From Dokdonia sp. PRO95 (GTDB lineage Bacteria > Bacteroidota > Bacteroidia > Flavobacteriales > Flavobacteriaceae): a DNA stretch of 64,000 nucleotides. The position numbers were made by a program, and so were the translations under genes. Of the stretch, positions 1-64,000 are shown one piece after another (positions within the stretch are counted from its first letter, which is position 1; the number at the start of each line of letters is the position of its first letter). The stretch lies in assembly GCF_000355805.1 (NCBI RefSeq), contig NZ_CM001837.1, positions 817,408 to 881,407 of the forward strand. The letters are read 5' to 3'. The notes below the pieces were generated by a model. That model was not told the DNA's origin. It was given only the letters and a program-made list of their open reading frames with translations, and made no database searches.

Positions 1-3000
1 TAGCTACAGGTGTACTCGGAGCACTTACATCATTTTGTGCTACTGGTGGAACAGCATAAGCTGCACTTACTTTTGTAGGAGTTGTCGCATTACCTTCATT
101 ATCTGATACTATATAAGAGATGTCCATTGGACTACCTTCAAATACTCCTGTACAACTAGCATCAGGAACTCCGGCTCCAGTACACGGTGCGAACGTAATC
201 GCTCCGCTTGAAGGATTAACAGTCCATACTCCTACTCCAGGCTCTACCAAACTTGTCACAGGAACTCCCGGATTTGCTGGGTCTATTATCATTACTGTAG
301 TAGGATCTACAAGATCCCCATCAACATCATTTGCTAATACATCAATTACAGCATCCATGCCTGGCATAACGTCAGTAATCTCATCTACTGTTGCAACAGG
401 CACATAATCAATTGTTACTGTAGCCTGATTAGAAGTATTACCCGCATTATCATCTATTGTATAAGTGGCAGGAGATGTTGGATCATCATTAAAACCAGCT
501 ACTGGTGCAAAACTAATCTCACCGTTTACAGGATTAACTTCCCAAACTCCTTCACCAGGAACTGTGTACCCAATAATATCGCCATCTGCATCCGTTTGTA
601 CCATCGTAGCTCCAGCTGGAACTACTAAGCTCACGCTCGTAACATCTAATGTACCGTCTGCATCATCATCTATTCCAAAACCATTATCGGCGGTTGGATC
701 TAAACTTACTGTAGCTCCTGGAGTACTCGGAGCACTTACATCATTTTGTACCACTGGTGGAACACTAGGAACTGCTCCTTGATTATTTGCATCTGTTGAT
801 AAATCTTGATTATTGGCAGTATTCGGATCATCTTGATCTGCTTGTACAGTAGCACCATTTGAGAAGGCTCCCTCACTATCAATTGTTGCTTCAACTGTTA
901 TTGTCACATTATTGGCAACTCCAGCAGCAATACTTGCTATAGTACAAGGCAATGCAGTACAACCATCCGAAACATTTGTAATTGTCAAATTTTCAGGAAT
1001 ATCTGTAACTACAACATTAGTTGCTTCATCTGGACCTGCATTACTTACTGTTAATGTATAAGTCACTGTACCCCCCACTACGTAAGGACTACTATCAACC
1101 AATACTTTATCAATACTCACATCAGCCTGCGCAATACTAAGCGTGGCTGAACGTGTTTCTGTAAAACACACATTATCATCGTGTGTAATGACAACAAAAT
1201 ATTCTGTACCACCTAAACCTGTTACATCATTTACTATTAATGAATCCGTATTTTCCCCACTATAATTAGTATCTCCTGCAGTAATAAGAGTTCCAGATGT
1301 ATCTGGATCACCTATGTACCACATATAATTTATTCCGGCATTTGCATTTCCAGGAGTTCCATAATCAGGAACACCTGCTGTAAATCCAGTCGAATTATCT
1401 GCGGTTGCCGTAACAGTGAAAGTAGCAGACTCACCTGTTGTAGCTGTTTGGTCAGCAGGTTCCATTGCTGTAACATTAACTTGTGTTGCTACAATTTCAT
1501 TTCCGTTTGCTCCATCATAACCTCCTGTAGTAGGAGCTGTTCCTGTAACTAAACCATTAGCATCAACTATCACAGGTAAAGCACCTAAAATTCCATCTCC
1601 ATTTGGATCCAACCCGCCAGATTCTAAAACATCATTACATAAATCATTATCGCTATCTATATCTCGGTGATCAAAGATGCCATCTCCATCTGTATCTACA
1701 AAAGCTGCACAAAGTGGCACTATACGCCATCCAATATTATCTGCATTTGCTGATGGTAATTGAGAAATAACAATTCTATCTATTGGCTTGTTAATATCGA
1801 ATCTAAAATTAGCCTCCTGTGCAGTACCTCCTAATATAGCAGCTATTGCATCTCCAGATAATGGGTCATATGAAGCCCCAGCTCCAACCGGATTTGCATT
1901 TCCGCTATAAATTACTGCGGGAAACTGAACTTGAACGCCTTCACTATAAAATTTGATATTTTGATTTTCACTATAGGTCCCAGATGCATTTCTACCTAAA
2001 CTCCTCAAGTTAAATTCAAGAGAAAAAATAGGTTCAGAAAATACGATTTCAGTAGACGTCCCTGTAACATTGTTATTACCGTTACGTGACTGCATATCTA
2101 CTTGTATGCCCCCGTCAGTATAATTTGGACTATTGGCGGAAAAAGTTCCAGTTCCTATTATTGTCGTTGATACTGCAGTTACATCACTTACAAAATCTTT
2201 TAAATAAGCAACTAAATCTCCATCATTAGAATTTGCAGCTACTTGATTAAATGAGGAATCTGTAAAATGAATATTTTGAGTGGTAACTGCACTACAATTG
2301 CTATTGTATTCATTCTCATCTAGAATTCCATCATTATCATCATCAAGATCACATGCATTATTTATACCATCACCATCTGCATCATTTGCTGTTATAGTTC
2401 CCGCTATAGCCCCATCTGTACAAGGATCTGGCAACACAGTAAGTGTAGCAGAACGAGTTTCTGTAAAACACACATTATCATCATGGCTTACTACAACAAA
2501 ATACTCAGTACCGTCTAATCCTGTTACATCATTAACCGTAAGAGTATTTGTATTCTCTCCACTATAATTAGTATCTGCTGCAGTAATAAGAGTTCCAGAT
2601 GTATCTGGATCACCTATGTACCACATATAATTTATTCCGGCATTTGCATTTCCAGGAGTTCCGTAATCTGGAACACCTGCTGTAAATCCAGTCGAATTAT
2701 CTGCTGTTGCCGTAATTGTAAACGTAGCAGACTCACCAGTTGTAGCCGTTTGATCGGCAGGTTCCATTGCTGTAACATTAACTTGTGTTGCTACAATTTC
2801 ATTTCCGTTTGCTCCATCATAACCTCCCGTTGCAGGAGAACTTCCTATTACTAGCCCATCACTATCTACCATAGTTGGTATTGCCCCCAATATTCCGTCT
2901 CCATTTGGATCAAGACCGCCAGATTCCAAAACGTCATTACACAAGTCATTATCACTATCTAAATCAAACGAATCAACCACTCCATCTCCGTCAACATCTG

Positions 3001-5275
3001 AACAACCTATTGGAATAAATGCAAAACCTTCAAAATTTGTATTTACATTAGAATCAGTATCGTAATTTAAGACAAAAGGATACGTAGCACCCTCTAAATC
3101 AATATCTAAAGTCCATCTAGAAAACTGAATTTGACGAGTTCCTGAATTTAAGCTTAGTACATCTCCAGAAGAAATCACAGCTCCATCTGCATGACTCACT
3201 ATTTCACCTAGAGGATCATTTAACACTGCAGAGGTACCTCCCGGCCAAGTTAAAGTTATTTCTTTGACTGCATTTTGCCCAGCAAACGTGGTCCCTGGAG
3301 CAGCACTTGCTACTCTCAAACTTGTTAATTGTCCATTCTGTAAATTATCTAATGTTAGTGTTAGATCCATTTCACTCAACCCAGCAAGTTGTGGTCGACC
3401 ATTATCACCTTCATCCCAAGTAACCTGTAGCCCTTCTGTTATCCCACTTATCTGTCTAGTAAGCGTTATTGGCTCCGTGGTTCTCGGATCTACTATAAGT
3501 GTTGGTCTACGTTGAAAAACAAACGGATTTGCGGTAGTAGTCGCCAATTGAAAATCTAAAGTGAATAAATCTCCTGCGTATTGTCCGGATATGGTTTGCG
3601 TACCAACTCCAGTAACTCCTACTGGCAGTAATACTCCACACTCTTCTGTATCTAAAACACCATCATTATCATCATCTAGATCACAGCTATCACTAACACC
3701 ATCACCGTCATTATCTGGATTACCAGATGCTAGTGCATCACACGGATCTGGAAGAAATGTTAACACTGCTGATCTATTTTCGGACACACAAACATTCTCA
3801 TCATGACTAACAACAACAAAATAATCAGTATTGTTTAATCCAGAAGAGTCATTAACTGTTAAAGTATTTGTGTCTGCGCCACTATAATTAGTATCTCCAG
3901 GAGCAATAGGCACTCCTGAAAAATCCGGATCACCTAGATACCATTGATATCTTAAACCTCCATCCGCATTACCAGGAACACTATAAGTAGGTGAACCACC
4001 GCTATAAAACGTAGCTTCATCTGCACTAGCTGATACTGTAAAGCTCACAGAATCACCCTCAAACACAGTTTGATCCATAGGGTTACCAGCAGCAACATTA
4101 ACTTGAACCGCATTCAGCTCATTTCCACTAAGCCCATTATACCCTCCAGCTACCGACCCAGAACCTGTGACACGGCCAGCACCATCAACAGTTGTTGGCA
4201 GCACACCAAGTATTCCATCGCCATCAGGATCTAATCCACCAGACTCTAAAACATCACTACAGCCATCACCATCACTATCATTATCAAAACAATTTGCAAC
4301 ACCATCACCATCTGTATCAAAAGGAGCATCTGTGGTAAATCTAAAACTATCTATTCCGTGAAAATCTGTACCTCCAGTTAATAAGGGATTTGCAGAATTA
4401 TCAAAAACAGACGTCCTCCTTATTTCAACTTGACTTACTGCCTCACGCCCTATAAAACCAATAAAATTTTCAGTATTCTCACCCTGCAATACGTCACCCA
4501 AAGGAACTCCCTGATCACTAAAAACAGGGTAAAGACCTGTAATTCCTGCATTCATAGACAACTCAGGTCCCAACTGATATACAAGAACACCATCTACATA
4601 AACCTCCCAAGTATCAGTAAAGATCTCATCTCCATGATCATTAAAGTCAATCAAATCGAAGCCAAATGCATAAACTGGCGTTGTAAAGTTTATAACAGTC
4701 GAAAACACTAAATTTTGATCTGCCTCTAAATTCGCAGTACCTGGATTAACACCCAAAGTTCGCGTATCACTACCTGACGCCCAAGCTCCATTATTAGTAG
4801 GAAAAACACTATAAGGATTTGCCACAGGATTAGCAGCATCGTTAAACCCACTAACAGTTCCGTTTGAAAATGTGGTACTCGTTAAATTAAGCTCACTCTG
4901 TATGCTCGCCCCAGTGCCGGTAACAGCCACATCCCAGCCGGTTTCAGAAAAACCTAAGCCGTTTGTATTTCCTCCAATAGTAAAAACCTGCTTACCACCT
5001 AAAGTAGTATAAACAATTGCATCAGATTGTACTGCCCCACCAGTAGGAACGACAAACGGACACTCTAAATCATCCAAGATTCCATCATTATCATCATCTT
5101 CATCCACAGTATTAGACACCAGGTCACCATCACAATCTGTAGCAGTACCCACACATTGACCATACAAGGAAGATGTAAAACAACCAAATACCGCAATTAG
5201 GACAAGTATCTTCTTTGAGATAATTGACAATTGCAACTTTTCAATCTGTCCGGAAGGAATAGTAATTTTTCCCAT
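1..5275 (-). CDS. Giant repetitive secreted surface protein (TSP3, Ig-like, DUF11 and CshA-type repeats), 3' end outside window
   Basis: An open minus-strand frame runs from ATG at 5275 to the left edge (1758 codons seen, no stop). It begins with a signal peptide ending near SLYG/Q (about residue 41). Thrombospondin type 3 calcium-binding stretches follow (DxDxDG motifs such as DEDDDNDGILDD near residues 55-70). Three copies of a module of about 435 residues carry DVLESGGLDPxGDGILG and an Ig-like segment with NYSGxxTNTLTVND and YFVVVSHD. A DUF11-type domain (about 1383-1470, TYTLTVSNAGPDEATNV) comes next, then CshA-type fibril repeats (GVWxVNPxxGxITFAP) from about 1500 onward. Such architectures belong to exported adhesins or matrix proteins of Flavobacteriia, often T9SS cargo. 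The C-terminal sorting domain that would prove T9SS export is not in the window. The ligand is unknown. Confidence 0.9.
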   Translation of the reverse strand, partial: MGKITIPSGQIEKLQLSIISKKILVLIAVFGCFTSSLYGQCVGTATDCDGDLVSNTVDEDDDNDGILDDLECPFVVPTGGAVQSDAIVYTTLGGKQVFTIGGNTNGLGFSETGWDVAVTGTGASIQSELNLTSTTFSNGTVSGFNDAANPVANPYSVFPTNNGAWASGSDTRTLGVNPGTANLEADQNLVFSTVINFTTPVYAFGFDLIDFNDHGDEIFTDTWEVYVDGVLVYQLGPELSMNAGITGLYPVFSDQGVPLGDVLQGENTENFIGFIGREAVSQVEIRRTSVFDNSANPLLTGGTDFHGIDSFRFTTDAPFDTDGDGVANCFDNDSDGDGCSDVLESGGLDPDGDGILGVLPTTVDGAGRVTGSGSVAGGYNGLSGNELNAVQVNVAAGNPMDQTVFEGDSVSFTVSASADEATFYSGGSPTYSVPGNADGGLRYQWYLGDPDFSGVPIAPGDTNYSGADTNTLTVNDSSGLNNTDYFVVVSHDENVCVSENRSAVLTFLPDPCDALASGNPDNDGDGVSDSCDLDDDNDGVLDTEECGVLLPVGVTGVGTQTISGQYAGDLFTLDFQLATTTANPFVFQRRPTLIVDPRTTEPITLTRQISGITEGLQVTWDEGDNGRPQLAGLSEMDLTLTLDNLQNGQLTSLRVASAAPGTTFAGQNAVKEITLTWPGGTSAVLNDPLGEIVSHADGAVISSGDVLSLNSGTRQIQFSRWTLDIDLEGATYPFVLNYDTDSNVNTNFEGFAFIPIGCSDVDGDGVVDSFDLDSDNDLCNDVLESGGLDPNGDGILGAIPTMVDSDGLVIGSSPATGGYDGANGNEIVATQVNVTAMEPADQTATTGESATFTITATADNSTGFTAGVPDYGTPGNANAGINYMWYIGDPDTSGTLITAADTNYSGENTNTLTVNDVTGLDGTEYFVVVSHDDNVCFTETRSATLTVLPDPCTDGAIAGTITANDADGDGINNACDLDDDNDGILDENEYNSNCSAVTTQNIHFTDSSFNQVAANSNDGDLVAYLKDFVSDVTAVSTTIIGTGTFSANSPNYTDGGIQVDMQSRNGNNNVTGTSTEIVFSEPIFSLEFNLRSLGRNASGTYSENQNIKFYSEGVQVQFPAVIYSGNANPVGAGASYDPLSGDAIAAILGGTAQEANFRFDINKPIDRIVISQLPSANADNIGWRIVPLCAAFVDTDGDGIFDHRDIDSDNDLCNDVLESGGLDPNGDGILGALPVIVDANGLVTGTAPTTGGYDGANGNEIVATQVNVTAMEPADQTATTGESATFTVTATADNSTGFTAGVPDYGTPGNANAGINYMWYIGDPDTSGTLITAGDTNYSGENTDSLIVNDVTGLGGTEYFVVITHDDNVCFTETRSATLSIAQADVSIDKVLVDSSPYVVGGTVTYTLTVSNAGPDEATNVVVTDIPENLTITNVSDGCTALPCTIASIAAGVANNVTITVEATIDSEGAFSNGATVQADQDDPNTANNQDLSTDANNQGAVPSVPPVVQNDVSAPSTPGATVSLDPTADNGFGIDDDADGTLDVTSVSLVVPAGATMVQTDADGDIIGYTVPGEGVWEVNPVNGEISFAPVAGFNDDPTSPATYTIDDNAGNTSNQATVTIDYVPVATVDEITDVMPGMDAVIDVLANDVDGDLVDPTTVMIIDPANPGVPVTSLVEPGVGVWTVNPSSGAITFAPCTGAGVPDASCTGVFEGSPMDISYIVSDNEGNATTPTKVSAAYAVPPVAQNDVSAPSTPVA
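1141..1660. repeat. Intragenic repeat unit A of the surface-protein gene
   Basis: This segment recurs with high nucleotide identity 1302 nt downstream (2443-2962). The offset is exactly 434 codons, so the reading frame is kept. It covers the Ig-like module and the DVLESGGLDP segment. A shared block of more than 100 nt around 1281-1400 has only a few differences, which suggests recent duplication or gene conversion. Confidence 0.85.
2443..2962. repeat. Intragenic repeat unit B of the surface-protein gene
   Basis: This is the partner of the 1141-1660 copy at a 1302-nt period. A third, clearly diverged copy lies about 1.3 kb further on (about 3740-4260). The order of divergence suggests that units A and B duplicated after the third copy had separated. 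Confidence 0.85.
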
Positions 5276-5407
5276 ATATATAAATTATAACTTAATTCAA
5301 CTTTTAATACAACCTGAGGCCTTAACAAACATCAGATATCATTTTCTTTTCTGCGTTATCTCAATGTGAAATTAAAGTCAAAAATAACACACTTACGTTT
5401 GCACAAA

Positions 5408-5415
5408 CAAAATTA
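5408..5415 (-). promoter_or_regulatory. Candidate -7 element for the surface-protein gene
   Basis: On the minus strand it reads TAATTTTG, an exact match to the Bacteroidota TAnnTTTG element, about 133 nt upstream of the ATG. I see no TTG -33 box at the usual 19-21 nt spacing, so the call is tentative. It would imply a leader of more than 100 nt. Confidence 0.3.
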
Positions 5416-5715
5416 GAATTTTATACCAATACAGTGTTAAAAATAAACACTTAATCGATTAAATTTAACCATTAGTAGATATTCTACATGTATATTTCGA
5501 TGAAATGCGCGTTTGTGTCGACGAATGACACAGAAAGCACATAAACACAAACGTCTTTATATCAGTCTTTTACGAAATGTAACGAATTAAAAACATCAAA
5601 CTTACCGACAATTCCTACAACAGACACTCAATCAGACTATTATTTTTCTAAAAAACAAAGGTTAGATCTCACAGAGAATAGCTCAAAAAAGTTTGAAAAA
5701 AATCTAAAAAACCCT

Positions 5716-5744
5716 TTGCCAAAAGAAGAAAAAGATTAAATTTG
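5716..5744 (+). promoter_or_regulatory. Promoter of the tRNA-Gly/tRNA-Leu unit
   Basis: TTG at 5716-5718 (-33 box) and TAAATTTG at 5737-5744 (-7 box, exact TAnnTTTG) are 18 nt apart and face the tRNA-Gly gene about 40 nt downstream. The spacing fits the primary sigma factor consensus of Bacteroidota. Confidence 0.65.
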
Positions 5745-5785
5745 CATCCGCTACGAGAAATAGCGTCGTTCTTACAGAATGTAAT

Positions 5786-5857
5786 GCGAAAGTAGCTCAG
5801 GGGTAGAGCATCACCTTGCCAAGGTGGGGGTCGCGAGTTCAAATCTCGTCTTTCGCT
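5786..5857 (+). tRNA. tRNA-Gly(GCC)
   Basis: A full cloverleaf can be drawn. The acceptor stem is GCGAAAG/CTTTCGC, the D arm GCTC/GAGC, the anticodon stem TCACC/GGTGG with loop TTGCCAA (anticodon GCC), and the T arm GCGAG/CTCGT with TTCAAAT. CCA is not encoded; the discriminator base is T. Confidence 0.95.
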
Positions 5858-5873
5858 CTAGTTTGAAATTATA

Positions 5874-5891
5874 ACGCTTTCGCGAAAGCGT
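5874..5891. repeat. TTTCGCGAAA palindrome, copy 1 (18 bp)
   Basis: A perfect 18-bp palindrome ACGCTTTCGCGAAAGCGT lies in the 76-nt spacer between the two tRNA genes, so it would be carried in any shared tRNA precursor. Confidence 0.95.
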
Positions 5892-5933
5892 ATTATAAAA
5901 ATAAATACCAATTTTTTTCACATTTGTGAAAAT

Positions 5934-6017
5934 GCTCGAGTGGTGGAATTGGTAGACACGTTGGACTTAAAATCCAATGTCCATTAGGACGTACGGGTTC
6001 AAGTCCCGTCTCGAGTA
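5934..6017 (+). tRNA. tRNA-Leu(UAA)
   Basis: This is a class II tRNA of 84 nt with a long variable arm (TGTCCATTAGGACGT). The acceptor stem is GCTCGAG/CTCGAGT with a G-U first pair. The anticodon stem TTGGA/TCCAA encloses loop CTTAAAA (anticodon TAA), and the T arm ACGGG/CCCGT has TTCAAGT. The discriminator base is A and CCA is not encoded. Confidence 0.95.
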
Positions 6018-6020
6018 CAA

Positions 6021-6045
6021 AAGGCTTCCATTAGGAAGCCTTTTC
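6021..6045 (+). terminator. Rho-independent terminator after tRNA-Leu
   Basis: Stem AAGGCTTCC/GGAAGCCTT with loop ATTA is followed by TTTTCTATTTT, immediately downstream of tRNA-Leu and facing the convergent mutS gene. Confidence 0.85.
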
Positions 6046-6076
6046 TATTTTATAGCTATAGCGTTTAATTAATCTC

Positions 6077-8695
6077 CTAAGAAGTAGCGCCACCTTTCTT
6101 TTTAACAAGCATTCTCTTTATCTCATTGAGCTTCATAAGCGCCTCTACTGGTGTAAGTGTGTCAATATCTATATGCAAAATCTCCTCTTTAATATCTTCT
6201 AGCAATGGATCATCTAGATTAAAAAAGCTAAGCTGCATTTCTTCATCTCCCGCTTCTTTAATCTTACCTGTAAGCTCTTCACTTCCATGGGATTTTTCTA
6301 GCTTCTCCATCATTTTAGTAGCCCTACGCAATACTTGCTGCGGCATTCCCGCCATTTTTGCTACATGAATACCAAAACTGTGGGCGCTACCACCCGGAAC
6401 TAGTTTCCTTAAAAACAATACATTGTTCTTAAGCTCTTTTACAGAGACATTGTAGTTCTTGATGCGTTCAAATGTCTCACACATTTCATTAAGCTCATGA
6501 TAATGCGTTGCAAAAAGCGTTTTAGGCCTCCCCGGATGCTCATGTAAAAACTCACTGATAGCCCAGGCAATCGATATCCCATCATAGGTACTGGTACCAC
6601 GTCCTATCTCATCTAGCAAGACTAAACTGCGATCACTTAAATTATTAAGTATACTCGCCGTCTCATTCATCTCTACCATAAAGGTACTTTCACCCATAGA
6701 GATATTATCACTCGCCCCTACTCTTGTAAAGATTTTATCTACAAGACCTATATGAGCCGCCTGAGCTGGCACAAAACTTCCCATTTGTGCTAGTAAGACT
6801 ATCAATGCCGTTTGTCTCAAGATAGCACTCTTACCAGACATGTTAGGCCCAGTGATCATAATCATTTGCTGGTCATCTCTATCTAAAAAGACATCATTAG
6901 TCACGTAAGCCTCACCCAGTGGTAGCTGCTTTTCTATCACAGGGTGTCGCCCCTCTTTTATATCAATTACCTGCGACTCGTCTAGTGTAGGTCTTACATA
7001 ATTATTTTCCATGGCTAACTGTGTAAATCCCAACAAACAATCTAGCTGTGCAATTTGAGAAGCATTAGCCTGCACTTGAGGAATAAAACTACTCATCCAG
7101 CCTACTAGTGCAACAAAAAGTTGTTGCTCTATCGCTTGGATACGCTCTTCGGCTCCTAGAATTTTACCTTCGTACTCCTTAAGTTCCTCTGTTATGTATC
7201 GCTCTGCATTAACAAGCGTTTGTTTTCTTATCCACTCCTCTGGCACCTTGTCACGATGGGTATTGCGCACCTCTATATAGTATCCAAAAACGTTATTAGA
7301 AGCTATCTTAAGCGATGTGATTCCCGTGCGCTTAGTCTCGCGCTCTAGCATCTGCTCTAGATAATCTTTACCTCCTTGCGACAACGCTCTTAACTCATCT
7401 AGTTCGTTATGAAAGCCCGCAGCGATTGCCCCACCCTTTACAATAGATACTGGAGCGTCTTCAGTCAGAGTTTCTTTTATTTTATCACGCAGCACTGCAC
7501 AATCTTGAAGCTGCTCCCCTATTATTTTGAGAGATTCATTATCCGTACTAAGCGCTAGTCCTTTAATAGGAACAATAGCTTCGAGAGAATTTTTAAGCTG
7601 TATAACCTCTCGCGGACTAATCTTACCAGTAGCAACCTTACTTATGAGACGCTCTAAATCTCCTATTTTTTTAATGTTGGCCTGTATTTTATCAAATATT
7701 TCTCCATTTTCTGAGAGAAAAGTAACCACCTCATGACGACGTTCAATCTCATCGAGGCGCTTGAGAGGCAATGCCAGCCATCGTTTAAGCAAACGACCTC
7801 CCATAGCCGAAGTGGTCTTGTCTATTATATCTATTAACGTAACAGATTTTACTCCAGAAGCTGAGTTATACAACTCTAGATTTCTTATGGTAAAACGATC
7901 CATCCACACGTAATCATCTGCGGCAATACGGCTTATTCTCGTGATATGCTGTAGCTTGTGATGCTGTGTTTCTCCTAAATAATGAAGCGCTGCACCAGCC
8001 GCAACCACCCCTTCTGAAAGATGCTCTACCCCAAACCCTTTTAAAGAATTTACATCAAAGTGCTTATGAAGAGATTCTGTAGCATAGTCTATATGAAATA
8101 CCCAATCTTCTTGGTAAAAAGTATGATAATCTGGGCCATATGCTTCTAAAAATAATTTCTTCTGCTTTTTACAGACTAACAGCTCGCTAGGAGCAAAATT
8201 TTGCAATAATTTATCTACATAAGCTACATCTCCTTGTGCAGTAAGATACTCACCAGTAGACACGTCTAAAAAAGCGACACCTACCTTTTCTTTATTAAAA
8301 AAAACAGCACCAAGGAAATTATTTGTCTTTGCCGAAAGAATATCATCATTCATTGCAACTCCTGGTGTCACAAGCTCTGTCACCCCTCGCTTTACTATTT
8401 TCTTAGTCTGCTTTGGATCTTCTAGTTGATCACAAATAGCTACTCTACAACCTGCTTTTACAAGCTTAGGCAAGTAAGTATTTAAAGAATGATGTGGGAA
8501 GCCCGCAAGCTCCGTTCGATCACCACCATTATTTCGACTCGTTAATGTTATGTTGAGAATAGCAGCTGCTTTTACAGCATCTTCTCCAAAGGTTTCATAA
8601 AAATCTCCTACTCTAAAAAGCAACAAAGCATCTGGGTATTTTGTTTTAATACCATTGTATTGCTGCATTAAGGGGGTCACTTTTTTCTTAGCCAA
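6077..8695 (-). CDS. mutS: DNA mismatch repair ATPase MutS
   Basis: The product is 872 residues, normal for MutS. The mismatch-wedge motif F32-Y33-E34 (GDFYETF) is in the N-terminal mismatch-binding domain. The connector, core and clamp domains follow, and the C-terminal ABC-type ATPase has Walker A GPNMSGKS (616-623) and Walker [11 protein letters not shown] near 700. It recognises mispaired bases and recruits MutL. The apparent start is TTG at 8695, giving [14 protein letters not shown]; no in-frame ATG precedes it, and the next ATG (M10) would trim nine residues. The gene stands alone, convergent to the tRNA unit. Confidence 0.97.
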
Positions 8696-8792
8696 ATCAT
8701 TTATTTTAAGAAAAATAAAAGTACGGTATTCTATTGGGTTGGCTTTCTCAAAAATGATTAGACTTTCCTAGTTTTTCCACATTTTATACACA

Positions 8793-8808
8793 CGCTTTCG
8801 CGAAAGCG
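8793..8808. repeat. TTTCGCGAAA palindrome, copy 2 (16 bp)
   Basis: A perfect 16-bp palindrome CGCTTTCGCGAAAGCG lies about 100 nt upstream of the mutS start, in the mutS/susC intergenic region. Confidence 0.95.
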
Positions 8809-9162
8809 CAAAATAAAGCGTTTTAAGAGCATTTCTCATCACACCCAAGACAAGTGTTTGTCAATTTAAATATTCCTTTTCAAACAAGCCTAAACGAATC
8901 CAAATTCAATAGATTTTAGCTATGGATATTTAAATACCGATAACAAATACTGAGGGTAGCTGTTTTTATTGTTAAATCATATAATTCATCTCATTATTCT
9001 TTTTGAAAATTAAAAGATACACCCTCAACAAACTTATTATCAAATAATTAATCTCATATGATTTGAAAAGTTCTCAAAAGAAAGCTGATTTATTTGAAGA
9101 ATTAAGATGACTATTGGCAAATTCGCTTATTTCGTGTAATTTTTAGAAAATTATTAGCATAT

Positions 9163-9188
9163 AGTTAACTATTAGTTAAATAAGTTAA
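9163..9188. repeat. Three helically phased AGTTAA repeats upstream of susC-like gene
   Basis: AGTTAA occurs at 9163-9168, 9174-9179 and 9183-9188, 43-68 nt upstream of the susC-like ATG. The near 10-bp phasing could mark a regulator binding site. In such AT-rich DNA, chance is a fair alternative. Confidence 0.35.
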
Positions 9189-9230
9189 ATATTATCCATA
9201 ATTTGAATTATAAACTAAATCAAATATCAA

Positions 9231-12209
9231 ATGAAACAAAAGTACCCATTACTCAAAATGGTCTATTTCTTGTTATTTTTAATTCCTTGTGCCCTAATGG
9301 GACAGTCTGTTGTTACGGGAGTTATTAAAGATGCTGGAAATAACCCAATTCCCTTTGTCAATGTTATTGAAAAAGGAACTTCAAACGGAACTACATCAGA
9401 TTTTGATGGTAATTACTCGATAACACTAAACGGTAATTCTGGAACCTTAGAATTTTCATACTTAGGGTATGCAACACAAGAACAAACAATTTCAAGTTCA
9501 CAGACACTGAATGTGACTCTTGAAGAATCATCAGAGTCGCTAGATGAAATAGTAATTTCTGGTCTAGCCTCTTCTGTAAAGAGATCGAATGCTGCAAATG
9601 CAGTAGCATCCGTATCAGCAGAGCAAATTACTGGTACCACACCACCACCTACGTTAGATGGGGCTTTGTATGGTAAATTTGCTGGAGCACTCGTGAGTCA
9701 GAATTCTGGAGCACCAGGTGGAGGACTTTCTATTAAGCTTCGTGGTGCAACCTCTATCCAAGGTAACACTCAACCGTTATACATTATAGATGGTATCTAT
9801 GTAGATAATTCATCTATTTCTGCTGGTCTTAATGCAGTTTCTGCCGCATCTGCTGGAGGAAGTGCTTCAAATCAAGATAACCCTACAAACAGAATAGCAG
9901 ATATAAATCCGGATGATATTGAAAATATTGAAATACTGAAAGGAGCATCTGCTGCAGCAATATATGGTTCTAGAGCTGCTGCCGGGGTTGTTATTATCAC
10001 AACTAAGAAAGGTAAAGCTGGAGAAACTCAGTTTAAATTTGGTCAATCTTTTGGGTGGACACAAGTAACAAGACTTTTAGGTTTACGCAATTACAATGAG
10101 CAACGCGTAGAGGATAGCTTTGGTGCAGAAGCAGTACCACTTTTTGTAGCCGCTAGAGATGAGGGAAGATTAGTAGATTATGAAGAAGAGATATACGGCG
10201 AGAAAGGTCTTATAAGCAAAACTAATTTTAGCATGAGCGGTGGAGATGAAAAAACACGTTTCTACGCTGGTGTGACTCATAGTGATGAAAATGGTATTGT
10301 AAAAAACACAGGCTATGAAAAGACTTCACTTCGTCTTAACTTAGATCATAGAGCTACAGACTTCTTAAAAGTATCTCTTAACACAAACTACATCAACTCA
10401 AAATCTGATCGTGGTTTCTTTAATAATGACAACTCAGGTACTACTATTGGTGTGACTTTAACGGGTACAACCCCTTGGTTACAGTTGTTTCCAGATGAAA
10501 ATGGTGTATATCCAGACAATCCATCTGGTGCTTCAAACCCTCTACAGACAAGAGATAGAGTAACTAATGAGGAAATAGTAGATCGTTTTATTGTTGGTGC
10601 TTCTGCAAATCTAGATATCTTCAAAAAAGAAAAATCAAGTCTTGAATTAATTCTACGTGGAGGTCTAGATACTTATGGACAGAAATCTAGAGCTATTTTC
10701 CCTAAAGATTTACAATTTCAAAAACCAGCTAATGGTGGTCAAAATGGGGTTGCTGTTCAAGGAGATACTCAAAACAGAAACTACAATCTAGCGGCTTTCT
10801 TGGTACATAATTACAGAACAGATAATGATTTATCTTTTAGAACTCAAGCCGGTGTAACAAGAGAGTATTTTGACAGAAATACACAACTTATTACGGCTAG
10901 CGGACTTGTCGCTTCAGAAACTAATGTTGACCAAGCAGCTAACACTGGAACTAACCAGTTTAGATTACTTCAAGAAGATGCAGGATTTTTTGTACAAGAA
11001 GAAATCAACTTTCAAGATAAGCTTATAGGAGCAATAGGATTAAGAGGAGACAAGTCTTCGAATAATGGAGATGCAAACGAGCTTAACTATTACCCTAAAG
11101 CATCACTTGCAGCAAACTTTAATGAGTTTGATTTCTGGAAAGAGGATAGCTTTGTAGACAAATTTAAGCTTCGTGTAGCCTATGGAGAGGCAGGTAACTT
11201 TGCTCCTTTTGGAGCATTATTTACATCATACACTTCATTCTCTACAAATGATCTATTAGGAATAAGCCTAGTAGGTGTGCGTGGAGATGGTGATTTAAGC
11301 CCTGAGCGCCAAAAAGAATTAGAATTTGGTACAGACCTTAGTATTCTTGATGGTAAAGTAGATTTTTCTGCAACATACTATATTAAGACTGTTGATGATT
11401 TAATTCTTAACTCAGCACTACCTCCATCTTCTGGATTTACGAGCGAATTTGTAAATGCAGGTGAATTACAAAACAAAGGACTTGAATTATCATTAAATAG
11501 TAATATTATTGAGTCAGAGGATTTTGTGTGGAATGCTAGTGTAAACTGGTTTAAGAACACCTCAAAAATCACTCGTCTTGATGTTGATCCTTTTAACGTA
11601 GGTGCATTTGGAGCAACACTTGGTACATTTAGAATTGAAGAAGGTTCTAGTGCTACACAGATAGTAGGAATAGGCCCTAATCCAGGTGCAAATGGATTCC
11701 AAAGGTTTGGAGATTCAGAGCCAGATTTTCAAATGGCGCTTAACAATAGCCTTCAATACAAAGATTTTCAATTATCATTCTTATGGCAATGGAAAAAAGG
11801 TGGAGATAACATTAACCTAACTACATTATTATCTGATTTAAACGGTACAAGTGCAGATTATGATGATTCTGGACTTGATCCTTCTGGAACTCTTGCAAAT
11901 GGTCCATATAGAGTGAGCCAGCTTGGTTCATCTGCAGATGTATTTGTAGAAGATGCATCTTACTTAAGATTGCGTGAAGTAGGATTATACTATACTATAC
12001 CTACAACAACTTTAGAAAACTTCTTAGGAGGAAACATAGACAATATTAAAGTAGGATTTTCAGGAACAAACCTAATCAACATATTTGATTACAACAGTTA
12101 TGATCCAGAAGTTTCAAACTTTGGTGGTGGCGGTATCTTTACTGGCGTAGAGGTTACACCTTTCCCATCTTCTAAGCGATTCTTATTTAACCTAGCTGTA
12201 AATTTTTAA
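9231..12209 (+). CDS. SusC/RagA-family TonB-dependent outer-membrane receptor
   Basis: The product is 992 residues. A signal peptide ends near ALMG/Q (about residue 24). A carboxypeptidase-regulatory-like beta-sandwich follows (about 26-112, with DFDGNYSI), then the plug domain with LRGATSIQGNTQPLYIIDG and the SusC-type GASAAAIYGSRAAAGVVII segment near 240-260. The rest is a 22-strand-type barrel ending in an aromatic residue (NLAVNF). SusC proteins import oligosaccharides or peptides with a SusD lipoprotein lid. The susD-like gene follows after 9 nt, so the two are one operon. No glycoside hydrolase or other degradative gene is linked, so the substrate cannot be read from context. Confidence 0.95.
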   Translation: MKQKYPLLKMVYFLLFLIPCALMGQSVVTGVIKDAGNNPIPFVNVIEKGTSNGTTSDFDGNYSITLNGNSGTLEFSYLGYATQEQTISSSQTLNVTLEESSESLDEIVISGLASSVKRSNAANAVASVSAEQITGTTPPPTLDGALYGKFAGALVSQNSGAPGGGLSIKLRGATSIQGNTQPLYIIDGIYVDNSSISAGLNAVSAASAGGSASNQDNPTNRIADINPDDIENIEILKGASAAAIYGSRAAAGVVIITTKKGKAGETQFKFGQSFGWTQVTRLLGLRNYNEQRVEDSFGAEAVPLFVAARDEGRLVDYEEEIYGEKGLISKTNFSMSGGDEKTRFYAGVTHSDENGIVKNTGYEKTSLRLNLDHRATDFLKVSLNTNYINSKSDRGFFNNDNSGTTIGVTLTGTTPWLQLFPDENGVYPDNPSGASNPLQTRDRVTNEEIVDRFIVGASANLDIFKKEKSSLELILRGGLDTYGQKSRAIFPKDLQFQKPANGGQNGVAVQGDTQNRNYNLAAFLVHNYRTDNDLSFRTQAGVTREYFDRNTQLITASGLVASETNVDQAANTGTNQFRLLQEDAGFFVQEEINFQDKLIGAIGLRGDKSSNNGDANELNYYPKASLAANFNEFDFWKEDSFVDKFKLRVAYGEAGNFAPFGALFTSYTSFSTNDLLGISLVGVRGDGDLSPERQKELEFGTDLSILDGKVDFSATYYIKTVDDLILNSALPPSSGFTSEFVNAGELQNKGLELSLNSNIIESEDFVWNASVNWFKNTSKITRLDVDPFNVGAFGATLGTFRIEEGSSATQIVGIGPNPGANGFQRFGDSEPDFQMALNNSLQYKDFQLSFLWQWKKGGDNINLTTLLSDLNGTSADYDDSGLDPSGTLANGPYRVSQLGSSADVFVEDASYLRLREVGLYYTIPTTTLENFLGGNIDNIKVGFSGTNLINIFDYNSYDPEVSNFGGGGIFTGVEVTPFPSSKRFLFNLAVNF

Positions 12210-12218
12210 AATAAAAAG

Positions 12219-13574
12219 ATGAAAAAATATATAACCAAAAGCCTACTCGCATTAAGTATTTGTGCTGGGCTTTATTCTTGTGACGTACAAGAATATTCAG
12301 ACTTAAATAACCCCGAGGTTGATGCCTTTGAAGAGAATCTAACTCGCGGTGACTTACAAGATCTAGTAGGCGGAGTGCTCTATAGTTCCCGTGTAGGCTT
12401 AGGAAATTACTTTGATAATTGTGGAGTTATAGGTAGAGAATACTATAGATTCTCAAGCTCAGACCCTAGATATACAAGTGATTTGCTAGGTGGAGAAAAT
12501 GCTGTCTTAGACAATAATACCTTCTATATTACAACTCCCTGGGCTGCTAGATATAGAACCGTAAAAAACGCTAACCTTATCTTAGGGTTTATTGAAGGTC
12601 AAGATCTATCTGCAATATTTACTGCAGAGGAACTTAGCGCAACAACTGGATTTTTAAAAACAATGATTGCTCATGAGTTATTACTTAATCTAAACTTAGT
12701 AGACGAGGGAGGCATACGTGTAGACGTTGCAGACGAAGCAAACTTAGGACCATTTGTATCAAAAAGCGAGGCACTAACCTTTATAAGAACTACTTTAGCA
12801 GATGCTGCTACAGATCTTAATGGTGGAGGTGATGAATTTCCGTTTCAACTTTCAGATGGATTTGAAAGTTTTAAAGTTCCAACAGATTTTGCTTTAGTAA
12901 GTAATGCCCTTGCCGCAAGAATAGCAGCATATCAAGGGGATTTTGCAGGAGTGTTATCATTACTTGATGATTCTTTCCTAAGGTTAGATAATGTAAACCT
13001 CGATCTTGGTGTTTATCACAACTTTTCACAAGATCAGACGGATCTTCTTAACCCTATGTTTTTTGCTGTCAACTCATCTACTGCAGGTGCACGTATCGCG
13101 CAACCATCTTTTATCACAGATGCAGAAGCAGGAGATGCTAGACTTAATAAAGTAGTACTACGTAGTGCTGTAGATGATGCTGGCAACACTATTGCAAACC
13201 CATTAACACTTGACGGTCTTACTGGTGAATATGACGTGTTCCGTTACACTTCTAATGTTGATGATATTCCAATCATTCGTAACGAAGAATTATTATTACT
13301 TTATGCAGAGGCAAATATTACAATAGATCCTGCCGAAGCGATAGTTGCACTTGACTTAATCAGACAAAGTGCTGGCCTCGATCCTTATGCTGGAGCTATG
13401 GATGCTGCTTCTCTTACAGATGAGATGCTTACGCAACGTAGGTACTCACTCTATTCAGAAGGACACAGATGGATTGATGTACGTCGTTATAATCGTCTTG
13501 ATGAGCTCCCTATAGACAGAGCAAATGATGATGTATTCTCTCAATTTCCAATACCGCTTACTGAGAATCAATAA
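12219..13574 (+). CDS. SusD/RagB-family substrate-binding lipoprotein
   Basis: The product is 451 residues. It is an outer-membrane lipoprotein with lipobox GLYSC (Cys21), followed by the SusD-like N-terminal segment and the RagB/SusD TPR fold. The typical C-terminal motif RRYSLYSEGHRWIDVRRYN lies near residues 407-425. It caps the SusC channel and binds nutrient at the cell surface. It is somewhat shorter than many SusD proteins (about 500 or more residues) but has intact ends. It starts 9 nt after the susC-like stop and is followed by a strong terminator. Confidence 0.93.
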   Translation: MKKYITKSLLALSICAGLYSCDVQEYSDLNNPEVDAFEENLTRGDLQDLVGGVLYSSRVGLGNYFDNCGVIGREYYRFSSSDPRYTSDLLGGENAVLDNNTFYITTPWAARYRTVKNANLILGFIEGQDLSAIFTAEELSATTGFLKTMIAHELLLNLNLVDEGGIRVDVADEANLGPFVSKSEALTFIRTTLADAATDLNGGGDEFPFQLSDGFESFKVPTDFALVSNALAARIAAYQGDFAGVLSLLDDSFLRLDNVNLDLGVYHNFSQDQTDLLNPMFFAVNSSTAGARIAQPSFITDAEAGDARLNKVVLRSAVDDAGNTIANPLTLDGLTGEYDVFRYTSNVDDIPIIRNEELLLLYAEANITIDPAEAIVALDLIRQSAGLDPYAGAMDAASLTDEMLTQRRYSLYSEGHRWIDVRRYNRLDELPIDRANDDVFSQFPIPLTENQ

Positions 13575-13593
13575 AACTCAGATAGTTCATTCA

Positions 13594-13627
13594 AACCCTC
13601 TCAACATTCATTGAGAGGGTTTTTTTA
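13594..13627 (+). terminator. Terminator of the susC/susD operon
   Basis: Stem AACCCTCTCAA/TTGAGAGGGTT with a six-base loop is followed by a run of T, 20 nt after the susD-like stop. Confidence 0.9.
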
Positions 13628-13628
13628 T

Positions 13629-13642
13629 GCTTTCGCGAAAGC
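13629..13642. repeat. TTTCGCGAAA palindrome, copy 3 (14 bp)
   Basis: A perfect GCTTTCGCGAAAGC lies directly between two convergent terminators (13594-13627 and 13658-13694). It is followed by GTAATTACCC, a flank partly shared with other copies. Confidence 0.95.
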
Positions 13643-13657
13643 GTAATTACCCACAAA

Positions 13658-13694
13658 AAAAAGCGCATTCAGCTTATTGCCGAATGCGCTTTTC
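13658..13694 (-). terminator. Terminator of the efflux operon
   Basis: Stem AAGCGCATTC/GAATGCGCTT with an 11-nt loop. On the minus strand it is followed by a T tract, 21 nt beyond the RND transporter stop. Confidence 0.85.
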
Positions 13695-13714
13695 TACACT
13701 AACTAACTAATCAC

Positions 13715-16700
13715 TTATGCTGCTTCTGGCAGCTCTTTTTCTTCTTCTACGGTTTCTTTACCTCCTCGTATTTTGAACTTAATACGATATACTATGTAAT
13801 ATAGCAATGGTACGATAATAAGAGTAAGGAACGTAGCTATGATTAATCCGTAGATTACTGTCCACGCTAGTGGTCCCCAGAAAATCACGTTATCACCTCC
13901 TACATAAATCCCTGCATCAAACTCTTGGAACAATCCAAAGAAGTCTATGTTAATACCTATTGCAAGCGGTATTAGACCAAGAACGGTTGTGATGGCAGTA
14001 AGCAATACTGGGCGTAAACGCGCTCTACCTCCTTCTATAATCAATTCTTGCATTGTCTTTTTATCAAGTAATTGCTTGTCCTCAAGACCTAGCGCCACCT
14101 CTTTTCTGTCTACTAGCAACTGCGTGTAGTCCAGAAGTACCACCCCATTATTTACTACAATACCAGCAAGTGATATAATACCCATCATAGTCATTATAAT
14201 CACGAACGGAGCTCCACTTATAATAATACCTCCAAAAACTCCTATAAAGCTCAAGAAGATTGCAATCATAATAATGACTGGTTTTGATATAGAGCTAAAC
14301 TGGAAAATAAGTAAGAAGAAAATTAACGCAAGACCTCCAAAGAAGGCACTTACTAAGAAGTTCATTTCTTTAGCTTGTTCTTCAATTTGTCCTGTATAAT
14401 TCACCTTGATATCCTTAGGCACACCATCAAAGTTTTTCATCTCTTCTTGAATGGCTGCAACTACCACACCCGCATCTGTAAATCCAGCAGCGAGGTTAGA
14501 ATATACCGTTACCACACGTTTTGAATCTCTGTGCTTAATCGCGCTAAAAGATGATGTGTTTTTTGTAGTAGTAACAGCACTCACCGGCACTTCTTTTACT
14601 TGCCCAGTTGCTGGGTCTCTAAACGTAATATTCTGATTAAATAAAGCAGATTTATCATAACGTTGCTCTTCATTAAAGCGCACGTAGATATCATAATCTT
14701 CTCCGTCTTTCTTATATACTCCAGCCTTATCACCAAAGATAGAACGACGCAGCTGCATACCCACTTGACCTGTTGCTACACCTAGCTCTCCAGCCTTCTG
14801 GCGATCTACAATGACCTCTGTACCTGGTTTACCTCTATTTACATTAATCTTAAGCTCATCTACACCTGGCACGTTACGGCTGTTGATATAGTTACGCATT
14901 TGCTCTGCTGCGATAATGAGTTCTTGGTAATCTTTACCTTCTAGCTCGATGTTAATAGGGTATCCTTGTGGTGGTCCTGCAGCATCTTTTTCTACTGTAA
15001 TCACCACTCCTGGGTACACACCTCTCACGGCATCTTGCACTTTAAAGCGTAGCTCTTCACTATCTGCCTCGTTACGGTACTTGTACTCACGCATCGTTGC
15101 CGTAATTTTTGCTTTATGAGGCATCTCGGCAGCACTACCGCCATCTGTTTGAGGGTTACCTGCACCTTCACCTACTTGTGATACAGAAGTTTCTACAAGA
15201 GCATTGTAATCTTCGCCCTCTAGATATGCTTCGTCATTAAATACTTTAAAGACGCGCTGCTCTATTTCTTTAGTAATGGCATTTGTTTTCTCGATGGCTG
15301 TTCCTTCTGGATACTCGACATACACCGTAATCTGGTTAGGCTTATTATCTGGGAAGAACTCTATAGCGGTACGACCTGCACCTATAGAACCTCCAAATGC
15401 CATAAAAGTTAAAATTAACAGTAGAAAAATACCTCCTACAAATGCAATAGGTCTGTAGCCTCTAATAGACCACCCTAAGAAGTTTTTATACACCTTCTCA
15501 AGCCACGTAAGGAATCGCTGCTGAAAAACATCGGCGGCACCTTTAAGTAGGTATTTGTAGATCCACATAAAGATAATAGTCGCTAGCACTAGACTTCCTA
15601 GACCGCGTATGCTTCCACCTAAAAATAATATCATTAACCCAATAGGCAACATAATGAGTGATGTGCGTATGAGAAATTTTCGCGAAAGCGCCTTCTCCTC
15701 TGTATTCATAAACTGTGATACGAGCATCGAGTTTATAAATATTGCCACAAATAATGATGAACCTAGTACCACAGATAATGTGATAGGGAAGTAAATCATA
15801 AACTGTCCCATAATACCTGGCCATAATCCTAACGGTACAAAGGCTGCTACGGTTGTAAGTGTAGAAATAATAATAGGGAAAGCAATCTCTCCGATACCTT
15901 TTTTGGCCGCTTCTATGCGTCCCATACCTTCTTCATCCATAAGGCGGTATACGTTTTCTACCACCACAATCCCGTTATCTACAAGCATACCTAGACCCAT
16001 AATGAGGGCAAAAAGTATCATTGTATTCATCGTATAACCCATTAAATTAAGGATCATAAAACTCATAAACATAGACATAGGGATCGCAAAACCTACAAAG
16101 AGTGCGTTTTTAAACCCTAAGAAAAACATAAGTACACCTACCACAAGTATAATCCCGAAGATGATATTGTTTACAAGGTCGTTTACTTGGTTTTCTGTTT
16201 TGGCACTCTGATCATTTGCTGTACGTACGACTACATCTGGAGGAAAGACCTCTGCCGTGGCGTTTTCGATAATCTCGTTGATTTGCTCAACAGCTTCAAT
16301 CATATTTTCGCCAGAACGTTTCTTTACATCTAGCATTACTACTGTCTCGCTTATCTCCTCATCATCTACGGTGTCTCCATCATAAAGCGTGAGGTCACGC
16401 GCATAAGTTGTTTTATCTTCTTCTGTAAATGATACCGTTGCGATATCCTTTAAGTATATCGCTCCATTTTCTGATTTAATTACAAAGTCTTCAAGCTCTT
16501 CTGGGCTTTGAATCTCTCCTATAACGCGTATGTTACGACGCTGCCCACTGCTTATAAGGTTACCTGCAGAGAGGGTCATATTCTCATTGCCTATAGAAGC
16601 AAGTATGTCGTTAAAACTTACTTGTGCAGCAATCATTTTATACACATCTACCGCTACTTCTACCTCGCGTTCTTGAGCACCACGTATGGTTGCCTCCTTG

Positions 16701-17260
16701 ATTTCTTTAAGGCTCTCAATCTCGTCTTGCAGGTACTCTGCATACTCCTTGAGTTTTATAGTAGGGTAGTTACCAGATACGTTTACATTAAGAATAGGTG
16801 TCTCTTCTGAGATACTTAGGTCAAAAACATTAGGCTCTACCTTTGCGTTGTTAAACGTAGGCCAGTCCTCATTTGCTGTTTCTGAGTCTACCTCATCCTT
16901 AACACGTTGCTTTGCAACTTGTACATCTACGCCTTCTTTAAACTCTACTGTGATGATCGCATAATCTTCTTGTGAGGTAGATAATACTTCTACCACGTCA
17001 GAAAGATTCTGCAGTTTATCTTCTAGAGGATCTACTATGAGACGTTCTATATCTTCGGCAGTGTTACCTGGGTAAGGTGCAGAGATATAAATTTTAGTCT
17101 CATTAATTTCTGGAAAGTTCTCACGAGCCATCCCTAGGTAGGCTCCCATCCCTAAGGCAAGAAACAGCGCCATAAGAACGTAAATAATCGTAGGATTATC
17201 TATCGCCCAACTTGAAATCGCAAACTCCTTGTTTACATTTTTCTTTTTCTTATCTGTCAT
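13715..17260 (-). CDS. RND-family efflux transporter permease (AcrB/MexB-like)
   Basis: The product is 1181 residues with the RND layout: one N-terminal helix (about 20-43), a periplasmic porter loop, a helix bundle, a second porter loop and a final helix bundle. It drives proton-coupled export across the envelope with the adjacent fusion protein and TolC-like channel. In the TM4 region the motif reads GMLVDNGIVVVEN, so the aspartate pair of AcrB (D407/D408) appears as D428-N429. The central region carries about 100 residues of extra hydrophobic sequence (about 500-600) compared with AcrB. It is last in the operon, 3 nt after the fusion protein. Palindrome copy 4 lies inside this gene. The substrate is unknown. 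Confidence 0.93.
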   Translation of the reverse strand: MTDKKKKNVNKEFAISSWAIDNPTIIYVLMALFLALGMGAYLGMARENFPEINETKIYISAPYPGNTAEDIERLIVDPLEDKLQNLSDVVEVLSTSQEDYAIITVEFKEGVDVQVAKQRVKDEVDSETANEDWPTFNNAKVEPNVFDLSISEETPILNVNVSGNYPTIKLKEYAEYLQDEIESLKEIKEATIRGAQEREVEVAVDVYKMIAAQVSFNDILASIGNENMTLSAGNLISSGQRRNIRVIGEIQSPEELEDFVIKSENGAIYLKDIATVSFTEEDKTTYARDLTLYDGDTVDDEEISETVVMLDVKKRSGENMIEAVEQINEIIENATAEVFPPDVVVRTANDQSAKTENQVNDLVNNIIFGIILVVGVLMFFLGFKNALFVGFAIPMSMFMSFMILNLMGYTMNTMILFALIMGLGMLVDNGIVVVENVYRLMDEEGMGRIEAAKKGIGEIAFPIIISTLTTVAAFVPLGLWPGIMGQFMIYFPITLSVVLGSSLFVAIFINSMLVSQFMNTEEKALSRKFLIRTSLIMLPIGLMILFLGGSIRGLGSLVLATIIFMWIYKYLLKGAADVFQQRFLTWLEKVYKNFLGWSIRGYRPIAFVGGIFLLLILTFMAFGGSIGAGRTAIEFFPDNKPNQITVYVEYPEGTAIEKTNAITKEIEQRVFKVFNDEAYLEGEDYNALVETSVSQVGEGAGNPQTDGGSAAEMPHKAKITATMREYKYRNEADSEELRFKVQDAVRGVYPGVVITVEKDAAGPPQGYPINIELEGKDYQELIIAAEQMRNYINSRNVPGVDELKINVNRGKPGTEVIVDRQKAGELGVATGQVGMQLRRSIFGDKAGVYKKDGEDYDIYVRFNEEQRYDKSALFNQNITFRDPATGQVKEVPVSAVTTTKNTSSFSAIKHRDSKRVVTVYSNLAAGFTDAGVVVAAIQEEMKNFDGVPKDIKVNYTGQIEEQAKEMNFLVSAFFGGLALIFFLLIFQFSSISKPVIIMIAIFLSFIGVFGGIIISGAPFVIIMTMMGIISLAGIVVNNGVVLLDYTQLLVDRKEVALGLEDKQLLDKKTMQELIIEGGRARLRPVLLTAITTVLGLIPLAIGINIDFFGLFQEFDAGIYVGGDNVIFWGPLAWTVIYGLIIATFLTLIIVPLLYYIVYRIKFKIRGGKETVEEEKELPEAA
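15678..15687. repeat. TTTCGCGAAA palindrome, copy 4 (10-bp core only, in RND gene)
   Basis: Only the TTTCGCGAAA core plus one arm (GCGC on the right) is present. On the minus strand it is read as ALSRK near residues 525-529 of the transporter. It is either a decayed or an incomplete copy. Confidence 0.8.
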
Positions 17261-17263
17261 CGC

Positions 17264-18433
17264 TTAGTATGTTAAGATTTTTACTGGCTGGTTATCTTTT
17301 ACAGATCTCGCACCTTCTACAATGATTTTATCTCCCACTTCTAGACCAGATAGTACTTCTATGTTAGGTCCTTGTGATTTACCTGTGGTGATGATTTTTT
17401 GCTGTGCTACCATTTCGTCCGCTTTCGCGAAAGCGGTATACACAAATTGCTCACCAGCTGCATTTTCATTAATCACATTGAGAGGGATTAAAATTGCACT
17501 TTCTGCCGTATAGTCGTTGATAGAAAGTCTCGCTGTAAGATTAGGTTTTACCTTTCCATCTTTATTAGGAACATCTACTTCTATCGCAAAACTTCTGTTT
17601 GATGGTTTGATATAATTACCCGTCTGGCGCACGGTAGTCTCTACAGACTCTCCTAGTACTGGAAACTCTACTTTTACCTTTTTACCAGCAGTTACTGTAG
17701 GCAGGTAGCTTTCTGGAATCTCTGCTGCTACATACATATTATCAAGATTTACGATTCTGAATAATGCCATACCTGGAGCAACCACTGTACCTTGGTCTGT
17801 AATCACCTCATCAATTACTCCTGAAAATGGAGCTGTAACCGTTGTTTTACCCAGCTGACTTCTAATCTGGCTCACCATATTTTGTGATGACTCATATTGT
17901 GTTTTTGCCTGTAGGTATTGTATTTCTGACCCTATTTTTTGATCCCAAAGACGTTGCTGGCGCTCAAAAGTAGTTTTTGCAAGTGCTAGTTGAGATTCCA
18001 TTTGTGCTACTTGACTGCTTAGACCACCGTCATCTATACGAGCCAGTGTTTGCCCTTTACGCACGCGCTGTCCTTCTTTTACAACCACACGAGATAAGGT
18101 ACCTTGATACTCTGGGTAGATAAGTACATTTTGCTTAGTCTCTACATTACCTTGCACCTCTATAAAGTGATTAAACAAGGTGTCTTTTACCGTCATTGTG
18201 GTAATAAGAACCTCTTTTTTCTCTCTAGGATTCTTTTCTTCTAGCACCTTTTCTAATTGTGCTAGTTGATCATTAGTAGCCGTGATCTCTTCCTTAAGTG
18301 CTTTTTGTTTTGCCTGTAACTCCTCTACAGATCCAGACTCTAGAAGGGCCTCTACAGATTTTCCGTTACTGTCTCCACCGCAAGAAGCTAGCGCGATACT
18401 TAAGATGGCAAGTGTGATATATTTTTTCATCAT
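17264..18433 (-). CDS. RND efflux membrane fusion (periplasmic adaptor) lipoprotein
   Basis: The product is 389 residues. The lipobox ALASC places Cys18 as the lipidated residue. A coiled-coil segment (about 30-75) is followed by the barrel-sandwich hybrid domain (VVKEGQRVRKGQTLARID), an alpha-hairpin (LAKTTFERQQRLWDQK), the second lipoyl half (VTAPFSGVID) and a beta-barrel domain. It links the RND pump to the TolC-like channel. It sits between the two, 3 nt before the permease. Palindrome copy 5 lies in frame and encodes AFAKA near residues 333-337, in a loop region. Confidence 0.94.
   Translation of the reverse strand: MMKKYITLAILSIALASCGGDSNGKSVEALLESGSVEELQAKQKALKEEITATNDQLAQLEKVLEEKNPREKKEVLITTMTVKDTLFNHFIEVQGNVETKQNVLIYPEYQGTLSRVVVKEGQRVRKGQTLARIDDGGLSSQVAQMESQLALAKTTFERQQRLWDQKIGSEIQYLQAKTQYESSQNMVSQIRSQLGKTTVTAPFSGVIDEVITDQGTVVAPGMALFRIVNLDNMYVAAEIPESYLPTVTAGKKVKVEFPVLGESVETTVRQTGNYIKPSNRSFAIEVDVPNKDGKVKPNLTARLSINDYTAESAILIPLNVINENAAGEQFVYTAFAKADEMVAQQKIITTGKSQGPNIEVLSGLEVGDKIIVEGARSVKDNQPVKILTY
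17419..17436. repeat. TTTCGCGAAA palindrome, copy 5 (18 bp, in fusion-protein gene)
   Basis: A perfect palindrome CCGCTTTCGCGAAAGCGG is read on the minus strand as T-AFAKA-D within the adaptor lipoprotein gene. Confidence 0.95.
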
Positions 18434-18477
18434 TGTAATATTACTGATTGGTACTATTTGGATTCTCTTTTTAAAAA

Positions 18478-19818
18478 CTAGTTGTTTGTATAGTTAGGCA
18501 CATTAAGAATAGTCTCAAGCTCTGCTTTTGTGGTTACAATTTGTAGCATTGCCTGTATTAATTCTTGCTGCACTTGGTAAAGCTGTGTTTGTGCTTGTCT
18601 TAAATCAAAACTCGTACTAAGCCCTTCTCTAAACTTTACTTGGTTTTTATTTTCAATGCGCTCTGCAAGTTTGATATTCTTCAGCGCAGTGTTGTAGTTA
18701 TCTATCGCAAGCTCGTGATCACTTTTTGCAGATGCATAAGCAAGTTTTATCTGTTGCTCTGTCTCCTCTCTTTGTGTTGCTGCTTGATCTAGCGCAATCT
18801 CTGCCTGCGCTGTTCTTGCATTACGCATACCAGAACTAAAAATAGGAATGTTAAGCTGGAACCCAGTAATAGACTGTGCAAACCACTTCTCATCACTATC
18901 AAAAAAGTTAAACTCGTTACGCCCTGCAAAGGTTCCTACGTTTATAAACGCTCCTAGTGTAGGTAAGGCCTTGCTCTTTTCTAGCTTAAGCTCTAGTGCT
19001 CTTTGCTCATTAAGATTATTTACAATCTTATAGTCTACATTTTGCTCAATGTTTACCGTATCATTAAGTAATCCTAGTGCTGGTACAGCAAGTGACTCTA
19101 GGCTATCTTTAAGAATCGTCTCCTCATCTACCCCTACACCTATTGCGAGGTTAAACATTTGCTTTGCAATCACCACCATACGCTTTGCATTTGCTCGCTG
19201 ATTTTGAAGCGACAAATAAGTGATTTGTAACTGCTCTACATCTTCCTCTTCTGCAAAACCATTTTCAAAAATGAGTTTTGTTTCCTTAAGATTATCTTCA
19301 AGGTTTGCAATGTTTCGATCTAAAATTGCTACACTTTCTTGAGCAAGTAGCACACCGCCGTAAGCGTTTATGACTCCTTTGCGTACTTCAAGTTGTGTTT
19401 TTTCATTTGCATTTTTAGAATAGTCTAGAAAGGTCTTTGCAGCTTGTAGCCCTACAAGGTATGAACCATCAAAAATGAGCTGACTCAATGTAGCGGTGGC
19501 AGTAGCATTTTGCTGTGTTCCAAAAACTACAGGTATAAAAGTACCAGGCTCTCCTCCAGTAAACTCGGCTGGTATAAGCTGTGTAGGCTGCTTGATTTGA
19601 TAATTATAATCTAGACTAGCACTTACTTGTGGCAACCCAGTCGCTGTGGTCTCCCACTTTTGCTTTATTGCCTTTGCGATATCACGACGGCTATTTATTG
19701 CTGTGTAGTTGCTATCTAGAGCAAAAGTCACAGCCTCTTCTACAGTAAAGCTTCTAGTCTGTGCGGTCACACCTACACTAGCAAGAAGCATTACAGCTAT
19801 ATATAATCTCTGTATCAT
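18478..19818 (-). CDS. TolC-family outer-membrane efflux channel
   Basis: The product is 446 residues with a signal peptide ending near VTAQ (about residue 20). It has two outer-membrane efflux protein repeats, each with long coiled-coil helices (for example LKETKLIFENGFAEEEDVEQ and the C-terminal half near 360-425). It forms the trimeric exit duct for the RND pump. Its ATG overlaps the TetR stop by one base (TAATG), which indicates translational coupling and one operon. The spacing to the next gene is 44 nt. Confidence 0.94.
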   Translation of the reverse strand: MIQRLYIAVMLLASVGVTAQTRSFTVEEAVTFALDSNYTAINSRRDIAKAIKQKWETTATGLPQVSASLDYNYQIKQPTQLIPAEFTGGEPGTFIPVVFGTQQNATATATLSQLIFDGSYLVGLQAAKTFLDYSKNANEKTQLEVRKGVINAYGGVLLAQESVAILDRNIANLEDNLKETKLIFENGFAEEEDVEQLQITYLSLQNQRANAKRMVVIAKQMFNLAIGVGVDEETILKDSLESLAVPALGLLNDTVNIEQNVDYKIVNNLNEQRALELKLEKSKALPTLGAFINVGTFAGRNEFNFFDSDEKWFAQSITGFQLNIPIFSSGMRNARTAQAEIALDQAATQREETEQQIKLAYASAKSDHELAIDNYNTALKNIKLAERIENKNQVKFREGLSTSFDLRQAQTQLYQVQQELIQAMLQIVTTKAELETILNVPNYTNN

Positions 19819-20423
19819 TAGTTATGGTTAGATTTAATAAGTTTATTTAAAATTTTTCTACCCTTAGGGGTTACAATACCGCGTATGTGATACTCTAGAT
19901 ACATATCGTGTAAGTCTCCTACAGGAAAAGCAGATCTAGGGAAAATCGTCTCATCTTTAATACCCGTCATACCGGTGAAGTAAATGTTTACCACAAACGG
20001 CACACTTATTTCACTAATAAAAAGTCCTTGCTCTATACCTCTAAGCACATTTCTAGTCACACAGCTCTGCATATAGTCGTACTGACTCTTTCTAAGGGTC
20101 TGGTGTATCTTAGGGTAATATTTTTGAAGTTGATACATAGAAGAAGTACGCTCTCCGTTTATATGCTCAAGTACATATTTCTTTATGTCGTATAACTCTT
20201 CAATAGGATTTAATTCTTCATCAAGTATCCCATCTATACCCCCACAGACAGAATTAAACATATCAAGTGCGCAGGCAGAGACAATAGCCTCCTTATTAGC
20301 ATAATAACTGTACACCGTCTTTTTAGACATTCCCATCTCACGGGCAATATCATCCATAGTAATGCTCTTAAATCCTTGATTTAAAAATAGTTCGGTGGCG
20401 GTTTTTAATAATTGTTCTTTCAT
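19818..20423 (-). CDS. TetR/AcrR-family transcriptional regulator
   Basis: The product is 201 residues. The N-terminal helix-turn-helix is plain (ITMDDIAREMGMSKKTVYSYY, about residues 21-41); the C-terminal ligand domain is divergent. As first gene of the efflux operon it probably represses that operon and itself in response to a pump substrate. I place the start at ATG 20423 (MKEQLLKTATELF); an in-frame TTG two codons upstream is less likely. Inverted repeats just upstream (20446-20488) are good operator candidates. Confidence 0.93.
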   Translation of the reverse strand: MKEQLLKTATELFLNQGFKSITMDDIAREMGMSKKTVYSYYANKEAIVSACALDMFNSVCGGIDGILDEELNPIEELYDIKKYVLEHINGERTSSMYQLQKYYPKIHQTLRKSQYDYMQSCVTRNVLRGIEQGLFISEISVPFVVNIYFTGMTGIKDETIFPRSAFPVGDLHDMYLEYHIRGIVTPKGRKILNKLIKSNHN

Positions 20424-20445
20424 AGTCAAGGCGCGAAGATACGCA

Positions 20446-20488
20446 GGAAACTTTTTAAGTTTTTAAAGTTTCCGTTAACTTTAGTTAA
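20446..20488. promoter_or_regulatory. Candidate TetR operator (two inverted repeats)
   Basis: GGAAACTTT (20446-20454) and AAAGTTTCC (20465-20473) form a 9-10-9 inverted repeat 23 nt upstream of the tetR ATG. A second one, TTAAC-TTTA-GTTAA, lies at 20475-20488. The position in the tetR/polyprenyl-synthase divergent region and the dimeric symmetry fit a TetR-family operator. Confidence 0.55.
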
Positions 20489-20516
20489 AATTTAACAACT
20501 GTAAGTTTTTACTGTG

Positions 20517-20532
20517 CGCTTTCGCGAAAGCG
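20517..20532. repeat. TTTCGCGAAA palindrome, copy 6 (16 bp)
   Basis: A perfect CGCTTTCGCGAAAGCG followed by TAA lies in the divergent tetR/polyprenyl-synthase region, next to the candidate operator but distinct from it in sequence. Confidence 0.95.
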
Positions 20533-20584
20533 TAATAGGGCATAATCTCCTTTTATCACTTATTTTTACAAAAAATTGCCATTT

Positions 20585-21559
20585 ATGCACAGCATACCAG
20601 AATACACATCTATATTTTTAGAATATCTCAACAAGCACGCGCTAGAGAAGGAACCTAAAAATCTTTATGAGCCTATTAATTACATCTTACAACTAGGTGG
20701 TAAAAGATTGCGTCCAGTACTTACACTTATGGCGTGTGAGCTTTTTGAAAAAGACTATAAAGATGCACTAGATGCAGCGCTGGCAGTAGAGATTTTTCAT
20801 AACTTCTCTCTAGTGCACGATGATATTATGGATGATGCACCCTTGAGACGCGGGGAAGAAACGGTGCACGAGAAGTGGGATATTAATACAGGTATTCTTT
20901 CTGGTGATGCAATGCTTATACGTGCATACCAGCTTTTTGAAAATTATGAGGGAGCCACCTTTAAGGAGCTGGCAAAACTGTTTTCAAAAACAGCAATAGA
21001 GGTTTGTGAGGGACAACAGTATGATGTAGATTTTGAGACGCGTGACGATGTGACCATCCCAGAATATATGAAGATGATTGAGTATAAAACCGCTGTTCTC
21101 GTAGGTGCTGCACTTAAAATGGGAGCTATTGTAGCTGGCGCATCAAAGAGTTGTCAAGAAGGTATTTATAACTACGGCCGTGATCTTGGACTGGCTTTTC
21201 AACTACAAGATGATTATTTAGATGCCTTTGGCGATCCAGAGAGTTTTGGAAAGCAAGTAGGTGGTGATATTATAGAAAACAAAAAAACATTTTTATACCT
21301 CACTGCACTTGCAAATTCTAACAAGGATGATGCACAACAGCTAGAGCACTTTTTCTCTATCTCACCGGCAGATCCTACAGATAAAATAGAGACGGTAAAG
21401 CAACAATTTCTCGACTCAGGAGCCGCAAAAGCAACCGAAGAAGAAATAGCTAAGTATACTCAAAAGGCGTTTACCGCACTTGATAATGTAGACATATCAG
21501 AAGATAAAAAGGAAACGCTTAGGCTTTTTGGGCAAGGGCTTATGAAGCGCACATACTAG
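20585..21559 (+). CDS. Polyprenyl (trans-isoprenyl) diphosphate synthase
   Basis: The product is 324 residues from ATG 20585; the TTG three codons upstream is less likely. Both aspartate-rich motifs are intact: DDIMDD beginning at D79 followed by PLRRG, and DDYLD beginning at D209 (FQLQDDYLDAFGD). GGKRLRP near residue 40 is the diphosphate-binding segment. It condenses isopentenyl diphosphate with allylic diphosphates; the chain length (geranylgeranyl or the longer quinone tail) cannot be fixed from motifs alone. It is transcribed divergently from tetR and is probably monocistronic or runs into the CotH gene 94 nt later. Confidence 0.95.
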   Translation: MHSIPEYTSIFLEYLNKHALEKEPKNLYEPINYILQLGGKRLRPVLTLMACELFEKDYKDALDAALAVEIFHNFSLVHDDIMDDAPLRRGEETVHEKWDINTGILSGDAMLIRAYQLFENYEGATFKELAKLFSKTAIEVCEGQQYDVDFETRDDVTIPEYMKMIEYKTAVLVGAALKMGAIVAGASKSCQEGIYNYGRDLGLAFQLQDDYLDAFGDPESFGKQVGGDIIENKKTFLYLTALANSNKDDAQQLEHFFSISPADPTDKIETVKQQFLDSGAAKATEEEIAKYTQKAFTALDNVDISEDKKETLRLFGQGLMKRTY

Positions 21560-21653
21560 CGAGCACACACCTTTTACAAGCAGTCCCCACGTAAACTTTT
21601 AACTAAGAGTTTATTATGGCACTCCGTTTGCTTAAATTTACGAGAACTAATCA

Positions 21654-23081
21654 ATGTTACTCGTGAAGTACTTTCTATTTATTTTATTAGCCGCAGTAAG
21701 CCTCTCTAGCTGTGCTCAAACTACCTGGCATAGTGAGCAACTTGCTATAGATGACTCGTTACAGATTGCCGTCATACAAATACCAGAAAATAGAAAGCTA
21801 TCACAAACAGAGGTTTTCTCACTGGGTAATAATTCATACACGCTTACCCTACATAGCACAGACTCTATTTACAGCACAACTCATACCCTCAAGCTTAATA
21901 ACAACACCTATAAAGCTTACATAACATCCCTACCGCTTATTACTATAAACGCCTCGCAAGAAATTGTAAATGAGCCTAAACGTATGAGTCGCATTGGGTA
22001 TGCAGATGAGGAAATCACATTTACAAGTTATGCCGGTATTGAGCTACGAGGTAGTAGTTCGCTTGTTTTTAAGAAGAAAACCTATGACCTCAACTTTTAC
22101 AAAGACAGTCTAGGTTTTGAAAACCAAGACTACAAGCTAGCCGGAATGCGCTCTGATGATGACTGGATTCTGGATGGACTTTATAACGAGCCCTTACGTA
22201 TGCGCTCTTTTATCTCACTTAATCTCTGGAATGATATCTACACACCACATTATCTAGATGAAGAACCTAAGGCAAAGGCTGGTGCAACGGCCGCTTATAG
22301 TGAGGTGTTTTTAAATGGTCGCTACAAAGGTCTTTTCTTACTTCAGGAGCAGGTAGATCGCAAGCTAGTTAAAATAAAGAAAAACAAGGGTGATACCGTG
22401 CGCGGTGAGATCTTTCAAGGGGCACGCTACCTAGGTGCCAGTTCCTTTGACTCTATACCTCCTGCAAAGAATTTTTTAGCCAGTTGGGGTGGTTATGACA
22501 TAAAGTACCCATCGCCTACTAACGCGCCTTGGGACAATGTATATCCTTTTACAAACTTTGTGGTTAATAGTGATGATGACGCTTTCGCGAAAGCGATATC
22601 AAAACAATTTGTACTTGATAATGCTATAGACTACTTCTTATATATAAATGCCCTACGAGCACCAGATAATCTAGGAAAAAACCTCTACCTAATACGTTAT
22701 GATGCAGGAGCGCCCTATTTTTATGCTCCTTGGGATCTGGACGGAACACTAGGCACCATCTACAGCGGAAAGCGTATTAATACCACAAACGACTTTTTAA
22801 GCAACGGACTATTAAGAAGGCTTATCGCCACAGATGCAGATGATTTTATTGCACGTTTTCAAGCGCGATGGCTCACCTTACGACAAGGAGTTTTAAGCGA
22901 AGAGCAGTTGCTCAAAAAACAAATGCATACCTATAAGCTACTAAAAGAGCAGCAAGTATACGAGAGAGAAGCGCTCGTATGGGACACGTTTATTTTTGAA
23001 GAAGAAGGCATTACGTATATGCAAGAATGGACAAAAAAGCGACTTGCCTTTTTGGACAAATACATTAGTGATTTAAAATAA
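21654..23081 (+). CDS. CotH-kinase-family lipoprotein
   Basis: The product is 475 residues. The lipobox SLSSC (about Cys20) predicts a lipoprotein. The CotH kinase domain follows, with the hallmarks GIELRGSSS near 125-135, FLLQEQVDRK and the C-terminal YAPWDLDGTLG near 360-370. CotH proteins are atypical protein kinases first known from spore coats; in Bacteroidota they are secreted or surface proteins of unclear role. Palindrome copy 7 is read in frame as AFAKA near residues 310-314, in the middle of the domain. Confidence 0.88.
   Translation: MLLVKYFLFILLAAVSLSSCAQTTWHSEQLAIDDSLQIAVIQIPENRKLSQTEVFSLGNNSYTLTLHSTDSIYSTTHTLKLNNNTYKAYITSLPLITINASQEIVNEPKRMSRIGYADEEITFTSYAGIELRGSSSLVFKKKTYDLNFYKDSLGFENQDYKLAGMRSDDDWILDGLYNEPLRMRSFISLNLWNDIYTPHYLDEEPKAKAGATAAYSEVFLNGRYKGLFLLQEQVDRKLVKIKKNKGDTVRGEIFQGARYLGASSFDSIPPAKNFLASWGGYDIKYPSPTNAPWDNVYPFTNFVVNSDDDAFAKAISKQFVLDNAIDYFLYINALRAPDNLGKNLYLIRYDAGAPYFYAPWDLDGTLGTIYSGKRINTTNDFLSNGLLRRLIATDADDFIARFQARWLTLRQGVLSEEQLLKKQMHTYKLLKEQQVYEREALVWDTFIFEEEGITYMQEWTKKRLAFLDKYISDLK
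22580..22595. repeat. TTTCGCGAAA palindrome, copy 7 (16 bp, in CotH gene)
   Basis: A perfect CGCTTTCGCGAAAGCG is read on the plus strand as DD-AFAKA-I within the CotH-family gene. Confidence 0.95.
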
Positions 23082-23096
23082 CAAGCGATTGTAAAA

Positions 23097-24215
23097 CTAA
23101 GCAGTAAAAGAGTTAATCACCTTCAAAAAGTCTTCACGGTTTTTAACAAAATCAAGATCTGAGATGTCTATAATCTTTACATTAAGATTATGCTGTCCCT
23201 TTATAAAATCTAGATACCCTTGATTGATTTTTTCTAGGTACTCTGGAGCAATACTTTTCTCATAACTACGGCCACGCTTCTTTATATTTTTAAGCAAACG
23301 CTCCGTGTTTTGATATAAATACACATACAAGTCTGGTTGTGGCATATCTTTATACATCATCTCGTGGAGACGCTTGTACAGCACATACTCTTCTTCTTGT
23401 AATGTAACTTGTGCAAAGATGAGCGATTTATACCTGTCATAATCTGCACACATAAAGTCTTTAAACAAATCAAACTGACCAATATCATCAAGCAATTGCT
23501 GATAGCGATCTGCTAGAAAAGACATTTCTAGAGGGAAGGCAAACCTATCTGGGTCTTTGTAAAATTTAGGTAAAAATGCATTGTCTTTAAATCGCTCTAA
23601 AATGAGCTTTGCATTAAACTCCTCAGAGATCATTGTAGCGAGACTTGTTTTACCAGCGCCTATATTACCTTCTATCGCTATATAATTGTAACCACCTAGA
23701 TCTATACTGTCTTGTGGCTTCTTGAGCCACTTTGCTTGCTTTGTTAATGTGCTATCATCTTCACAGTTTTCTAGCAGCTCTGTAAAAGACTTATTAAAAA
23801 CAGGAGCTACATCTTCTGCACTTATATCTACGAGCGGCTGCAATACAAAACGACGCTTGAGCATATGCTCGTGCGGTATGGTTAACCGCTCTGTTTGCTT
23901 AACAACATCGTCATATAGTAATATGTCTATATCGATATATCGTGATTGATATCCTTCTCCTTCTGTTTTATCTCTACCTAATAACTTTTCTATAGCTTGC
24001 GTTGCATCTAAGAGCTTACTTGCAGATAGTGATGTTTCCATCTTTACAGCACAGTTATGAAAATCTGCTCCCTCAAAACCCCAAGCTGGGCTTTGATACA
24101 CTGGTGAGATTTTGCGCACACGACCTACACGCTCAAAAAGCAATTGAATTGCATTATTGAGTGCCTCGTACGTATTACCTTGATTACTGCCTAATGATAA
24201 GTATATAGTATGCAA
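23097..24215 (-). CDS. folK: Fusion of HPPK (FolK) and deoxynucleoside kinase
   Basis: The product is 372 residues in two enzymes. Residues 1-160 are 6-hydroxymethyl-7,8-dihydropterin pyrophosphokinase (YLSLGSNQGN at the start, SRYIDIDILLYDD near 93-105, IPHEHMLKRRFVLQPL near 115). Residues 177-372 are a deoxynucleoside kinase with P-loop GNIGAGKT (183-190), an ERF motif and the lid RGRSYEKSI. The first half makes the folate precursor; the second salvages deoxynucleosides. The start must be TTG at 24215, because MHTIYLSLGSN aligns with HPPK N-termini and no ATG lies upstream in frame. It is convergent to the CotH gene and divergent from the transporter gene. Confidence 0.94.
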   Translation of the reverse strand: MHTIYLSLGSNQGNTYEALNNAIQLLFERVGRVRKISPVYQSPAWGFEGADFHNCAVKMETSLSASKLLDATQAIEKLLGRDKTEGEGYQSRYIDIDILLYDDVVKQTERLTIPHEHMLKRRFVLQPLVDISAEDVAPVFNKSFTELLENCEDDSTLTKQAKWLKKPQDSIDLGGYNYIAIEGNIGAGKTSLATMISEEFNAKLILERFKDNAFLPKFYKDPDRFAFPLEMSFLADRYQQLLDDIGQFDLFKDFMCADYDRYKSLIFAQVTLQEEEYVLYKRLHEMMYKDMPQPDLYVYLYQNTERLLKNIKKRGRSYEKSIAPEYLEKINQGYLDFIKGQHNLNVKIIDISDLDFVKNREDFLKVINSFTA

Positions 24216-24283
24216 TGAGATAGCTGTTCTAAGTTGGGCTTAAGATTTCACAACAAATTAAGGAAATCAAAATCACAATGCCC

Positions 24284-24291
24284 TAATTTTG
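24284..24291 (+). promoter_or_regulatory. Candidate -7 element of the transporter gene
   Basis: TAATTTTG (exact TAnnTTTG) lies 21 nt upstream of ATG 24312. If used, transcription starts downstream of the alternative TTG start at 24234, which supports the ATG as the true start. No clear -33 TTG was found. Confidence 0.4.
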
Positions 24292-24311
24292 AAATTGAAG
24301 TTATTAAGAAA

Positions 24312-25025
24312 ATGAATCAAATCTCTAGTCACTTAAATTCAAAGGACTTACAACTAGCCTATCGCATCTATTTTACACTAGGTGCTCTTTTTATATGTGC
24401 CCTGGTGGTATCTAACCTTATATTTCAAAAATTCTTTAGCTGGGACTTTTTTGGCATTTATACTTTTGAGATTTCTGTAGGGATACTTCCTTACCCTATC
24501 ACCTTTCTTATTACCGATATTGTAAGTGAGATTTACGGAAGAAAAAAAGCAAACCAGATGGTCACTGCTGGCATTTTTGCTTCTCTATTTTCGTTACTCA
24601 TCGTTTATGTGGCAAAAGTAGTTCCTGCTACTAGCTGGTCGCCTGTAAGTGATAGTCTCTTTACCACCGTATTTGGCGCTACGGCGCTGGCGGTTTTTGC
24701 AAGTATGATGGCATACTTACTTGCGCAATATGTTGATATACACATTTATCATTTTTGGAAACGAGTAACCAAGGGCAAACACCTCTGGCTCAGAAATAAC
24801 TTCTCCACCTTTTTATCACAATTTATAGATACGGCAAGTGTGCTTTTGCTCTTGTGCGCTTTTGGACTAATAGAATGGAATTTATTCGGCGGACTATTAT
24901 TAGGTGGATTCTTATTTAAAATTCTCGTAGCGGCATTCGACACACCGTTCCTTTATCTAGGTGTATGGTTATTTAAGAAACGTTTTAACCTTGAAGAAGG
25001 AGAAGAAATTAAGCTCCCTATATAA
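24312..25025 (+). CDS. Queuosine-precursor transporter family (VUT/YhhQ-type) membrane protein
   Basis: The product is 237 residues from ATG 24312. A 26-codon upstream extension from TTG 24234 is polar, lacks family features and precedes a promoter-like element. There are about six membrane segments with the family signature LPYPITFLITDIVSEIYGRKKA near residues 55-75 and a later SQFIDTASVLLL. Members take up 7-cyano-7-deazaguanine or related queuosine precursors at the inner membrane. It is followed after 54 nt by the AsmA-like gene. Confidence 0.88.
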   Translation: MNQISSHLNSKDLQLAYRIYFTLGALFICALVVSNLIFQKFFSWDFFGIYTFEISVGILPYPITFLITDIVSEIYGRKKANQMVTAGIFASLFSLLIVYVAKVVPATSWSPVSDSLFTTVFGATALAVFASMMAYLLAQYVDIHIYHFWKRVTKGKHLWLRNNFSTFLSQFIDTASVLLLLCAFGLIEWNLFGGLLLGGFLFKILVAAFDTPFLYLGVWLFKKRFNLEEGEEIKLPI

Positions 25026-25079
25026 ACAAGTATATTCACACTAAGGCAGATAGTAAAAGACAACATTAGAAAACAACAA

Positions 25080-27761
25080 ATGAAAAAGATATTTAAAATT
25101 ATAGGCATAGTAGTTCTTGTACTTGTTATCGTGCTGGCTGCTTCTCCATTTTTGTTTAGAGGAAAACTAGAAGACCTCCTCAAGGAAACCATAAACAATA
25201 ACCTCAACGCTCAAGTAGAATGGTCTTCTCTGGATTTAAGCCTCTTTAGGAGCTTTCCTGATGCTACGGTTATTGTAAATGAATTTACGGTAATAAACAA
25301 CGCACCATTTGCTGGTGACACACTTGCTAGTGGTAAAGAAATACGCATTGAGATGGGCGTTACCCAACTCTTTAAGAATACTGCAGATGAGCCTATTGCT
25401 ATAGAGGCACTATCACTTCTAGAAGCAAACGTACACGTGCAAGTAGACTCCTTAGGTAATGCAAATTATGATATTGTAAAAGAGACACCGACTACAGAGA
25501 CTACTACTGAGGAGAGCTCAGAACCTTTTGTTTTTAACTTACAAGAGTACAGCCTCGTAGACTCAAAAATAATTTATGACGATCGCTCTACACAAACCCA
25601 CTTAGAACTTACAGAGGTAAACCATACTGGTTCTGGAGATTTTTCGGCTATTGAGAGTGAACTTGATACAAAGACCCACGCTGTAGTATCTTTTGATTAT
25701 GGCGGCACACATTACTTAGACGGGCACGACCTAGACCTCGAGGCTGTAATCCAAATGGAGCTAGAAAAACAGAAATATACTTTTAAGGAAAACCTAGCCA
25801 AAATAAACGAACTCCCACTAGAGTTTAATGGTTTCATAGAGCTTCTAGAAGATGGTAATCTTATGGACTTATCGTTCAAAACGCCTTCATCAGATTTCAA
25901 GAACTTTCTAGCTCTAATCCCTAAAGAATATAGAGCAAATCTCGATGGGGTGGAAACGAGTGGCGATTTTCGCGTAAGCGGAATTATAAAAGGGAAAACA
26001 ACGGAGACTAACATCCCAAATCTTGATATTGAGATTGTGTCTAACAATGCTTCTTTTAAGTATCCTGATCTCCCTAAAAGAATGAACAACATCAATATAG
26101 ATGTAAAGATTAAAAATGATACTGGCATTACAGAACTTACTTATATCGAGATAAACGACTTACGTTTTAAGATTGACCAGGACACCTTTACGGCAAAGGG
26201 AACACTTAAAAACTTGATGGGTAATATGCTTGTTAATCTTGACCTAGATGGTGCGCTAGACTTAGGTAACATTGACAAGGTGTATCCTCTTAACCTAGAC
26301 CAGCCGCTTCAAGGTAGACTGGTTGCAGATGTGGTGACGAGTTTTGATATGAACGCTGTCGAGAAGCAACAGTATCAAAATATAAAAAGCTCTGGTAATG
26401 CTACACTTAGTGACTTCACTTATAGCACTCCAGAACTGCCTAATCCCATTGCTATACAAAATGCAGATGTGAGTTTTAAAACCGGTAATATTGCACTTAA
26501 CTCATTTGCCGCAACAAGTGGAACTTCAGACATAAATGCAACGGGATCTATAGAAAACCTCATCCCTTTTGTAATGTCTAAGGAAGATTTAAAAGGGCGT
26601 TTTGACGTGACCTCAAAGGTGTTTAATCTAGATGATTTTGCAACCAGCACAGCAACTACAACAGGCACTTCACCAGCCAGTACAGGCGAGAGTGATACCG
26701 CTGTACAAATTCCAGATTTTCTAGATGCCTCTGTAAACTTTAATGCCGCAAAGGTAATTTATGATGGGCTAGAACTTAGTAATACAAAGGGTAGCGTGAC
26801 CATTGCAAATGAGCAGGCATCATTAAGCAATCTTAACTCTGGCATCTTTGGCGGTGCGGCAGGACTCTCTGGATCTGTCACCACACGTGATGGTGCTCCT
26901 ACTTTTAATATGACTGTAGACTTGAGCAGTATAGACATAGACCGCTCATTTAAGGAACTAGAGATGCTGCAAGGACTTGCTCCTATTGCAAAGGCACTAC
27001 AAGGCGCGCTCAATACCAAAATACAATTGCAGGGACAGCTGGATGACAACTTCAGCCCTATACTTAGCACCATTTCTGGAGATGCCTTTGCAGAGATTTT
27101 GACCGCAGATGTAGATGCAGATAAAATGCCGCTTCTTAATCTCCTATCGCAAAAACTTGATTTTATAAATCTTGACGACCTGAAACTAGACAAGCTCAAA
27201 ACAAGCCTTACATTTAATGATGGTCAGGTGGCTGTAAAGCCTTTTGATTTTAACATAAAAGGAATTAATGTACAAGTAAGCGGTGGACATAGCTTTACAA
27301 ATGAGATGAACTACACCCTCAACCTTGATCTCCCTGCAAAATATCTAGGCGGAGACGTGAGCGGATTACTCTCAAAACTTACAGATGCCGAAAAAGAGAA
27401 CATCCATATAGACGTTCCTGTTTCCCTTTCGGGAAATTTTACTGCGCCTAAGGTAGACCTTAACTTAAAAGCAGCTACAACAGCGCTTACTAACCAGATT
27501 ATAGAGATCCAAAAGCAACGCGCAAAAGACAAAGTGGAAGATAAACTTACTGATGTATTAGGAGGTCTTTTAGGTGGAAACAAAACAACACCAAACACTA
27601 CTGCGACAGATAGCACAACGACTGACACACAGACTCCTCAAAACACCACCACAACCCCAAAAGCCGAAGATGCCATTAAAGATGTTGCCACGGGAATATT
27701 AGGTGGTCTCTTTGGGAAAAAGAAAACAACAAAAGAAACAGTGAAGGATACGGTTAATTAA
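25080..27761 (+). CDS. AsmA-like envelope protein
   Basis: The product is 893 residues with one N-terminal membrane helix (about 5-27) and a long periplasmic region. The AsmA start (KLEDLLKETINNNLNAQVEWSSLDLSLFRSFP) and the AsmA C-terminal domain near 600-800 are visible. The family contains bridge-like lipid-transfer proteins between inner and outer membranes. The C-terminus is low complexity, rich in Thr, Asp and Gln, with a repeated GGLLGG/GGLFGKKK pattern. A near-match to the palindrome (TTTCGCGTAAGCG at 25968) lies inside but is imperfect. The exact lipid cargo is unknown. Confidence 0.85.
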   Translation: MKKIFKIIGIVVLVLVIVLAASPFLFRGKLEDLLKETINNNLNAQVEWSSLDLSLFRSFPDATVIVNEFTVINNAPFAGDTLASGKEIRIEMGVTQLFKNTADEPIAIEALSLLEANVHVQVDSLGNANYDIVKETPTTETTTEESSEPFVFNLQEYSLVDSKIIYDDRSTQTHLELTEVNHTGSGDFSAIESELDTKTHAVVSFDYGGTHYLDGHDLDLEAVIQMELEKQKYTFKENLAKINELPLEFNGFIELLEDGNLMDLSFKTPSSDFKNFLALIPKEYRANLDGVETSGDFRVSGIIKGKTTETNIPNLDIEIVSNNASFKYPDLPKRMNNINIDVKIKNDTGITELTYIEINDLRFKIDQDTFTAKGTLKNLMGNMLVNLDLDGALDLGNIDKVYPLNLDQPLQGRLVADVVTSFDMNAVEKQQYQNIKSSGNATLSDFTYSTPELPNPIAIQNADVSFKTGNIALNSFAATSGTSDINATGSIENLIPFVMSKEDLKGRFDVTSKVFNLDDFATSTATTTGTSPASTGESDTAVQIPDFLDASVNFNAAKVIYDGLELSNTKGSVTIANEQASLSNLNSGIFGGAAGLSGSVTTRDGAPTFNMTVDLSSIDIDRSFKELEMLQGLAPIAKALQGALNTKIQLQGQLDDNFSPILSTISGDAFAEILTADVDADKMPLLNLLSQKLDFINLDDLKLDKLKTSLTFNDGQVAVKPFDFNIKGINVQVSGGHSFTNEMNYTLNLDLPAKYLGGDVSGLLSKLTDAEKENIHIDVPVSLSGNFTAPKVDLNLKAATTALTNQIIEIQKQRAKDKVEDKLTDVLGGLLGGNKTTPNTTATDSTTTDTQTPQNTTTTPKAEDAIKDVATGILGGLFGKKKTTKETVKDTVN

Positions 27762-27801
27762 TGAAGTAGTAACTCAAGTTATGATGTGGTGTATATATAT
27801 T

Positions 27802-27819
27802 CCGCTTTCGCGAAAGCGG
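27802..27819. repeat. TTTCGCGAAA palindrome, copy 8 (18 bp)
   Basis: A perfect CCGCTTTCGCGAAAGCGG lies in the 62-nt gap between the convergent AsmA-like and patatin genes, where no separate U-tract terminator is seen. Confidence 0.95.
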
Positions 27820-27823
27820 GATA

Positions 27824-28741
27824 CTACCCCTCATCATCTACCTTAATCTCGTTGAGCTCTTCGTTTTTATACTTGGCATAGTCGAAACCACTCTTCCACC
27901 AGATTTTCATTTTTTCTTTATTAAAAATGAGCGAATTTGTAGTGAGCACTGTAGGTGTATAATAGAAGTTAATTATCGCCTCTTTTTGATTGGCTGCATA
28001 TTTACCTATGGTGATATTTTGCTTTTCGATTCGGTCCATCATAAAGCCGTGTAGATTGCTCAACAGGGAGAACACGTTAGTAGAAGGGAGATTGTTATAA
28101 TAAGTAACTTCTGTTTCTAATATGATTACATCTATCTCTGTTGCGCCACGCTCTACAGCTTCTTTAATAGGCACAAGCGCGCCAAAACCTCCATCTGCAT
28201 ACTCGCATCCATTTTTTGACGCAAGACTCATAAAAGGGATATAATTGCACGACATCCATACCCAGTCACAAAAATCTTCGTAGGTCTCTTCCTTACTGGA
28301 TTTATATTCCGTTTTATGAAGTGAGAGATTAGAAACTGTGACTAGTACTTCTTTACCACTAGCCTGTAGCTGTTCATAATTTTCACGCGTAAAGGTTTTT
28401 TCTATAAGCTTGCGTAGCTTCTTACTTTCCCCAAAGGTTTTAGAGCCTTTTAAAAAATTGCGCAGTACGCTCCAGTGATCAATAGCAATAGTTTGCTCAC
28501 CCCATTTGTCTTTTTTAATTACAAAAGGACAAACATTAAAAATAGCATTTTGATTTACAGAGGTGTATACCTCTTTTATCTTTTCGATATTTTGAAGAGC
28601 AAGATGAGGCACTAATAGACTTCCTGTAGAGGTGCCTACAAGCATATCATAGTCCTTTCCCATTTCTTGCATAAGGTACTGAGCAACACCGCCGCCAAAA
28701 GCGCCTTTACTTCCTCCTCCTGAAATGACTAATGCTCGCAT
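27824..28741 (-). CDS. Patatin-like phospholipase
   Basis: The product is 305 residues with a catalytic dyad architecture. The oxyanion-hole glycine-rich loop is GGGSKG (8-13), the nucleophile is Ser38 in GTSTG and the partner aspartate is D183 in DGG. No signal peptide is seen, so it is probably cytoplasmic. Patatins hydrolyse acyl groups from phospholipids or other esters. It is convergent with the AsmA-like gene and shares direction with the downstream receptor gene, separated by 82 nt. Confidence 0.92.
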   Translation of the reverse strand: MRALVISGGGSKGAFGGGVAQYLMQEMGKDYDMLVGTSTGSLLVPHLALQNIEKIKEVYTSVNQNAIFNVCPFVIKKDKWGEQTIAIDHWSVLRNFLKGSKTFGESKKLRKLIEKTFTRENYEQLQASGKEVLVTVSNLSLHKTEYKSSKEETYEDFCDWVWMSCNYIPFMSLASKNGCEYADGGFGALVPIKEAVERGATEIDVIILETEVTYYNNLPSTNVFSLLSNLHGFMMDRIEKQNITIGKYAANQKEAIINFYYTPTVLTTNSLIFNKEKMKIWWKSGFDYAKYKNEELNEIKVDDEG

Positions 28742-28806
28742 TGTGGGTTCTCTTTGAGCTTAGAAAAATAAGGTTTTTAATTAAGAAATGAGGGTTTTGT
28801 TGAGGT

Positions 28807-28824
28807 ACGCTTTCGCGAAAGCGT
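28807..28824. repeat. TTTCGCGAAA palindrome, copy 9 (18 bp)
   Basis: A perfect ACGCTTTCGCGAAAGCGT whose last base is the last base of the receptor gene stop codon. It fills the gap before the patatin start. Confidence 0.95.
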
Positions 28825-31604
28825 TAAAAGAAAAACATCCCACCGTCATTTGTTTCTCCCTTTTTACCTAGCGTATTGAACTTCCAGCTAAGGCTAAGCA
28901 TAAAGTATTGCTCCAAAACTGTGCTCTGTACATCTTGTATAAAGTTTGCATTTGCCGTACGCCTTGCATTTGTGTTTTGATCTAGCACATCATATACTTT
29001 TAAGGTTGCTGTGGCGCGATCTTTTGCAAATGAATAAGCAAGTGTCGAGTTCCAAAAAACTGCACTTCGCTGGAAATCTGATGCAATATTAGGGTTGTAA
29101 TTATAATTAATATCGTTGCGCCACTCCCAGTTTTTGGGAACAAACAAAGCCGTTCCCAATGAAATATTATGAGAAACAAAGTCCTGATCTTCAAAAGCAT
29201 CTAGACCAAACTGAGTATTTGAAATAGAGATATTATAACTAGGTCTTACTTCAAACAGGTTTTTCCAAGTGTATGTAAAATTTACACGCGGTGTTAGAGA
29301 TCTCGTTTTACTAGCGTATTGCACTTCATTATTAAAGTTTACATTACGCCCAAAGTTTGTGTAAATGCCTCCGCCATATTTTATACTATGTAAGGAGTCT
29401 ATTTTTACTTTTTTATTATAACCTCCTCCTGCTCCTATGCTATAATTGCCATTTACATTTACATAGGTAGTACGACTTACTAGGTTGTCATCTATGGTAG
29501 TTTTACGTACAATAGCATCGTTTGTAAACCTTCCATTTCCATTAATATACCATCCGCCTCCTTTTTGAAAGTCATAATTATTGAATCCTCCATAAAAGTT
29601 ATAATCATTAGATGGTGCTAGGTTAGGATTACCCTCTACAATATTAAGTGGGTCTGAAACATCTACAAATGGATTAAGTTGTGTTACTTCTGGAGGTCTG
29701 TTACTCTTACCTAGACTTGCATACATAGACGCTTTTGGGCTAAACCTATAGTTAATATACGTGTCAAGTTCTAATGCTTCAAAATTTTGCTTGATATCTA
29801 ATTCTGGGCGCAAGTTGTCATTATTTTCTAGGGTGCGAAATACGTATCCTGCACTTACGTTAATATTGAGTTTCTCTCCATCTAAATTAAGCCCCAGTTT
29901 AGGCGTTGTGCGTGAATTTCGACCTTCAAAATCTGTACTTAGTTCTTGATTGAGGATACTATACTGCTGCGTTACTTCATCAAAGTCAAAGGTATTTCTC
30001 TTGCGTTTTCTACTATCGCTACGGTGACCAAAATCTACATCAAGAAATAACTTTTTGGCTACTAGAGGAACTCTATACGTAAGATTAAGGTTGTAACCAT
30101 CAAGTTTAGTTTCTCCATCTGTAAACTGATTACGATTAATTTCTGATGGGTTATCGCCAAATATCTCTGTGTTTGAAACTATAAAATCTTCGCTCTCCTG
30201 TCTATTGATTTCGTTTTGAACACGAGCTCTTACATAGGCTCCTTTATCACCCCATTTCTTAGTAACACTGAAGGTGTTTTCAAAATTCTTTCCTTGATCT
30301 GTTACGAAGTTATTAGTTGCCGATTCATTAATTCTCTCACCTTCTTCATTAAGTGATTCCTCTGTACGGTTGAAGCTTGTCTCACTGTTTGCAAAGGAAA
30401 ATTTTGGCTTGATATTAATGAGTAGCGTAGAATCCTTCTTTATATTTATAGTAGTATTAATACTATGATTATCTGAATTTGAATCATTGCGAGAATCGCT
30501 GTTTGTAAAAAACCTTCTGTCTGGAAGAATATTCTCTCGCTCTACACGAGTCTCATCAAAAGAGTTTGCTGCCGAGTAAAAATAATCCATATTTGCATCA
30601 AAGCCTTTTGCATACTCATCTGTATAATTTGCTCCTACACTGCGGCTATTTACAATTCCTTGTCCGCCACCAAAGCTTCTGCCGTCAATACCGAAACTTC
30701 CGTTGCCGTTGAAGTAGACGCTTCTTCCTCCTCCAAACATTTTTCTTATCTCTCCAAAACTAAATCCAGCCGAATTAATATTATTTCCTCCTGCAAGTAC
30801 ACTGATGCGTCGCTCATTATCAAAGGCGTTTACAATACCTGCATATTCAAAACGATTATCTGTCCCACCACCAGCAGCAACTCTCCCGAAGACTCCCTTA
30901 TTCTTCTCTTCTGAGATGGTAAGATTAATGGTCTTACTTTCTTGATCACCATCTTCACCAGCAAAGGCCTCATCATCTGTCTTAGTATCTACTACTTGTA
31001 TTTTTTCTACTATTTCTTTAGTAAGGTTGCGCGTGGCAATTGTTGGGTCATCGCCAAAGAATGGCTTACCATTTACTAAGATTTTATTTACTTCTTTACC
31101 ATTTACTAAGATCTTACCACTCTCGTCTACCTCAACACCTGGAAGTTCCTTGAGTAAGTCTTCTATATTTGCATCTTTCTTAGTCTTAAAAGAAGAAACA
31201 TTAAATTCTAGCGTATCTTTTTTTACAGTTACTGGAGCTCTACTTTTTACAACGACTTCGCCCAAAGTATTTGTTGAAGGTGCTACCTCTATATCACCAA
31301 GCGTAATATCTCCAGCACTTAAATCTACATTCTTCGTGAAGTTCTCATAACCTAGAAAGGAGATATTTACACGTGCATTAGTCTCTTGTGCGCGACCTTC
31401 TAGTTGAAATAATCCTTCTTGGTTTGTAATCGTATAGGTTATGAGTGTACTGTCTTTTACGGTCTCTAAGAATACCGTAGCTGCTTCCAGCGTTTGTTTT
31501 GAATCCTTGTCTTTAAGAGTTCCTGTAATTGAAAAATTTTGCGCCTGCAGAGCAATAGAGAAGAATAGACCTGTCGCGAGGAGTACTAGTTGATTGATTC
31601 GCAT
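28824..31604 (-). CDS. TonB-dependent-receptor-like outer-membrane beta-barrel protein
   Basis: The product is 926 residues with a signal peptide ending near ALQAQ (about 21). A carboxypeptidase-regulatory-like domain (about 23-115) is followed by a plug-like region (LGEVVVKSRAPVTVKKDTLEF, then VNGKPFFGDDPTIATRNL) and a large barrel of the OMP_b-brl_3 type ending in MFFF. No SusD partner is adjacent, so it belongs to the single-gene receptor class. The substrate is unknown; a Gly/Phe-rich loop (residues 285-325, FGGGRSVYFNGNGSFG) may be surface exposed. Confidence 0.88.
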   Translation of the reverse strand: MRINQLVLLATGLFFSIALQAQNFSITGTLKDKDSKQTLEAATVFLETVKDSTLITYTITNQEGLFQLEGRAQETNARVNISFLGYENFTKNVDLSAGDITLGDIEVAPSTNTLGEVVVKSRAPVTVKKDTLEFNVSSFKTKKDANIEDLLKELPGVEVDESGKILVNGKEVNKILVNGKPFFGDDPTIATRNLTKEIVEKIQVVDTKTDDEAFAGEDGDQESKTINLTISEEKNKGVFGRVAAGGGTDNRFEYAGIVNAFDNERRISVLAGGNNINSAGFSFGEIRKMFGGGRSVYFNGNGSFGIDGRSFGGGQGIVNSRSVGANYTDEYAKGFDANMDYFYSAANSFDETRVERENILPDRRFFTNSDSRNDSNSDNHSINTTINIKKDSTLLINIKPKFSFANSETSFNRTEESLNEEGERINESATNNFVTDQGKNFENTFSVTKKWGDKGAYVRARVQNEINRQESEDFIVSNTEIFGDNPSEINRNQFTDGETKLDGYNLNLTYRVPLVAKKLFLDVDFGHRSDSRKRKRNTFDFDEVTQQYSILNQELSTDFEGRNSRTTPKLGLNLDGEKLNINVSAGYVFRTLENNDNLRPELDIKQNFEALELDTYINYRFSPKASMYASLGKSNRPPEVTQLNPFVDVSDPLNIVEGNPNLAPSNDYNFYGGFNNYDFQKGGGWYINGNGRFTNDAIVRKTTIDDNLVSRTTYVNVNGNYSIGAGGGYNKKVKIDSLHSIKYGGGIYTNFGRNVNFNNEVQYASKTRSLTPRVNFTYTWKNLFEVRPSYNISISNTQFGLDAFEDQDFVSHNISLGTALFVPKNWEWRNDINYNYNPNIASDFQRSAVFWNSTLAYSFAKDRATATLKVYDVLDQNTNARRTANANFIQDVQSTVLEQYFMLSLSWKFNTLGKKGETNDGGMFFF

Positions 31605-31759
31605 TATATACGGTTGATTGATTGATGTTTACCAAATAAACAATGATTACTTCCAAATGATATACTGATAGTTAAATTTTAATAAATATTTAACAGGTCA
31701 TTTTCTACTCAACCTGAACTCATAACAGATTATTAACTCATACTAGAATACGAGAAGCG

Positions 31760-31767
31760 TATGTTTG
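31760..31767 (+). promoter_or_regulatory. Candidate -7 element for the 39-residue membrane protein gene
   Basis: TATGTTTG (exact TAnnTTTG) lies 26 nt upstream of the small ORF start. The -33 region has only a weak match. Confidence 0.45.
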
Positions 31768-31793
31768 TACAACTAACCCTTAAACCAAATATC

Positions 31794-31913
31794 ATGAATA
31801 AAATCATTAAAGGACTTATTGCCGCTTATGGTGCAAAAAAACTAGGTGGTGGCTGCATAAGCACCATTATTATCTTCTTTATTATTTTTTGGCTTCTAGG
31901 GTTATTGGGATAA
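31794..31913 (+). CDS. Small membrane protein of 39 residues
   Basis: ATG at 31794 opens a 39-codon frame: a basic amphipathic start (MNKIIKGLIAAYGAKK), the linker LGGGC and one hydrophobic helix (STIIIFFIIFWLLGLLG) running to the stop. A good -7 promoter element lies just upstream and a strong bidirectional terminator starts 52 nt downstream, so the ORF has its own transcription unit. I recall similar short proteins in other Flavobacteriaceae, but this needs a search. No function is known. Confidence 0.65.
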   Translation: MNKIIKGLIAAYGAKKLGGGCISTIIIFFIIFWLLGLLG

Positions 31914-31964
31914 TGTTCAAAAAAGCATTTTAATGGCTACAAATAGCCGTTTGCAGATTATAAT

Positions 31965-32006
31965 AAACTAAAAAAGCTATCAGATGTCTGATAGCTTTTT
32001 TAGTTT
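31965..32006. terminator. Bidirectional terminator (42-nt perfect palindrome with 2-nt centre)
   Basis: Two 20-nt arms, AAACTAAAAAAGCTATCAGA and its exact complement, flank TG. Each strand ends in a T-rich run, so it can stop both the small plus-strand gene and the minus-strand der gene. Confidence 0.9.
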
Positions 32007-32035
32007 GTTTCGTTTTCACGAAAGTGTACTTCTAA

Positions 32036-33343
32036 TTATTTTTTTCTAAAATAGATAGAAATAGGCACTCCTGAGAAATCATAAGCTGCACGAAGTTTAT
32101 TTTCTAAAAATCTTCTGTAGCCTTCTTTGAGATACTGTGGTAAATTACAGAACAACGCAAATTGTGGTTGCGGTGTAGGAAGTTGCATACAGTACTTAAT
32201 CTTCACGTATTTACCTTTAATGGCTGGCGGTGGAAATGCCTCTACTAATGGCAAGAAGAACTCATTAAGTTCGCTTGTTTTAATACGCTTCGTTTTGCTT
32301 TCATATACTTTTACAGCAGTTTCAATTGCTTTAAAAATACGTTGCTTTTCAAGTACAGAGATAAATACAATAGGCACATCTGTAAATGGTTCTATTTGCT
32401 GTCTTATGTGCTTTTCAAATTCTTTCATTGTATTAGTCTTCTTTTCTACAAGATCCCACTTGTTTACTAAGATTACTATTCCTTTTCTGTTGCGTTCTGC
32501 AAGCCAAAATATGTTTTGCACCTGACCATCAAATCCTCTTGTTGCATCAACTACGAGCAAAATAACATCTGCGTGCTCGATAGCTCTTACGGATCTCATA
32601 ACCGAGTAAAACTCAAGATCTTCTTTTACCTTAGCCTTACGACGTATACCAGCTGTATCTACAAGGTTAAACTCAAACCCAAAGCGATTGTACTTTGTGT
32701 CCATCGCATCACGAGTAGTCCCTGCGATATCTGTTACTATATAACGTTCCTCACCTATTAATGCATTTATAAAAGAGGATTTTCCTGCGTTAGGACGACC
32801 TACCACAGCAAAGCGTGGCAATTCATCTTTATCTTCCTCTTCTACTTGTTCTGGAAGAGCCTCTACAACAGCATCAAGTAAATCTCCTGTTCCGCTTCCA
32901 TTTGTTGCAGCTATAGTGTAATAATCACCTAATCCAAGGTTATAAAACTCTACAGCATCTGCCGCACGCTTATTATTATCTACTTTATTTACAGCAAGGA
33001 AAATAGGTTTTTTTGATCTACGTAGTAGTGTTGCAACCTCTTCATCCATCCCAGTGATACCGTGCTCTACATCTACCATAAAGATGATAGCATCTGCCTC
33101 ATCTATGGCAAGCTCTACTTGCTTGTCTATCTCTGCTTCAAAAACGTCATCACTTCCTACTACATATCCTCCTGTGTCGATAACGGTAAATTCGCGACCG
33201 TTCCAGTCTGTTTTTCCGTAATGACGATCACGCGTCACTCCACTTACGGCATCTACAATCGCCTCACGACGTTGCACTAGACGGTTAAAAAAGGTAGACT
33301 TCCCTACATTAGGGCGTCCTACGATAGCTACTATGGTACTCAT
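32036..33343 (-). CDS. der: GTPase Der (EngA), ribosome assembly
   Basis: The product is 435 residues with two tandem G domains, the hallmark of Der. The first P-loop is GRPNVGKST (8-16) with DTGG and NKVD; the second is GRPNAGKSS near 181-189 with DTAGIRRKAKV and NKWD. A C-terminal KH-like domain (about 350-435) follows. Der acts in 50S subunit maturation. A -7 element (CAAAGATA, minus strand TATCTTTG) lies 20 nt upstream. Confidence 0.97.
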   Translation of the reverse strand: MSTIVAIVGRPNVGKSTFFNRLVQRREAIVDAVSGVTRDRHYGKTDWNGREFTVIDTGGYVVGSDDVFEAEIDKQVELAIDEADAIIFMVDVEHGITGMDEEVATLLRRSKKPIFLAVNKVDNNKRAADAVEFYNLGLGDYYTIAATNGSGTGDLLDAVVEALPEQVEEEDKDELPRFAVVGRPNAGKSSFINALIGEERYIVTDIAGTTRDAMDTKYNRFGFEFNLVDTAGIRRKAKVKEDLEFYSVMRSVRAIEHADVILLVVDATRGFDGQVQNIFWLAERNRKGIVILVNKWDLVEKKTNTMKEFEKHIRQQIEPFTDVPIVFISVLEKQRIFKAIETAVKVYESKTKRIKTSELNEFFLPLVEAFPPPAIKGKYVKIKYCMQLPTPQPQFALFCNLPQYLKEGYRRFLENKLRAAYDFSGVPISIYFRKK

Positions 33344-33362
33344 TGTAAATTTTTTAGGTGTG

Positions 33363-33370
33363 CAAAGATA
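33363..33370 (-). promoter_or_regulatory. Candidate -7 element for der
   Basis: On the minus strand it reads TATCTTTG, an exact TAnnTTTG match 20 nt upstream of the der ATG. A -33 box is not obvious. Confidence 0.45.
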
Positions 33371-33507
33371 GCGTTAATCTACAGTCTTATGCATTTAAAT
33401 GATTGTTCTCTTTATACCAACATTTTGGGATGTAAATTTCGTAAATCCTAAGGATATGATAAACTCTTGTCTATCCATATGATTATAACGTAGCTTTACC
33501 AACTACT

Positions 33508-34140
33508 ATGATCATTATCGCATATATACTTACCCTTTTTATAGGACTTATAGGAGCCATAATCGCCACGCTACCACCTAGCGCGACGAATCTTGCTGTA
33601 GTAAAATACACTAGTGACAAAGGACTTACTAAAGGACTTCACCTAGCTTATGGAGCTGCACTTGGAGAGGTCTTTATTGCAGGACTTGCCCTTGCTTTTG
33701 GGGTGCTTGCAAAACGATTATTTGAAAAACATGAGTGGATACAGATCACTTTTATTGTTCTCATGATAGCTGCAGGGATCTATTTTCTCTCAAAAAAGAC
33801 TAAAAAAACCGATAGTGAATCATCAAGCAGACCTAAGCGTTTCATTAATGGCCTCTTACTAGGAGGACTTAATATTCCAATGTTCATTTACTGGACTGCG
33901 ATATTCTCTATAAGTTCTAGGTATGTTATTTTAGACAAGAACTCTCCGTGGCTTCTTATTATATTTTTCTTAATTGGAGTTTTTGCAGGTAAATTTGGAC
34001 TTCTTTACCTCTATGGAAGAGCTAGCGAGTATATGACTTCAAACTTTGCAAAATTTAAAGGAAAGCTCAACAAAATTATAGGCTTTGTACTTATAGTTGC
34101 TGGTGTAATCCAAGCCATAAAACTTGTAATTGCTGAATAA
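33508..34140 (+). CDS. LysE-family exporter, copy 1
   Basis: The product is 210 residues with about six membrane helices. The family start (GLIGAIIATLPPSATNLAVVKYTSDKG) and the GAALGEVFIAGLALAFG segment match LysE/RhtB-like exporters, which expel amino acids or other small solutes. A near-copy follows 49 nt later, so this is a tandem duplication. The C-terminal IQAIKLVIAE parallels MQVIKLTFI of copy 2. Confidence 0.88.
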   Translation: MIIIAYILTLFIGLIGAIIATLPPSATNLAVVKYTSDKGLTKGLHLAYGAALGEVFIAGLALAFGVLAKRLFEKHEWIQITFIVLMIAAGIYFLSKKTKKTDSESSSRPKRFINGLLLGGLNIPMFIYWTAIFSISSRYVILDKNSPWLLIIFFLIGVFAGKFGLLYLYGRASEYMTSNFAKFKGKLNKIIGFVLIVAGVIQAIKLVIAE

Positions 34141-34189
34141 TTTATCAACGATTTAGTAAGCTTTTATAAAAGCACTCCACTAAGTCATT

Positions 34190-34804
34190 ATGATTTTTAC
34201 AGCATTACTTATAGGCATTATTACTACCATTCTCGGGGCACTTCCTCCGGGAGCATCAAATCTTGCTGTAATCAAAACCTCCCTAAATGAATCACAACAC
34301 GAATCTTTAAAGATAAGTTATGGTGCTGGACTGGGAGAGGTACTACTTGCCTTTATAGCATTTTCTTCTGGTATGGTTGTACAAGATTTTTTTGAAATGA
34401 ATCTCTGGGTACAATACTTAGTCGCTACAATTCTCGCTATGGCAGGGCTCTACTTTATTCTTAAAAAAAAGGATTACCCGAAACGTAAAAGACAAAAATC
34501 ATCTAAATACCTTTTAGGATTCACACTAAGCATTATTAATCCGCCAGTACTAGTGTATTGGATTTTGGTTTTTTCTTTACTCGGAAAATGGTTGTCCAGT
34601 ACCGCATCTGACTCTACGTTATGGCTGGCACTATTTCTTAGTGGTGTCTTTATAGGAAAGGTTGCAACACTCTATGGCTACAGTAGATTTGGTTCTCATA
34701 TTCAAAAAAAGAAATCTTCTTCAGAGAGTAGTATTAATCGCTATATAGGCGTAACACTTATTATTTTGGCCTGCATGCAAGTTATCAAGCTGACTTTCAT
34801 TTAA
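34190..34804 (+). CDS. LysE-family exporter, copy 2
   Basis: The product is 204 residues. It is a paralogue of the preceding gene (ALPPGASNLAVIKTSLNES and GAGLGEVLLAFIAFSSG align with copy 1) with six predicted helices and a basic loop near residues 87-104. The two may form a heteromer or serve different substrates. The stop overlaps the stop of the convergent DUF2797 gene by a few bases, and no terminator is visible between them. Confidence 0.88.
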   Translation: MIFTALLIGIITTILGALPPGASNLAVIKTSLNESQHESLKISYGAGLGEVLLAFIAFSSGMVVQDFFEMNLWVQYLVATILAMAGLYFILKKKDYPKRKRQKSSKYLLGFTLSIINPPVLVYWILVFSLLGKWLSSTASDSTLWLALFLSGVFIGKVATLYGYSRFGSHIQKKKSSSESSINRYIGVTLIILACMQVIKLTFI

Positions 34805-35598
34805 GAAAGTACTTCTAGGCGTACTACATACCCTTCCCAGCTACGCACGTTAAATACGGTATCATCTTCAAAAAGAAGATACTGTCCTTTAATCCCTTTT
34901 AAAACACCTTCATAAGCCGGAGTTTTGTCTAGATTAAGCGTTTTTAATTTTTCTGGATATTTATCTACTGGAAAATGAATATGAGTCTCCTCATTACTAG
35001 GAATGAAATACTGCTGTGCCTCTTCTGGTATATATTTTTTAAGTTCATCACGATATTCCGCGAGGTTTACATCTTCAATGTCATTTTTGAGCATCTTGCG
35101 CCAGTTCGTTTTATCTGAAACATGTTCTTTAAGCGCTAGTTCTGTTATACCAGCTAGGTATCTATTAGGCACTTCAACAATCTCTACTGCTTCATGGGCA
35201 CCTTGATCTATCCACCTTGTAGGCACCTGTGTCTTACGTGTCACTCCTACCTTTACATTACTTGAGTTTGCTAGATATACAATATGAGGTTGTAATTGCA
35301 CCTTTTTCTCGTATTCTAGATCTCTCTCTTCTTCACCTAAATGCGCTTTAGAAAGCTCAGGTTTCATAATCCAATCGGCAGCTTGTGGTACTTTGTAAAA
35401 ATCATCATAACAATATCCTTGACGGAAAATCTTTTTATTTTCGCCACAAGCGAGACATTCGTACCTTACAAATTCTAGATGCAACCTTTTTCCTAAGAGT
35501 TGATTCATCTGTATGAAGTCACCATCCATTACTAAATAGTAATTTATAGGATCTGTGTGCTCCGTTTGCATTTTTCTAAGGACACCTTGGTATTGCAT
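34801..35598 (-). CDS. DUF2797 family protein
   Basis: The product is 265 residues with no signal peptide or membrane helix. An N-terminal cysteine pair and following cysteine (CLAC...GYC, about 48-66) look like a metal-binding site. The middle carries VYLANSSNVKVGVTRKTQVPTRWIDQGA, the conserved part of DUF2797, which resembles a GIY-YIG-type fold. I do not know a proven function. It is divergent from GH3, with palindrome copy 10 in the shared promoter region. Confidence 0.85.
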   Translation of the reverse strand: MQYQGVLRKMQTEHTDPINYYLVMDGDFIQMNQLLGKRLHLEFVRYECLACGENKKIFRQGYCYDDFYKVPQAADWIMKPELSKAHLGEEERDLEYEKKVQLQPHIVYLANSSNVKVGVTRKTQVPTRWIDQGAHEAVEIVEVPNRYLAGITELALKEHVSDKTNWRKMLKNDIEDVNLAEYRDELKKYIPEEAQQYFIPSNEETHIHFPVDKYPEKLKTLNLDKTPAYEGVLKGIKGQYLLFEDDTVFNVRSWEGYVVRLEVLS

Positions 35599-35644
35599 TT
35601 AAGAAAACTTTGATTACAAAATGTGGGGAAATAAGGTTAAATTA

Positions 35645-35658
35645 GCTTTCGCGAAAGC
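35645..35658. repeat. TTTCGCGAAA palindrome, copy 10 (14 bp)
   Basis: A perfect GCTTTCGCGAAAGC lies in the 101-nt divergent promoter region between the DUF2797 gene and GH3. Confidence 0.95.
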
Positions 35659-35699
35659 AATAACCTATTCCGTTATATACGTGTAAATATACCAACTTT

Positions 35700-37211
35700 A
35701 TGGCTATCCCTTTAGTGCATTCTATTGCTTCTTGGTTCTTAAAAAAACGCATTCACCAGATGGAACTTTTTATAAAGTACCCCTCTGAAGTTCAAGAAGA
35801 ATTGCGCATTAAGCTTATAGACAAAGCAAGAGATACCGAGATAGGTAGAGCTTATGACTTTAAATCTATCAAGTCATATCGTGAGTTTGCAGATCGCATT
35901 CCAGTCACGTCTTATGAGGAAAATCAGGAATATATAGAGCGTAGCCGTAAAGGAGAGTCAAATATTATGTGGCCTACACCTATAAAATGGTTTGCACAAA
36001 GTAGTGGTACTACAAATGCTCGTAGCAAGTACATCCCAGTAAGTCCAGAATCACTGGAAAACTGCCACTATGCCGCAAGTAAGGATTTACTCTGTATGTA
36101 CCTTAATAATAATGAGGGGTCACAACTCTTTTCAGGAAAAGGTCTTAGACTGGGCGGCAGCAAGCAATTATACCAAGATAATGGAACTGTGTATGGTGAT
36201 TTATCGGCTATATTAATTGACAATATGCCTTTTTGGGCAGAGCTTAGCAGTACACCTACTAATGGTGTTTCACTCCTAAGCGATTGGGAAACCAAGATGC
36301 AAGCCATAGTAGACGAGACTATCCAGCAAGATGTAACCAGCCTCTCTGGAGTACCTTCCTGGATGCTTGTTTTATTAAATAATGTTCTTGAAACTACTGG
36401 CGCATCAAATTTACTTGAGGTGTGGCCTAACCTTGAAGTTTACTTCCATGGCGGCGTGAGTTTTGATCCTTATATGGAGCAATATCAAAAGCTGATCCCG
36501 TCTAATTCTTTTAAGTATTACGAGATTTACAATGCCTCAGAAGGCTTTTTTGCAATACAAGGTCAGAACGACTCTAAGGAATTACTACTCATGCTTGATT
36601 ATGGCATTTTTTATGAGTTTATACCGATGACCACCTATGGTACCCCTGGACAAAACGTAATACCGCTTACAGAGGTAGAAGTAGGAGTAAATTATGCGAT
36701 TGTTATTACTACAAATGCAGGTCTATGGAGGTATAAAATAGGTGATACTGTGAGATTTACGAGCACGAGTCCCTATAAAATTAAAGTCACAGGAAGAACA
36801 AAACATCACATTAACGTTTTTGGAGAAGAGCTCATTATTGAGAATGCAGAAGAGGCACTTAAAAAAGCGACAAAAGAGACAGGTTCCGAAATAAAAGACT
36901 ATACCGCCGCACCTATATTCATGGAAGGGAAAGAAAAAGGTGCACATGAGTGGATTATAGAGTTTAAAAACCCACCTAAGGATATTGCACTTTTTAATCA
37001 CAAATTGGATCTTGCGCTTCAAGAAGTAAACAGTGATTATCAAGCAAAGCGTTTCAATAACACTACGTTAAACGCGCCCACGATACATAGCGCGAGAGAA
37101 AATCTATTTTATGACTGGCTCAGAGAGAATAATAAACTTGGCGGCCAGCACAAAGTCCCTAGATTATCAAACAAAAGAGATTTTGTAGAAGCACTACTTG
37201 AGCTTGAATAG
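35700..37211 (+). CDS. GH3-family acyl-adenylate synthetase
   Basis: The product is 503 residues, cytoplasmic. The ATP-binding SSGTT motif is at 101-105, followed by a second adenylation motif near 275-282 (YYEIYNASEGFF) and the hinge GDTVRFTS with the C-terminal subdomain from about residue 345. GH3 enzymes of plants join amino acids to jasmonate or auxin; bacterial members in Bacteroidota have no settled substrate. Length and motifs look intact. A single gene, it is divergent from the DUF2797 gene. Confidence 0.88.
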   Translation: MAIPLVHSIASWFLKKRIHQMELFIKYPSEVQEELRIKLIDKARDTEIGRAYDFKSIKSYREFADRIPVTSYEENQEYIERSRKGESNIMWPTPIKWFAQSSGTTNARSKYIPVSPESLENCHYAASKDLLCMYLNNNEGSQLFSGKGLRLGGSKQLYQDNGTVYGDLSAILIDNMPFWAELSSTPTNGVSLLSDWETKMQAIVDETIQQDVTSLSGVPSWMLVLLNNVLETTGASNLLEVWPNLEVYFHGGVSFDPYMEQYQKLIPSNSFKYYEIYNASEGFFAIQGQNDSKELLLMLDYGIFYEFIPMTTYGTPGQNVIPLTEVEVGVNYAIVITTNAGLWRYKIGDTVRFTSTSPYKIKVTGRTKHHINVFGEELIIENAEEALKKATKETGSEIKDYTAAPIFMEGKEKGAHEWIIEFKNPPKDIALFNHKLDLALQEVNSDYQAKRFNNTTLNAPTIHSARENLFYDWLRENNKLGGQHKVPRLSNKRDFVEALLELE

Positions 37212-37283
37212 TATTGCAATCGGCATTTTTAAGTAGGTTTTTATGTTGGAAAACACGACTGCTAAGCGAAATTAGTAGTTTTT

Positions 37284-37303
37284 TACGCTTTCGCGAAAGC
37301 GTA
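37284..37303. repeat. TTTCGCGAAA palindrome, copy 11 (20 bp)
   Basis: A perfect 20-bp palindrome TACGCTTTCGCGAAAGCGTA lies between the convergent GH3 and clpX genes. The clpX terminator starts about 55 nt further right. Confidence 0.95.
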
Positions 37304-37357
37304 CTCATCACAATACATTCTACTTTTAAAACCTAAAACGCTCACTCAAAACCATAA

Positions 37358-37384
37358 AAAAAGGCACTCATAAGAGTACCTTTT
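37358..37384 (-). terminator. Terminator of clpX
   Basis: Stem AAGGTACTC/GAGTGCCTT on the minus strand (one G-U pair) with loop TTAT is followed by a T run, about 25 nt past the clpX stop. Confidence 0.75.
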
Positions 37385-37408
37385 TAATCTATTTATGTAA
37401 CCTCATTA

Positions 37409-38641
37409 CTATGAAGCCGCTTTGAGCTTTTTAAGAGTAGATTTATTTAATTTACTCTCTGCATAAGTTTTAGTTACATTAAGCGATTTCTCGTCAGAAC
37501 TAGGAAGATCAAACATAGCATCCGTAAGAATAGCTTCACATAAACTACGCAGTCCTCTTGCTCCAAGTTTATACTCGATAGCTTTACCTACCATATAATC
37601 CAAAGCTTCATCTGTAATGGTAAGCTCTATATCATCCATACTAAAAAGCTTCTTATATTGCTTTATAATAGCATTTTTAGGCTCTGTAAGGATAGCTCTC
37701 AACGTTCCTGCATCTAGCGGATTCATGTGCGTTAAAACCGGCAGACGACCTATAATTTCTGGAATAAGACCAAAATCCTTAAGGTCTTTAGGAATAATAT
37801 ATTTAAGCATATTATCCTTTTCTACTACATCTTCACTCTTGCTCGCCACAAATCCCATGGCCTGCATGTTAAGACGCTTAGAAATATGGCGTTCTATACC
37901 GTCAAAAGCTCCTCCTGCGATAAATAAGATATTCTCTGTATTTACCTCAATAAACTTTTGATCTGGGTGCTTACGCCCTCCCTTAGGCGGCACATTTACA
38001 ACCGTACCTTCTAATAGCTTTAATAACGCCTGTTGCACACCTTCTCCACTCACATCACGCGTAATAGATGGATTGTCACTCTTACGAGCAATCTTATCTA
38101 TCTCATCTATAAAAACGATTCCTCTCTGTGCTTTTTCAAGATTATAGTCGGCTGCTTGTAGAAGACGTGTCAAAATACTTTCAACATCCTCACCTACATA
38201 ACCTGCTTCTGTAAGTACTGTAGCATCTACAATTGCAAGAGGTACATTAAGCATACGAGCGATTGTCTTTGCGATAAGTGTTTTACCAGTTCCTGTTTGT
38301 CCCACCATCACGATGTTACTCTTCTGGATCTCTATATCGTCATCTGTAGCAGGCTGCAATAATCGTTTGTAGTGGTTATACACCGCTACAGACATTACTC
38401 TTTTTGTAAACTCTTGACCTATAACATACCCATCAAGAAACTCTTTAATTTCTTGTGGCTTTCTTAACTTAAGCTCTCCTTCAAGATCATTTGTAGCAAC
38501 GTCCTTAGACTCTTCTATTACAATACCATGTGCTTGCTCAATACATCTATCACAGATATGTGCATCAAGCCCAGCAATTAGTAAGCTAGTCTCTGGCTTT
38601 TTTCTACCACAAAATGAACATTCTAAATCTTCCTTTGCCAT
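37409..38641 (-). CDS. clpX: ATP-dependent protease ATP-binding subunit ClpX
   Basis: The product is 410 residues. An N-terminal zinc finger (Cys8, Cys11, Cys30, Cys33) is followed by the AAA+ core with Walker A GQTGTGKT near 113-120, Walker [13 protein letters not shown] and the sensor region. ClpX unfolds substrates and feeds them to ClpP, encoded 51 nt upstream in the same direction. Palindrome copy 12 lies in the short clpP-clpX gap. Confidence 0.97.
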
Positions 38642-38663
38642 TTTATTTACTGTTGTGAGATAT

Positions 38664-38687
38664 TATACGCTTTCGCGAAAGCGTATA
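38664..38687. repeat. TTTCGCGAAA palindrome, copy 12 (24 bp, longest)
   Basis: The perfect symmetry extends beyond the 18-bp unit by TAT on the left and ATA on the right, giving 24 bp. It lies in the clpP-clpX gap of what is probably one transcript. It could fold as an mRNA hairpin but has no T tract. Confidence 0.95.
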
Positions 38688-38692
38688 TCTCA

Positions 38693-39367
38693 TTAATCTC
38701 TCTTCAAAATTTCGTCAATCATACCGTACTCAAGCGCTTTATCTGCTTTCATCCAGTAATCACGATCACTGTCGTTATATACTTTATCATAGTCTTGACC
38801 AGAATGCTTTGCGATAATATCGTAAAGTTCTTTTTTGAGTGTCAAGATTTCTTTTGCCGTAATCTCGATATCTGATGCTTGACCTTGTGCTCCACCCATA
38901 GGCTGGTGAATCATCACACGGCTATGTGGCAAACCACTACGCTTTCCTTTTGCTCCTGCACAAAGCAATACAGCTCCCATAGAGGCAGCCATACCAGTAC
39001 AGATAGTAGCTACGTCTGGCTTGATAAACTGCATCGTATCATAAATACCTAATCCCGCATATACACTTCCTCCAGGAGAGTTAATGTAGATCTGAATATC
39101 CTTATTTGCATCTGTACTCTCTAAAAATAGTAGCTGTGCTTGTACAATATTTGCGACTTGGTCATTAATCCCTGTTCCTAAGAAAATGATGCGATCCATC
39201 ATTAAACGAGAGAATACATCAAAGATAGCTATGTTCATCTGGCGCTCTTCAATGATATTAGGAGTAAGGCCTTGTGGCAACATGCTCGTAATAATTTTAT
39301 CGTAATAATTAGAGTTTACACCCTGATCTTTGATTGCAAAATCTTTAAATTCTTTTCCGTAATCCAT
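38693..39367 (-). CDS. clpP: ATP-dependent Clp protease proteolytic subunit ClpP
   Basis: The product is 224 residues, slightly longer than the E. coli enzyme because of the N-terminal stretch. The catalytic serine lies in GMAASMGA (about 118-125) and the histidine in RVMIHQPMGGAQGQ (about 148-161); the catalytic aspartate region follows in DRDYWM. It forms the proteolytic barrel used by ClpX. It lies between tig and clpX; the terminator at 39391-39428 separates it at least partly from tig. Confidence 0.96.
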   Translation of the reverse strand: MDYGKEFKDFAIKDQGVNSNYYDKIITSMLPQGLTPNIIEERQMNIAIFDVFSRLMMDRIIFLGTGINDQVANIVQAQLLFLESTDANKDIQIYINSPGGSVYAGLGIYDTMQFIKPDVATICTGMAASMGAVLLCAGAKGKRSGLPHSRVMIHQPMGGAQGQASDIEITAKEILTLKKELYDIIAKHSGQDYDKVYNDSDRDYWMKADKALEYGMIDEILKRD

Positions 39368-39390
39368 ATTTTTATAGCAATATATATTTT

Positions 39391-39428
39391 AAAAAAAAGC
39401 GTTTTACCTATACAAGTAAAACGCTTTA
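39391..39428 (-). terminator. Terminator of tig
   Basis: Stem AAAGCGTTTTAC/GTAAAACGCTTT has an 8-nt loop; on the minus strand it is followed by eight T. It lies 27 nt after the tig stop and just upstream of clpP, so clpP probably needs read-through or its own promoter. Confidence 0.85.
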
Positions 39429-39454
39429 AAGATACTTATTATCTAGGAAGTATT

Positions 39455-40777
39455 CTAATTGTAAACTTCCTTAACAAATTCGTCAAAGGTTACTTCCTTC
39501 TCCTTAAGTTTTACATTTTCTTTAAAGAATGCAAGCATTTTTACATTCATAAGCTGCTCAGATAAACGCTTTACCTCTTCTTGATTACCAAGTATACGTG
39601 CTGCGATATCTTCTAGCTCTTTATCTTCTGGGTTCATCTGACCGTATTGCATCATCTGCGATTTGATCATATCTTTTGCGTAGTCTTTTAATTCTTCAAA
39701 AGTCACTTGAAGTTTATTATCTGTAACTACTTTCCCTTCTATAAGCTGCCATCTTAAGCCTTTCTCAGAGCGAGTAAACTCTTCTTTTGCCTCCTCATCT
39801 GTCATAGGCTTCTCACCACTAGATTGTATCCATCTAGCAAGGAAGTCTGAAGGAAGATCAAACTTAGTTTCATCTATAAGACGCTCAGTAACGTCATTCA
39901 TAAGTTGTTGATCGCTCTGTTGTACAAACTGGCGCTCTCCATCTTCTTTAATCTTCTCTTTAAGCTCTGTTGTGCTTTTTACAACATCCTTACCAAATAA
40001 TTTATCAAATAGCTCTTGGTCAAGATCTGCTTGCTCACGCTTGTTTGTTTCGGTTAGTGTAAAGGTAAGTTCTGCGTTCATTTCTTTTGCTTGATCTTCA
40101 GAGATCTTTAACGCAGCTTGGTATGTTCCAGGCTCAGAAAACAAACTTTTTGTTTTTAATGTGATTACATCACCAGGCTTTGCACCTACTAATGCATCTA
40201 CATTTTTCTTTCCTTTTACTTGCTCTATTTCAAAAGTCGCTTGGTTGTCTATACCTGCTTCTTCGTTTACAAAAGTACCAGTGATTTCACTATCCTTTGC
40301 TACTTCTGTTTGAGAAACTAGTGTACCGTATTGCTTTCTTATGGTAGTGACCTGGCTATCTACCATCTTGTCATCTACTTTGATTTTATAACTCGTGATA
40401 GCTTTCTTTGGTGTAAGATTTACATCAAACTTAGGAGCCATCCCTAATTCAAATTCAAAATTATAATCATCTGTATCCCAATCAAACCCTTCTTGGTTTT
40501 TAGGTAGTGGATTACCTAAAACATCTAGCTTTTCTTCTTGTAAAAACTTACCTAAAGCCTCTTGAAGTAATTTATTAACCTCATCAACTCTTACAGCTGT
40601 TCCATACTGCTTTTTAATCATTCCCATAGGGACGTGACCTTTTCTAAAACCAGGAATATTTGCCGTTTTACGGTAGTTTTTAAGGATAGACTCTACTTTA
40701 TCGTTATAATCTTCTTTAACGATTTCTACCTTTACTACTGCGTTCAGGTCGTCTATTTGCTCTTTTGTAATATTCAT
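39455..40777 (-). CDS. tig: Trigger factor, ribosome-associated chaperone
   Basis: The product is 440 residues from ATG 40777 (MNITKEQIDDLNAVV); an upstream TTG would add eight residues and overlap the promoter. The N-terminal ribosome-binding domain shows the signature PGFRKGHVPMGMIKKQYG (about 43-60), then a weakly conserved FKBP-like domain (150-240) and a long helical C-terminal domain. It shields nascent chains at the ribosome exit. Its position before clpP and clpX is common in bacteria. Confidence 0.94.
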   Translation of the reverse strand: MNITKEQIDDLNAVVKVEIVKEDYNDKVESILKNYRKTANIPGFRKGHVPMGMIKKQYGTAVRVDEVNKLLQEALGKFLQEEKLDVLGNPLPKNQEGFDWDTDDYNFEFELGMAPKFDVNLTPKKAITSYKIKVDDKMVDSQVTTIRKQYGTLVSQTEVAKDSEITGTFVNEEAGIDNQATFEIEQVKGKKNVDALVGAKPGDVITLKTKSLFSEPGTYQAALKISEDQAKEMNAELTFTLTETNKREQADLDQELFDKLFGKDVVKSTTELKEKIKEDGERQFVQQSDQQLMNDVTERLIDETKFDLPSDFLARWIQSSGEKPMTDEEAKEEFTRSEKGLRWQLIEGKVVTDNKLQVTFEELKDYAKDMIKSQMMQYGQMNPEDKELEDIAARILGNQEEVKRLSEQLMNVKMLAFFKENVKLKEKEVTFDEFVKEVYN

Positions 40778-40798
40778 TATGATGTAATTTTGAGGGCG

Positions 40799-40826
40799 CA
40801 AAAATACAATATTTTTACGAGTACAA
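40799..40826 (-). promoter_or_regulatory. Promoter of tig
   Basis: On the minus strand a TTG lies 17-20 nt upstream of TATTTTTG (40799-40806), an exact TAnnTTTG -7 element. The start codon is 22 nt downstream. Confidence 0.6.
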
Positions 40827-40848
40827 CAATCTTTTAAGATGTGCTTAA

Positions 40849-41199
40849 CTAGCTCTTGCTGTCGTCTTTAATAAGTGAAAACAATATACTTTGAAAAATA
40901 CTAAGCAGGATACTAAACAGTAATGCTATCCAAATACCGCTCACCGAAAAGCCACTTATAAAATAATCTGCTATTAATATTATAAAAGCATTGATGATAA
41001 ATAGGAATAAACCAAAGGTCAAAATCGTTACTGGCAATGTAAGTATGACAAGTACCGGTCTCACGATAAATTTAAGTAGCGCGAGTATGATAGCGACAAT
41101 AATCGCTGTCACAAAACCGCTTACGACCACGCCCGGAAGGAGCTTTGAAAGCACTACTACCGCAACGGCTGTTAGTAAAATTTTGATGATAGATTTCAT
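40849..41199 (-). CDS. Four-helix membrane protein (phage holin family 4_2-like)
   Basis: The product is 116 residues, with four hydrophobic helices (about 3-20, 28-47, 53-78 and 85-108) and the family stretch FIVRPVLVILTLPVTILTFGLFLF. These proteins are named after a holin superfamily but are widespread chromosomal membrane proteins of unknown role. No lysis gene or phage gene is nearby, so I do not infer a prophage. Confidence 0.85.
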   Translation of the reverse strand: MKSIIKILLTAVAVVVLSKLLPGVVVSGFVTAIIVAIILALLKFIVRPVLVILTLPVTILTFGLFLFIINAFIILIADYFISGFSVSGIWIALLFSILLSIFQSILFSLIKDDSKS

Positions 41200-41217
41200 A
41201 AAGTTGAATTTTAAGGG

Positions 41218-41239
41218 TTACGCTTTCGCGAAAGCGTAA
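41218..41239. repeat. TTTCGCGAAA palindrome, copy 13 (22 bp)
   Basis: Perfect symmetry extends the 18-bp unit by TT and AA to 22 bp. It lies between the four-helix protein start and the GDSL gene terminator. On the minus strand the flank reads GCGTAACCC, as in copies 16 and 18. Confidence 0.95.
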
Positions 41240-41250
41240 ATTTACACATA

Positions 41251-41281
41251 AAAAAAGCGCCCTCTTAAAAGGCGCTTTTTA
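41251..41281 (-). terminator. Terminator of the fadL-like/GDSL operon
   Basis: Stem AAAAAGCGCC/GGCGCTTTTT with a 9-nt loop and a T run on the minus strand, 22 nt past the GDSL gene stop. Confidence 0.85.
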
Positions 41282-41302
41282 CATATTATAAGTAAACGTA
41301 TT

Positions 41303-42889
41303 CTAGTTTACATCATTACTTATTGTTACCGTAGCATAGTCTCCTATATCTACAACTGGAATCGTTGATCCATATGTGTTATTAATGGCATTAATGACCG
41401 CGTTTGCAGTAAATGCATAACCTCTAGGTGATGGATGTACTCCATCTAGTGAGAATGCTCCTCCCGTCACAAATTGCGAAGAAAGAATACCACCGCTAAA
41501 AGCGACACCTCCGTTTGCTACATTTTGTAGGGCAGTTCTAGCATCTACATAAGCAAGTCCATTTGCGTCTGCTAGCGCCTGGATTGTTGCGTTGTATTCT
41601 GTTTGTGCTGCCGTTACGAGTGCTTGCTCTTGCGTAGTAAGAACAAACTGATCTTGTAATGGTCTAGACACACCGTTTATTGCTAATAATCCAGCTTGTT
41701 CTACAGGAAGACCTTGAGAAACTAAGAATCCTACGTAAGCCTCATCTACAGTTCCTAAAACTCCAGCAGTTGTAAGCGGAATTAAATCTTCATTTGTAGT
41801 TTGACGTAGTTGAGATAATAAAGAAGCTGTAATAGGATCTAAGTTAAAAGGCGCTCCTTGAACAATAGCTGAAATATCAGTCAAATCTTCGTCTTGAATA
41901 GTGATAAAGTTTGCTCCTGCACTAAAGTTAATTTGGCGAGCAGCAGCTTCTTCTGCTGTAATCACTCCAAAAGAGGCTAGTCCTGGCAACACTTGTGTAT
42001 TATAAGCTGCAAAACTTGCATTAAGTGTTGCTGCTGTTTCCTCATCTAGTGGTATTGCCTGAGAAGGAACTGTTGTAAAGAAAGGAATAGAAGTTACATC
42101 TGGAATGTTTACTAATGCTCCTTTTGCTCCTGTACTTGTAAGTGCCGCTACTTCTTGAGCATAAACACCTGCAAATAATGTAGGATCTGTAATATCATTA
42201 GGGCCATAAGTAGTCGCATCTGGGTTTCCAGTTTGATCAACTCCAGCACCACCTGATGTTGCAAAACCTAAAATATCATTATTACCTATCCATAAAGAAA
42301 AGAATGTTGGGTTTGCCGCAAGTGCCTCTGCCATTACAGTCGTGTTTGCTGTACTAGCAAAACGAGCAAAATAAGGATTTGCTTGACCTGTAGCTACACC
42401 AGCAACGTTACCGTAACCTGGAGCTACAAGATGAAAACTTTTTGCCCCTGGTACACCCACATTATTAAATGGTCCAGCAACGATATTTGAAACTTCTGTA
42501 GTAGGAGTTCCTGCAAGACGTGCAGGTCCTGGGTTACCATCTGCGTCTGTAGCGAGTACAAAACGGTTTTCTGTAATTTGCATACCTCCTAAAGTAAGTC
42601 CTCCAAGGTTATCACTTACTAGTGGTTGAGAAAAACTACCTCCTCCTGCAAGCGCAAATTGCTGCGCCATAATGTTAGGGTATGAGTTTTCTTGACCCGT
42701 GATATACAATGCTCCGTCTGCAAAACCTGCAGTAAGCGAGTTTCCTACAGAAACGTAGCTTGAGAAGTCTGCACTACCACTAGTGTAAAAATCATCATTC
42801 TCTGCGATATCATTATCAAATTCTGGTTCACAAGCAACTAGTCCTAGTGCTAGTGCCGGAAGTGCTATATAATTGAAATATTTTTTCAT
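41303..42889 (-). CDS. SGNH/GDSL-family lipolytic lipoprotein
   Basis: The product is 528 residues from ATG 42889; a TTG one codon upstream is less likely. The lipobox GLVAC (about Cys19) predicts an exported lipoprotein. The SGNH blocks are visible: block I VSVGNSLTAGFADG near 47-60 with the nucleophile serine, block III WIGNNDILGF near 200, and block V LDGVHPSPRGYA near 488-499 with Asp and His. It should cleave ester bonds of lipids or acylated glycans. It follows the FadL-like gene after 11 nt, so the lipase may release fatty acids for that porin. Confidence 0.92.
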   Translation of the reverse strand: MKKYFNYIALPALALGLVACEPEFDNDIAENDDFYTSGSADFSSYVSVGNSLTAGFADGALYITGQENSYPNIMAQQFALAGGGSFSQPLVSDNLGGLTLGGMQITENRFVLATDADGNPGPARLAGTPTTEVSNIVAGPFNNVGVPGAKSFHLVAPGYGNVAGVATGQANPYFARFASTANTTVMAEALAANPTFFSLWIGNNDILGFATSGGAGVDQTGNPDATTYGPNDITDPTLFAGVYAQEVAALTSTGAKGALVNIPDVTSIPFFTTVPSQAIPLDEETAATLNASFAAYNTQVLPGLASFGVITAEEAAARQINFSAGANFITIQDEDLTDISAIVQGAPFNLDPITASLLSQLRQTTNEDLIPLTTAGVLGTVDEAYVGFLVSQGLPVEQAGLLAINGVSRPLQDQFVLTTQEQALVTAAQTEYNATIQALADANGLAYVDARTALQNVANGGVAFSGGILSSQFVTGGAFSLDGVHPSPRGYAFTANAVINAINNTYGSTIPVVDIGDYATVTISNDVN

Positions 42890-42900
42890 CAATGCTATTT

Positions 42901-44172
42901 TTATAATTTATAACTAAGACCTAAACCTGGTGCAAATGCACTTGATTTGTAAGTTCCTCCAAAAGGAACGCGCTCTCCACCTTCTACATAAGAATCGTAA
43001 GAAGCATCAATTTCCTTAAATGTTAGGTAAAGGAAAGAAGCATCAATCGCTAACTTATCTGTTACGTTATAAGTAAATCCACCTGTAAATCCGTAAGAAT
43101 CGTTACGTGGAGTTTCTGGAGCAAAGAAACCTTCTTGTACTGGAGACTCATCAAAGTAAGCACCTGCACGTAGTACAAATTTTGAACTTACATCAAACTG
43201 AGCACCTAGACGGTAACTTGAAGCATTTTTATAGTTACGAGGATTAATAGACTCTAATGCTAGAGAACCATCTGTATTAAGGAACATAATGTCTAATGCT
43301 TCGTAAGCATCCCACTCTGCATAATTCCAGTCAAAGTTAAGCGTCCACTTATCTGATGGCTTATAAGAAACTCCTACCGTCCACTCTGCAGGTAATGGTA
43401 GTGTTGCTGTAAAGTCATAAGTTCCATTTGCAATAGGTGCTAATGGAGAGTTAGGCACATTTGAGAATACTGCTTCACCATCTCCTTGCTCTACATCGAT
43501 ATCAATCTTAGACCTATAGTTAACTCCAAAAGACCACTGATCATTAGGAGTAATCATAGCTCCTACAGAAAAACCAAAAGCAGTTAGTCCTTGTGAGTCA
43601 AGCTCTACATTTGAACGATTACCATCAATATCAGTAAGGTTACGAGATAGATTACGATTAAAGTTAACCCCTCCAATAGCTAGGATAGGTCCTCCTCCAA
43701 TACTTAAATCTTCAAGTAATTTTACAGAAACCATAGGTTGTACAAAAATAGCCGACAGATCGATACTATTAACAAGATGTGATCCAGACCAATCTGTTGG
43801 ATACTCTACAGTACTTCCGTAAGGAGTGTACACTGCTAGACCTACTGCTAGTTTTTCACTTACGTTATAGCTTGCATATAAATACAAAGGCGTTCCTGTA
43901 GGACTATCAGTTTGTGAAGTCTGTCCGAACTCAGCATTCTGAAACTTCACATCAGAGAATACTCCAAAACCTCCTACGGCTACATTTAATTTTCCTTCTA
44001 GATGCACTAGACCTCCTGGGTTAAAAAATGCAATCTCTGCATTATTAACCATTGCCACACCAGTGTGACCCATCGCTAGACCGCGTTGTCCTTGTAAACT
44101 TACTCGGTATCCACCGGCATAGGTAACAGCACAAACGAGTAGTAGCACAACGACACTTAATACTTTTTTCAT
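42901..44172 (-). CDS. FadL/OmpP1/TodX-family outer-membrane transporter
   Basis: The product is 423 residues. A signal peptide (1-18, ending VTYAG) precedes the FadL hatch start (GLAMGHTGVAMVNNAEIAFFNPGGL, about 32-56) and a 14-strand-type barrel ending GLGLSYKL. Members move long-chain fatty acids or other hydrophobic compounds across the outer membrane. It is first in an operon with the GDSL lipoprotein. A -7 element (CAAAAATA on plus, TATTTTTG on minus) lies 48 nt upstream. Confidence 0.93.
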   Translation of the reverse strand: MKKVLSVVVLLLVCAVTYAGGYRVSLQGQRGLAMGHTGVAMVNNAEIAFFNPGGLVHLEGKLNVAVGGFGVFSDVKFQNAEFGQTSQTDSPTGTPLYLYASYNVSEKLAVGLAVYTPYGSTVEYPTDWSGSHLVNSIDLSAIFVQPMVSVKLLEDLSIGGGPILAIGGVNFNRNLSRNLTDIDGNRSNVELDSQGLTAFGFSVGAMITPNDQWSFGVNYRSKIDIDVEQGDGEAVFSNVPNSPLAPIANGTYDFTATLPLPAEWTVGVSYKPSDKWTLNFDWNYAEWDAYEALDIMFLNTDGSLALESINPRNYKNASSYRLGAQFDVSSKFVLRAGAYFDESPVQEGFFAPETPRNDSYGFTGGFTYNVTDKLAIDASFLYLTFKEIDASYDSYVEGGERVPFGGTYKSSAFAPGLGLSYKL

Positions 44173-44220
44173 AATTTAATTTAGGTTAAGGGAAATGTGT
44201 TATTCTTAAAAATCTACCCT

Positions 44221-44228
44221 CAAAAATA
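44221..44228 (-). promoter_or_regulatory. Candidate -7 element for the fadL-like operon
   Basis: It reads TATTTTTG on the minus strand (exact TAnnTTTG), 48 nt upstream of the ATG. No -33 TTG is at the usual spacing. Confidence 0.4.
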
Positions 44229-44300
44229 CAGTATTTACAAGGGATTTATAGATTTATTATCAATTTACTATGCATACATAGTAAATTTGCTGAAACAATG

Positions 44301-45065
44301 TTATAAAAAATTTATCACTTCTTTATAAAAATCTTTAGGATTTTCTGCGTGAAGCCAATGTCCAGCATTTGAAATAGTGCTTAATTTTGCTTTCGCGAAA
44401 GCGTTATAAAGACCTTTTTCATCCTCATCAAGAATATAATTTGACCTGTCTCCTCTTAAAAAAAGTACATCCCCTCCATAGCTAGCTCCTTCCGGAAGTG
44501 ACTTCCCTATCTGTTCTATGTTTTCTATAAGTGCTTTAAGATTCATTCTAAAACCTAACACACCTTTTTCTTTCCAATAAAGATTTTTAAGCAAGAACAT
44601 TCTAGTTCCTACATCTGTAATGTATGTGGAAAGAAAATCATCTGCTCCTGAACGACTGGTCATTGCTTGAGTATCGTTTGATAAGGCAGTTAATCCTTCA
44701 AGAATGACCTGGTGATGTTGTGGATACTCTTTTACACCTATATCTGCGATGATCAGTTTTTTAATCATATTTGGATAGGTGGTTGCATAAAGCATAGCGA
44801 CCTTACCTCCCATGGAATGACCAAGTAAGTTGAAATTTTCTAGACTATTTTCTACACAGTAAAATTTGAGATCTTCTACCATTAACTCGTAGCTAAAAGC
44901 ATCACTATGAAAACTACGCCCATGATTACGCTGATCTATAAGATGCACTTGAAAACCGTCTCCTGCAAATTGCTTTGCCAGCGTCTTCCAGTTATCACCC
45001 ATTCCTAGAAAACCGTGTAATATGATGAGCGGCTCACCTTCTCCTATGATATTAGAATGTAACAT
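44301..45065 (-). CDS. Alpha/beta-fold hydrolase (YbfF-type esterase)
   Basis: The product is 254 residues, cytoplasmic. The oxyanion region is LHGFLGMGDNW (about 16-26), DQRNHGRS follows near 44-51, the nucleophile serine lies in GHSMGG near 90, and the catalytic histidine in NAGHWLHAE near 235. It hydrolyses small acyl esters; the natural substrate is unclear. It starts 3 nt after pdxJ, so the two are cotranscribed. Palindrome copy 14 is read as NAFAKAK just before the histidine motif. Confidence 0.92.
   Translation of the reverse strand: MLHSNIIGEGEPLIILHGFLGMGDNWKTLAKQFAGDGFQVHLIDQRNHGRSFHSDAFSYELMVEDLKFYCVENSLENFNLLGHSMGGKVAMLYATTYPNMIKKLIIADIGVKEYPQHHQVILEGLTALSNDTQAMTSRSGADDFLSTYITDVGTRMFLLKNLYWKEKGVLGFRMNLKALIENIEQIGKSLPEGASYGGDVLFLRGDRSNYILDEDEKGLYNAFAKAKLSTISNAGHWLHAENPKDFYKEVINFL
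44389..44402. repeat. TTTCGCGAAA palindrome, copy 14 (14 bp, in hydrolase gene)
   Basis: A perfect GCTTTCGCGAAAGC is read on the minus strand as AFAKA, 7 residues before the NAGHW motif. Confidence 0.95.
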
Positions 45066-45068
45066 AAA

Positions 45069-45782
45069 TTACTGCAGTTTTTTGAGGTAAGACGCCACCA
45101 CCGTTTCAAAACCTAGATATAAAGACTCTGACATTAACGCATGACCTATAGATACCTCTAACAAATCTGGAATGCTATTATGAAAATATTCAATATTATC
45201 TAGTGATAAATCATGACCAGCATTAATTCCTAATCCTACATCACTCGCATGAAAAGCAGCAGCTATAAATGGTTTTATCGCTTCTTCCTTATTAAGCACA
45301 TAACCATCTGCATATGACTCTGTATAAAGCTCGATGCGGTCTGCGCCAGTTTCTTTTGCTCCTTCTACCATTTCTAGCACTGGATCTACAAAAATTGAGG
45401 TGCGTATTCCCGCATTTTTAAACTCTTGAATTACTTCTTGCAAGAAACTTTTGTGTTTTATAGTATCCCAACCAGCATTACTTGTAATAGCATCTACAGC
45501 ATCTGGAACAAGTGTAACTTGGGTAGGCTTAGTCTCGAGAACTAAGTCTATGAACTTCTGGATAGGATTTCCTTCTATGTTATACTCTGTAGTAACTACA
45601 TCTACAAGATCTCTCGCATCTTGATACCTTATATGACGCTCATCTGGACGGGGGTGAATGGTTATTCCTTGAGCACCCATTTTCTCCAGGTCGCCCGCAA
45701 CTTTTAATAAATCTGGAACATTACCTCCTCTTGCATTACGCAACGTGGCCACCTTATTTATGTTTACACTTAATTTTGTCAT
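45069..45782 (-). CDS. pdxJ: Pyridoxine 5'-phosphate synthase PdxJ
   Basis: The product is 237 residues, the normal length. It is a TIM barrel with the family start LSVNINKVATLRNARGG and the phosphate/substrate segment ITIHPRPDERHI near 40-51. EVSIGHALM near 215 is the conserved C-terminal phosphate site. PdxJ joins 1-deoxyxylulose 5-phosphate with an aminoacetone phosphate to form vitamin B6. It is first gene of a two-gene unit with the hydrolase; a -7 element sits 26 nt upstream. Confidence 0.97.
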   Translation of the reverse strand: MTKLSVNINKVATLRNARGGNVPDLLKVAGDLEKMGAQGITIHPRPDERHIRYQDARDLVDVVTTEYNIEGNPIQKFIDLVLETKPTQVTLVPDAVDAITSNAGWDTIKHKSFLQEVIQEFKNAGIRTSIFVDPVLEMVEGAKETGADRIELYTESYADGYVLNKEEAIKPFIAAAFHASDVGLGINAGHDLSLDNIEYFHNSIPDLLEVSIGHALMSESLYLGFETVVASYLKKLQ

Positions 45783-45807
45783 AGCAATATGGTATTATTT
45801 GATATCA

Positions 45808-45815
45808 CAAAAATA
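45808..45815 (-). promoter_or_regulatory. Candidate -7 element for pdxJ
   Basis: CAAAAATA on plus reads TATTTTTG on minus (exact TAnnTTTG), 26 nt upstream of the pdxJ ATG in the divergent pdxJ/CBS region. Confidence 0.5.
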
Positions 45816-45860
45816 CGAAGAGACCACTGCTAGGCGGTTATTTTTTCATTATTTTGCAGT

Positions 45861-46517
45861 ATGACGTTAACAGATTTCATTATAAATGACATTTCTCCAG
45901 TTTCTGAAAAGCAGAACATAGGAGAAGTACAGTCTATTTTTAGTCAAACTACTTATTCCCATGTCCCTATAGAACGAGACGGTGTTTACGTAGGTTCCTT
46001 ACCAGAAAATGATACTCATTGCCTAGACGCAGATACTCCTATAAGTGAATACAGTCATGGATATGAGCAATTTTTTGTGCGTTATGACACTAACTGGCTA
46101 GATGTACTCGAGACTTTTGCACGACACGGCTGTAACATGATGCCTGTGCTTGATGAAAAAAACACCTATCTAGGATACTACGAGCTAGAAGATGTAATGA
46201 GTTTCTTTAATAATACTCCTTTTATAAGCGAGCCAGGAAGTGTGGTAATTATAGAAAAAGGGATTCAAGATTACTCTTTTAGTGAAGTAAGTCAGATTGT
46301 AGAATCAAATGATGGTAAAATCTGGGGTATATTTATTTCTAGAATAGAAAATGACGTTGCCGAAATCTCAATAAAGATAGGCAGATCAAATTTTAATGAC
46401 ATTCTCGCAGCCTTTAGAAGATATAGCTATAACGTAGTATCTAGTCATCACGAAGACACCTTTCTTTCAGATTTAAGAGAGCGCTCTCAGTACTTAGAGA
46501 AGTACCTTAATATCTAA
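45861..46517 (+). CDS. CBS-domain protein
   Basis: The product is 218 residues. Paired CBS motifs occupy residues 1-125 (DFIINDISPVSEKQNIGEVQSIFS... and RYDTNWLDVLETFARHGCNMMPVLDE). An ACT-like C-terminal half (about 130-200) contains VVIIEKGIQDYSFSEVSQIVESNDGKI. CBS pairs usually bind adenine nucleotides and regulate partner proteins. It lies 6 nt before nadK, so it may sense nucleotide state beside NAD kinase; that link is inference. No effector domain is visible. Confidence 0.85.
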   Translation: MTLTDFIINDISPVSEKQNIGEVQSIFSQTTYSHVPIERDGVYVGSLPENDTHCLDADTPISEYSHGYEQFFVRYDTNWLDVLETFARHGCNMMPVLDEKNTYLGYYELEDVMSFFNNTPFISEPGSVVIIEKGIQDYSFSEVSQIVESNDGKIWGIFISRIENDVAEISIKIGRSNFNDILAAFRRYSYNVVSSHHEDTFLSDLRERSQYLEKYLNI

Positions 46518-46523
46518 TAAATT

Positions 46524-47408
46524 ATGAAAATTGGTATTTACGGACAGTTTTATCACAAAGAAGCAGGGCAATACATCCAACAGCTTCTTGATATTCTTGA
46601 CAAAAAACAGATAGAAGTAATTATAGAAAAGAATTTCCTTAAGCTCATACATGAGAATGACACTATTGAAAAGGACTATAATCACTTCTCGACCTTTAAA
46701 GAATTAGATAACAGTTACGACCTTTTTGTAAGTATAGGAGGTGATGGAACCATACTAAAGACAGTTACCTACGTTAGAGATCTCAACATACCCATAGTAG
46801 GTATAAATACTGGGCGATTAGGTTTTCTTGCTACCATCAAGAAAAATGACATTGAAGCGTCAATAGACAAAATCTTAACTGGAAAATATAGCATTTCCAA
46901 AAGGAGCTTGTTACAAATTACAACCAGCAAACCCTCAGAAGAAATAGGAGAGCTTAACTTTGCTCTTAACGAGATCGCTGTGAGCAGAAAAAACACTACC
47001 TCCATGATTTCTGTAAAGACCAAGCTCGATGGTGAAGACTTAACAAATTATTGGGCAGATGGTTTAATTGTAGCTACTCCCACCGGCTCTACCGGATACT
47101 CTCTCAGTTGTGGAGGCCCAGTTATCACGCCGCACACCTCAAGTTTAATACTCACCCCCATAGCTCCTCATAATTTAAATGCCCGACCATTAGTAATTCC
47201 TGATGAGACCATTATCGAGCTGAGCGTTTCAGGAAGAGAAGAGCAACATTTGATTTCGCTGGATTCCCGCATAGCTACATTGGATAATGAGACCATTATC
47301 ACTTTACAAAAGGCACCATTTCAAATAAGCCTCATACGTTTAGAGGGCGATAGTTTTTTAAAAACACTACGTCGAAAGTTACTTTGGGGGGAAGACAAAA
47401 GAAACTAG
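46524..47408 (+). CDS. nadK: NAD kinase
   Basis: The product is 294 residues. The NAD kinase motif GGDGT is at 72-76 (SIGGDGTILKT), followed by the NE-type stretch FALNEIAVSR and the conserved TPTGSTGYSLSCGGP near 185-199. It phosphorylates NAD to NADP in the cytoplasm. It is cotranscribed with the CBS gene (6-nt gap), while the next gene has its own promoter. Confidence 0.97.
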   Translation: MKIGIYGQFYHKEAGQYIQQLLDILDKKQIEVIIEKNFLKLIHENDTIEKDYNHFSTFKELDNSYDLFVSIGGDGTILKTVTYVRDLNIPIVGINTGRLGFLATIKKNDIEASIDKILTGKYSISKRSLLQITTSKPSEEIGELNFALNEIAVSRKNTTSMISVKTKLDGEDLTNYWADGLIVATPTGSTGYSLSCGGPVITPHTSSLILTPIAPHNLNARPLVIPDETIIELSVSGREEQHLISLDSRIATLDNETIITLQKAPFQISLIRLEGDSFLKTLRRKLLWGEDKRN

Positions 47409-47463
47409 ACAATATTTATGCGTTTATTGTGTTTTCTGTAAGGGTTATTATTATTAATGACAG

Positions 47464-47483
47464 TACGCTTTCGCGAAAGCGTA
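47464..47483. repeat. TTTCGCGAAA palindrome, copy 15 (20 bp)
   Basis: A perfect 20-bp TACGCTTTCGCGAAAGCGTA lies between nadK and the porG-like gene, upstream of the porG-like promoter. The flank continues AACTTACCCACA, similar to copy 3 (ATTACCCACA). Confidence 0.95.
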
Positions 47484-47514
47484 AACTTACCCACAGCATC
47501 TTAGCAATCCCTAA

Positions 47515-47546
47515 TTGCTAGTACCAACACAGAATTGTTATATTTG
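47515..47546 (+). promoter_or_regulatory. Promoter of the porG-like/uppS/bamA block
   Basis: TTG at 47515-47517 and TATATTTG at 47539-47546 (exact TAnnTTTG) are 21 nt apart. The start codon of the porG-like gene is 18 nt downstream. Confidence 0.6.
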
Positions 47547-47563
47547 CAAACTTTTAACGTTAT

Positions 47564-48238
47564 ATGAAGTACCTGACGATTTTATTGATCGCCATTTTTT
47601 GGAATATTGAAACACAAGCTCAGACTTATGAAATAGGAGGGTTTATTGGTGGATCTAATGTTGTAAGCGATATTGGCTCTACCAGCTACTTTTCTCCAAA
47701 TAAGCCTGTTTTTGGTGCTATTTTGAAATGGAATCGAAGTGCTAGACATTCCTTTAGATTTACAGCCTTGTTTACAGAGCTAGAAGGAAATGACGAAGAT
47801 AGTCATGAGGCAAGAAGACAAAGCAGAGGATTATCCTTTACTAATAATCTTCAAGAGATTTCATTGGGTCTAGAGTATACGTTTTGGGAATTTGACATGT
47901 TTAAAGATCGCAATGCCAATGCACCATATTTATATACTGGTCTCACGGCTTTTAGTCATGAAAACATATCAAATATAGACGGAGTAACGGCAAGTGGAAA
48001 TGCGTTTGATGTAGCAATACCTATCGTACTTGGCTATAAAGTAGCTGTAAATAGTACAATGGTTATAGCCTTAGAAGGTGGTGCACGTTACACATTTACA
48101 GATAATATAGATGGCAGTGATCCTGCAGGAGAAGATGCTTTAAGTATAGGAAATAAAAATAATAATGATTGGTATGTATTTACGGGATTGACCGTGAGTT
48201 TTACCTTTGGCCGCAGACCTTGTTACTGCGGATTTTAA
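47564..48238 (+). CDS. PorG-like outer-membrane beta-barrel protein (DUF6089 type)
   Basis: The product is 224 residues with a signal peptide ending near TQAQ (about 20), then an eight-strand-type barrel starting YEIGGFIGGSNVVSDIG and ending in RRPCYCGF. Proteins of this type sit upstream of uppS and bamA in many Flavobacteriaceae and resemble PorG, a T9SS outer-membrane component. Assignment to PorG is by resemblance and gene order, not by a unique motif. The uppS start lies only 7 nt after its stop. Confidence 0.8.
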   Translation: MKYLTILLIAIFWNIETQAQTYEIGGFIGGSNVVSDIGSTSYFSPNKPVFGAILKWNRSARHSFRFTALFTELEGNDEDSHEARRQSRGLSFTNNLQEISLGLEYTFWEFDMFKDRNANAPYLYTGLTAFSHENISNIDGVTASGNAFDVAIPIVLGYKVAVNSTMVIALEGGARYTFTDNIDGSDPAGEDALSIGNKNNNDWYVFTGLTVSFTFGRRPCYCGF

Positions 48239-48245
48239 GAATATA

Positions 48246-48986
48246 ATGGACGTACTAGCCCAGATTAATAAAGAAAAGTTACCCCAGCACATCGCCATTA
48301 TTATGGATGGTAATGGACGATGGGCAAAAAGACAAGGCCTTCTTAGAGCTGTTGGTCACAAAAAGGGATCTAAGGCCGTAAGAGAGGCTGTGGAAGCCGC
48401 TGCCGAACTTGGTGTGCCTTATCTAACCTTATATGCTTTTTCTACAGAAAATTGGAATCGACCTAAAGCAGAGGTAGACACACTCATGAACCTCCTTGTG
48501 TCTTCATTAAAAAAAGAAATTTCAACCTTACAAGACAATGATGTTTCCTTAAACACTATTGGAAATACGAGCTCTTTGCCCAAAAAAGCACAAAAAGAAC
48601 TCAATGAGGTTATAGAAAAAACAAAGAACAACAAAAGGCTTAAACTCACTCTTGCATTGAGTTACGGAAGTAGAGAAGAACTAATAAAAACTGTAAAAGA
48701 AATAAGCGATAAAGTTAAAAATAACCTAATTTCGCCAGCTGAAATAGATGAATCTTGTATAAATGAGCATCTTTACACCCATGACATGCCGGATGTAGAT
48801 TTGTTAATACGCACAAGTGGAGAGCAACGAATTAGTAATTTTTTGTTGTGGCAGATAGCCTATGCTGAGTTTTATTTTACAGAAATACTGTGGCCAGATT
48901 TTAGAAAGGAACATTTACATGACGCTATTTACAATTATCAGAAAAGAGAACGAAGATTTGGAAAGACAAGTGAACAAATTAAATAG
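48246..48986 (+). CDS. uppS: Undecaprenyl diphosphate synthase UppS (isoprenyl transferase)
   Basis: The product is 246 residues from ATG 48246; a TTG 13 codons upstream lies inside the preceding gene. The catalytic motif MDGNGRWA with the essential aspartate is near residues 19-26. HKKGSKAVREAVEAA follows, and the C-terminal signature is DLLIRTSGEQRISNFLLWQ near 182-200. It makes the C55 lipid carrier for peptidoglycan and other glycans. Downstream the bamA frame overlaps or abuts the end of the gene. Confidence 0.97.
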   Translation: MDVLAQINKEKLPQHIAIIMDGNGRWAKRQGLLRAVGHKKGSKAVREAVEAAAELGVPYLTLYAFSTENWNRPKAEVDTLMNLLVSSLKKEISTLQDNDVSLNTIGNTSSLPKKAQKELNEVIEKTKNNKRLKLTLALSYGSREELIKTVKEISDKVKNNLISPAEIDESCINEHLYTHDMPDVDLLIRTSGEQRISNFLLWQIAYAEFYFTEILWPDFRKEHLHDAIYNYQKRERRFGKTSEQIK

Positions 48987-51591
48987 TGCATCTACTTTTT
49001 CAAAAGTGACAAGCCAATGGATGATTTTTTTAGCCCTTTTGAGCTTCACTTTTGCTCAAGCGCAAAGACAATTACCGCTAGACCCAGAAGTTAAATATGA
49101 AATTGCAGATATCACAGTAAGTGGAGTTTCTACTTATAATGAGAATACCGTCATTGCATTTACAGGACTACGAGTAGGAGAAGAGATTTTTCTACCTGGA
49201 CAGAAAATAACGGACGTCATTAAAAAGTTATGGTCACTCGAGCTTTTCTCAGACATTAACCTATATGTTACTGGTATAAACGGTAATAAAGTTGACTTAC
49301 AACTTGACATAAAGGAAGTTCCAGAACTTAATGAAGTTAGATTCAAAGGAATCAAACAGAAAAAAGGTACCAGCTTTATCAAAGACAATGGTCTTAACAA
49401 AGGTGCAAAGGTTACAGAAAACCTAGAGACAACAGCAAAGAATTACATAGAGAATACCTACAAGAAGAAAGGATTTCTTAACTCTAAGGTATTTATTAAT
49501 ACTGTTCCTACTGCAGATAGTATAGGTGCAAACAAGGTCAACATGACCGTAAATATTGATAAAGGTGAACGAGTAAAAATTGCCGACATCAATTTTACAG
49601 GACGTGAAAAACTTAAAAGAGCTACCCTTCTAGGTTCTATGAAAAACACAAAGGAGAAAAAAATCTGGCGTGTGTGGAAGCGATCAAAATTTATTAAAGC
49701 AGACTATGAGGAAGATAAAATTGCACTTATAGATAAGTACAAAGAAAAAGGATACCGTGATGCACGTGTAATCTCTGATACTATTATTAAAAATAATGAC
49801 AAGAGCATTACTTTAGAGATTAATGTAGAAGAGGGAAATAGATACTATATTGGTGATATCGATTTTATAGGAAACTCTGTATACACAGATGAGCAGTTAA
49901 GTCGCCAACTAGGGCTTGTTAAAGGTGACGTATATAATGGTGTCTTACTGAAAAAACGTATTCAAGATGATACAGACCCAGACTCAGACAACATTGCAAA
50001 CCTTTACCAAAATACTGGTTACTTATTCTCAAATATAAATGCCGTAGAGACAAGTGTTCAAAACGACACTATTGATTTTGAGGTACGTATCTCTGAAGGA
50101 AAACTTGCTTATTTTAATAAAGTAACTGTAAAGGGTAACGACAAGACTAAGGATAAGGTTATTTATAGAGAACTACGCACTAAACCTGGACAACGATACA
50201 GTAAAGATGCAGTGGTTAGAACGATTAGGGAGCTTGGTCAATTAGGATTTTTTGATGCACAGCAACTTACGCCTAACTTTGATAATTTTGATGCTGTAGG
50301 AGGTACTGTAGACTTAGAATACAATGTTGTAGAACAAGGTGCCAGCCAGATAGAGCTTCAAGGAGGCTTTGGTGGTGGAGGTTTTGTAGGAACGCTAGGT
50401 CTTTCTTTCAATAACTTCTCTATCCAGAACATTTTTAATAAGGATGCATACCAACCTCTTCCTATGGGAGATGGTCAGAAATTCTCCTTAAGAGCGCAAG
50501 CTAGTCAGTTTTTCCAAACGTATAGTGCTTCACTTACAGACCCATGGTTTGGAGGAAAACAACCTGTACAATTTTCGACTTCTTTTTCACATACGATACA
50601 ATATCTATTTACAGGTATAAATAGTGGGAATGCTAGTGATCGTGTAGACAGAGATAGAAAGTTTTTAATTACAGGTGGTTCTATTGGACTATCAAAACGT
50701 CTTTCATGGCCTGATGGAAACTTTAGCCTATCACACGCTTTAAGTTTCCAGCACTTTGACTTACAAAACTATAATACGGGTCTATTTACCTTTGGTAATG
50801 GATCATCAGAAAACTTAGCCTATACGGTTGGTTTAAGTAGAAGAGAAGTATTTGGCGGACTCATATTCCCTACCGGTGGATCAGACATAAGTGTAACGGC
50901 TAAACTTACACTTCCTTACTCTGCTTGGAATGGGACAGATTACAAACAGCTTGCTGCAGATCGCGAAATAGCTGTAGAGAATCAAGATAGTGATGAGATA
51001 GGTCGAATTGATCAAGAGCGTTTTAACTGGCTAGAATACTACAAGGTTAAATTTGATGGTAAATGGTATACGCCGCTAGTTGGCAAATTTGTCCTACAAA
51101 CGGGAATTGAATTTGGATGGCTTGGAGCATACAATCAAGATAGAGGCGTGCCTCCATTTGAGCGTTTCTTCTTAGGAGGAGATGGTCTAGGTGGTTTCTC
51201 ACTAGATGGTAGAGAGATTGTACGACTTAGAGGTTATCCTAACCAAGCGGTAACTCCTATTGACAGAGGAGCAGCGCTTTCTAGCACAAATCAAGCAAAT
51301 GATGGTGCAACCATTTACAACAAATTCAGTTTAGAACTACGCTACCCAATTTCGTTTAATCCTCAAGCGACTATTTATGCATTAACTTTTGCAGAAGCTG
51401 GATCATCTTATGACAATTTTAGAGACTATAACCCGTTTCAATTGAGTAGATCTGCTGGAGCAGGAATTCGTATATTTATGCCAGCCTTTGGTTTATTAGG
51501 ATTGGATTTTGGATATGGATTCGACCCAATTCCTGGTACTGTAGGAGCAAATGGATGGGAAACACACTTCATTATTGGTCAGCAGTTCTAA
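48919..51591 (+). CDS. bamA: Outer-membrane protein assembly factor BamA
   Basis: The product is 890 residues if started at ATG 48919, which overlaps uppS by 68 nt. Alternatives after the uppS stop are GTG 49006 and ATG 49021. The signal-like helix MIFLALLSFTFAQAQ follows in all cases, so an early start gives an unusually long N-region. Five POTRA domains (about 60-450, for example VEEGNRYYIGDIDFIGNSVY) precede the Omp85 barrel with VRLRGYPNQAV near 775 and a C-terminal phenylalanine. BamA inserts beta-barrels into the outer membrane, with the OmpH chaperones encoded next. Confidence 0.94.
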   Translation: MTLFTIIRKENEDLERQVNKLNSASTFSKVTSQWMIFLALLSFTFAQAQRQLPLDPEVKYEIADITVSGVSTYNENTVIAFTGLRVGEEIFLPGQKITDVIKKLWSLELFSDINLYVTGINGNKVDLQLDIKEVPELNEVRFKGIKQKKGTSFIKDNGLNKGAKVTENLETTAKNYIENTYKKKGFLNSKVFINTVPTADSIGANKVNMTVNIDKGERVKIADINFTGREKLKRATLLGSMKNTKEKKIWRVWKRSKFIKADYEEDKIALIDKYKEKGYRDARVISDTIIKNNDKSITLEINVEEGNRYYIGDIDFIGNSVYTDEQLSRQLGLVKGDVYNGVLLKKRIQDDTDPDSDNIANLYQNTGYLFSNINAVETSVQNDTIDFEVRISEGKLAYFNKVTVKGNDKTKDKVIYRELRTKPGQRYSKDAVVRTIRELGQLGFFDAQQLTPNFDNFDAVGGTVDLEYNVVEQGASQIELQGGFGGGGFVGTLGLSFNNFSIQNIFNKDAYQPLPMGDGQKFSLRAQASQFFQTYSASLTDPWFGGKQPVQFSTSFSHTIQYLFTGINSGNASDRVDRDRKFLITGGSIGLSKRLSWPDGNFSLSHALSFQHFDLQNYNTGLFTFGNGSSENLAYTVGLSRREVFGGLIFPTGGSDISVTAKLTLPYSAWNGTDYKQLAADREIAVENQDSDEIGRIDQERFNWLEYYKVKFDGKWYTPLVGKFVLQTGIEFGWLGAYNQDRGVPPFERFFLGGDGLGGFSLDGREIVRLRGYPNQAVTPIDRGAALSSTNQANDGATIYNKFSLELRYPISFNPQATIYALTFAEAGSSYDNFRDYNPFQLSRSAGAGIRIFMPAFGLLGLDFGYGFDPIPGTVGANGWETHFIIGQQF

Positions 51592-51628
51592 TTTTTGGCA
51601 CGATTATTTCTAATGCAATTCTGAAATT

Positions 51629-52639
51629 ATGAAGACACCAGTTTTTCTCTTACTAATCGCAACAATGTTGTTATCTACTTCTTCACTAGAAGCTCAAAGA
51701 GCTAGTGGTGTACGTATAGGATACATTGATATGGATTACATACTTGAAAATGTTCCCGAATATCAAGAAGCATCTGCACAGCTTGATGATAAGGTTAGTA
51801 GATGGAAAGGTGAGATTGAAACAAAACTGGAAGAAGTTGCTGCTATGAAAAAGCAACTAGATAATGAAAGAGCATTACTTACAAAAGAGCTTATAGAAGA
51901 ACGTGATGAAGAAATCACTTTTGAAAGAGATTTAATATTAGAATACCAGCAAAAACGTTTTGGACCAGGTGGAGATTTAGCTATCCAGAGAAGACAACTT
52001 GTTGAGCCAGTACAAGACCAAGTATTCAATGCAGTACAAGAGATTTCTGCAGCAAAGAAGTTTGACCTTGTTTTTGATAAATCATCAGACTTAATGATGC
52101 TTTATACGGCAGACAGACTTAATATAAGTGACCAAGTATTAAGAAGCATCACTAGAGCTGCCAAACGTAATCAAATCAACAGCAAGAAAGACGAGAGAGA
52201 TTTTGATATCGATGAGGCAAAGACGGTAGAGCAAGATAAAGCTAGTCAAGAAAGACAACGAGCAATAGACGCCAAGACTGCCGAACGTGAGGCTGCACTT
52301 GAAGCTCGCAATAAAGATAGAGAGACTCAAAAGGCAGAACGTCAAGCCGCTTTTCAAGAAAGAAGAAGATTATTACTTGAAGAACGCCAGCGCAAGAAAG
52401 ATTCTATACAAGCTGTACGTGCAGCAAAAACCACAACATCTAGCGGAAGAGGCACACCGTCATTAGGAACAGACCCTGCAAATGCTAAAGCCGCCAAAGA
52501 AGCTGCCATTGCAGAGAGAAAAAGAAAAAAAGATTCTATTATTGCTGTAAGAAAAGCAAGGAGAGATTCAATTTTAGAAGCAAGGAAAAAGAAAACTACG
52601 CCTCCAGCTCAAAATGGCAATAACGGAGACGGTAGATAA
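51629..52639 (+). CDS. OmpH/Skp-family chaperone with long charged C-terminal tail
   Basis: The product is 336 residues. A signal peptide ends near LEAQ (about 22). The OmpH core (about 28-185) has IGYIDMDYILENVPEYQEA and a coiled-coil hairpin. It is followed by an extra tail of about 150 residues rich in Lys, Arg, Glu and Ala, with the repeated unit RKKDSI(Q/I)AVR and RRDSILEARKK. Skp proteins hold unfolded outer-membrane proteins in the periplasm for BamA. The tail is not part of the usual Skp fold. The next gene is a normal-length paralogue. Confidence 0.9.
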   Translation: MKTPVFLLLIATMLLSTSSLEAQRASGVRIGYIDMDYILENVPEYQEASAQLDDKVSRWKGEIETKLEEVAAMKKQLDNERALLTKELIEERDEEITFERDLILEYQQKRFGPGGDLAIQRRQLVEPVQDQVFNAVQEISAAKKFDLVFDKSSDLMMLYTADRLNISDQVLRSITRAAKRNQINSKKDERDFDIDEAKTVEQDKASQERQRAIDAKTAEREAALEARNKDRETQKAERQAAFQERRRLLLEERQRKKDSIQAVRAAKTTTSSGRGTPSLGTDPANAKAAKEAAIAERKRKKDSIIAVRKARRDSILEARKKKTTPPAQNGNNGDGR

Positions 52640-52678
52640 CCCTTATTAATTATTACACTTAACTCAAATTAGATTAAA

Positions 52679-53191
52679 ATGAAACAGTTTACAAAAGTAT
52701 TAGCAGCAATTGCACTTATCGTAGGAATGAGTAGCGCTATGCAAGCACAAAGCAAAGTTGCACACATTAACTCACAGTCTCTTGTAGAAGCTATGCCAGC
52801 ATATAAGAATGGGATGTCTGAGCTAGAAAAGCTACAGAAATCATATGATACAGAAATATCTGCAATGGGTACAGAACTTCAAAAAACATACGAGCGTTAT
52901 ACTCGTGAGGCAGAAACTCAAACTGAAGAAGAGAATGGAAGACGTATGCAAGAAGTTCAAGAAACAAGATCAAACATAGCGAAGTACCAACAAACTGCAT
53001 TACAGACACTTCAGAAAAAAGAGCAAGAACTTCTTAAGCCTGTATACGAAAAAGCAAGAGTAACGATTCAAAAAGTAGCAAGAGAAAAAGGATTTGATTA
53101 CGTACTTGATTCTACAACTGGAGCTGCAGGAGTTATCATGGCAGATGGTTATGACTTAATGCAAGACGTGAAAACTTCTTTAGGAATATAA
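52679..53191 (+). CDS. OmpH/Skp-family periplasmic chaperone
   Basis: The product is 170 residues, typical Skp length. A signal peptide ends near SSAMQAQ (about 24), then VAHINSQSLVEAMPAY and a long coiled-coil hairpin (about 45-130), ending DYVLDSTTGAAGVIMADGYDLM. It should deliver nascent barrels to BamA, encoded two genes upstream. The 39-nt gap after the long paralogue suggests cotranscription. A terminator follows at 53231. Confidence 0.94.
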   Translation: MKQFTKVLAAIALIVGMSSAMQAQSKVAHINSQSLVEAMPAYKNGMSELEKLQKSYDTEISAMGTELQKTYERYTREAETQTEEENGRRMQEVQETRSNIAKYQQTALQTLQKKEQELLKPVYEKARVTIQKVAREKGFDYVLDSTTGAAGVIMADGYDLMQDVKTSLGI

Positions 53192-53204
53192 TTTTAAGAT
53201 ATTC

Positions 53205-53220
53205 TTTCGCTTAAGCGAAA
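53205..53220. repeat. Variant palindrome TTTCGC-TTAA-GCGAAA
   Basis: A perfect 16-bp palindrome with the same arms as the main repeat but TTAA in the centre. It sits just after the second ompH gene, directly before its terminator. It may be a derived form of the TTTCGCGAAA repeat. Confidence 0.6.
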
Positions 53221-53230
53221 ACAAATATTA

Positions 53231-53262
53231 AAAACTGCCCTTTTTAAAGGGCAGTTTTTTAT
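53231..53262 (+). terminator. Terminator after the ompH genes
   Basis: Stem AAAACTGCCCTTT/AAAGGGCAGTTTT with a 2-4 nt loop and a following T run, 40 nt after the ompH stop and 10 nt before murI. Confidence 0.85.
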
Positions 53263-53271
53263 TTTAGATAC

Positions 53272-54078
53272 ATGCAACATAAAGGTAACATTGGACTTTT
53301 TGATAGTGGTATAGGAGGCACTTCCATCTGGAAAGAAGTAGTCACACACCTACCGTATGAAAACACCATATACCTTGCTGACAGTAAGCATGCACCTTAC
53401 GGCGCAAAGTCAAAAGAGGAAATAATTGCGCTATCCGTAAAAAACACAGAAAAGCTTATACAGCTAGGCGCAAAAATTATTGTTGTTGCTTGTAATACCG
53501 CAACCACAAATGCGATTGATTACCTCAGGGAAAATTATGACATCCCATTTATAGGCATTGAACCAGCTATCAAGCCTGCGGCACTCAATTCTAAAAATAA
53601 AACCATTGGTATTCTAGCGACCAAAGGAACGCTAAACAGCACCCTGTTTCAAGATACTTCAGAGAAGTGGACTCAAGGAACTAAAGTTATAGAAGTCATA
53701 GGAGAAGGTCTCGTACCGCTTATAGAGAAGGGAGATCTTGAGAGTTCCGTTTTAAGAAAGCTCCTTGAGTCATATGTTGCTCCTATGATTGCCCAAGAGA
53801 TTGATTACCTCGTTTTAGGATGTAGTCACTATCCATACCTCATCCCACTTCTAACTGAGTTATTACCTCAAGAGGTAACTATCATAGATTCCGGACTAGC
53901 CGTTGCTCGCCAGACCAAATCTGTTCTTACAGAAATAAACGCCTGCAATACTGCTACTACTGGAAATCATCAATTATTTACAAATGGGGATCCCAGTATT
54001 TTAGAAAAAGTATTAGTACGCTTTCGCGAAAGCGTAACCCCTCCACTTGATATCACTATTAAGAAACTTGATTTTTAG
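53272..54078 (+). CDS. murI: Glutamate racemase MurI
   Basis: The product is 268 residues. The start IGLFDSGIGGTS (about 6-17) carries the substrate loop. The two catalytic cysteines lie in VACNTATT (about 73) and LGCSHYP (about 184). It makes D-glutamate for peptidoglycan. The stop is 10 nt from the convergent LytTR gene with no clear terminator between them. Palindrome copy 16 is read in frame as RFRESV at the C-terminal end, after the last conserved motif. Confidence 0.96.
   Translation: MQHKGNIGLFDSGIGGTSIWKEVVTHLPYENTIYLADSKHAPYGAKSKEEIIALSVKNTEKLIQLGAKIIVVACNTATTNAIDYLRENYDIPFIGIEPAIKPAALNSKNKTIGILATKGTLNSTLFQDTSEKWTQGTKVIEVIGEGLVPLIEKGDLESSVLRKLLESYVAPMIAQEIDYLVLGCSHYPYLIPLLTELLPQEVTIIDSGLAVARQTKSVLTEINACNTATTGNHQLFTNGDPSILEKVLVRFRESVTPPLDITIKKLDF
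54017..54036. repeat. TTTCGCGAAA palindrome, copy 16 (20 bp, in murI)
   Basis: A perfect 20-bp palindrome read as V-RFRES-V near residues 250-256 of MurI. The following bases AACCCC match the flank of copy 18. Confidence 0.95.
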
Positions 54079-54087
54079 CGTACCCAA

Positions 54088-54822
54088 TTATTGAAAATAG
54101 GTGAGTAAGTTTGCTTTTTGACTAGCAGAGACCATTACCTCTTTCCCACTACTCAACACGACGCTTCCTCCTTTACCCTTTTTATAAGCGGTGATTTCGT
54201 TTACATTCACTAAATATGATTTATGAACACGTGCAAATCCAAAATCTGTAAGCGCATCTTGAAAAAATTTAAGCGTTTTACTTACCAGTTTCTTCTCGTC
54301 ATTTTTCAGGAAAATCTCTGTGTAGTTATCATCTGCCTTGCAATATAAAATATCTTGTGCAGATAGTACTTCAAAACCATCTTGTACTGGAATAGTGATT
54401 TTACCTTGCTTGTCAATTGTGTGTGCAGTGAGCACTTTATTATCTAAAGCATTCTCTTTTGTCTTGATCTCACTCACGTAATCTACCGCTTTAATTAGTT
54501 CATCTATAGAAACCGGCTTTAGTAGATAGTAAGATGCGTGTGTGTTGAGCGCATCCATGGCATACTGATTATATGCTGTCACAAAAACCGTCTCAAAACT
54601 ACGGTCGCCTACTTGCTCCAGTAAATCAAAAGCGTTGCCCTTAGGCATTTCTACATCTAGAAAAACCAAGTCAAGCTCATGGTTTCTTATGAGTACCAAC
54701 GCTTCATCAACATTTGCTGCCTCACCTACGATGTCAACTTTAGGACAGTACTTAGTGAGATAGTTGCGCAAGATCTCTCTACTAGTCTCTTCGTCTTCTA
54801 CTATAATGGTTTTGAGCTTCAT
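54088..54822 (-). CDS. LytTR-family response regulator
   Basis: The product is 244 residues. The receiver domain (1-120) has the acidic pair VEDEE near 8-12, the phospho-acceptor aspartate in LVFLDVEMP near 56, and lysine in LLKPVS. The LytTR DNA-binding domain occupies about 140-244 (ILYCKADDNYTEIFL and FARVHKSYLVN). It lies 3 nt after the LytS-type kinase gene, so the two form a cognate pair in one operon. Confidence 0.95.
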   Translation of the reverse strand: MKLKTIIVEDEETSREILRNYLTKYCPKVDIVGEAANVDEALVLIRNHELDLVFLDVEMPKGNAFDLLEQVGDRSFETVFVTAYNQYAMDALNTHASYYLLKPVSIDELIKAVDYVSEIKTKENALDNKVLTAHTIDKQGKITIPVQDGFEVLSAQDILYCKADDNYTEIFLKNDEKKLVSKTLKFFQDALTDFGFARVHKSYLVNVNEITAYKKGKGGSVVLSSGKEVMVSASQKANLLTYFQ

Positions 54823-54825
54823 GTG

Positions 54826-57024
54826 TTATACTTTTTTAAGAGTGAGCGTCACTTTTGTTCCTTCGCCTGAATCAAATACATCAGAGACGGTAACAGCGAT
54901 ACGATCACCGTACATCTCATTGAGAATGGCAATTCGCTTTTTGATATTCCCCATTCCCTTAGATTTTTGTTTCTTTTGATTCTCCGTCTTCAATGCTTTA
55001 CTACGTGTACGTCCTACTCCATCATCTGAGACCGTTATAATTGCCGTATCCTCATCCTTTTGATCAAAACTAATGCGCAGCATACCTTTCTCTTCTTTAT
55101 AACGCATTCCATGCCACACAGCGTTTTCTACATAAGGCTGCAATAACATAGGTGGAATCATAAAGGAGCTTACATCTAGCGCTTCATCTACCTCAATCTC
55201 ATAATCAAAACGATCTTTAAATCTAAAATGCTCTAGCATCGTATATCTCTTGATAAGGTCTATCTCGCTTGATAGTGGTATAAAATCTTCCTCACTATTC
55301 TCTAGCACGGCTCTCATGAGGATAGAAAAATCTGAAAGATATTTATTGGCCGTACGCTCATCATTTGTGGCTATAAAACTATTAACCGAATTCAATGCAT
55401 TAAAAATAAAATGCGGATTCATTTGTGATCGCAAACTTTTAAGAGCAAGGAGGTTATTTGCATATTGTTGCTTCTTACTACTTCTATACATAGAGAATGC
55501 CGTAAGTAACAATAATGCCGTGACCAATATGAGAGATCCAATGATTACTTTTTGCCTAGTATCTCTAGCCTCTACAAGCTCCTGTTCTTGGAAAGCAAGC
55601 TGATATCGACTCTCATTAAGTTGTCTGTCTTTTTCAAGACTAATGATTCTATTCTGTTTTTCGGTAATATCCTTTGCAAAGCGGGTGGCTTGGGAGATTT
55701 CTTGCTCTTTACGGCTATAACTAAGATCTACAATATTTTTATACGCCTCATAAGCTTCCTTAGCTTTGTCTATATCGCCCTTGTCGCGATATACCTCAGA
55801 GAGTCTGCGCCTTGCATTTTTCTCCACTATTAGATCTTCCTTATCACGTGCTTCTTCTATACTCTTCTCTAAAAAAGTAATAGACTCTTCGTATTTATTT
55901 TGTGCGGCCAGTGCAAATCCTATCTTATAGTTTTGTTTTTGTACTGTTATCACATCATCATTAGATATAGAATCTGGTGCAACTAGGCTTATATCCTCTA
56001 TTGCAGATTTACGTAGCTCAATCTCTGCATCATAAGATTTATTTCTACTATAATAATCTGCAACTTTAGTCTTTGCTCTTACGGCAGACTCCGTTTTTTC
56101 AATATTAGATAACTCGGCTGCCTTAGAGTAATTTAAAGCAGCGGCTTGCGGTGCTCCTTGTTGATCATAAGCATTACCGATTTTTGTATTTAGTCTTGCT
56201 GCGTCTGATGGTTTCTGCAGTTGGGTAACTTTTTTCTCCACCTCTTCATAATTTGTGATAGAGGTTACATAATCACCCGTTGCAACATAAGCATCACCTA
56301 GTCCTTCTTTTACTGTTATTTGTTGCGCTGCAGTGAGCTCCATCTCTGTAAGCTTGGTGTATAGTCTTATACTTTCTTGATAGTTTTTATTGTTATAATA
56401 TGCCTGAGCAAGTGCAATTTCAACAGGAACACTTGGTTTATTTTTGATGCTCAATTTATAATTAGTTACCGCAAGATCATACTGCTTCCAGTGGCTATAA
56501 ATATCTCCTAGTAGCTCAAAACTCTTAGCTCTTTCGGTTATCGAAATATCAGGAATAGAAAGGGCTTGTGCCACTTTATCAACCCCAGCAGCGGCATTTG
56601 ATTTATAAACCTGCGTTGCCTCATTAAGTAACGAATTAAAAGTTATAGGCGCTGCTTCAATATCTGAAACTTCATCAAATTGAGTTAACTTTTCTATAGG
56701 TCGCACTTCTAATTTAATACGCTGCTGGTCTTTTATTGTGTAAAAAACAGTCTCAAAATCTTCACTACGTATCACCAGCTCATCACCTACTTTGGCAGCT
56801 ATTCTAAACTCTCCATCACTACCTGAAGTTGTATAAGCTCCACCTGTGACCTCTACATTTGCCTTAGCAACAGGTTTCATGTGTTCCGTATCAAGTATAC
56901 TTCCCTTTAAAGTAAAAACTCGATTCGTACTTCTACTCACCGCCTCGCGTTCTTCTTGAGAAAAGACTGTGTACGACCCCAGCAAAAGAAGAAGTATAAA
57001 TAATATGTGATTTCTTGTTTTCAT
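54826..57024 (-). CDS. LytS-type sensor histidine kinase with TPR repeats
   Basis: The product is 732 residues from ATG 57024 (MKTRNHILFILLLLLG, a signal peptide ending SYTVFSQ); an upstream extension of 41 codons is less likely. After a carboxypeptidase-regulatory-like domain (about 33-105, AKANVEVTGGAYTTSGSDGE) come about eight TPR units (130-440), a coiled coil, one membrane helix (about 478-497) and a LytS kinase domain with LRSQMNPHFIFNALNSVNSF (His near 523) and a HATPase C domain (GVGRTRSKALK). CAAACTTA at 57031 reads TAAGTTTG on minus and may be its -7 element. Confidence 0.92.
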   Translation of the reverse strand: MKTRNHILFILLLLLGSYTVFSQEEREAVSRSTNRVFTLKGSILDTEHMKPVAKANVEVTGGAYTTSGSDGEFRIAAKVGDELVIRSEDFETVFYTIKDQQRIKLEVRPIEKLTQFDEVSDIEAAPITFNSLLNEATQVYKSNAAAGVDKVAQALSIPDISITERAKSFELLGDIYSHWKQYDLAVTNYKLSIKNKPSVPVEIALAQAYYNNKNYQESIRLYTKLTEMELTAAQQITVKEGLGDAYVATGDYVTSITNYEEVEKKVTQLQKPSDAARLNTKIGNAYDQQGAPQAAALNYSKAAELSNIEKTESAVRAKTKVADYYSRNKSYDAEIELRKSAIEDISLVAPDSISNDDVITVQKQNYKIGFALAAQNKYEESITFLEKSIEEARDKEDLIVEKNARRRLSEVYRDKGDIDKAKEAYEAYKNIVDLSYSRKEQEISQATRFAKDITEKQNRIISLEKDRQLNESRYQLAFQEQELVEARDTRQKVIIGSLILVTALLLLTAFSMYRSSKKQQYANNLLALKSLRSQMNPHFIFNALNSVNSFIATNDERTANKYLSDFSILMRAVLENSEEDFIPLSSEIDLIKRYTMLEHFRFKDRFDYEIEVDEALDVSSFMIPPMLLQPYVENAVWHGMRYKEEKGMLRISFDQKDEDTAIITVSDDGVGRTRSKALKTENQKKQKSKGMGNIKKRIAILNEMYGDRIAVTVSDVFDSGEGTKVTLTLKKV

Positions 57025-57197
57025 TGTAGTCAAACTTACTCTAAAAAAATAGCATCTTAAAACCATAAAAGATGCAAACACGCCTATTTTCATGGCTTTA
57101 CCCATAAAAACATTCCTTTCACTAATCACCCAGGGTCGTTTACTCATTCATCTGTCCTATTCACTCATTCTACCTAAAATTTGGCTTATTACACTAG

Positions 57198-57205
57198 TAA
57201 TTTTG
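57198..57205 (+). promoter_or_regulatory. Candidate -7 element for the VWA-protein gene
   Basis: TAATTTTG (exact TAnnTTTG) lies 28 nt upstream of ATG 57233. A TTTG at 57180-57183 is only 14 nt upstream, shorter than the usual spacing. Confidence 0.4.
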
Positions 57206-57232
57206 AATTCTATTCATCATAAAAATCAGCAA

Positions 57233-58402
57233 ATGAAAACTCTTTTTATCTTAGCAACTACACTTGCTCTGCACAGCGGACTCCTAGCCACAAATGGAAA
57301 TGGGGAAGGGCACGCTTTCGCGAAAGCGGAAAAAAATCACACCTCATCATTAAAAAAAGATCCCGTACAAAACACCATTAAGGTCGCATTACTCTTAGAC
57401 ACTTCCAACAGTATGGATGGCCTTATAAATCAAGCACGAGCACAATTGTGGGAGCTAGTAAATGAATTAGCCGAAGCCAAATGCGGAAATGAAAGCCGTC
57501 CGGATCTCAAAATTGCACTTTATGAATATGGAAATGACAGATTGAACGCAAGAGAAGGCTACATACGTATGGTAAATTCCTTTAGCACAGATCTTGATGA
57601 AATCTCTAAAAATCTCTTTTCTCTCACAACAAATGGAGGAAACGAATATTGCGGTAATGTGATTCAAAATTCGCTCAATCAATTAGAGTGGGGTAAAAAT
57701 AAAAACGACCTCAACCTTATTTTTATAGCTGGTAATGAACCTTTTGACCAAGGCCCAATACGTTATCAAGATGCAGCCAGCAATGCTTGTGGAAAGGATG
57801 TGACAATAAACACAATTTTTTGCGGTAATTACAATGAAGGATTGCAAACCAAATGGAAGGATGGCGCATCCCTTACACAAGGAGATTATATTGCTATAAA
57901 TAGCGACAAAACAACAGTGCACATCCCGTCGCCTTATGATGAGATGATACTAAAGAAAAATAAAGAACTTAATAAGACCTATGTAGGTTATGGAAGCCTA
58001 GCCTCTTCTAAAATGGCCTTACAAAATAGTCAAGACAGTAATGCACAATCTTATGGAAATGCAAATGCTGTAAAAAGAGCAGTAAGCAAGAGCTCTAGGC
58101 TGTATAAGAATACCAGCTGGGACCTTGTAGATGCCATGGAAGAAAATGAAGAAATAATAGTAGAACTTGAGGAAACTAGCTTACCTGAAGAACTCAAAGG
58201 AAAAAACGAAAAAGAGATTAAGAAATATGTTTCTGAGAAAAAGATACAGCGAACAAGAATACAAGAGGAAATCGCTAAGCTCAACATAAAGCGTAAAGAA
58301 TTTCTTGAATCTAAAACCAATACTAAAGACAATGAATTGCGCAATGCACTAGTAGATGCTATAAAAAAGCAAGGTCATGCAAAAAACTATAGCTGGGAAT
58401 AA
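57233..58402 (+). CDS. Secreted von Willebrand factor type A domain protein
   Basis: The product is 389 residues from ATG 57233, which opens a signal peptide (MKTLFILATTLALHSGLLA); the longer upstream frame has no such start. A VWA domain (about 48-250) carries the MIDAS motif DTSNSMD (about 53-59) and the later TNGGNEYCG and FIAGNEPFDQGP. The C-terminal third (about 300-389) is highly charged and helical. VWA domains bind metal and protein ligands; the function here is unknown. Palindrome copy 17 encodes AFAKA in the linker between signal peptide and VWA. A hairpin at 58424-58458 may terminate the gene. Confidence 0.82.
   Translation: MKTLFILATTLALHSGLLATNGNGEGHAFAKAEKNHTSSLKKDPVQNTIKVALLLDTSNSMDGLINQARAQLWELVNELAEAKCGNESRPDLKIALYEYGNDRLNAREGYIRMVNSFSTDLDEISKNLFSLTTNGGNEYCGNVIQNSLNQLEWGKNKNDLNLIFIAGNEPFDQGPIRYQDAASNACGKDVTINTIFCGNYNEGLQTKWKDGASLTQGDYIAINSDKTTVHIPSPYDEMILKKNKELNKTYVGYGSLASSKMALQNSQDSNAQSYGNANAVKRAVSKSSRLYKNTSWDLVDAMEENEEIIVELEETSLPEELKGKNEKEIKKYVSEKKIQRTRIQEEIAKLNIKRKEFLESKTNTKDNELRNALVDAIKKQGHAKNYSWE
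57313..57328. repeat. TTTCGCGAAA palindrome, copy 17 (16 bp, in VWA gene)
   Basis: A perfect CGCTTTCGCGAAAGCG read on plus as GH-AFAKA-E, in the short linker before the VWA domain. Confidence 0.95.
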
Positions 58403-58423
58403 TTACCGCAAAATACTCATTAT

Positions 58424-58458
58424 AAACACCTTGCACAGCACATCGTCTGCAAGGTGTT
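58424..58458 (+). terminator. Possible terminator after VWA gene
   Basis: Stem AAACACCTTGCA/TGCAAGGTGTTT (12 bp) with an 11-nt loop; the following T run is short and broken, so termination may be weak. Confidence 0.5.
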
Positions 58459-58536
58459 TGACTTTGTGATATTCTTAACGTCTATATAAAAACCTCCCAC
58501 CGTATAACTAAGAAGTAAACACTAAACTAAACACTT

Positions 58537-59418
58537 ATGATTATTTCAAGAGTTACAAAGAATACCCTACTTATTGCAATGACTGCTGGAGCACTTACCT
58601 CTTGCGTCTCAAAAAAGAAATACACTCAGCTTCAGTCTGAGTACGACACTACAAAAGTTACTTTGACTAAAACTAAAGTAGAAAAAGAAGAAATAGAAGC
58701 AAAATATGCGGCTATAGAGCAACGTGTAGATGATTACAATACTAAAATTAATTCTTTACGTGATTCTAACGTTGATTTACAAGCATCTAATGACGCTAAA
58801 TTTGAAATTACTGCTAAGGGTACAGTAATGTCAGAAAACACAAAGCAAAAGCTACGTGCTGCACTGGCAAATGTAGATCCAAGTGAGCTTGCTCTAGCTC
58901 AAACGCTAGAAGACTCAATGAATCTTGCCGTTTCTCATAAACTTAAACGTAACCTTGATAAAGATGTTTACGGAGCAAATGCACTAGATGACATTAATAT
59001 AGATATAGATGATACTGTAGTACAGATTTCTATTTCAGACAAGATGTTATTTCGCTCTGGAAGCTATAGAGTAAGTAAGGAAGCAGATGCTCTTTTAAGA
59101 CGTATTGCTGCCGTAGTAAATTCTGAACCCGCTGTAGAAGTTATGGTAGAAGGTCATACAGATAGTCGTACTGTAAAGAAAGGCTCATACCTTAAAGACA
59201 ACTGGGATCTAAGTGTACAACGCGCTACAGCAATTGTACGTGAGCTACAAAATAATCATAATGTAGATCCATCTAAACTTATTGCTTCTGGACGTAGTAG
59301 TTATGTTCCTTTAGTAGAAAATGATACTAAAGAGAATATGTCAAGAAATAGAAGAACTAGAATTTTAATTCTACCTAATCTTGATAAATTTTTAGCCCTA
59401 ATGGCATCAAATGAATAA
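58537..59418 (+). CDS. OmpA-family peptidoglycan-associated lipoprotein
   Basis: The product is 293 residues. Lipobox LTSC (Cys23) is followed by a coiled-coil region (about 30-95, LTKTKVEKEEIEAKYAAIEQ) and an OmpA-like domain (about 150-275) with VMVEGHTDSRTVKKGSY and NRRTRILILP. It tethers the outer membrane to peptidoglycan. A Lys/Arg-rich C-terminal region completes the domain. A bidirectional terminator at 59446 separates it from the convergent PorP gene. Confidence 0.93.
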   Translation: MIISRVTKNTLLIAMTAGALTSCVSKKKYTQLQSEYDTTKVTLTKTKVEKEEIEAKYAAIEQRVDDYNTKINSLRDSNVDLQASNDAKFEITAKGTVMSENTKQKLRAALANVDPSELALAQTLEDSMNLAVSHKLKRNLDKDVYGANALDDINIDIDDTVVQISISDKMLFRSGSYRVSKEADALLRRIAAVVNSEPAVEVMVEGHTDSRTVKKGSYLKDNWDLSVQRATAIVRELQNNHNVDPSKLIASGRSSYVPLVENDTKENMSRNRRTRILILPNLDKFLALMASNE

Positions 59419-59445
59419 GAGCTATAATCCCTTATATTTATAAAA

Positions 59446-59482
59446 CTAAAAATCCCTCGCCAGTTAAGGCGAGGGATTTTTT
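59446..59482. terminator. Bidirectional terminator between OmpA and PorP genes
   Basis: Stem AAAAATCCCTCGCC/GGCGAGGGATTTTT with a 6-nt loop. It is flanked by A on one side and T on the other, so it serves both convergent genes. Confidence 0.9.
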
Positions 59483-59511
59483 ATATTTTAAACTAAGTAT
59501 CTAACCGAATG

Positions 59512-60513
59512 CTAGTTGATAGCAGGGCAGTTACAGTCATAAGGTTCTTTATTTTTACCTAGGTTGATACCAAGTGTAATCTGATGAAAACCTCCGTTAG
59601 TTAGCACCACTGAATTGCTTTGGTATGAATAGGTATATCCTATCATAAAACGATCATACATACCACCTACAAACGGTGTTACATACTGTAGCTTTTGAGA
59701 CTCAATAGATTCTCCGTTTGTGGTAAACTCTGCTCCATCAAAACTTCTCCTATAAGAAAGTCCTCCCCATAGTCTTCCCCAATCTGTTTTGTAATATGCC
59801 TTACCGTTTACATCAAAAGTAGACTCGCCTGTGGTATCAGTTGCTTGAAATAACACAGATGGCTCAAAACTCCAATTAGAAAAATTAGGAGAGATTGTAT
59901 AAGCCATAGATATTAAATAACGTCGTTGATTGCTAGACTCAAAATCTTCACTAAAGATGTCACGCTTTACTGGAATAGCATTTTTTACAGCAAAATGAGC
60001 AGAGAAGTCTAAAAAGTTATAAGACACTCCGAAGTCAATGTTTACATAAGAATCGCTTTGCTCAATGCCAGCTATAATAGGGTCAAAATCTGTAAGATCA
60101 AAGCTAGTTTCGTCAAGTTTTCCTTGAATTATACCTGCACTTATACCAAAGGACAATTGATTTAAATCTATATAATTTCTACCTAATAATAAATGATATG
60201 CAAAAGTTGCATAAGCTCCTTGTTGAGAAAAGTAACCATTACTATCGTTAAATAATATCCCTCCTACTCCTATATTATCTCCTAAGCGACCATTAATACT
60301 TATAGTTTGTAATGCTGGCGCATCCTCTAGTCCGGCCCATTGTGAGCGAGCTGTTCCTCTCAATTTAGTAGTTTGTGAAGCACCTGCCATCGATGGATGT
60401 AATAAATACAAATTGTCTTGTAGATAATCAAGATATACCGGAATACCTTCTTGAGCTATGGCAAACTGCGTAAAAAACAACGCTATTAGAAAGTAGGATT
60501 TCTTTAGACTCAT
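59512..60513 (-). CDS. PorP/SprF-family T9SS-associated membrane protein
   Basis: The product is 333 residues with signal peptide ending AIAQ (about 20). The family start follows: YLDYLQDNLYLLHPSMAGAS and RSQWAGLEDAP. The barrel-like rest has alternating hydrophobic strands and ends with a CNCP motif. PorP/SprF proteins work with T9SS cargo, usually next to a giant adhesin gene; here the gene stands alone in the window, about 54 kb from the TSP3/CshA protein, so its cargo is uncertain. A -7 element at 60621 reads TATATTTG on minus. Confidence 0.9.
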   Translation of the reverse strand: MSLKKSYFLIALFFTQFAIAQEGIPVYLDYLQDNLYLLHPSMAGASQTTKLRGTARSQWAGLEDAPALQTISINGRLGDNIGVGGILFNDSNGYFSQQGAYATFAYHLLLGRNYIDLNQLSFGISAGIIQGKLDETSFDLTDFDPIIAGIEQSDSYVNIDFGVSYNFLDFSAHFAVKNAIPVKRDIFSEDFESSNQRRYLISMAYTISPNFSNWSFEPSVLFQATDTTGESTFDVNGKAYYKTDWGRLWGGLSYRRSFDGAEFTTNGESIESQKLQYVTPFVGGMYDRFMIGYTYSYQSNSVVLTNGGFHQITLGINLGKNKEPYDCNCPAIN

Positions 60514-60620
60514 GGACTTTTCTTTTTCTATACGGCTACAAATCGAAGGATTATTGCCCCATACGACTGTATACTTTTAACTTGAGTAAGATCTATAAAA
60601 GACAATACTTCCATAGCTCT

Positions 60621-60628
60621 CAAATATA
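60621..60628 (-). promoter_or_regulatory. Candidate -7 element for the PorP/SprF gene
   Basis: On the minus strand it reads TATATTTG (exact TAnnTTTG), about 107 nt upstream of the ATG, implying a leader of about 100 nt. Confidence 0.45.
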
Positions 60629-60796
60629 GGACTTTTTACAATACATCACGCCATATAACTACCCAACTACAATAGACATTCCTTTAATAGCAACGATTAT
60701 TTGTTAGTGTTTTAGCTATATAATGAAGTACATTAACAATAAAAATCTATAAACCCATTACCCGCACTTTATATACCAAGTACGCTCTATCTTCCC

Positions 60797-60804
60797 TACC
60801 TTTG
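60797..60804 (+). promoter_or_regulatory. Candidate -7 element for the NifU-like gene
   Basis: TACCTTTG (exact TAnnTTTG) lies 15 nt upstream of the ATG. No matching -33 TTG was found. Confidence 0.45.
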
Positions 60805-60819
60805 TAAAAAAAATTATCA

Positions 60820-61722
60820 ATGTCAACATATAGTATATCTGTAGAAGGAACTTCTAACCCTGCTATTAAAAAATTTCAGGCAGATCAATTTCTAGTTAAT
60901 CATAACAGCTACGAATTTAAAAATATAGATGAAGCTGCAAATTCGCCGCTTGCTCAACAGTTGTTTTATCTTCCATTTGTAAAAACAGTATATATTACTC
61001 AGAACTTTGTTGCTATAGAAAAGTACAACATTGTAGAGTGGATTGATGTTCAACAAGAAGTTGCAAATCAAATAGAAGATTATCTTAACGATAATGGACT
61101 TGTTATCATAGAAGATGTTGCCGCAAAGAAAATACCGGTAACAGTTTATGCCGAGTCCACACCTAACCCATCAACACTTAAGTTTGTAGCAAATAAAAAG
61201 CTGGTTACTACAGCTTTTGAGTTTAAAAGTATAGATGACACGGCAAATGCTCCTATGGCAAAGGCTTTGTTTCACCTTCCTTATGTAAAGGAAGTTTTCT
61301 TTGATGAAAACTACATATCTGTTCAAAAGTATGATGTTGCAGAGTGGGATGAAGTTGTAACTGAAACTAGAGAGTTTATACGTGACTACATTCAAGATGG
61401 AAAAGAAATTGTAACAGCGGCTCAACTTAAAACGCCACAGCAAGCAGAAGCAATCGCCGAAGAAAAGTTTGAGAGCCTCGATGATATCTCTAAGGAAATA
61501 GTAAACATTATTGAAGAGTATGTAAAACCAGCAGTTGCAAGTGACGGTGGAAATATCATGTTCAAGGGATATGATCCAAAAACACAAAATGTTTCTGTAA
61601 TTCTTCAAGGAGCTTGTAGTGGTTGTCCTTCTAGTACGTTTACACTTAAAAACGGAATAGAAAATATGCTTAAGCAAATGCTACCAGGTAAGATTAATAT
61701 GGTAGAAGCTATTAACGGCTAG
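60820..61722 (+). CDS. NifU/Nfu-type iron-sulfur scaffold with two N-terminal Nfu_N domains
   Basis: The product is 300 residues. Residues 1-90 and 107-195 are two related Nfu_N domains: ESTPNPSTLKFVANKKLV parallels EGTSNPAIKKFQADQFLV, and both carry LAQQLFYLPFVKTV or MAKALFHLPYVKEV. Residues 215-300 are the NifU-like C-terminal domain with the cluster-ligand motif CSGCPSS near 267. It assembles or carries iron-sulfur clusters in the cytoplasm. Most Nfu proteins have a single N domain, so the duplication stands out. A shared bidirectional terminator follows. Confidence 0.92.
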   Translation: MSTYSISVEGTSNPAIKKFQADQFLVNHNSYEFKNIDEAANSPLAQQLFYLPFVKTVYITQNFVAIEKYNIVEWIDVQQEVANQIEDYLNDNGLVIIEDVAAKKIPVTVYAESTPNPSTLKFVANKKLVTTAFEFKSIDDTANAPMAKALFHLPYVKEVFFDENYISVQKYDVAEWDEVVTETREFIRDYIQDGKEIVTAAQLKTPQQAEAIAEEKFESLDDISKEIVNIIEEYVKPAVASDGGNIMFKGYDPKTQNVSVILQGACSGCPSSTFTLKNGIENMLKQMLPGKINMVEAING

Positions 61723-61742
61723 ATTTATAATCTCACAAAATT

Positions 61743-61785
61743 AAAAAAGCCTCATTACATAAAAATGTAATGAGGCTTTTTCTGT
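61743..61785. terminator. Bidirectional terminator between NifU-like and acyl-CoA dehydrogenase genes
   Basis: Stem AAAAGCCTCATTACAT/ATGTAATGAGGCTTTT with a short A-rich loop, flanked by A run and T run on opposite sides, between convergent genes. Confidence 0.9.
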
Positions 61786-61799
61786 TAGAGTAACGTTTA

Positions 61800-62978
61800 C
61801 TATTTAAAAGCATTCTCTCCTGTAATATCAAGCCCTGTTATAAGCAAGTGTATGTCGTGCGTACCTTCATACGTGATTACACTCTCTAGGTTCATCATAT
61901 GGCGCATTATACTATACTCTCCTGTAATACCCATACCACCTAGCATCTGGCGTGCCTCACGAGCAATTTTTATAGCCATCTCAACATTATTACGCTTTGC
62001 CATAGATATTTGTGCAGACGTAGCTCTATCTTCATTTTTGAGCTGTCCTAGTCTAAAAGCTAATAATTGTGCCTTTGTAATCTCTGTAATCATTTCTGCA
62101 AGCTTCTTTTGCTGCAATTGGAAAGCAGCAATAGGCTTTCCAAATTGGATACGCTCTTTTGCATAACGCAATGCAGTATCATAACAGTCCATTGCAGCTC
62201 CTATCGCTCCCCAAGCAATACCAAATCGTGCCGAATCAAGACAACCTAATGGCGCTCCTAATCCAGATTTGTTTGGCAATAAATTTTCTTTAGGCACTTT
62301 TACATCTTGAAAGATGAGCTCTCCTGTGGCACTTGCTCTAAGTGACCATTTATTGTGAGTCTCTGGAGTAGAAAATCCTTCCATTCCTCTTTCTACTATA
62401 AGACCGTGTATACGTCCTTCTTCATTTTTTGCCCACACAACAGCCACATCACAAAATGGGCTATTTGAGATCCAAAGTTTTGCCCCGTTTAAAAGATAAT
62501 GGTCTCCCATATCTTTAAAGTTTGTGACCATCCCACTAGGATTAGACCCGTGATCTGGTTCTGTAAGTCCAAAAGACCCCATAAACTCACCAGAGGCTAG
62601 TTTTGGTAAAAACTTGCTACGTTGCTCTTCAGAGCCATATTTCCATATAGGATACATCACTAGTGAAGATTGTACAGAGGCAGTAGATCGCACACCAGAG
62701 TCACCACGCTCTATCTCTTGCATTATAAGTCCGTAAGAAATTTGATCTAAGCCGGCTCCGCCATATTGCTCAGGGATATATGGTCCAAAAGCACCTATTT
62801 CTGCTAGGCCTGGAATGATAGACTTTGGAAACTTTGCATCTTGCGCTGCTTGCTCTATTATAGGTGATACGTCACGCTTTACCCAAGCACGGGCAGCATC
62901 ACGTATTAATTTATGTTCTTCGGTAAGAAGGTCGTCTAGATTATAATAATCTGGAGCCTCAAAAAGATCTGGTTTCAT
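61800..62978 (-). CDS. Acyl-CoA dehydrogenase, glutaryl-CoA dehydrogenase type
   Basis: The product is 392 residues. FAD/acyl-CoA signatures are FGLTEPDHGSNPSG (near 137-150) and WISNSPFCDVAVVWAK. RFGIAWGAIGAAMDCYD and MLGGMGITGEYSIMRHMMNLE follow, and the catalytic glutamate lies in VITYEGTHDIH near 367. It most resembles GCDH, which oxidises and decarboxylates glutaryl-CoA in lysine and tryptophan breakdown, but other short-chain acyl-CoA substrates are possible. It is followed on the same strand by nothing closely spaced; trmN is upstream by 58 nt. Confidence 0.93.
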   Translation of the reverse strand: MKPDLFEAPDYYNLDDLLTEEHKLIRDAARAWVKRDVSPIIEQAAQDAKFPKSIIPGLAEIGAFGPYIPEQYGGAGLDQISYGLIMQEIERGDSGVRSTASVQSSLVMYPIWKYGSEEQRSKFLPKLASGEFMGSFGLTEPDHGSNPSGMVTNFKDMGDHYLLNGAKLWISNSPFCDVAVVWAKNEEGRIHGLIVERGMEGFSTPETHNKWSLRASATGELIFQDVKVPKENLLPNKSGLGAPLGCLDSARFGIAWGAIGAAMDCYDTALRYAKERIQFGKPIAAFQLQQKKLAEMITEITKAQLLAFRLGQLKNEDRATSAQISMAKRNNVEMAIKIAREARQMLGGMGITGEYSIMRHMMNLESVITYEGTHDIHLLITGLDITGENAFK

Positions 62979-63036
62979 AGCTTAGTTTTTTGCATCGTAA
63001 AAGTAGCGAAAACGTTTTCAATGCCCAAAACCCAGC

Positions 63037-63855
63037 TTACATTTTGATATAGAAGTCTTTAACTAGTGAGACATATGCGTCAGTATAATCGTGACGTGAC
63101 TTTTCGATAATAAGCGTTGTTATCTCTGCGGGACTTTGCGGGGTTACGCTTTCGCGAAAGCGGTCTTCTCCATCTACCACTTCTTCATCTTGAACAGCAA
63201 ATGAGAAAGACATAAGACTGCGCTTTACTGGTGCGTCTGGGGTTCCTTTTACTCTGGTAATTCTTGTAGGCACAAGTTGTGCTCTAGAACATAGCAAAAT
63301 AAAATCCTCTTCACGCTCATAAGGGATTATCACGTTAAATGTACCTTCTGGCGAAAGCAGCTTTGCTACCGCTCCCACAAGTAATTCAAAAGGCATCGCA
63401 GACTCAAACCTTGCTTGTTCTCTTGCATCTTGGGCTGCACCATCATTTTGCGACTTTTCTTTTAATGCGTCTTGCGAGGCTTGTGTGAGATCTTCTGTAT
63501 AAAATGGCGGGTTACAAACTATAAGGTCATACTCATCATCTACCTCTGCCGCAAACTCGTATAAATGTGCGTGGTAACAAAACAAACGATCGCCCCAGTC
63601 ACTGTTTTCAAAATTTTCGGTAGCCTGCTCATAGGCATTATCATCTAGCTCTACAGCATCTATAGTTTGTGCATCGCAGCGTTGTGCAAGCATAAGTGCT
63701 ATCACACCTGTGCCTGTCCCTATATCAAGTATACTATCTGGGTAAGCCTCTGTAGACGTCCAAGCACCTAGCAAGACACCATCTGTGCCTATTTTCATCG
63801 CACAGCGATCTTGAGCGATGGTAAACTGTTTGAATTTAAAGGGTTTTGATGACAT
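63037..63855 (-). CDS. trmN: tRNA1(Val) (adenine(37)-N6)-methyltransferase TrmN
   Basis: The product is 272 residues. The SAM-binding motif DIGTGTGVIALMLAQ lies near 44-58, and the N6-adenine methylase motif NPPFY near 115-119. It modifies A37 of tRNA-Val. Its ATG overlaps the stop of rimM by one base (TAATG), so it is translationally coupled to it. Palindrome copy 18 lies in the last quarter and encodes RFRESV near residues 232-237, in a variable insert before the final domain. Confidence 0.93.
   Translation of the reverse strand: MSSKPFKFKQFTIAQDRCAMKIGTDGVLLGAWTSTEAYPDSILDIGTGTGVIALMLAQRCDAQTIDAVELDDNAYEQATENFENSDWGDRLFCYHAHLYEFAAEVDDEYDLIVCNPPFYTEDLTQASQDALKEKSQNDGAAQDAREQARFESAMPFELLVGAVAKLLSPEGTFNVIIPYEREEDFILLCSRAQLVPTRITRVKGTPDAPVKRSLMSFSFAVQDEEVVDGEDRFRESVTPQSPAEITTLIIEKSRHDYTDAYVSLVKDFYIKM
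63147..63162. repeat. TTTCGCGAAA palindrome, copy 18 (16 bp, in trmN)
   Basis: A perfect CGCTTTCGCGAAAGCG read on the minus strand as D-RFRESV-TP. On that strand the flank GTAACCCC is identical to that of copy 16 in murI. Confidence 0.95.
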
Positions 63856-64000
63856 TATATGTATAAATCTATCAAGCCTTCAGGTAGTTCAAAATGCATT
63901 TGCTTGTTCTCGCGGTCTAGCTTTTTGATAAAGTCATCTACCATAGGGATGAGTACTTGAGAGCCATCACGATCTATCTCAAAAATAGCCTGTGTGTTAC
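63855..64000 (-). CDS. rimM: Ribosome maturation factor RimM, C-terminal end (partial)
   Basis: The last 48 codons of a minus-strand gene are present; the start lies beyond the right edge. The visible part has DRDGSQVLIPMVDDFIKKLD followed by RENKQMHFELPEGLIDLYI, which matches the PRC-barrel end of RimM, a 16S rRNA processing factor for the 30S head. The stop codon overlaps the trmN start by one base, so the two are one operon. Confidence 0.85.
   Translation of the reverse strand, partial: NTQAIFEIDRDGSQVLIPMVDDFIKKLDRENKQMHFELPEGLIDLYI

Follow-up and report, generated by a model that had tools for sequence, protein, structure and literature searches.

Does a giant, repeat-rich surface-protein gene owe its internal repeats to recent duplication, and do such repeats allow its length to change by recombination? 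The question is raised by the left end of the window (the whole 64,000-nucleotide stretch of DNA analysed here), which is carried by the 3,305,093-base single-contig genome of Dokdonia sp. PRO95. Translation confirms that the minus-strand frame at positions 2–5275 of the window starts with an ATG at 5275, stays open for 1758 codons and runs off the left edge, as the initial annotation had stated. Beyond this edge the frame does not stop early; it continues without a stop to a total of 2,636 aa, ends at G000:C1:814772 and carries a type B C-terminal sorting domain (CTD) with an adjoining PorP/SprF-like gene, both of which the initial annotation had predicted. Its proposal of a giant modular surface protein is supported. 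Because a run of 100 N lies inside the stalk, outside the window, both the stalk and the gene length are provisional in PRO95.

The gene is located between mutS (6077..8695, minus strand; NF003810, 1018.5 bits), its upstream synteny anchor, and a porP–ompA pair, as it also is in three congeners with single-contig genomes, referred to here as G006, G008 and G016. Its N-terminal part (5060..5275, this and all following features on the minus strand; aa 1–72 of the translation) comprises the start codon, a hydrophobic signal-like segment and a first TSP3-like segment, with a nucleotide identity of 95.8% to G008 and 82.2% to G006. This is followed by head 1, a putative binding domain (4328..5059, aa 73–316; 62% amino acid identity to head 1 of G008), module A (3761..4318, aa 320–505), head 2 (3002..3640, aa 546–758), module B (2441..2998, aa 760–945), head 3 (1700..2320, aa 986–1192) and module C (1139..1696, aa 1194–1379), each module consisting of a TSP3-like segment and an Ig-like domain. 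Module C adjoins a DUF11 stalk domain (785..1138, aa 1380–1497), after which the CshA-type stalk starts with a unit of type a and part of one of type b (2..784, aa 1498–1758; 711-nt offset) and continues left of the window, where it is succeeded by a region of TSP3 units and the type B CTD.

Profile searches support these assignments to different extents. DUF11, which had been proposed for the first 1758 codons, is confirmed by Pfam (PF01345, 67.6 bits, cut-off 24.6), and the domain has a dS of 0.00 to that of G008. The TSP3 repeats are recognized left of the window, where four stretches match TSP3_bac (PF18884) above cut-off with 53.1 bits; within the window part there is no TSP3 profile match at E≤0.01, and the assignment rests there on a visible Asp-rich pattern. 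Likewise, the CshA-type repeats are well supported in the G008 ortholog (TIGR04225, CshA_fibril_rpt; 403.3 bits in 11 stretches), but two pieces of the PRO95 gene score 27.9 and 48.7 bits, both under the cut-off of 60, and no CshA model of Pfam is listed at E≤0.01. The 27 identical bases at 12–38 and 723–749, at an offset of 711, are as the initial annotation gave them. We disregarded matches to PF17617, PF06226, PF20333 and PF07385, as well as to NCBIfam models NF053691, NF033765, NF041410 and NF047446, considering them driven by composition or off topic.

Although the module has no Pfam Ig match, the Ig-like domains proposed for it are borne out by structure prediction. In the best of five models of module B built from 4 sequences (mean pLDDT 65.4; 48.5–54.1 for the other four), the Ig-like half reaches a pLDDT of about 90 and the TSP3 half stays under 50. 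Model residues 72–186 superimpose onto 2iep_B with a Z-score of 11.5 (rmsd 2.1, 89 aligned), and the predicted Ig beta-sandwich resembles Ig domains of MuSK (Z 11.5) and titin (Z 11.3), with many others at Z 9–11, in a VIA-align listing that re-examines Foldseek's matches only and may omit other families.

The C-terminus matches CHU_C with 88 bits (cut-off 27) and TIGR04131 with 40.2 bits (cut-off 35). Directly downstream lies a PorP/SprF-family gene of 339 aa (PF11751, 303.2 bits; TIGR03519, 271.3 bits), so that the gene displays two features of a type B substrate of the type IX secretion system (T9SS), namely a C-terminal TIGR04131/CHU_C domain and a PorP/SprF-like gene immediately after it. 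The next gene encodes a 649-aa PorE-like protein whose OmpA (53.1 bits) and PD40 (46.5 bits) matches are above cut-off, with CarboxypepD_reg (32.1, cut-off 32.3) and TPR_2 (23, cut-off 27) below it; against the curated PorE model NF052230 the protein scores 315.6 bits, under the cut-off of 600. According to the available text of two studies on F. johnsoniae (PMC12618676, PMC9143113), the shuttle gene is commonly found directly downstream of type B substrates, a PorE-like neighbour accompanies static anchoring, and the mobile type B substrates examined have no such neighbour. By analogy with F. johnsoniae and P. gingivalis as described there, the CTD would be picked up and retained by the PorP-like protein, and the PorE-like protein, whose gene adjoins porP here, predicts static anchoring to peptidoglycan rather than movement in gliding.

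The starts of the three modules are separated by 1320 and 1302 nt, the latter being the period previously reported; at this offset, however, the alignment covers only about 558 nt (1139–1696 against 2441–2998), the rest of each period being unrelated. Nor are modules B and C nearly identical at the DNA level, as had been claimed: over the 558 nt they share 84.6% identity, with 86 differences and a dS of 0.57, and the listed 60-nt windows range from 70 to 98%. Their longest identical run is 85 nt, in the core; none of 20,000 codon permutations gave one as long. Module A is 63–64% identical to both.

Modules A and B each have a closer match in another species than within the gene: B shares 91.0% identity with the only module of G006, compared with 84.6% with its neighbour C, and A shares 93.9% with the first of the G008 modules. 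Within the module, B is close to G006 over codons 31–138 (dS 0.05–0.14), and C is close to G008 and G016 over codons 139–186 (dS 0.03–0.06), with which its last 48 codons share 98.6 and 97.2% identity, respectively; for contrast, mutS has a dS of 0.78 in the comparison with G008 and of about 2 in that with G016. The low dS of the module cores may derive in part from purifying selection, as the cores are conserved. With G008 as reference, a maximum chi-square analysis locates the break at codon 141, a result that none of 20,000 permutations reached, and comparing G006 with G016 against the same reference gives codon 141 again (4/20,000); weaker breaks are obtained with G006 (codon 7, 17/20,000) and G016 (codon 110, 58/20,000) as references. 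A tree of 18 rows, from which one G027 row and the weaker matches of the genome search with module B were omitted, gives no resolved order among B, C, the modules of G006 and G016 and the last module of G008. From their sequences, modules B and C look like recombination mosaics rather than products of the recent internal duplication put forward by the initial annotation, which the short homology and the pairing of B with G006 and of A with G008 led us to reject.

The heads that the modules separate are unrelated to one another and diverge more than any other part of the gene, stalk and anchor being kept. In 299 sampled genomes of the family, which include PRO95 itself and few of its congeners, head 1 has distant relatives in five other genomes (33–36% identity), head 2 matches four (best 44% over 147 residues) and head 3 matches none at E≤0.001. 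In the genes of G006, G008 and G016, nothing corresponds to head 2, and the sole counterpart of head 3 is a weak match to head 1 of G008 (28% over 102 aa). No Pfam family matches the heads at E≤0.01; against solved-structure sequences they yield E values of 0.11 or worse, with none at E≤0.01 for P0001, and a single-sequence model of head 1 was poor (pLDDT 43.5) and set aside.

Within the genus Dokdonia the locus seems to be present in some genomes and absent from others. A search with module B matched 25 of 59 genomes, PRO95 included, with G006, G008 and G016 giving the strongest matches outside PRO95. The stretch after mutS was read in 13 of the 18 genus genomes, namely PRO95, these three congeners and nine more, leaving out G002, G007 and G009 (contig ends within about 2 kb), G005 (about 4 kb) and G001. 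The full set of module, DUF11, CshA, CTD, PorP and OmpA is found in five of the 13: PRO95, G006, G008, G016 and G017, although in G017 the gene region contains an N run and the frame is interrupted; mutS is the neighbour of the gene in the latter four as well. Partial sets consist of a CshA-bearing frame running off its contig in G003, a CTD match alone (52%) in G011, and, in G010, a frame of 3,397 aa that contains an N run, has no module or CshA match and ends in a CTD 80% identical, followed by a PorP that is 82% identical over the 142 residues read. There is no such match in the stretch read of G004, G012 (3 kb read), G013, G014 and G015; a module is located on another contig in G010, G014 and G015, and G004 has no module match genome-wide. 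The latter genome (L117, L118) is a single contig in which mutS is present and no domain or partner-gene match occurs in the 37 kb after it.

Orthologs at this mutS-linked locus differ almost two-fold in length, from 3218 aa in G006 through 5060 aa in G016 to 6091 aa in G008, and in their number of modules (one in G006, two in G008, one in G016, compared with three in PRO95). The stalk holds three arrays, in the same order in these three genes: 711-nt blocks of two units (ab), 1050-nt blocks of three units (cde) and 456-nt TSP3 blocks (t456). In G006, G008 and G016, respectively, there are 1, 6 and 1 complete copies of the ab block, 3, 7 and 5 complete copies of the cde block, and 4, 3 and 7 near-identical copies of the t456 block, in addition to diverged ones. 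The suggestion that such repeats permit length change by recombination is supported by these differences in copy number and length, which, as the comparison covers the genes of four species read over their length with one genome each, represent variation between species and not between strains.

Blocks of one array are 91.6–100% identical in the three congeners; the PRO95 gene, as far as it is readable, showed no near-identical array. Mean identity of the 1050-nt blocks is 94.1, 96.7 and 99.7% within G006, G008 and G016 and 89.4–90.4% between genomes. The 711-nt blocks average 94.6% within G008 and 82.0–89.8% between genomes, with some G006–G008 pairs reaching 93.7% and thereby exceeding the lowest pair within G008 (91.6%). 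The 456-nt blocks average 96.0, 99.0 and 96.8% within G006, G008 and G016 and 87.4–88.4% to G016, but between G006 and G008 they average 96.0%, no lower than within G006 (96.0%). Judging from these identities, homogenisation by species would fit the 1050-nt array, mostly fit the 711-nt one and only in part fit the 456-nt one.

A second line of comparison concerns exchange between species, for which mechanically called ORFs of 150 aa or more were compared one by one. Between PRO95 and G008, dS amounts to 0.00–0.14 in DUF11, the CshA parts, the CTD, porP and ompA, the lowest value for any neighbouring ORF compared being 0.24; for porP and ompA (0.13–0.14) the distance is not far under the lowest neighbours (0.24–0.27). 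The same parts have a dS of 0.11–0.53 to G006, and for the CshA_a piece the two species are at the same distance (0.11, 0.12). That DUF11, CTD, porP and ompA are nearer to G008 than any neighbouring ORF suggests that the C-terminal part of the gene and the two partner genes may have been exchanged between species.

From these observations we infer that the gene probably encodes a T9SS-secreted, statically wall-anchored fibrillar adhesin of periscope-like type, with recombination altering both its tips and the length of its stalk. The PorP/SprF-like protein of the adjacent gene would bring the type B CTD to the outside and hold it there, and would itself be tied to peptidoglycan by the PorE-like protein. 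The TSP3 base, CshA-type stalk, DUF11 and Ig-like modules would then hold the variable N-terminal heads off the cell. Unequal recombination between the near-identical 711-, 1050- and 456-nt units would lengthen or shorten the stalk, and recombination in the shared TSP3+Ig module and adjoining domains, both intragenic and between Dokdonia species, would allow heads to be added, removed or exchanged. More tentatively, the module itself may be the recombination handle, a short conserved DNA cassette common to unrelated heads, through which species gain, lose or trade the tips of a T9SS-carried protein at the mutS-linked locus, the length of its stalk being adjusted independently by the three arrays further downstream.

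Some of the same data could be explained otherwise. That the three modules arose by recent tandem duplication within the PRO95 genome would agree with the exact 1302-nt offset and with the 85-nt run shared by B and C, but homology extends over a mere 558 of 1302 nt at a dS of 0.57, B and A are closer to modules of other species and the intervening heads are unrelated, making this origin highly improbable. It is also very unlikely that the differences in repeat number are assembly artefacts: PRO95 does have a 100-N run in its stalk, G017 has another in its gene region, and in several draft congeners a module lies where a contig ends or on a short one of 3–4 kb; however, G006, G008 and G016 are single-contig genomes in which the stretches read contain no N, and collapse or duplication errors would not yield different heads or mosaic modules. 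For the module copies in particular an artefact is unlikely because they differ from one another; the stalk length of PRO95 itself, given its 100-N run, may be affected by one.

The function of the protein admits two further readings. As an SprB-like adhesin that the gliding motor moves over the cell, with repeats of purely structural significance, it would belong to the same secretion class, having a type B CTD and an adjacent PorP/SprF; yet a PorE-like gene follows porP, and the F. johnsoniae mobile substrates covered in the accessible parts of PMC12618676 and PMC9143113 lack one, so that we regard this as distinctly unlikely. A calcium-stiffened scaffold or matrix protein that binds nothing specifically, with heads acting as spacers, would account for the TSP3 repeats and for heads that have neither a Pfam match at E≤0.01 nor a match to solved structures beyond chance; against this, it is the heads that diverge most, with stalk and anchor retained, a pattern that binding tips would be expected to show, and we give the scaffold a small chance.

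In Periscope Proteins such as SasG, Rib and Sgo_0707, according to the available text of PMC8201768 and PMC9704523, a stalk built from highly identical folded repeats carries a functional domain at its N-terminal end, and protein length varies with the number of repeats, an architecture that the Dokdonia protein would share. Unlike them, the Dokdonia gene encodes a type B type IX CTD and combines three different arrays in one protein, and the variation observed here is between species, not strains; neither "bacteroid" nor "type ix" occurs in the text available for PMC8201768, nor "bacteroid" or "t9ss" in that for PMC9704523. CshA-type fibrillar and CshA NR2-like adhesins, as far as covered in the accessible text of PMC10952558, share CshA-type stalk units, N-terminal non-repeat domains and domain shuffling, and some NR2-like members, reported in Bacteroidetes, carry CHU_C anchors; the Dokdonia protein differs from them in having heads without a Pfam match and stalk units arranged in two- and three-unit blocks. 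SprB/SprF and Fjoh_3952/3951/3950, in the portions available of PMC12618676 and PMC9143113, resemble the locus in that a cognate PorP/SprF-like shuttle is encoded directly downstream of a type B substrate; for Fjoh_3952 a PorE-like gene comes next, as in Dokdonia. A comparison of repeat arrays does not appear in those portions.

The locus thus looks like a known kind of system in an apparently new setting, with clear comparative evidence of variation in length and tip. In the open-licence literature, neither repeat-array variation in a type IX-secreted adhesin nor head exchange via a shared module was found in print. If correct, our reading would bring a protein that marine flavobacteria secrete by the type IX route under the concept of length-variable stalk adhesins, and a single locus would then serve to track stalk length, the identity of the tips and exchange across species side by side. 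Both the exchange of heads and the length of the stalk are testable against attachment to algae or particles in named Dokdonia strains, and the PorE-like neighbour leads to a testable prediction of static, wall-tied anchoring.

The initial annotation had also considered it notable that no copy of TTTCGCGAAA occurs in the first 5.3 kb. This 10-mer palindrome is about 100-fold over-represented in the genome (1018 copies in 3,305,093 bases, against 10 for the reversed control) and abundant in all 18 Dokdonia genomes searched (481–1195 copies against 9–23 for the control). The window contains 18 sites, for example at 5878, 8796, 13631, 20520 and 28811, and 11 of these fall in the 7.7% of the sequence that lies between ORFs of at least 150 aa (P about 1e-8). 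Its absence from the 5,275-base stretch is confirmed, but the chance of finding none there is 0.197 at genome density, and P is 0.09 over the whole gene; since the motif moreover favours DNA outside ORFs, no significance was attached to its absence. The three orthologous genes (9,657, 18,276 and 15,183 nt) also lack the motif, their repeats not being independent.

Other parts of the window show features of their own. Over about 15 kb with 10 ORFs (13718–28741), PRO95 is near G016 (dS 0.08–0.42) and distant from G006 and G008 (0.46 or more, mostly 0.9–2.8), the reverse being the case for the flanking ORFs compared, and from these distances the region looks like an imported or exchanged segment. 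Two genes at 9231–13574 have nucleotide identities of 91.2 and 79.6% in G006 and 83.5 and 78.1% in G016, and their best matches in the G008 stretch reach only 61.5 and 52.4%, as if the genes had been replaced there. Genome-wide, there are 12 CHU_C and 7 PorP/SprF matches, and six of the former adjoin one of the latter; the one PorP/SprF-family gene that stands alone lies inside the window (59512–60513, 239.8 bits), with no CHU_C match beside it. In F. johnsoniae, the available text of PMC12618676 describes 12 type B proteins, nine with an adjacent SprF-like gene and the other three served by one orphan shuttle; the gene at 59512–60513 is a candidate shared shuttle for the six CHU_C proteins without a PorP/SprF neighbour.
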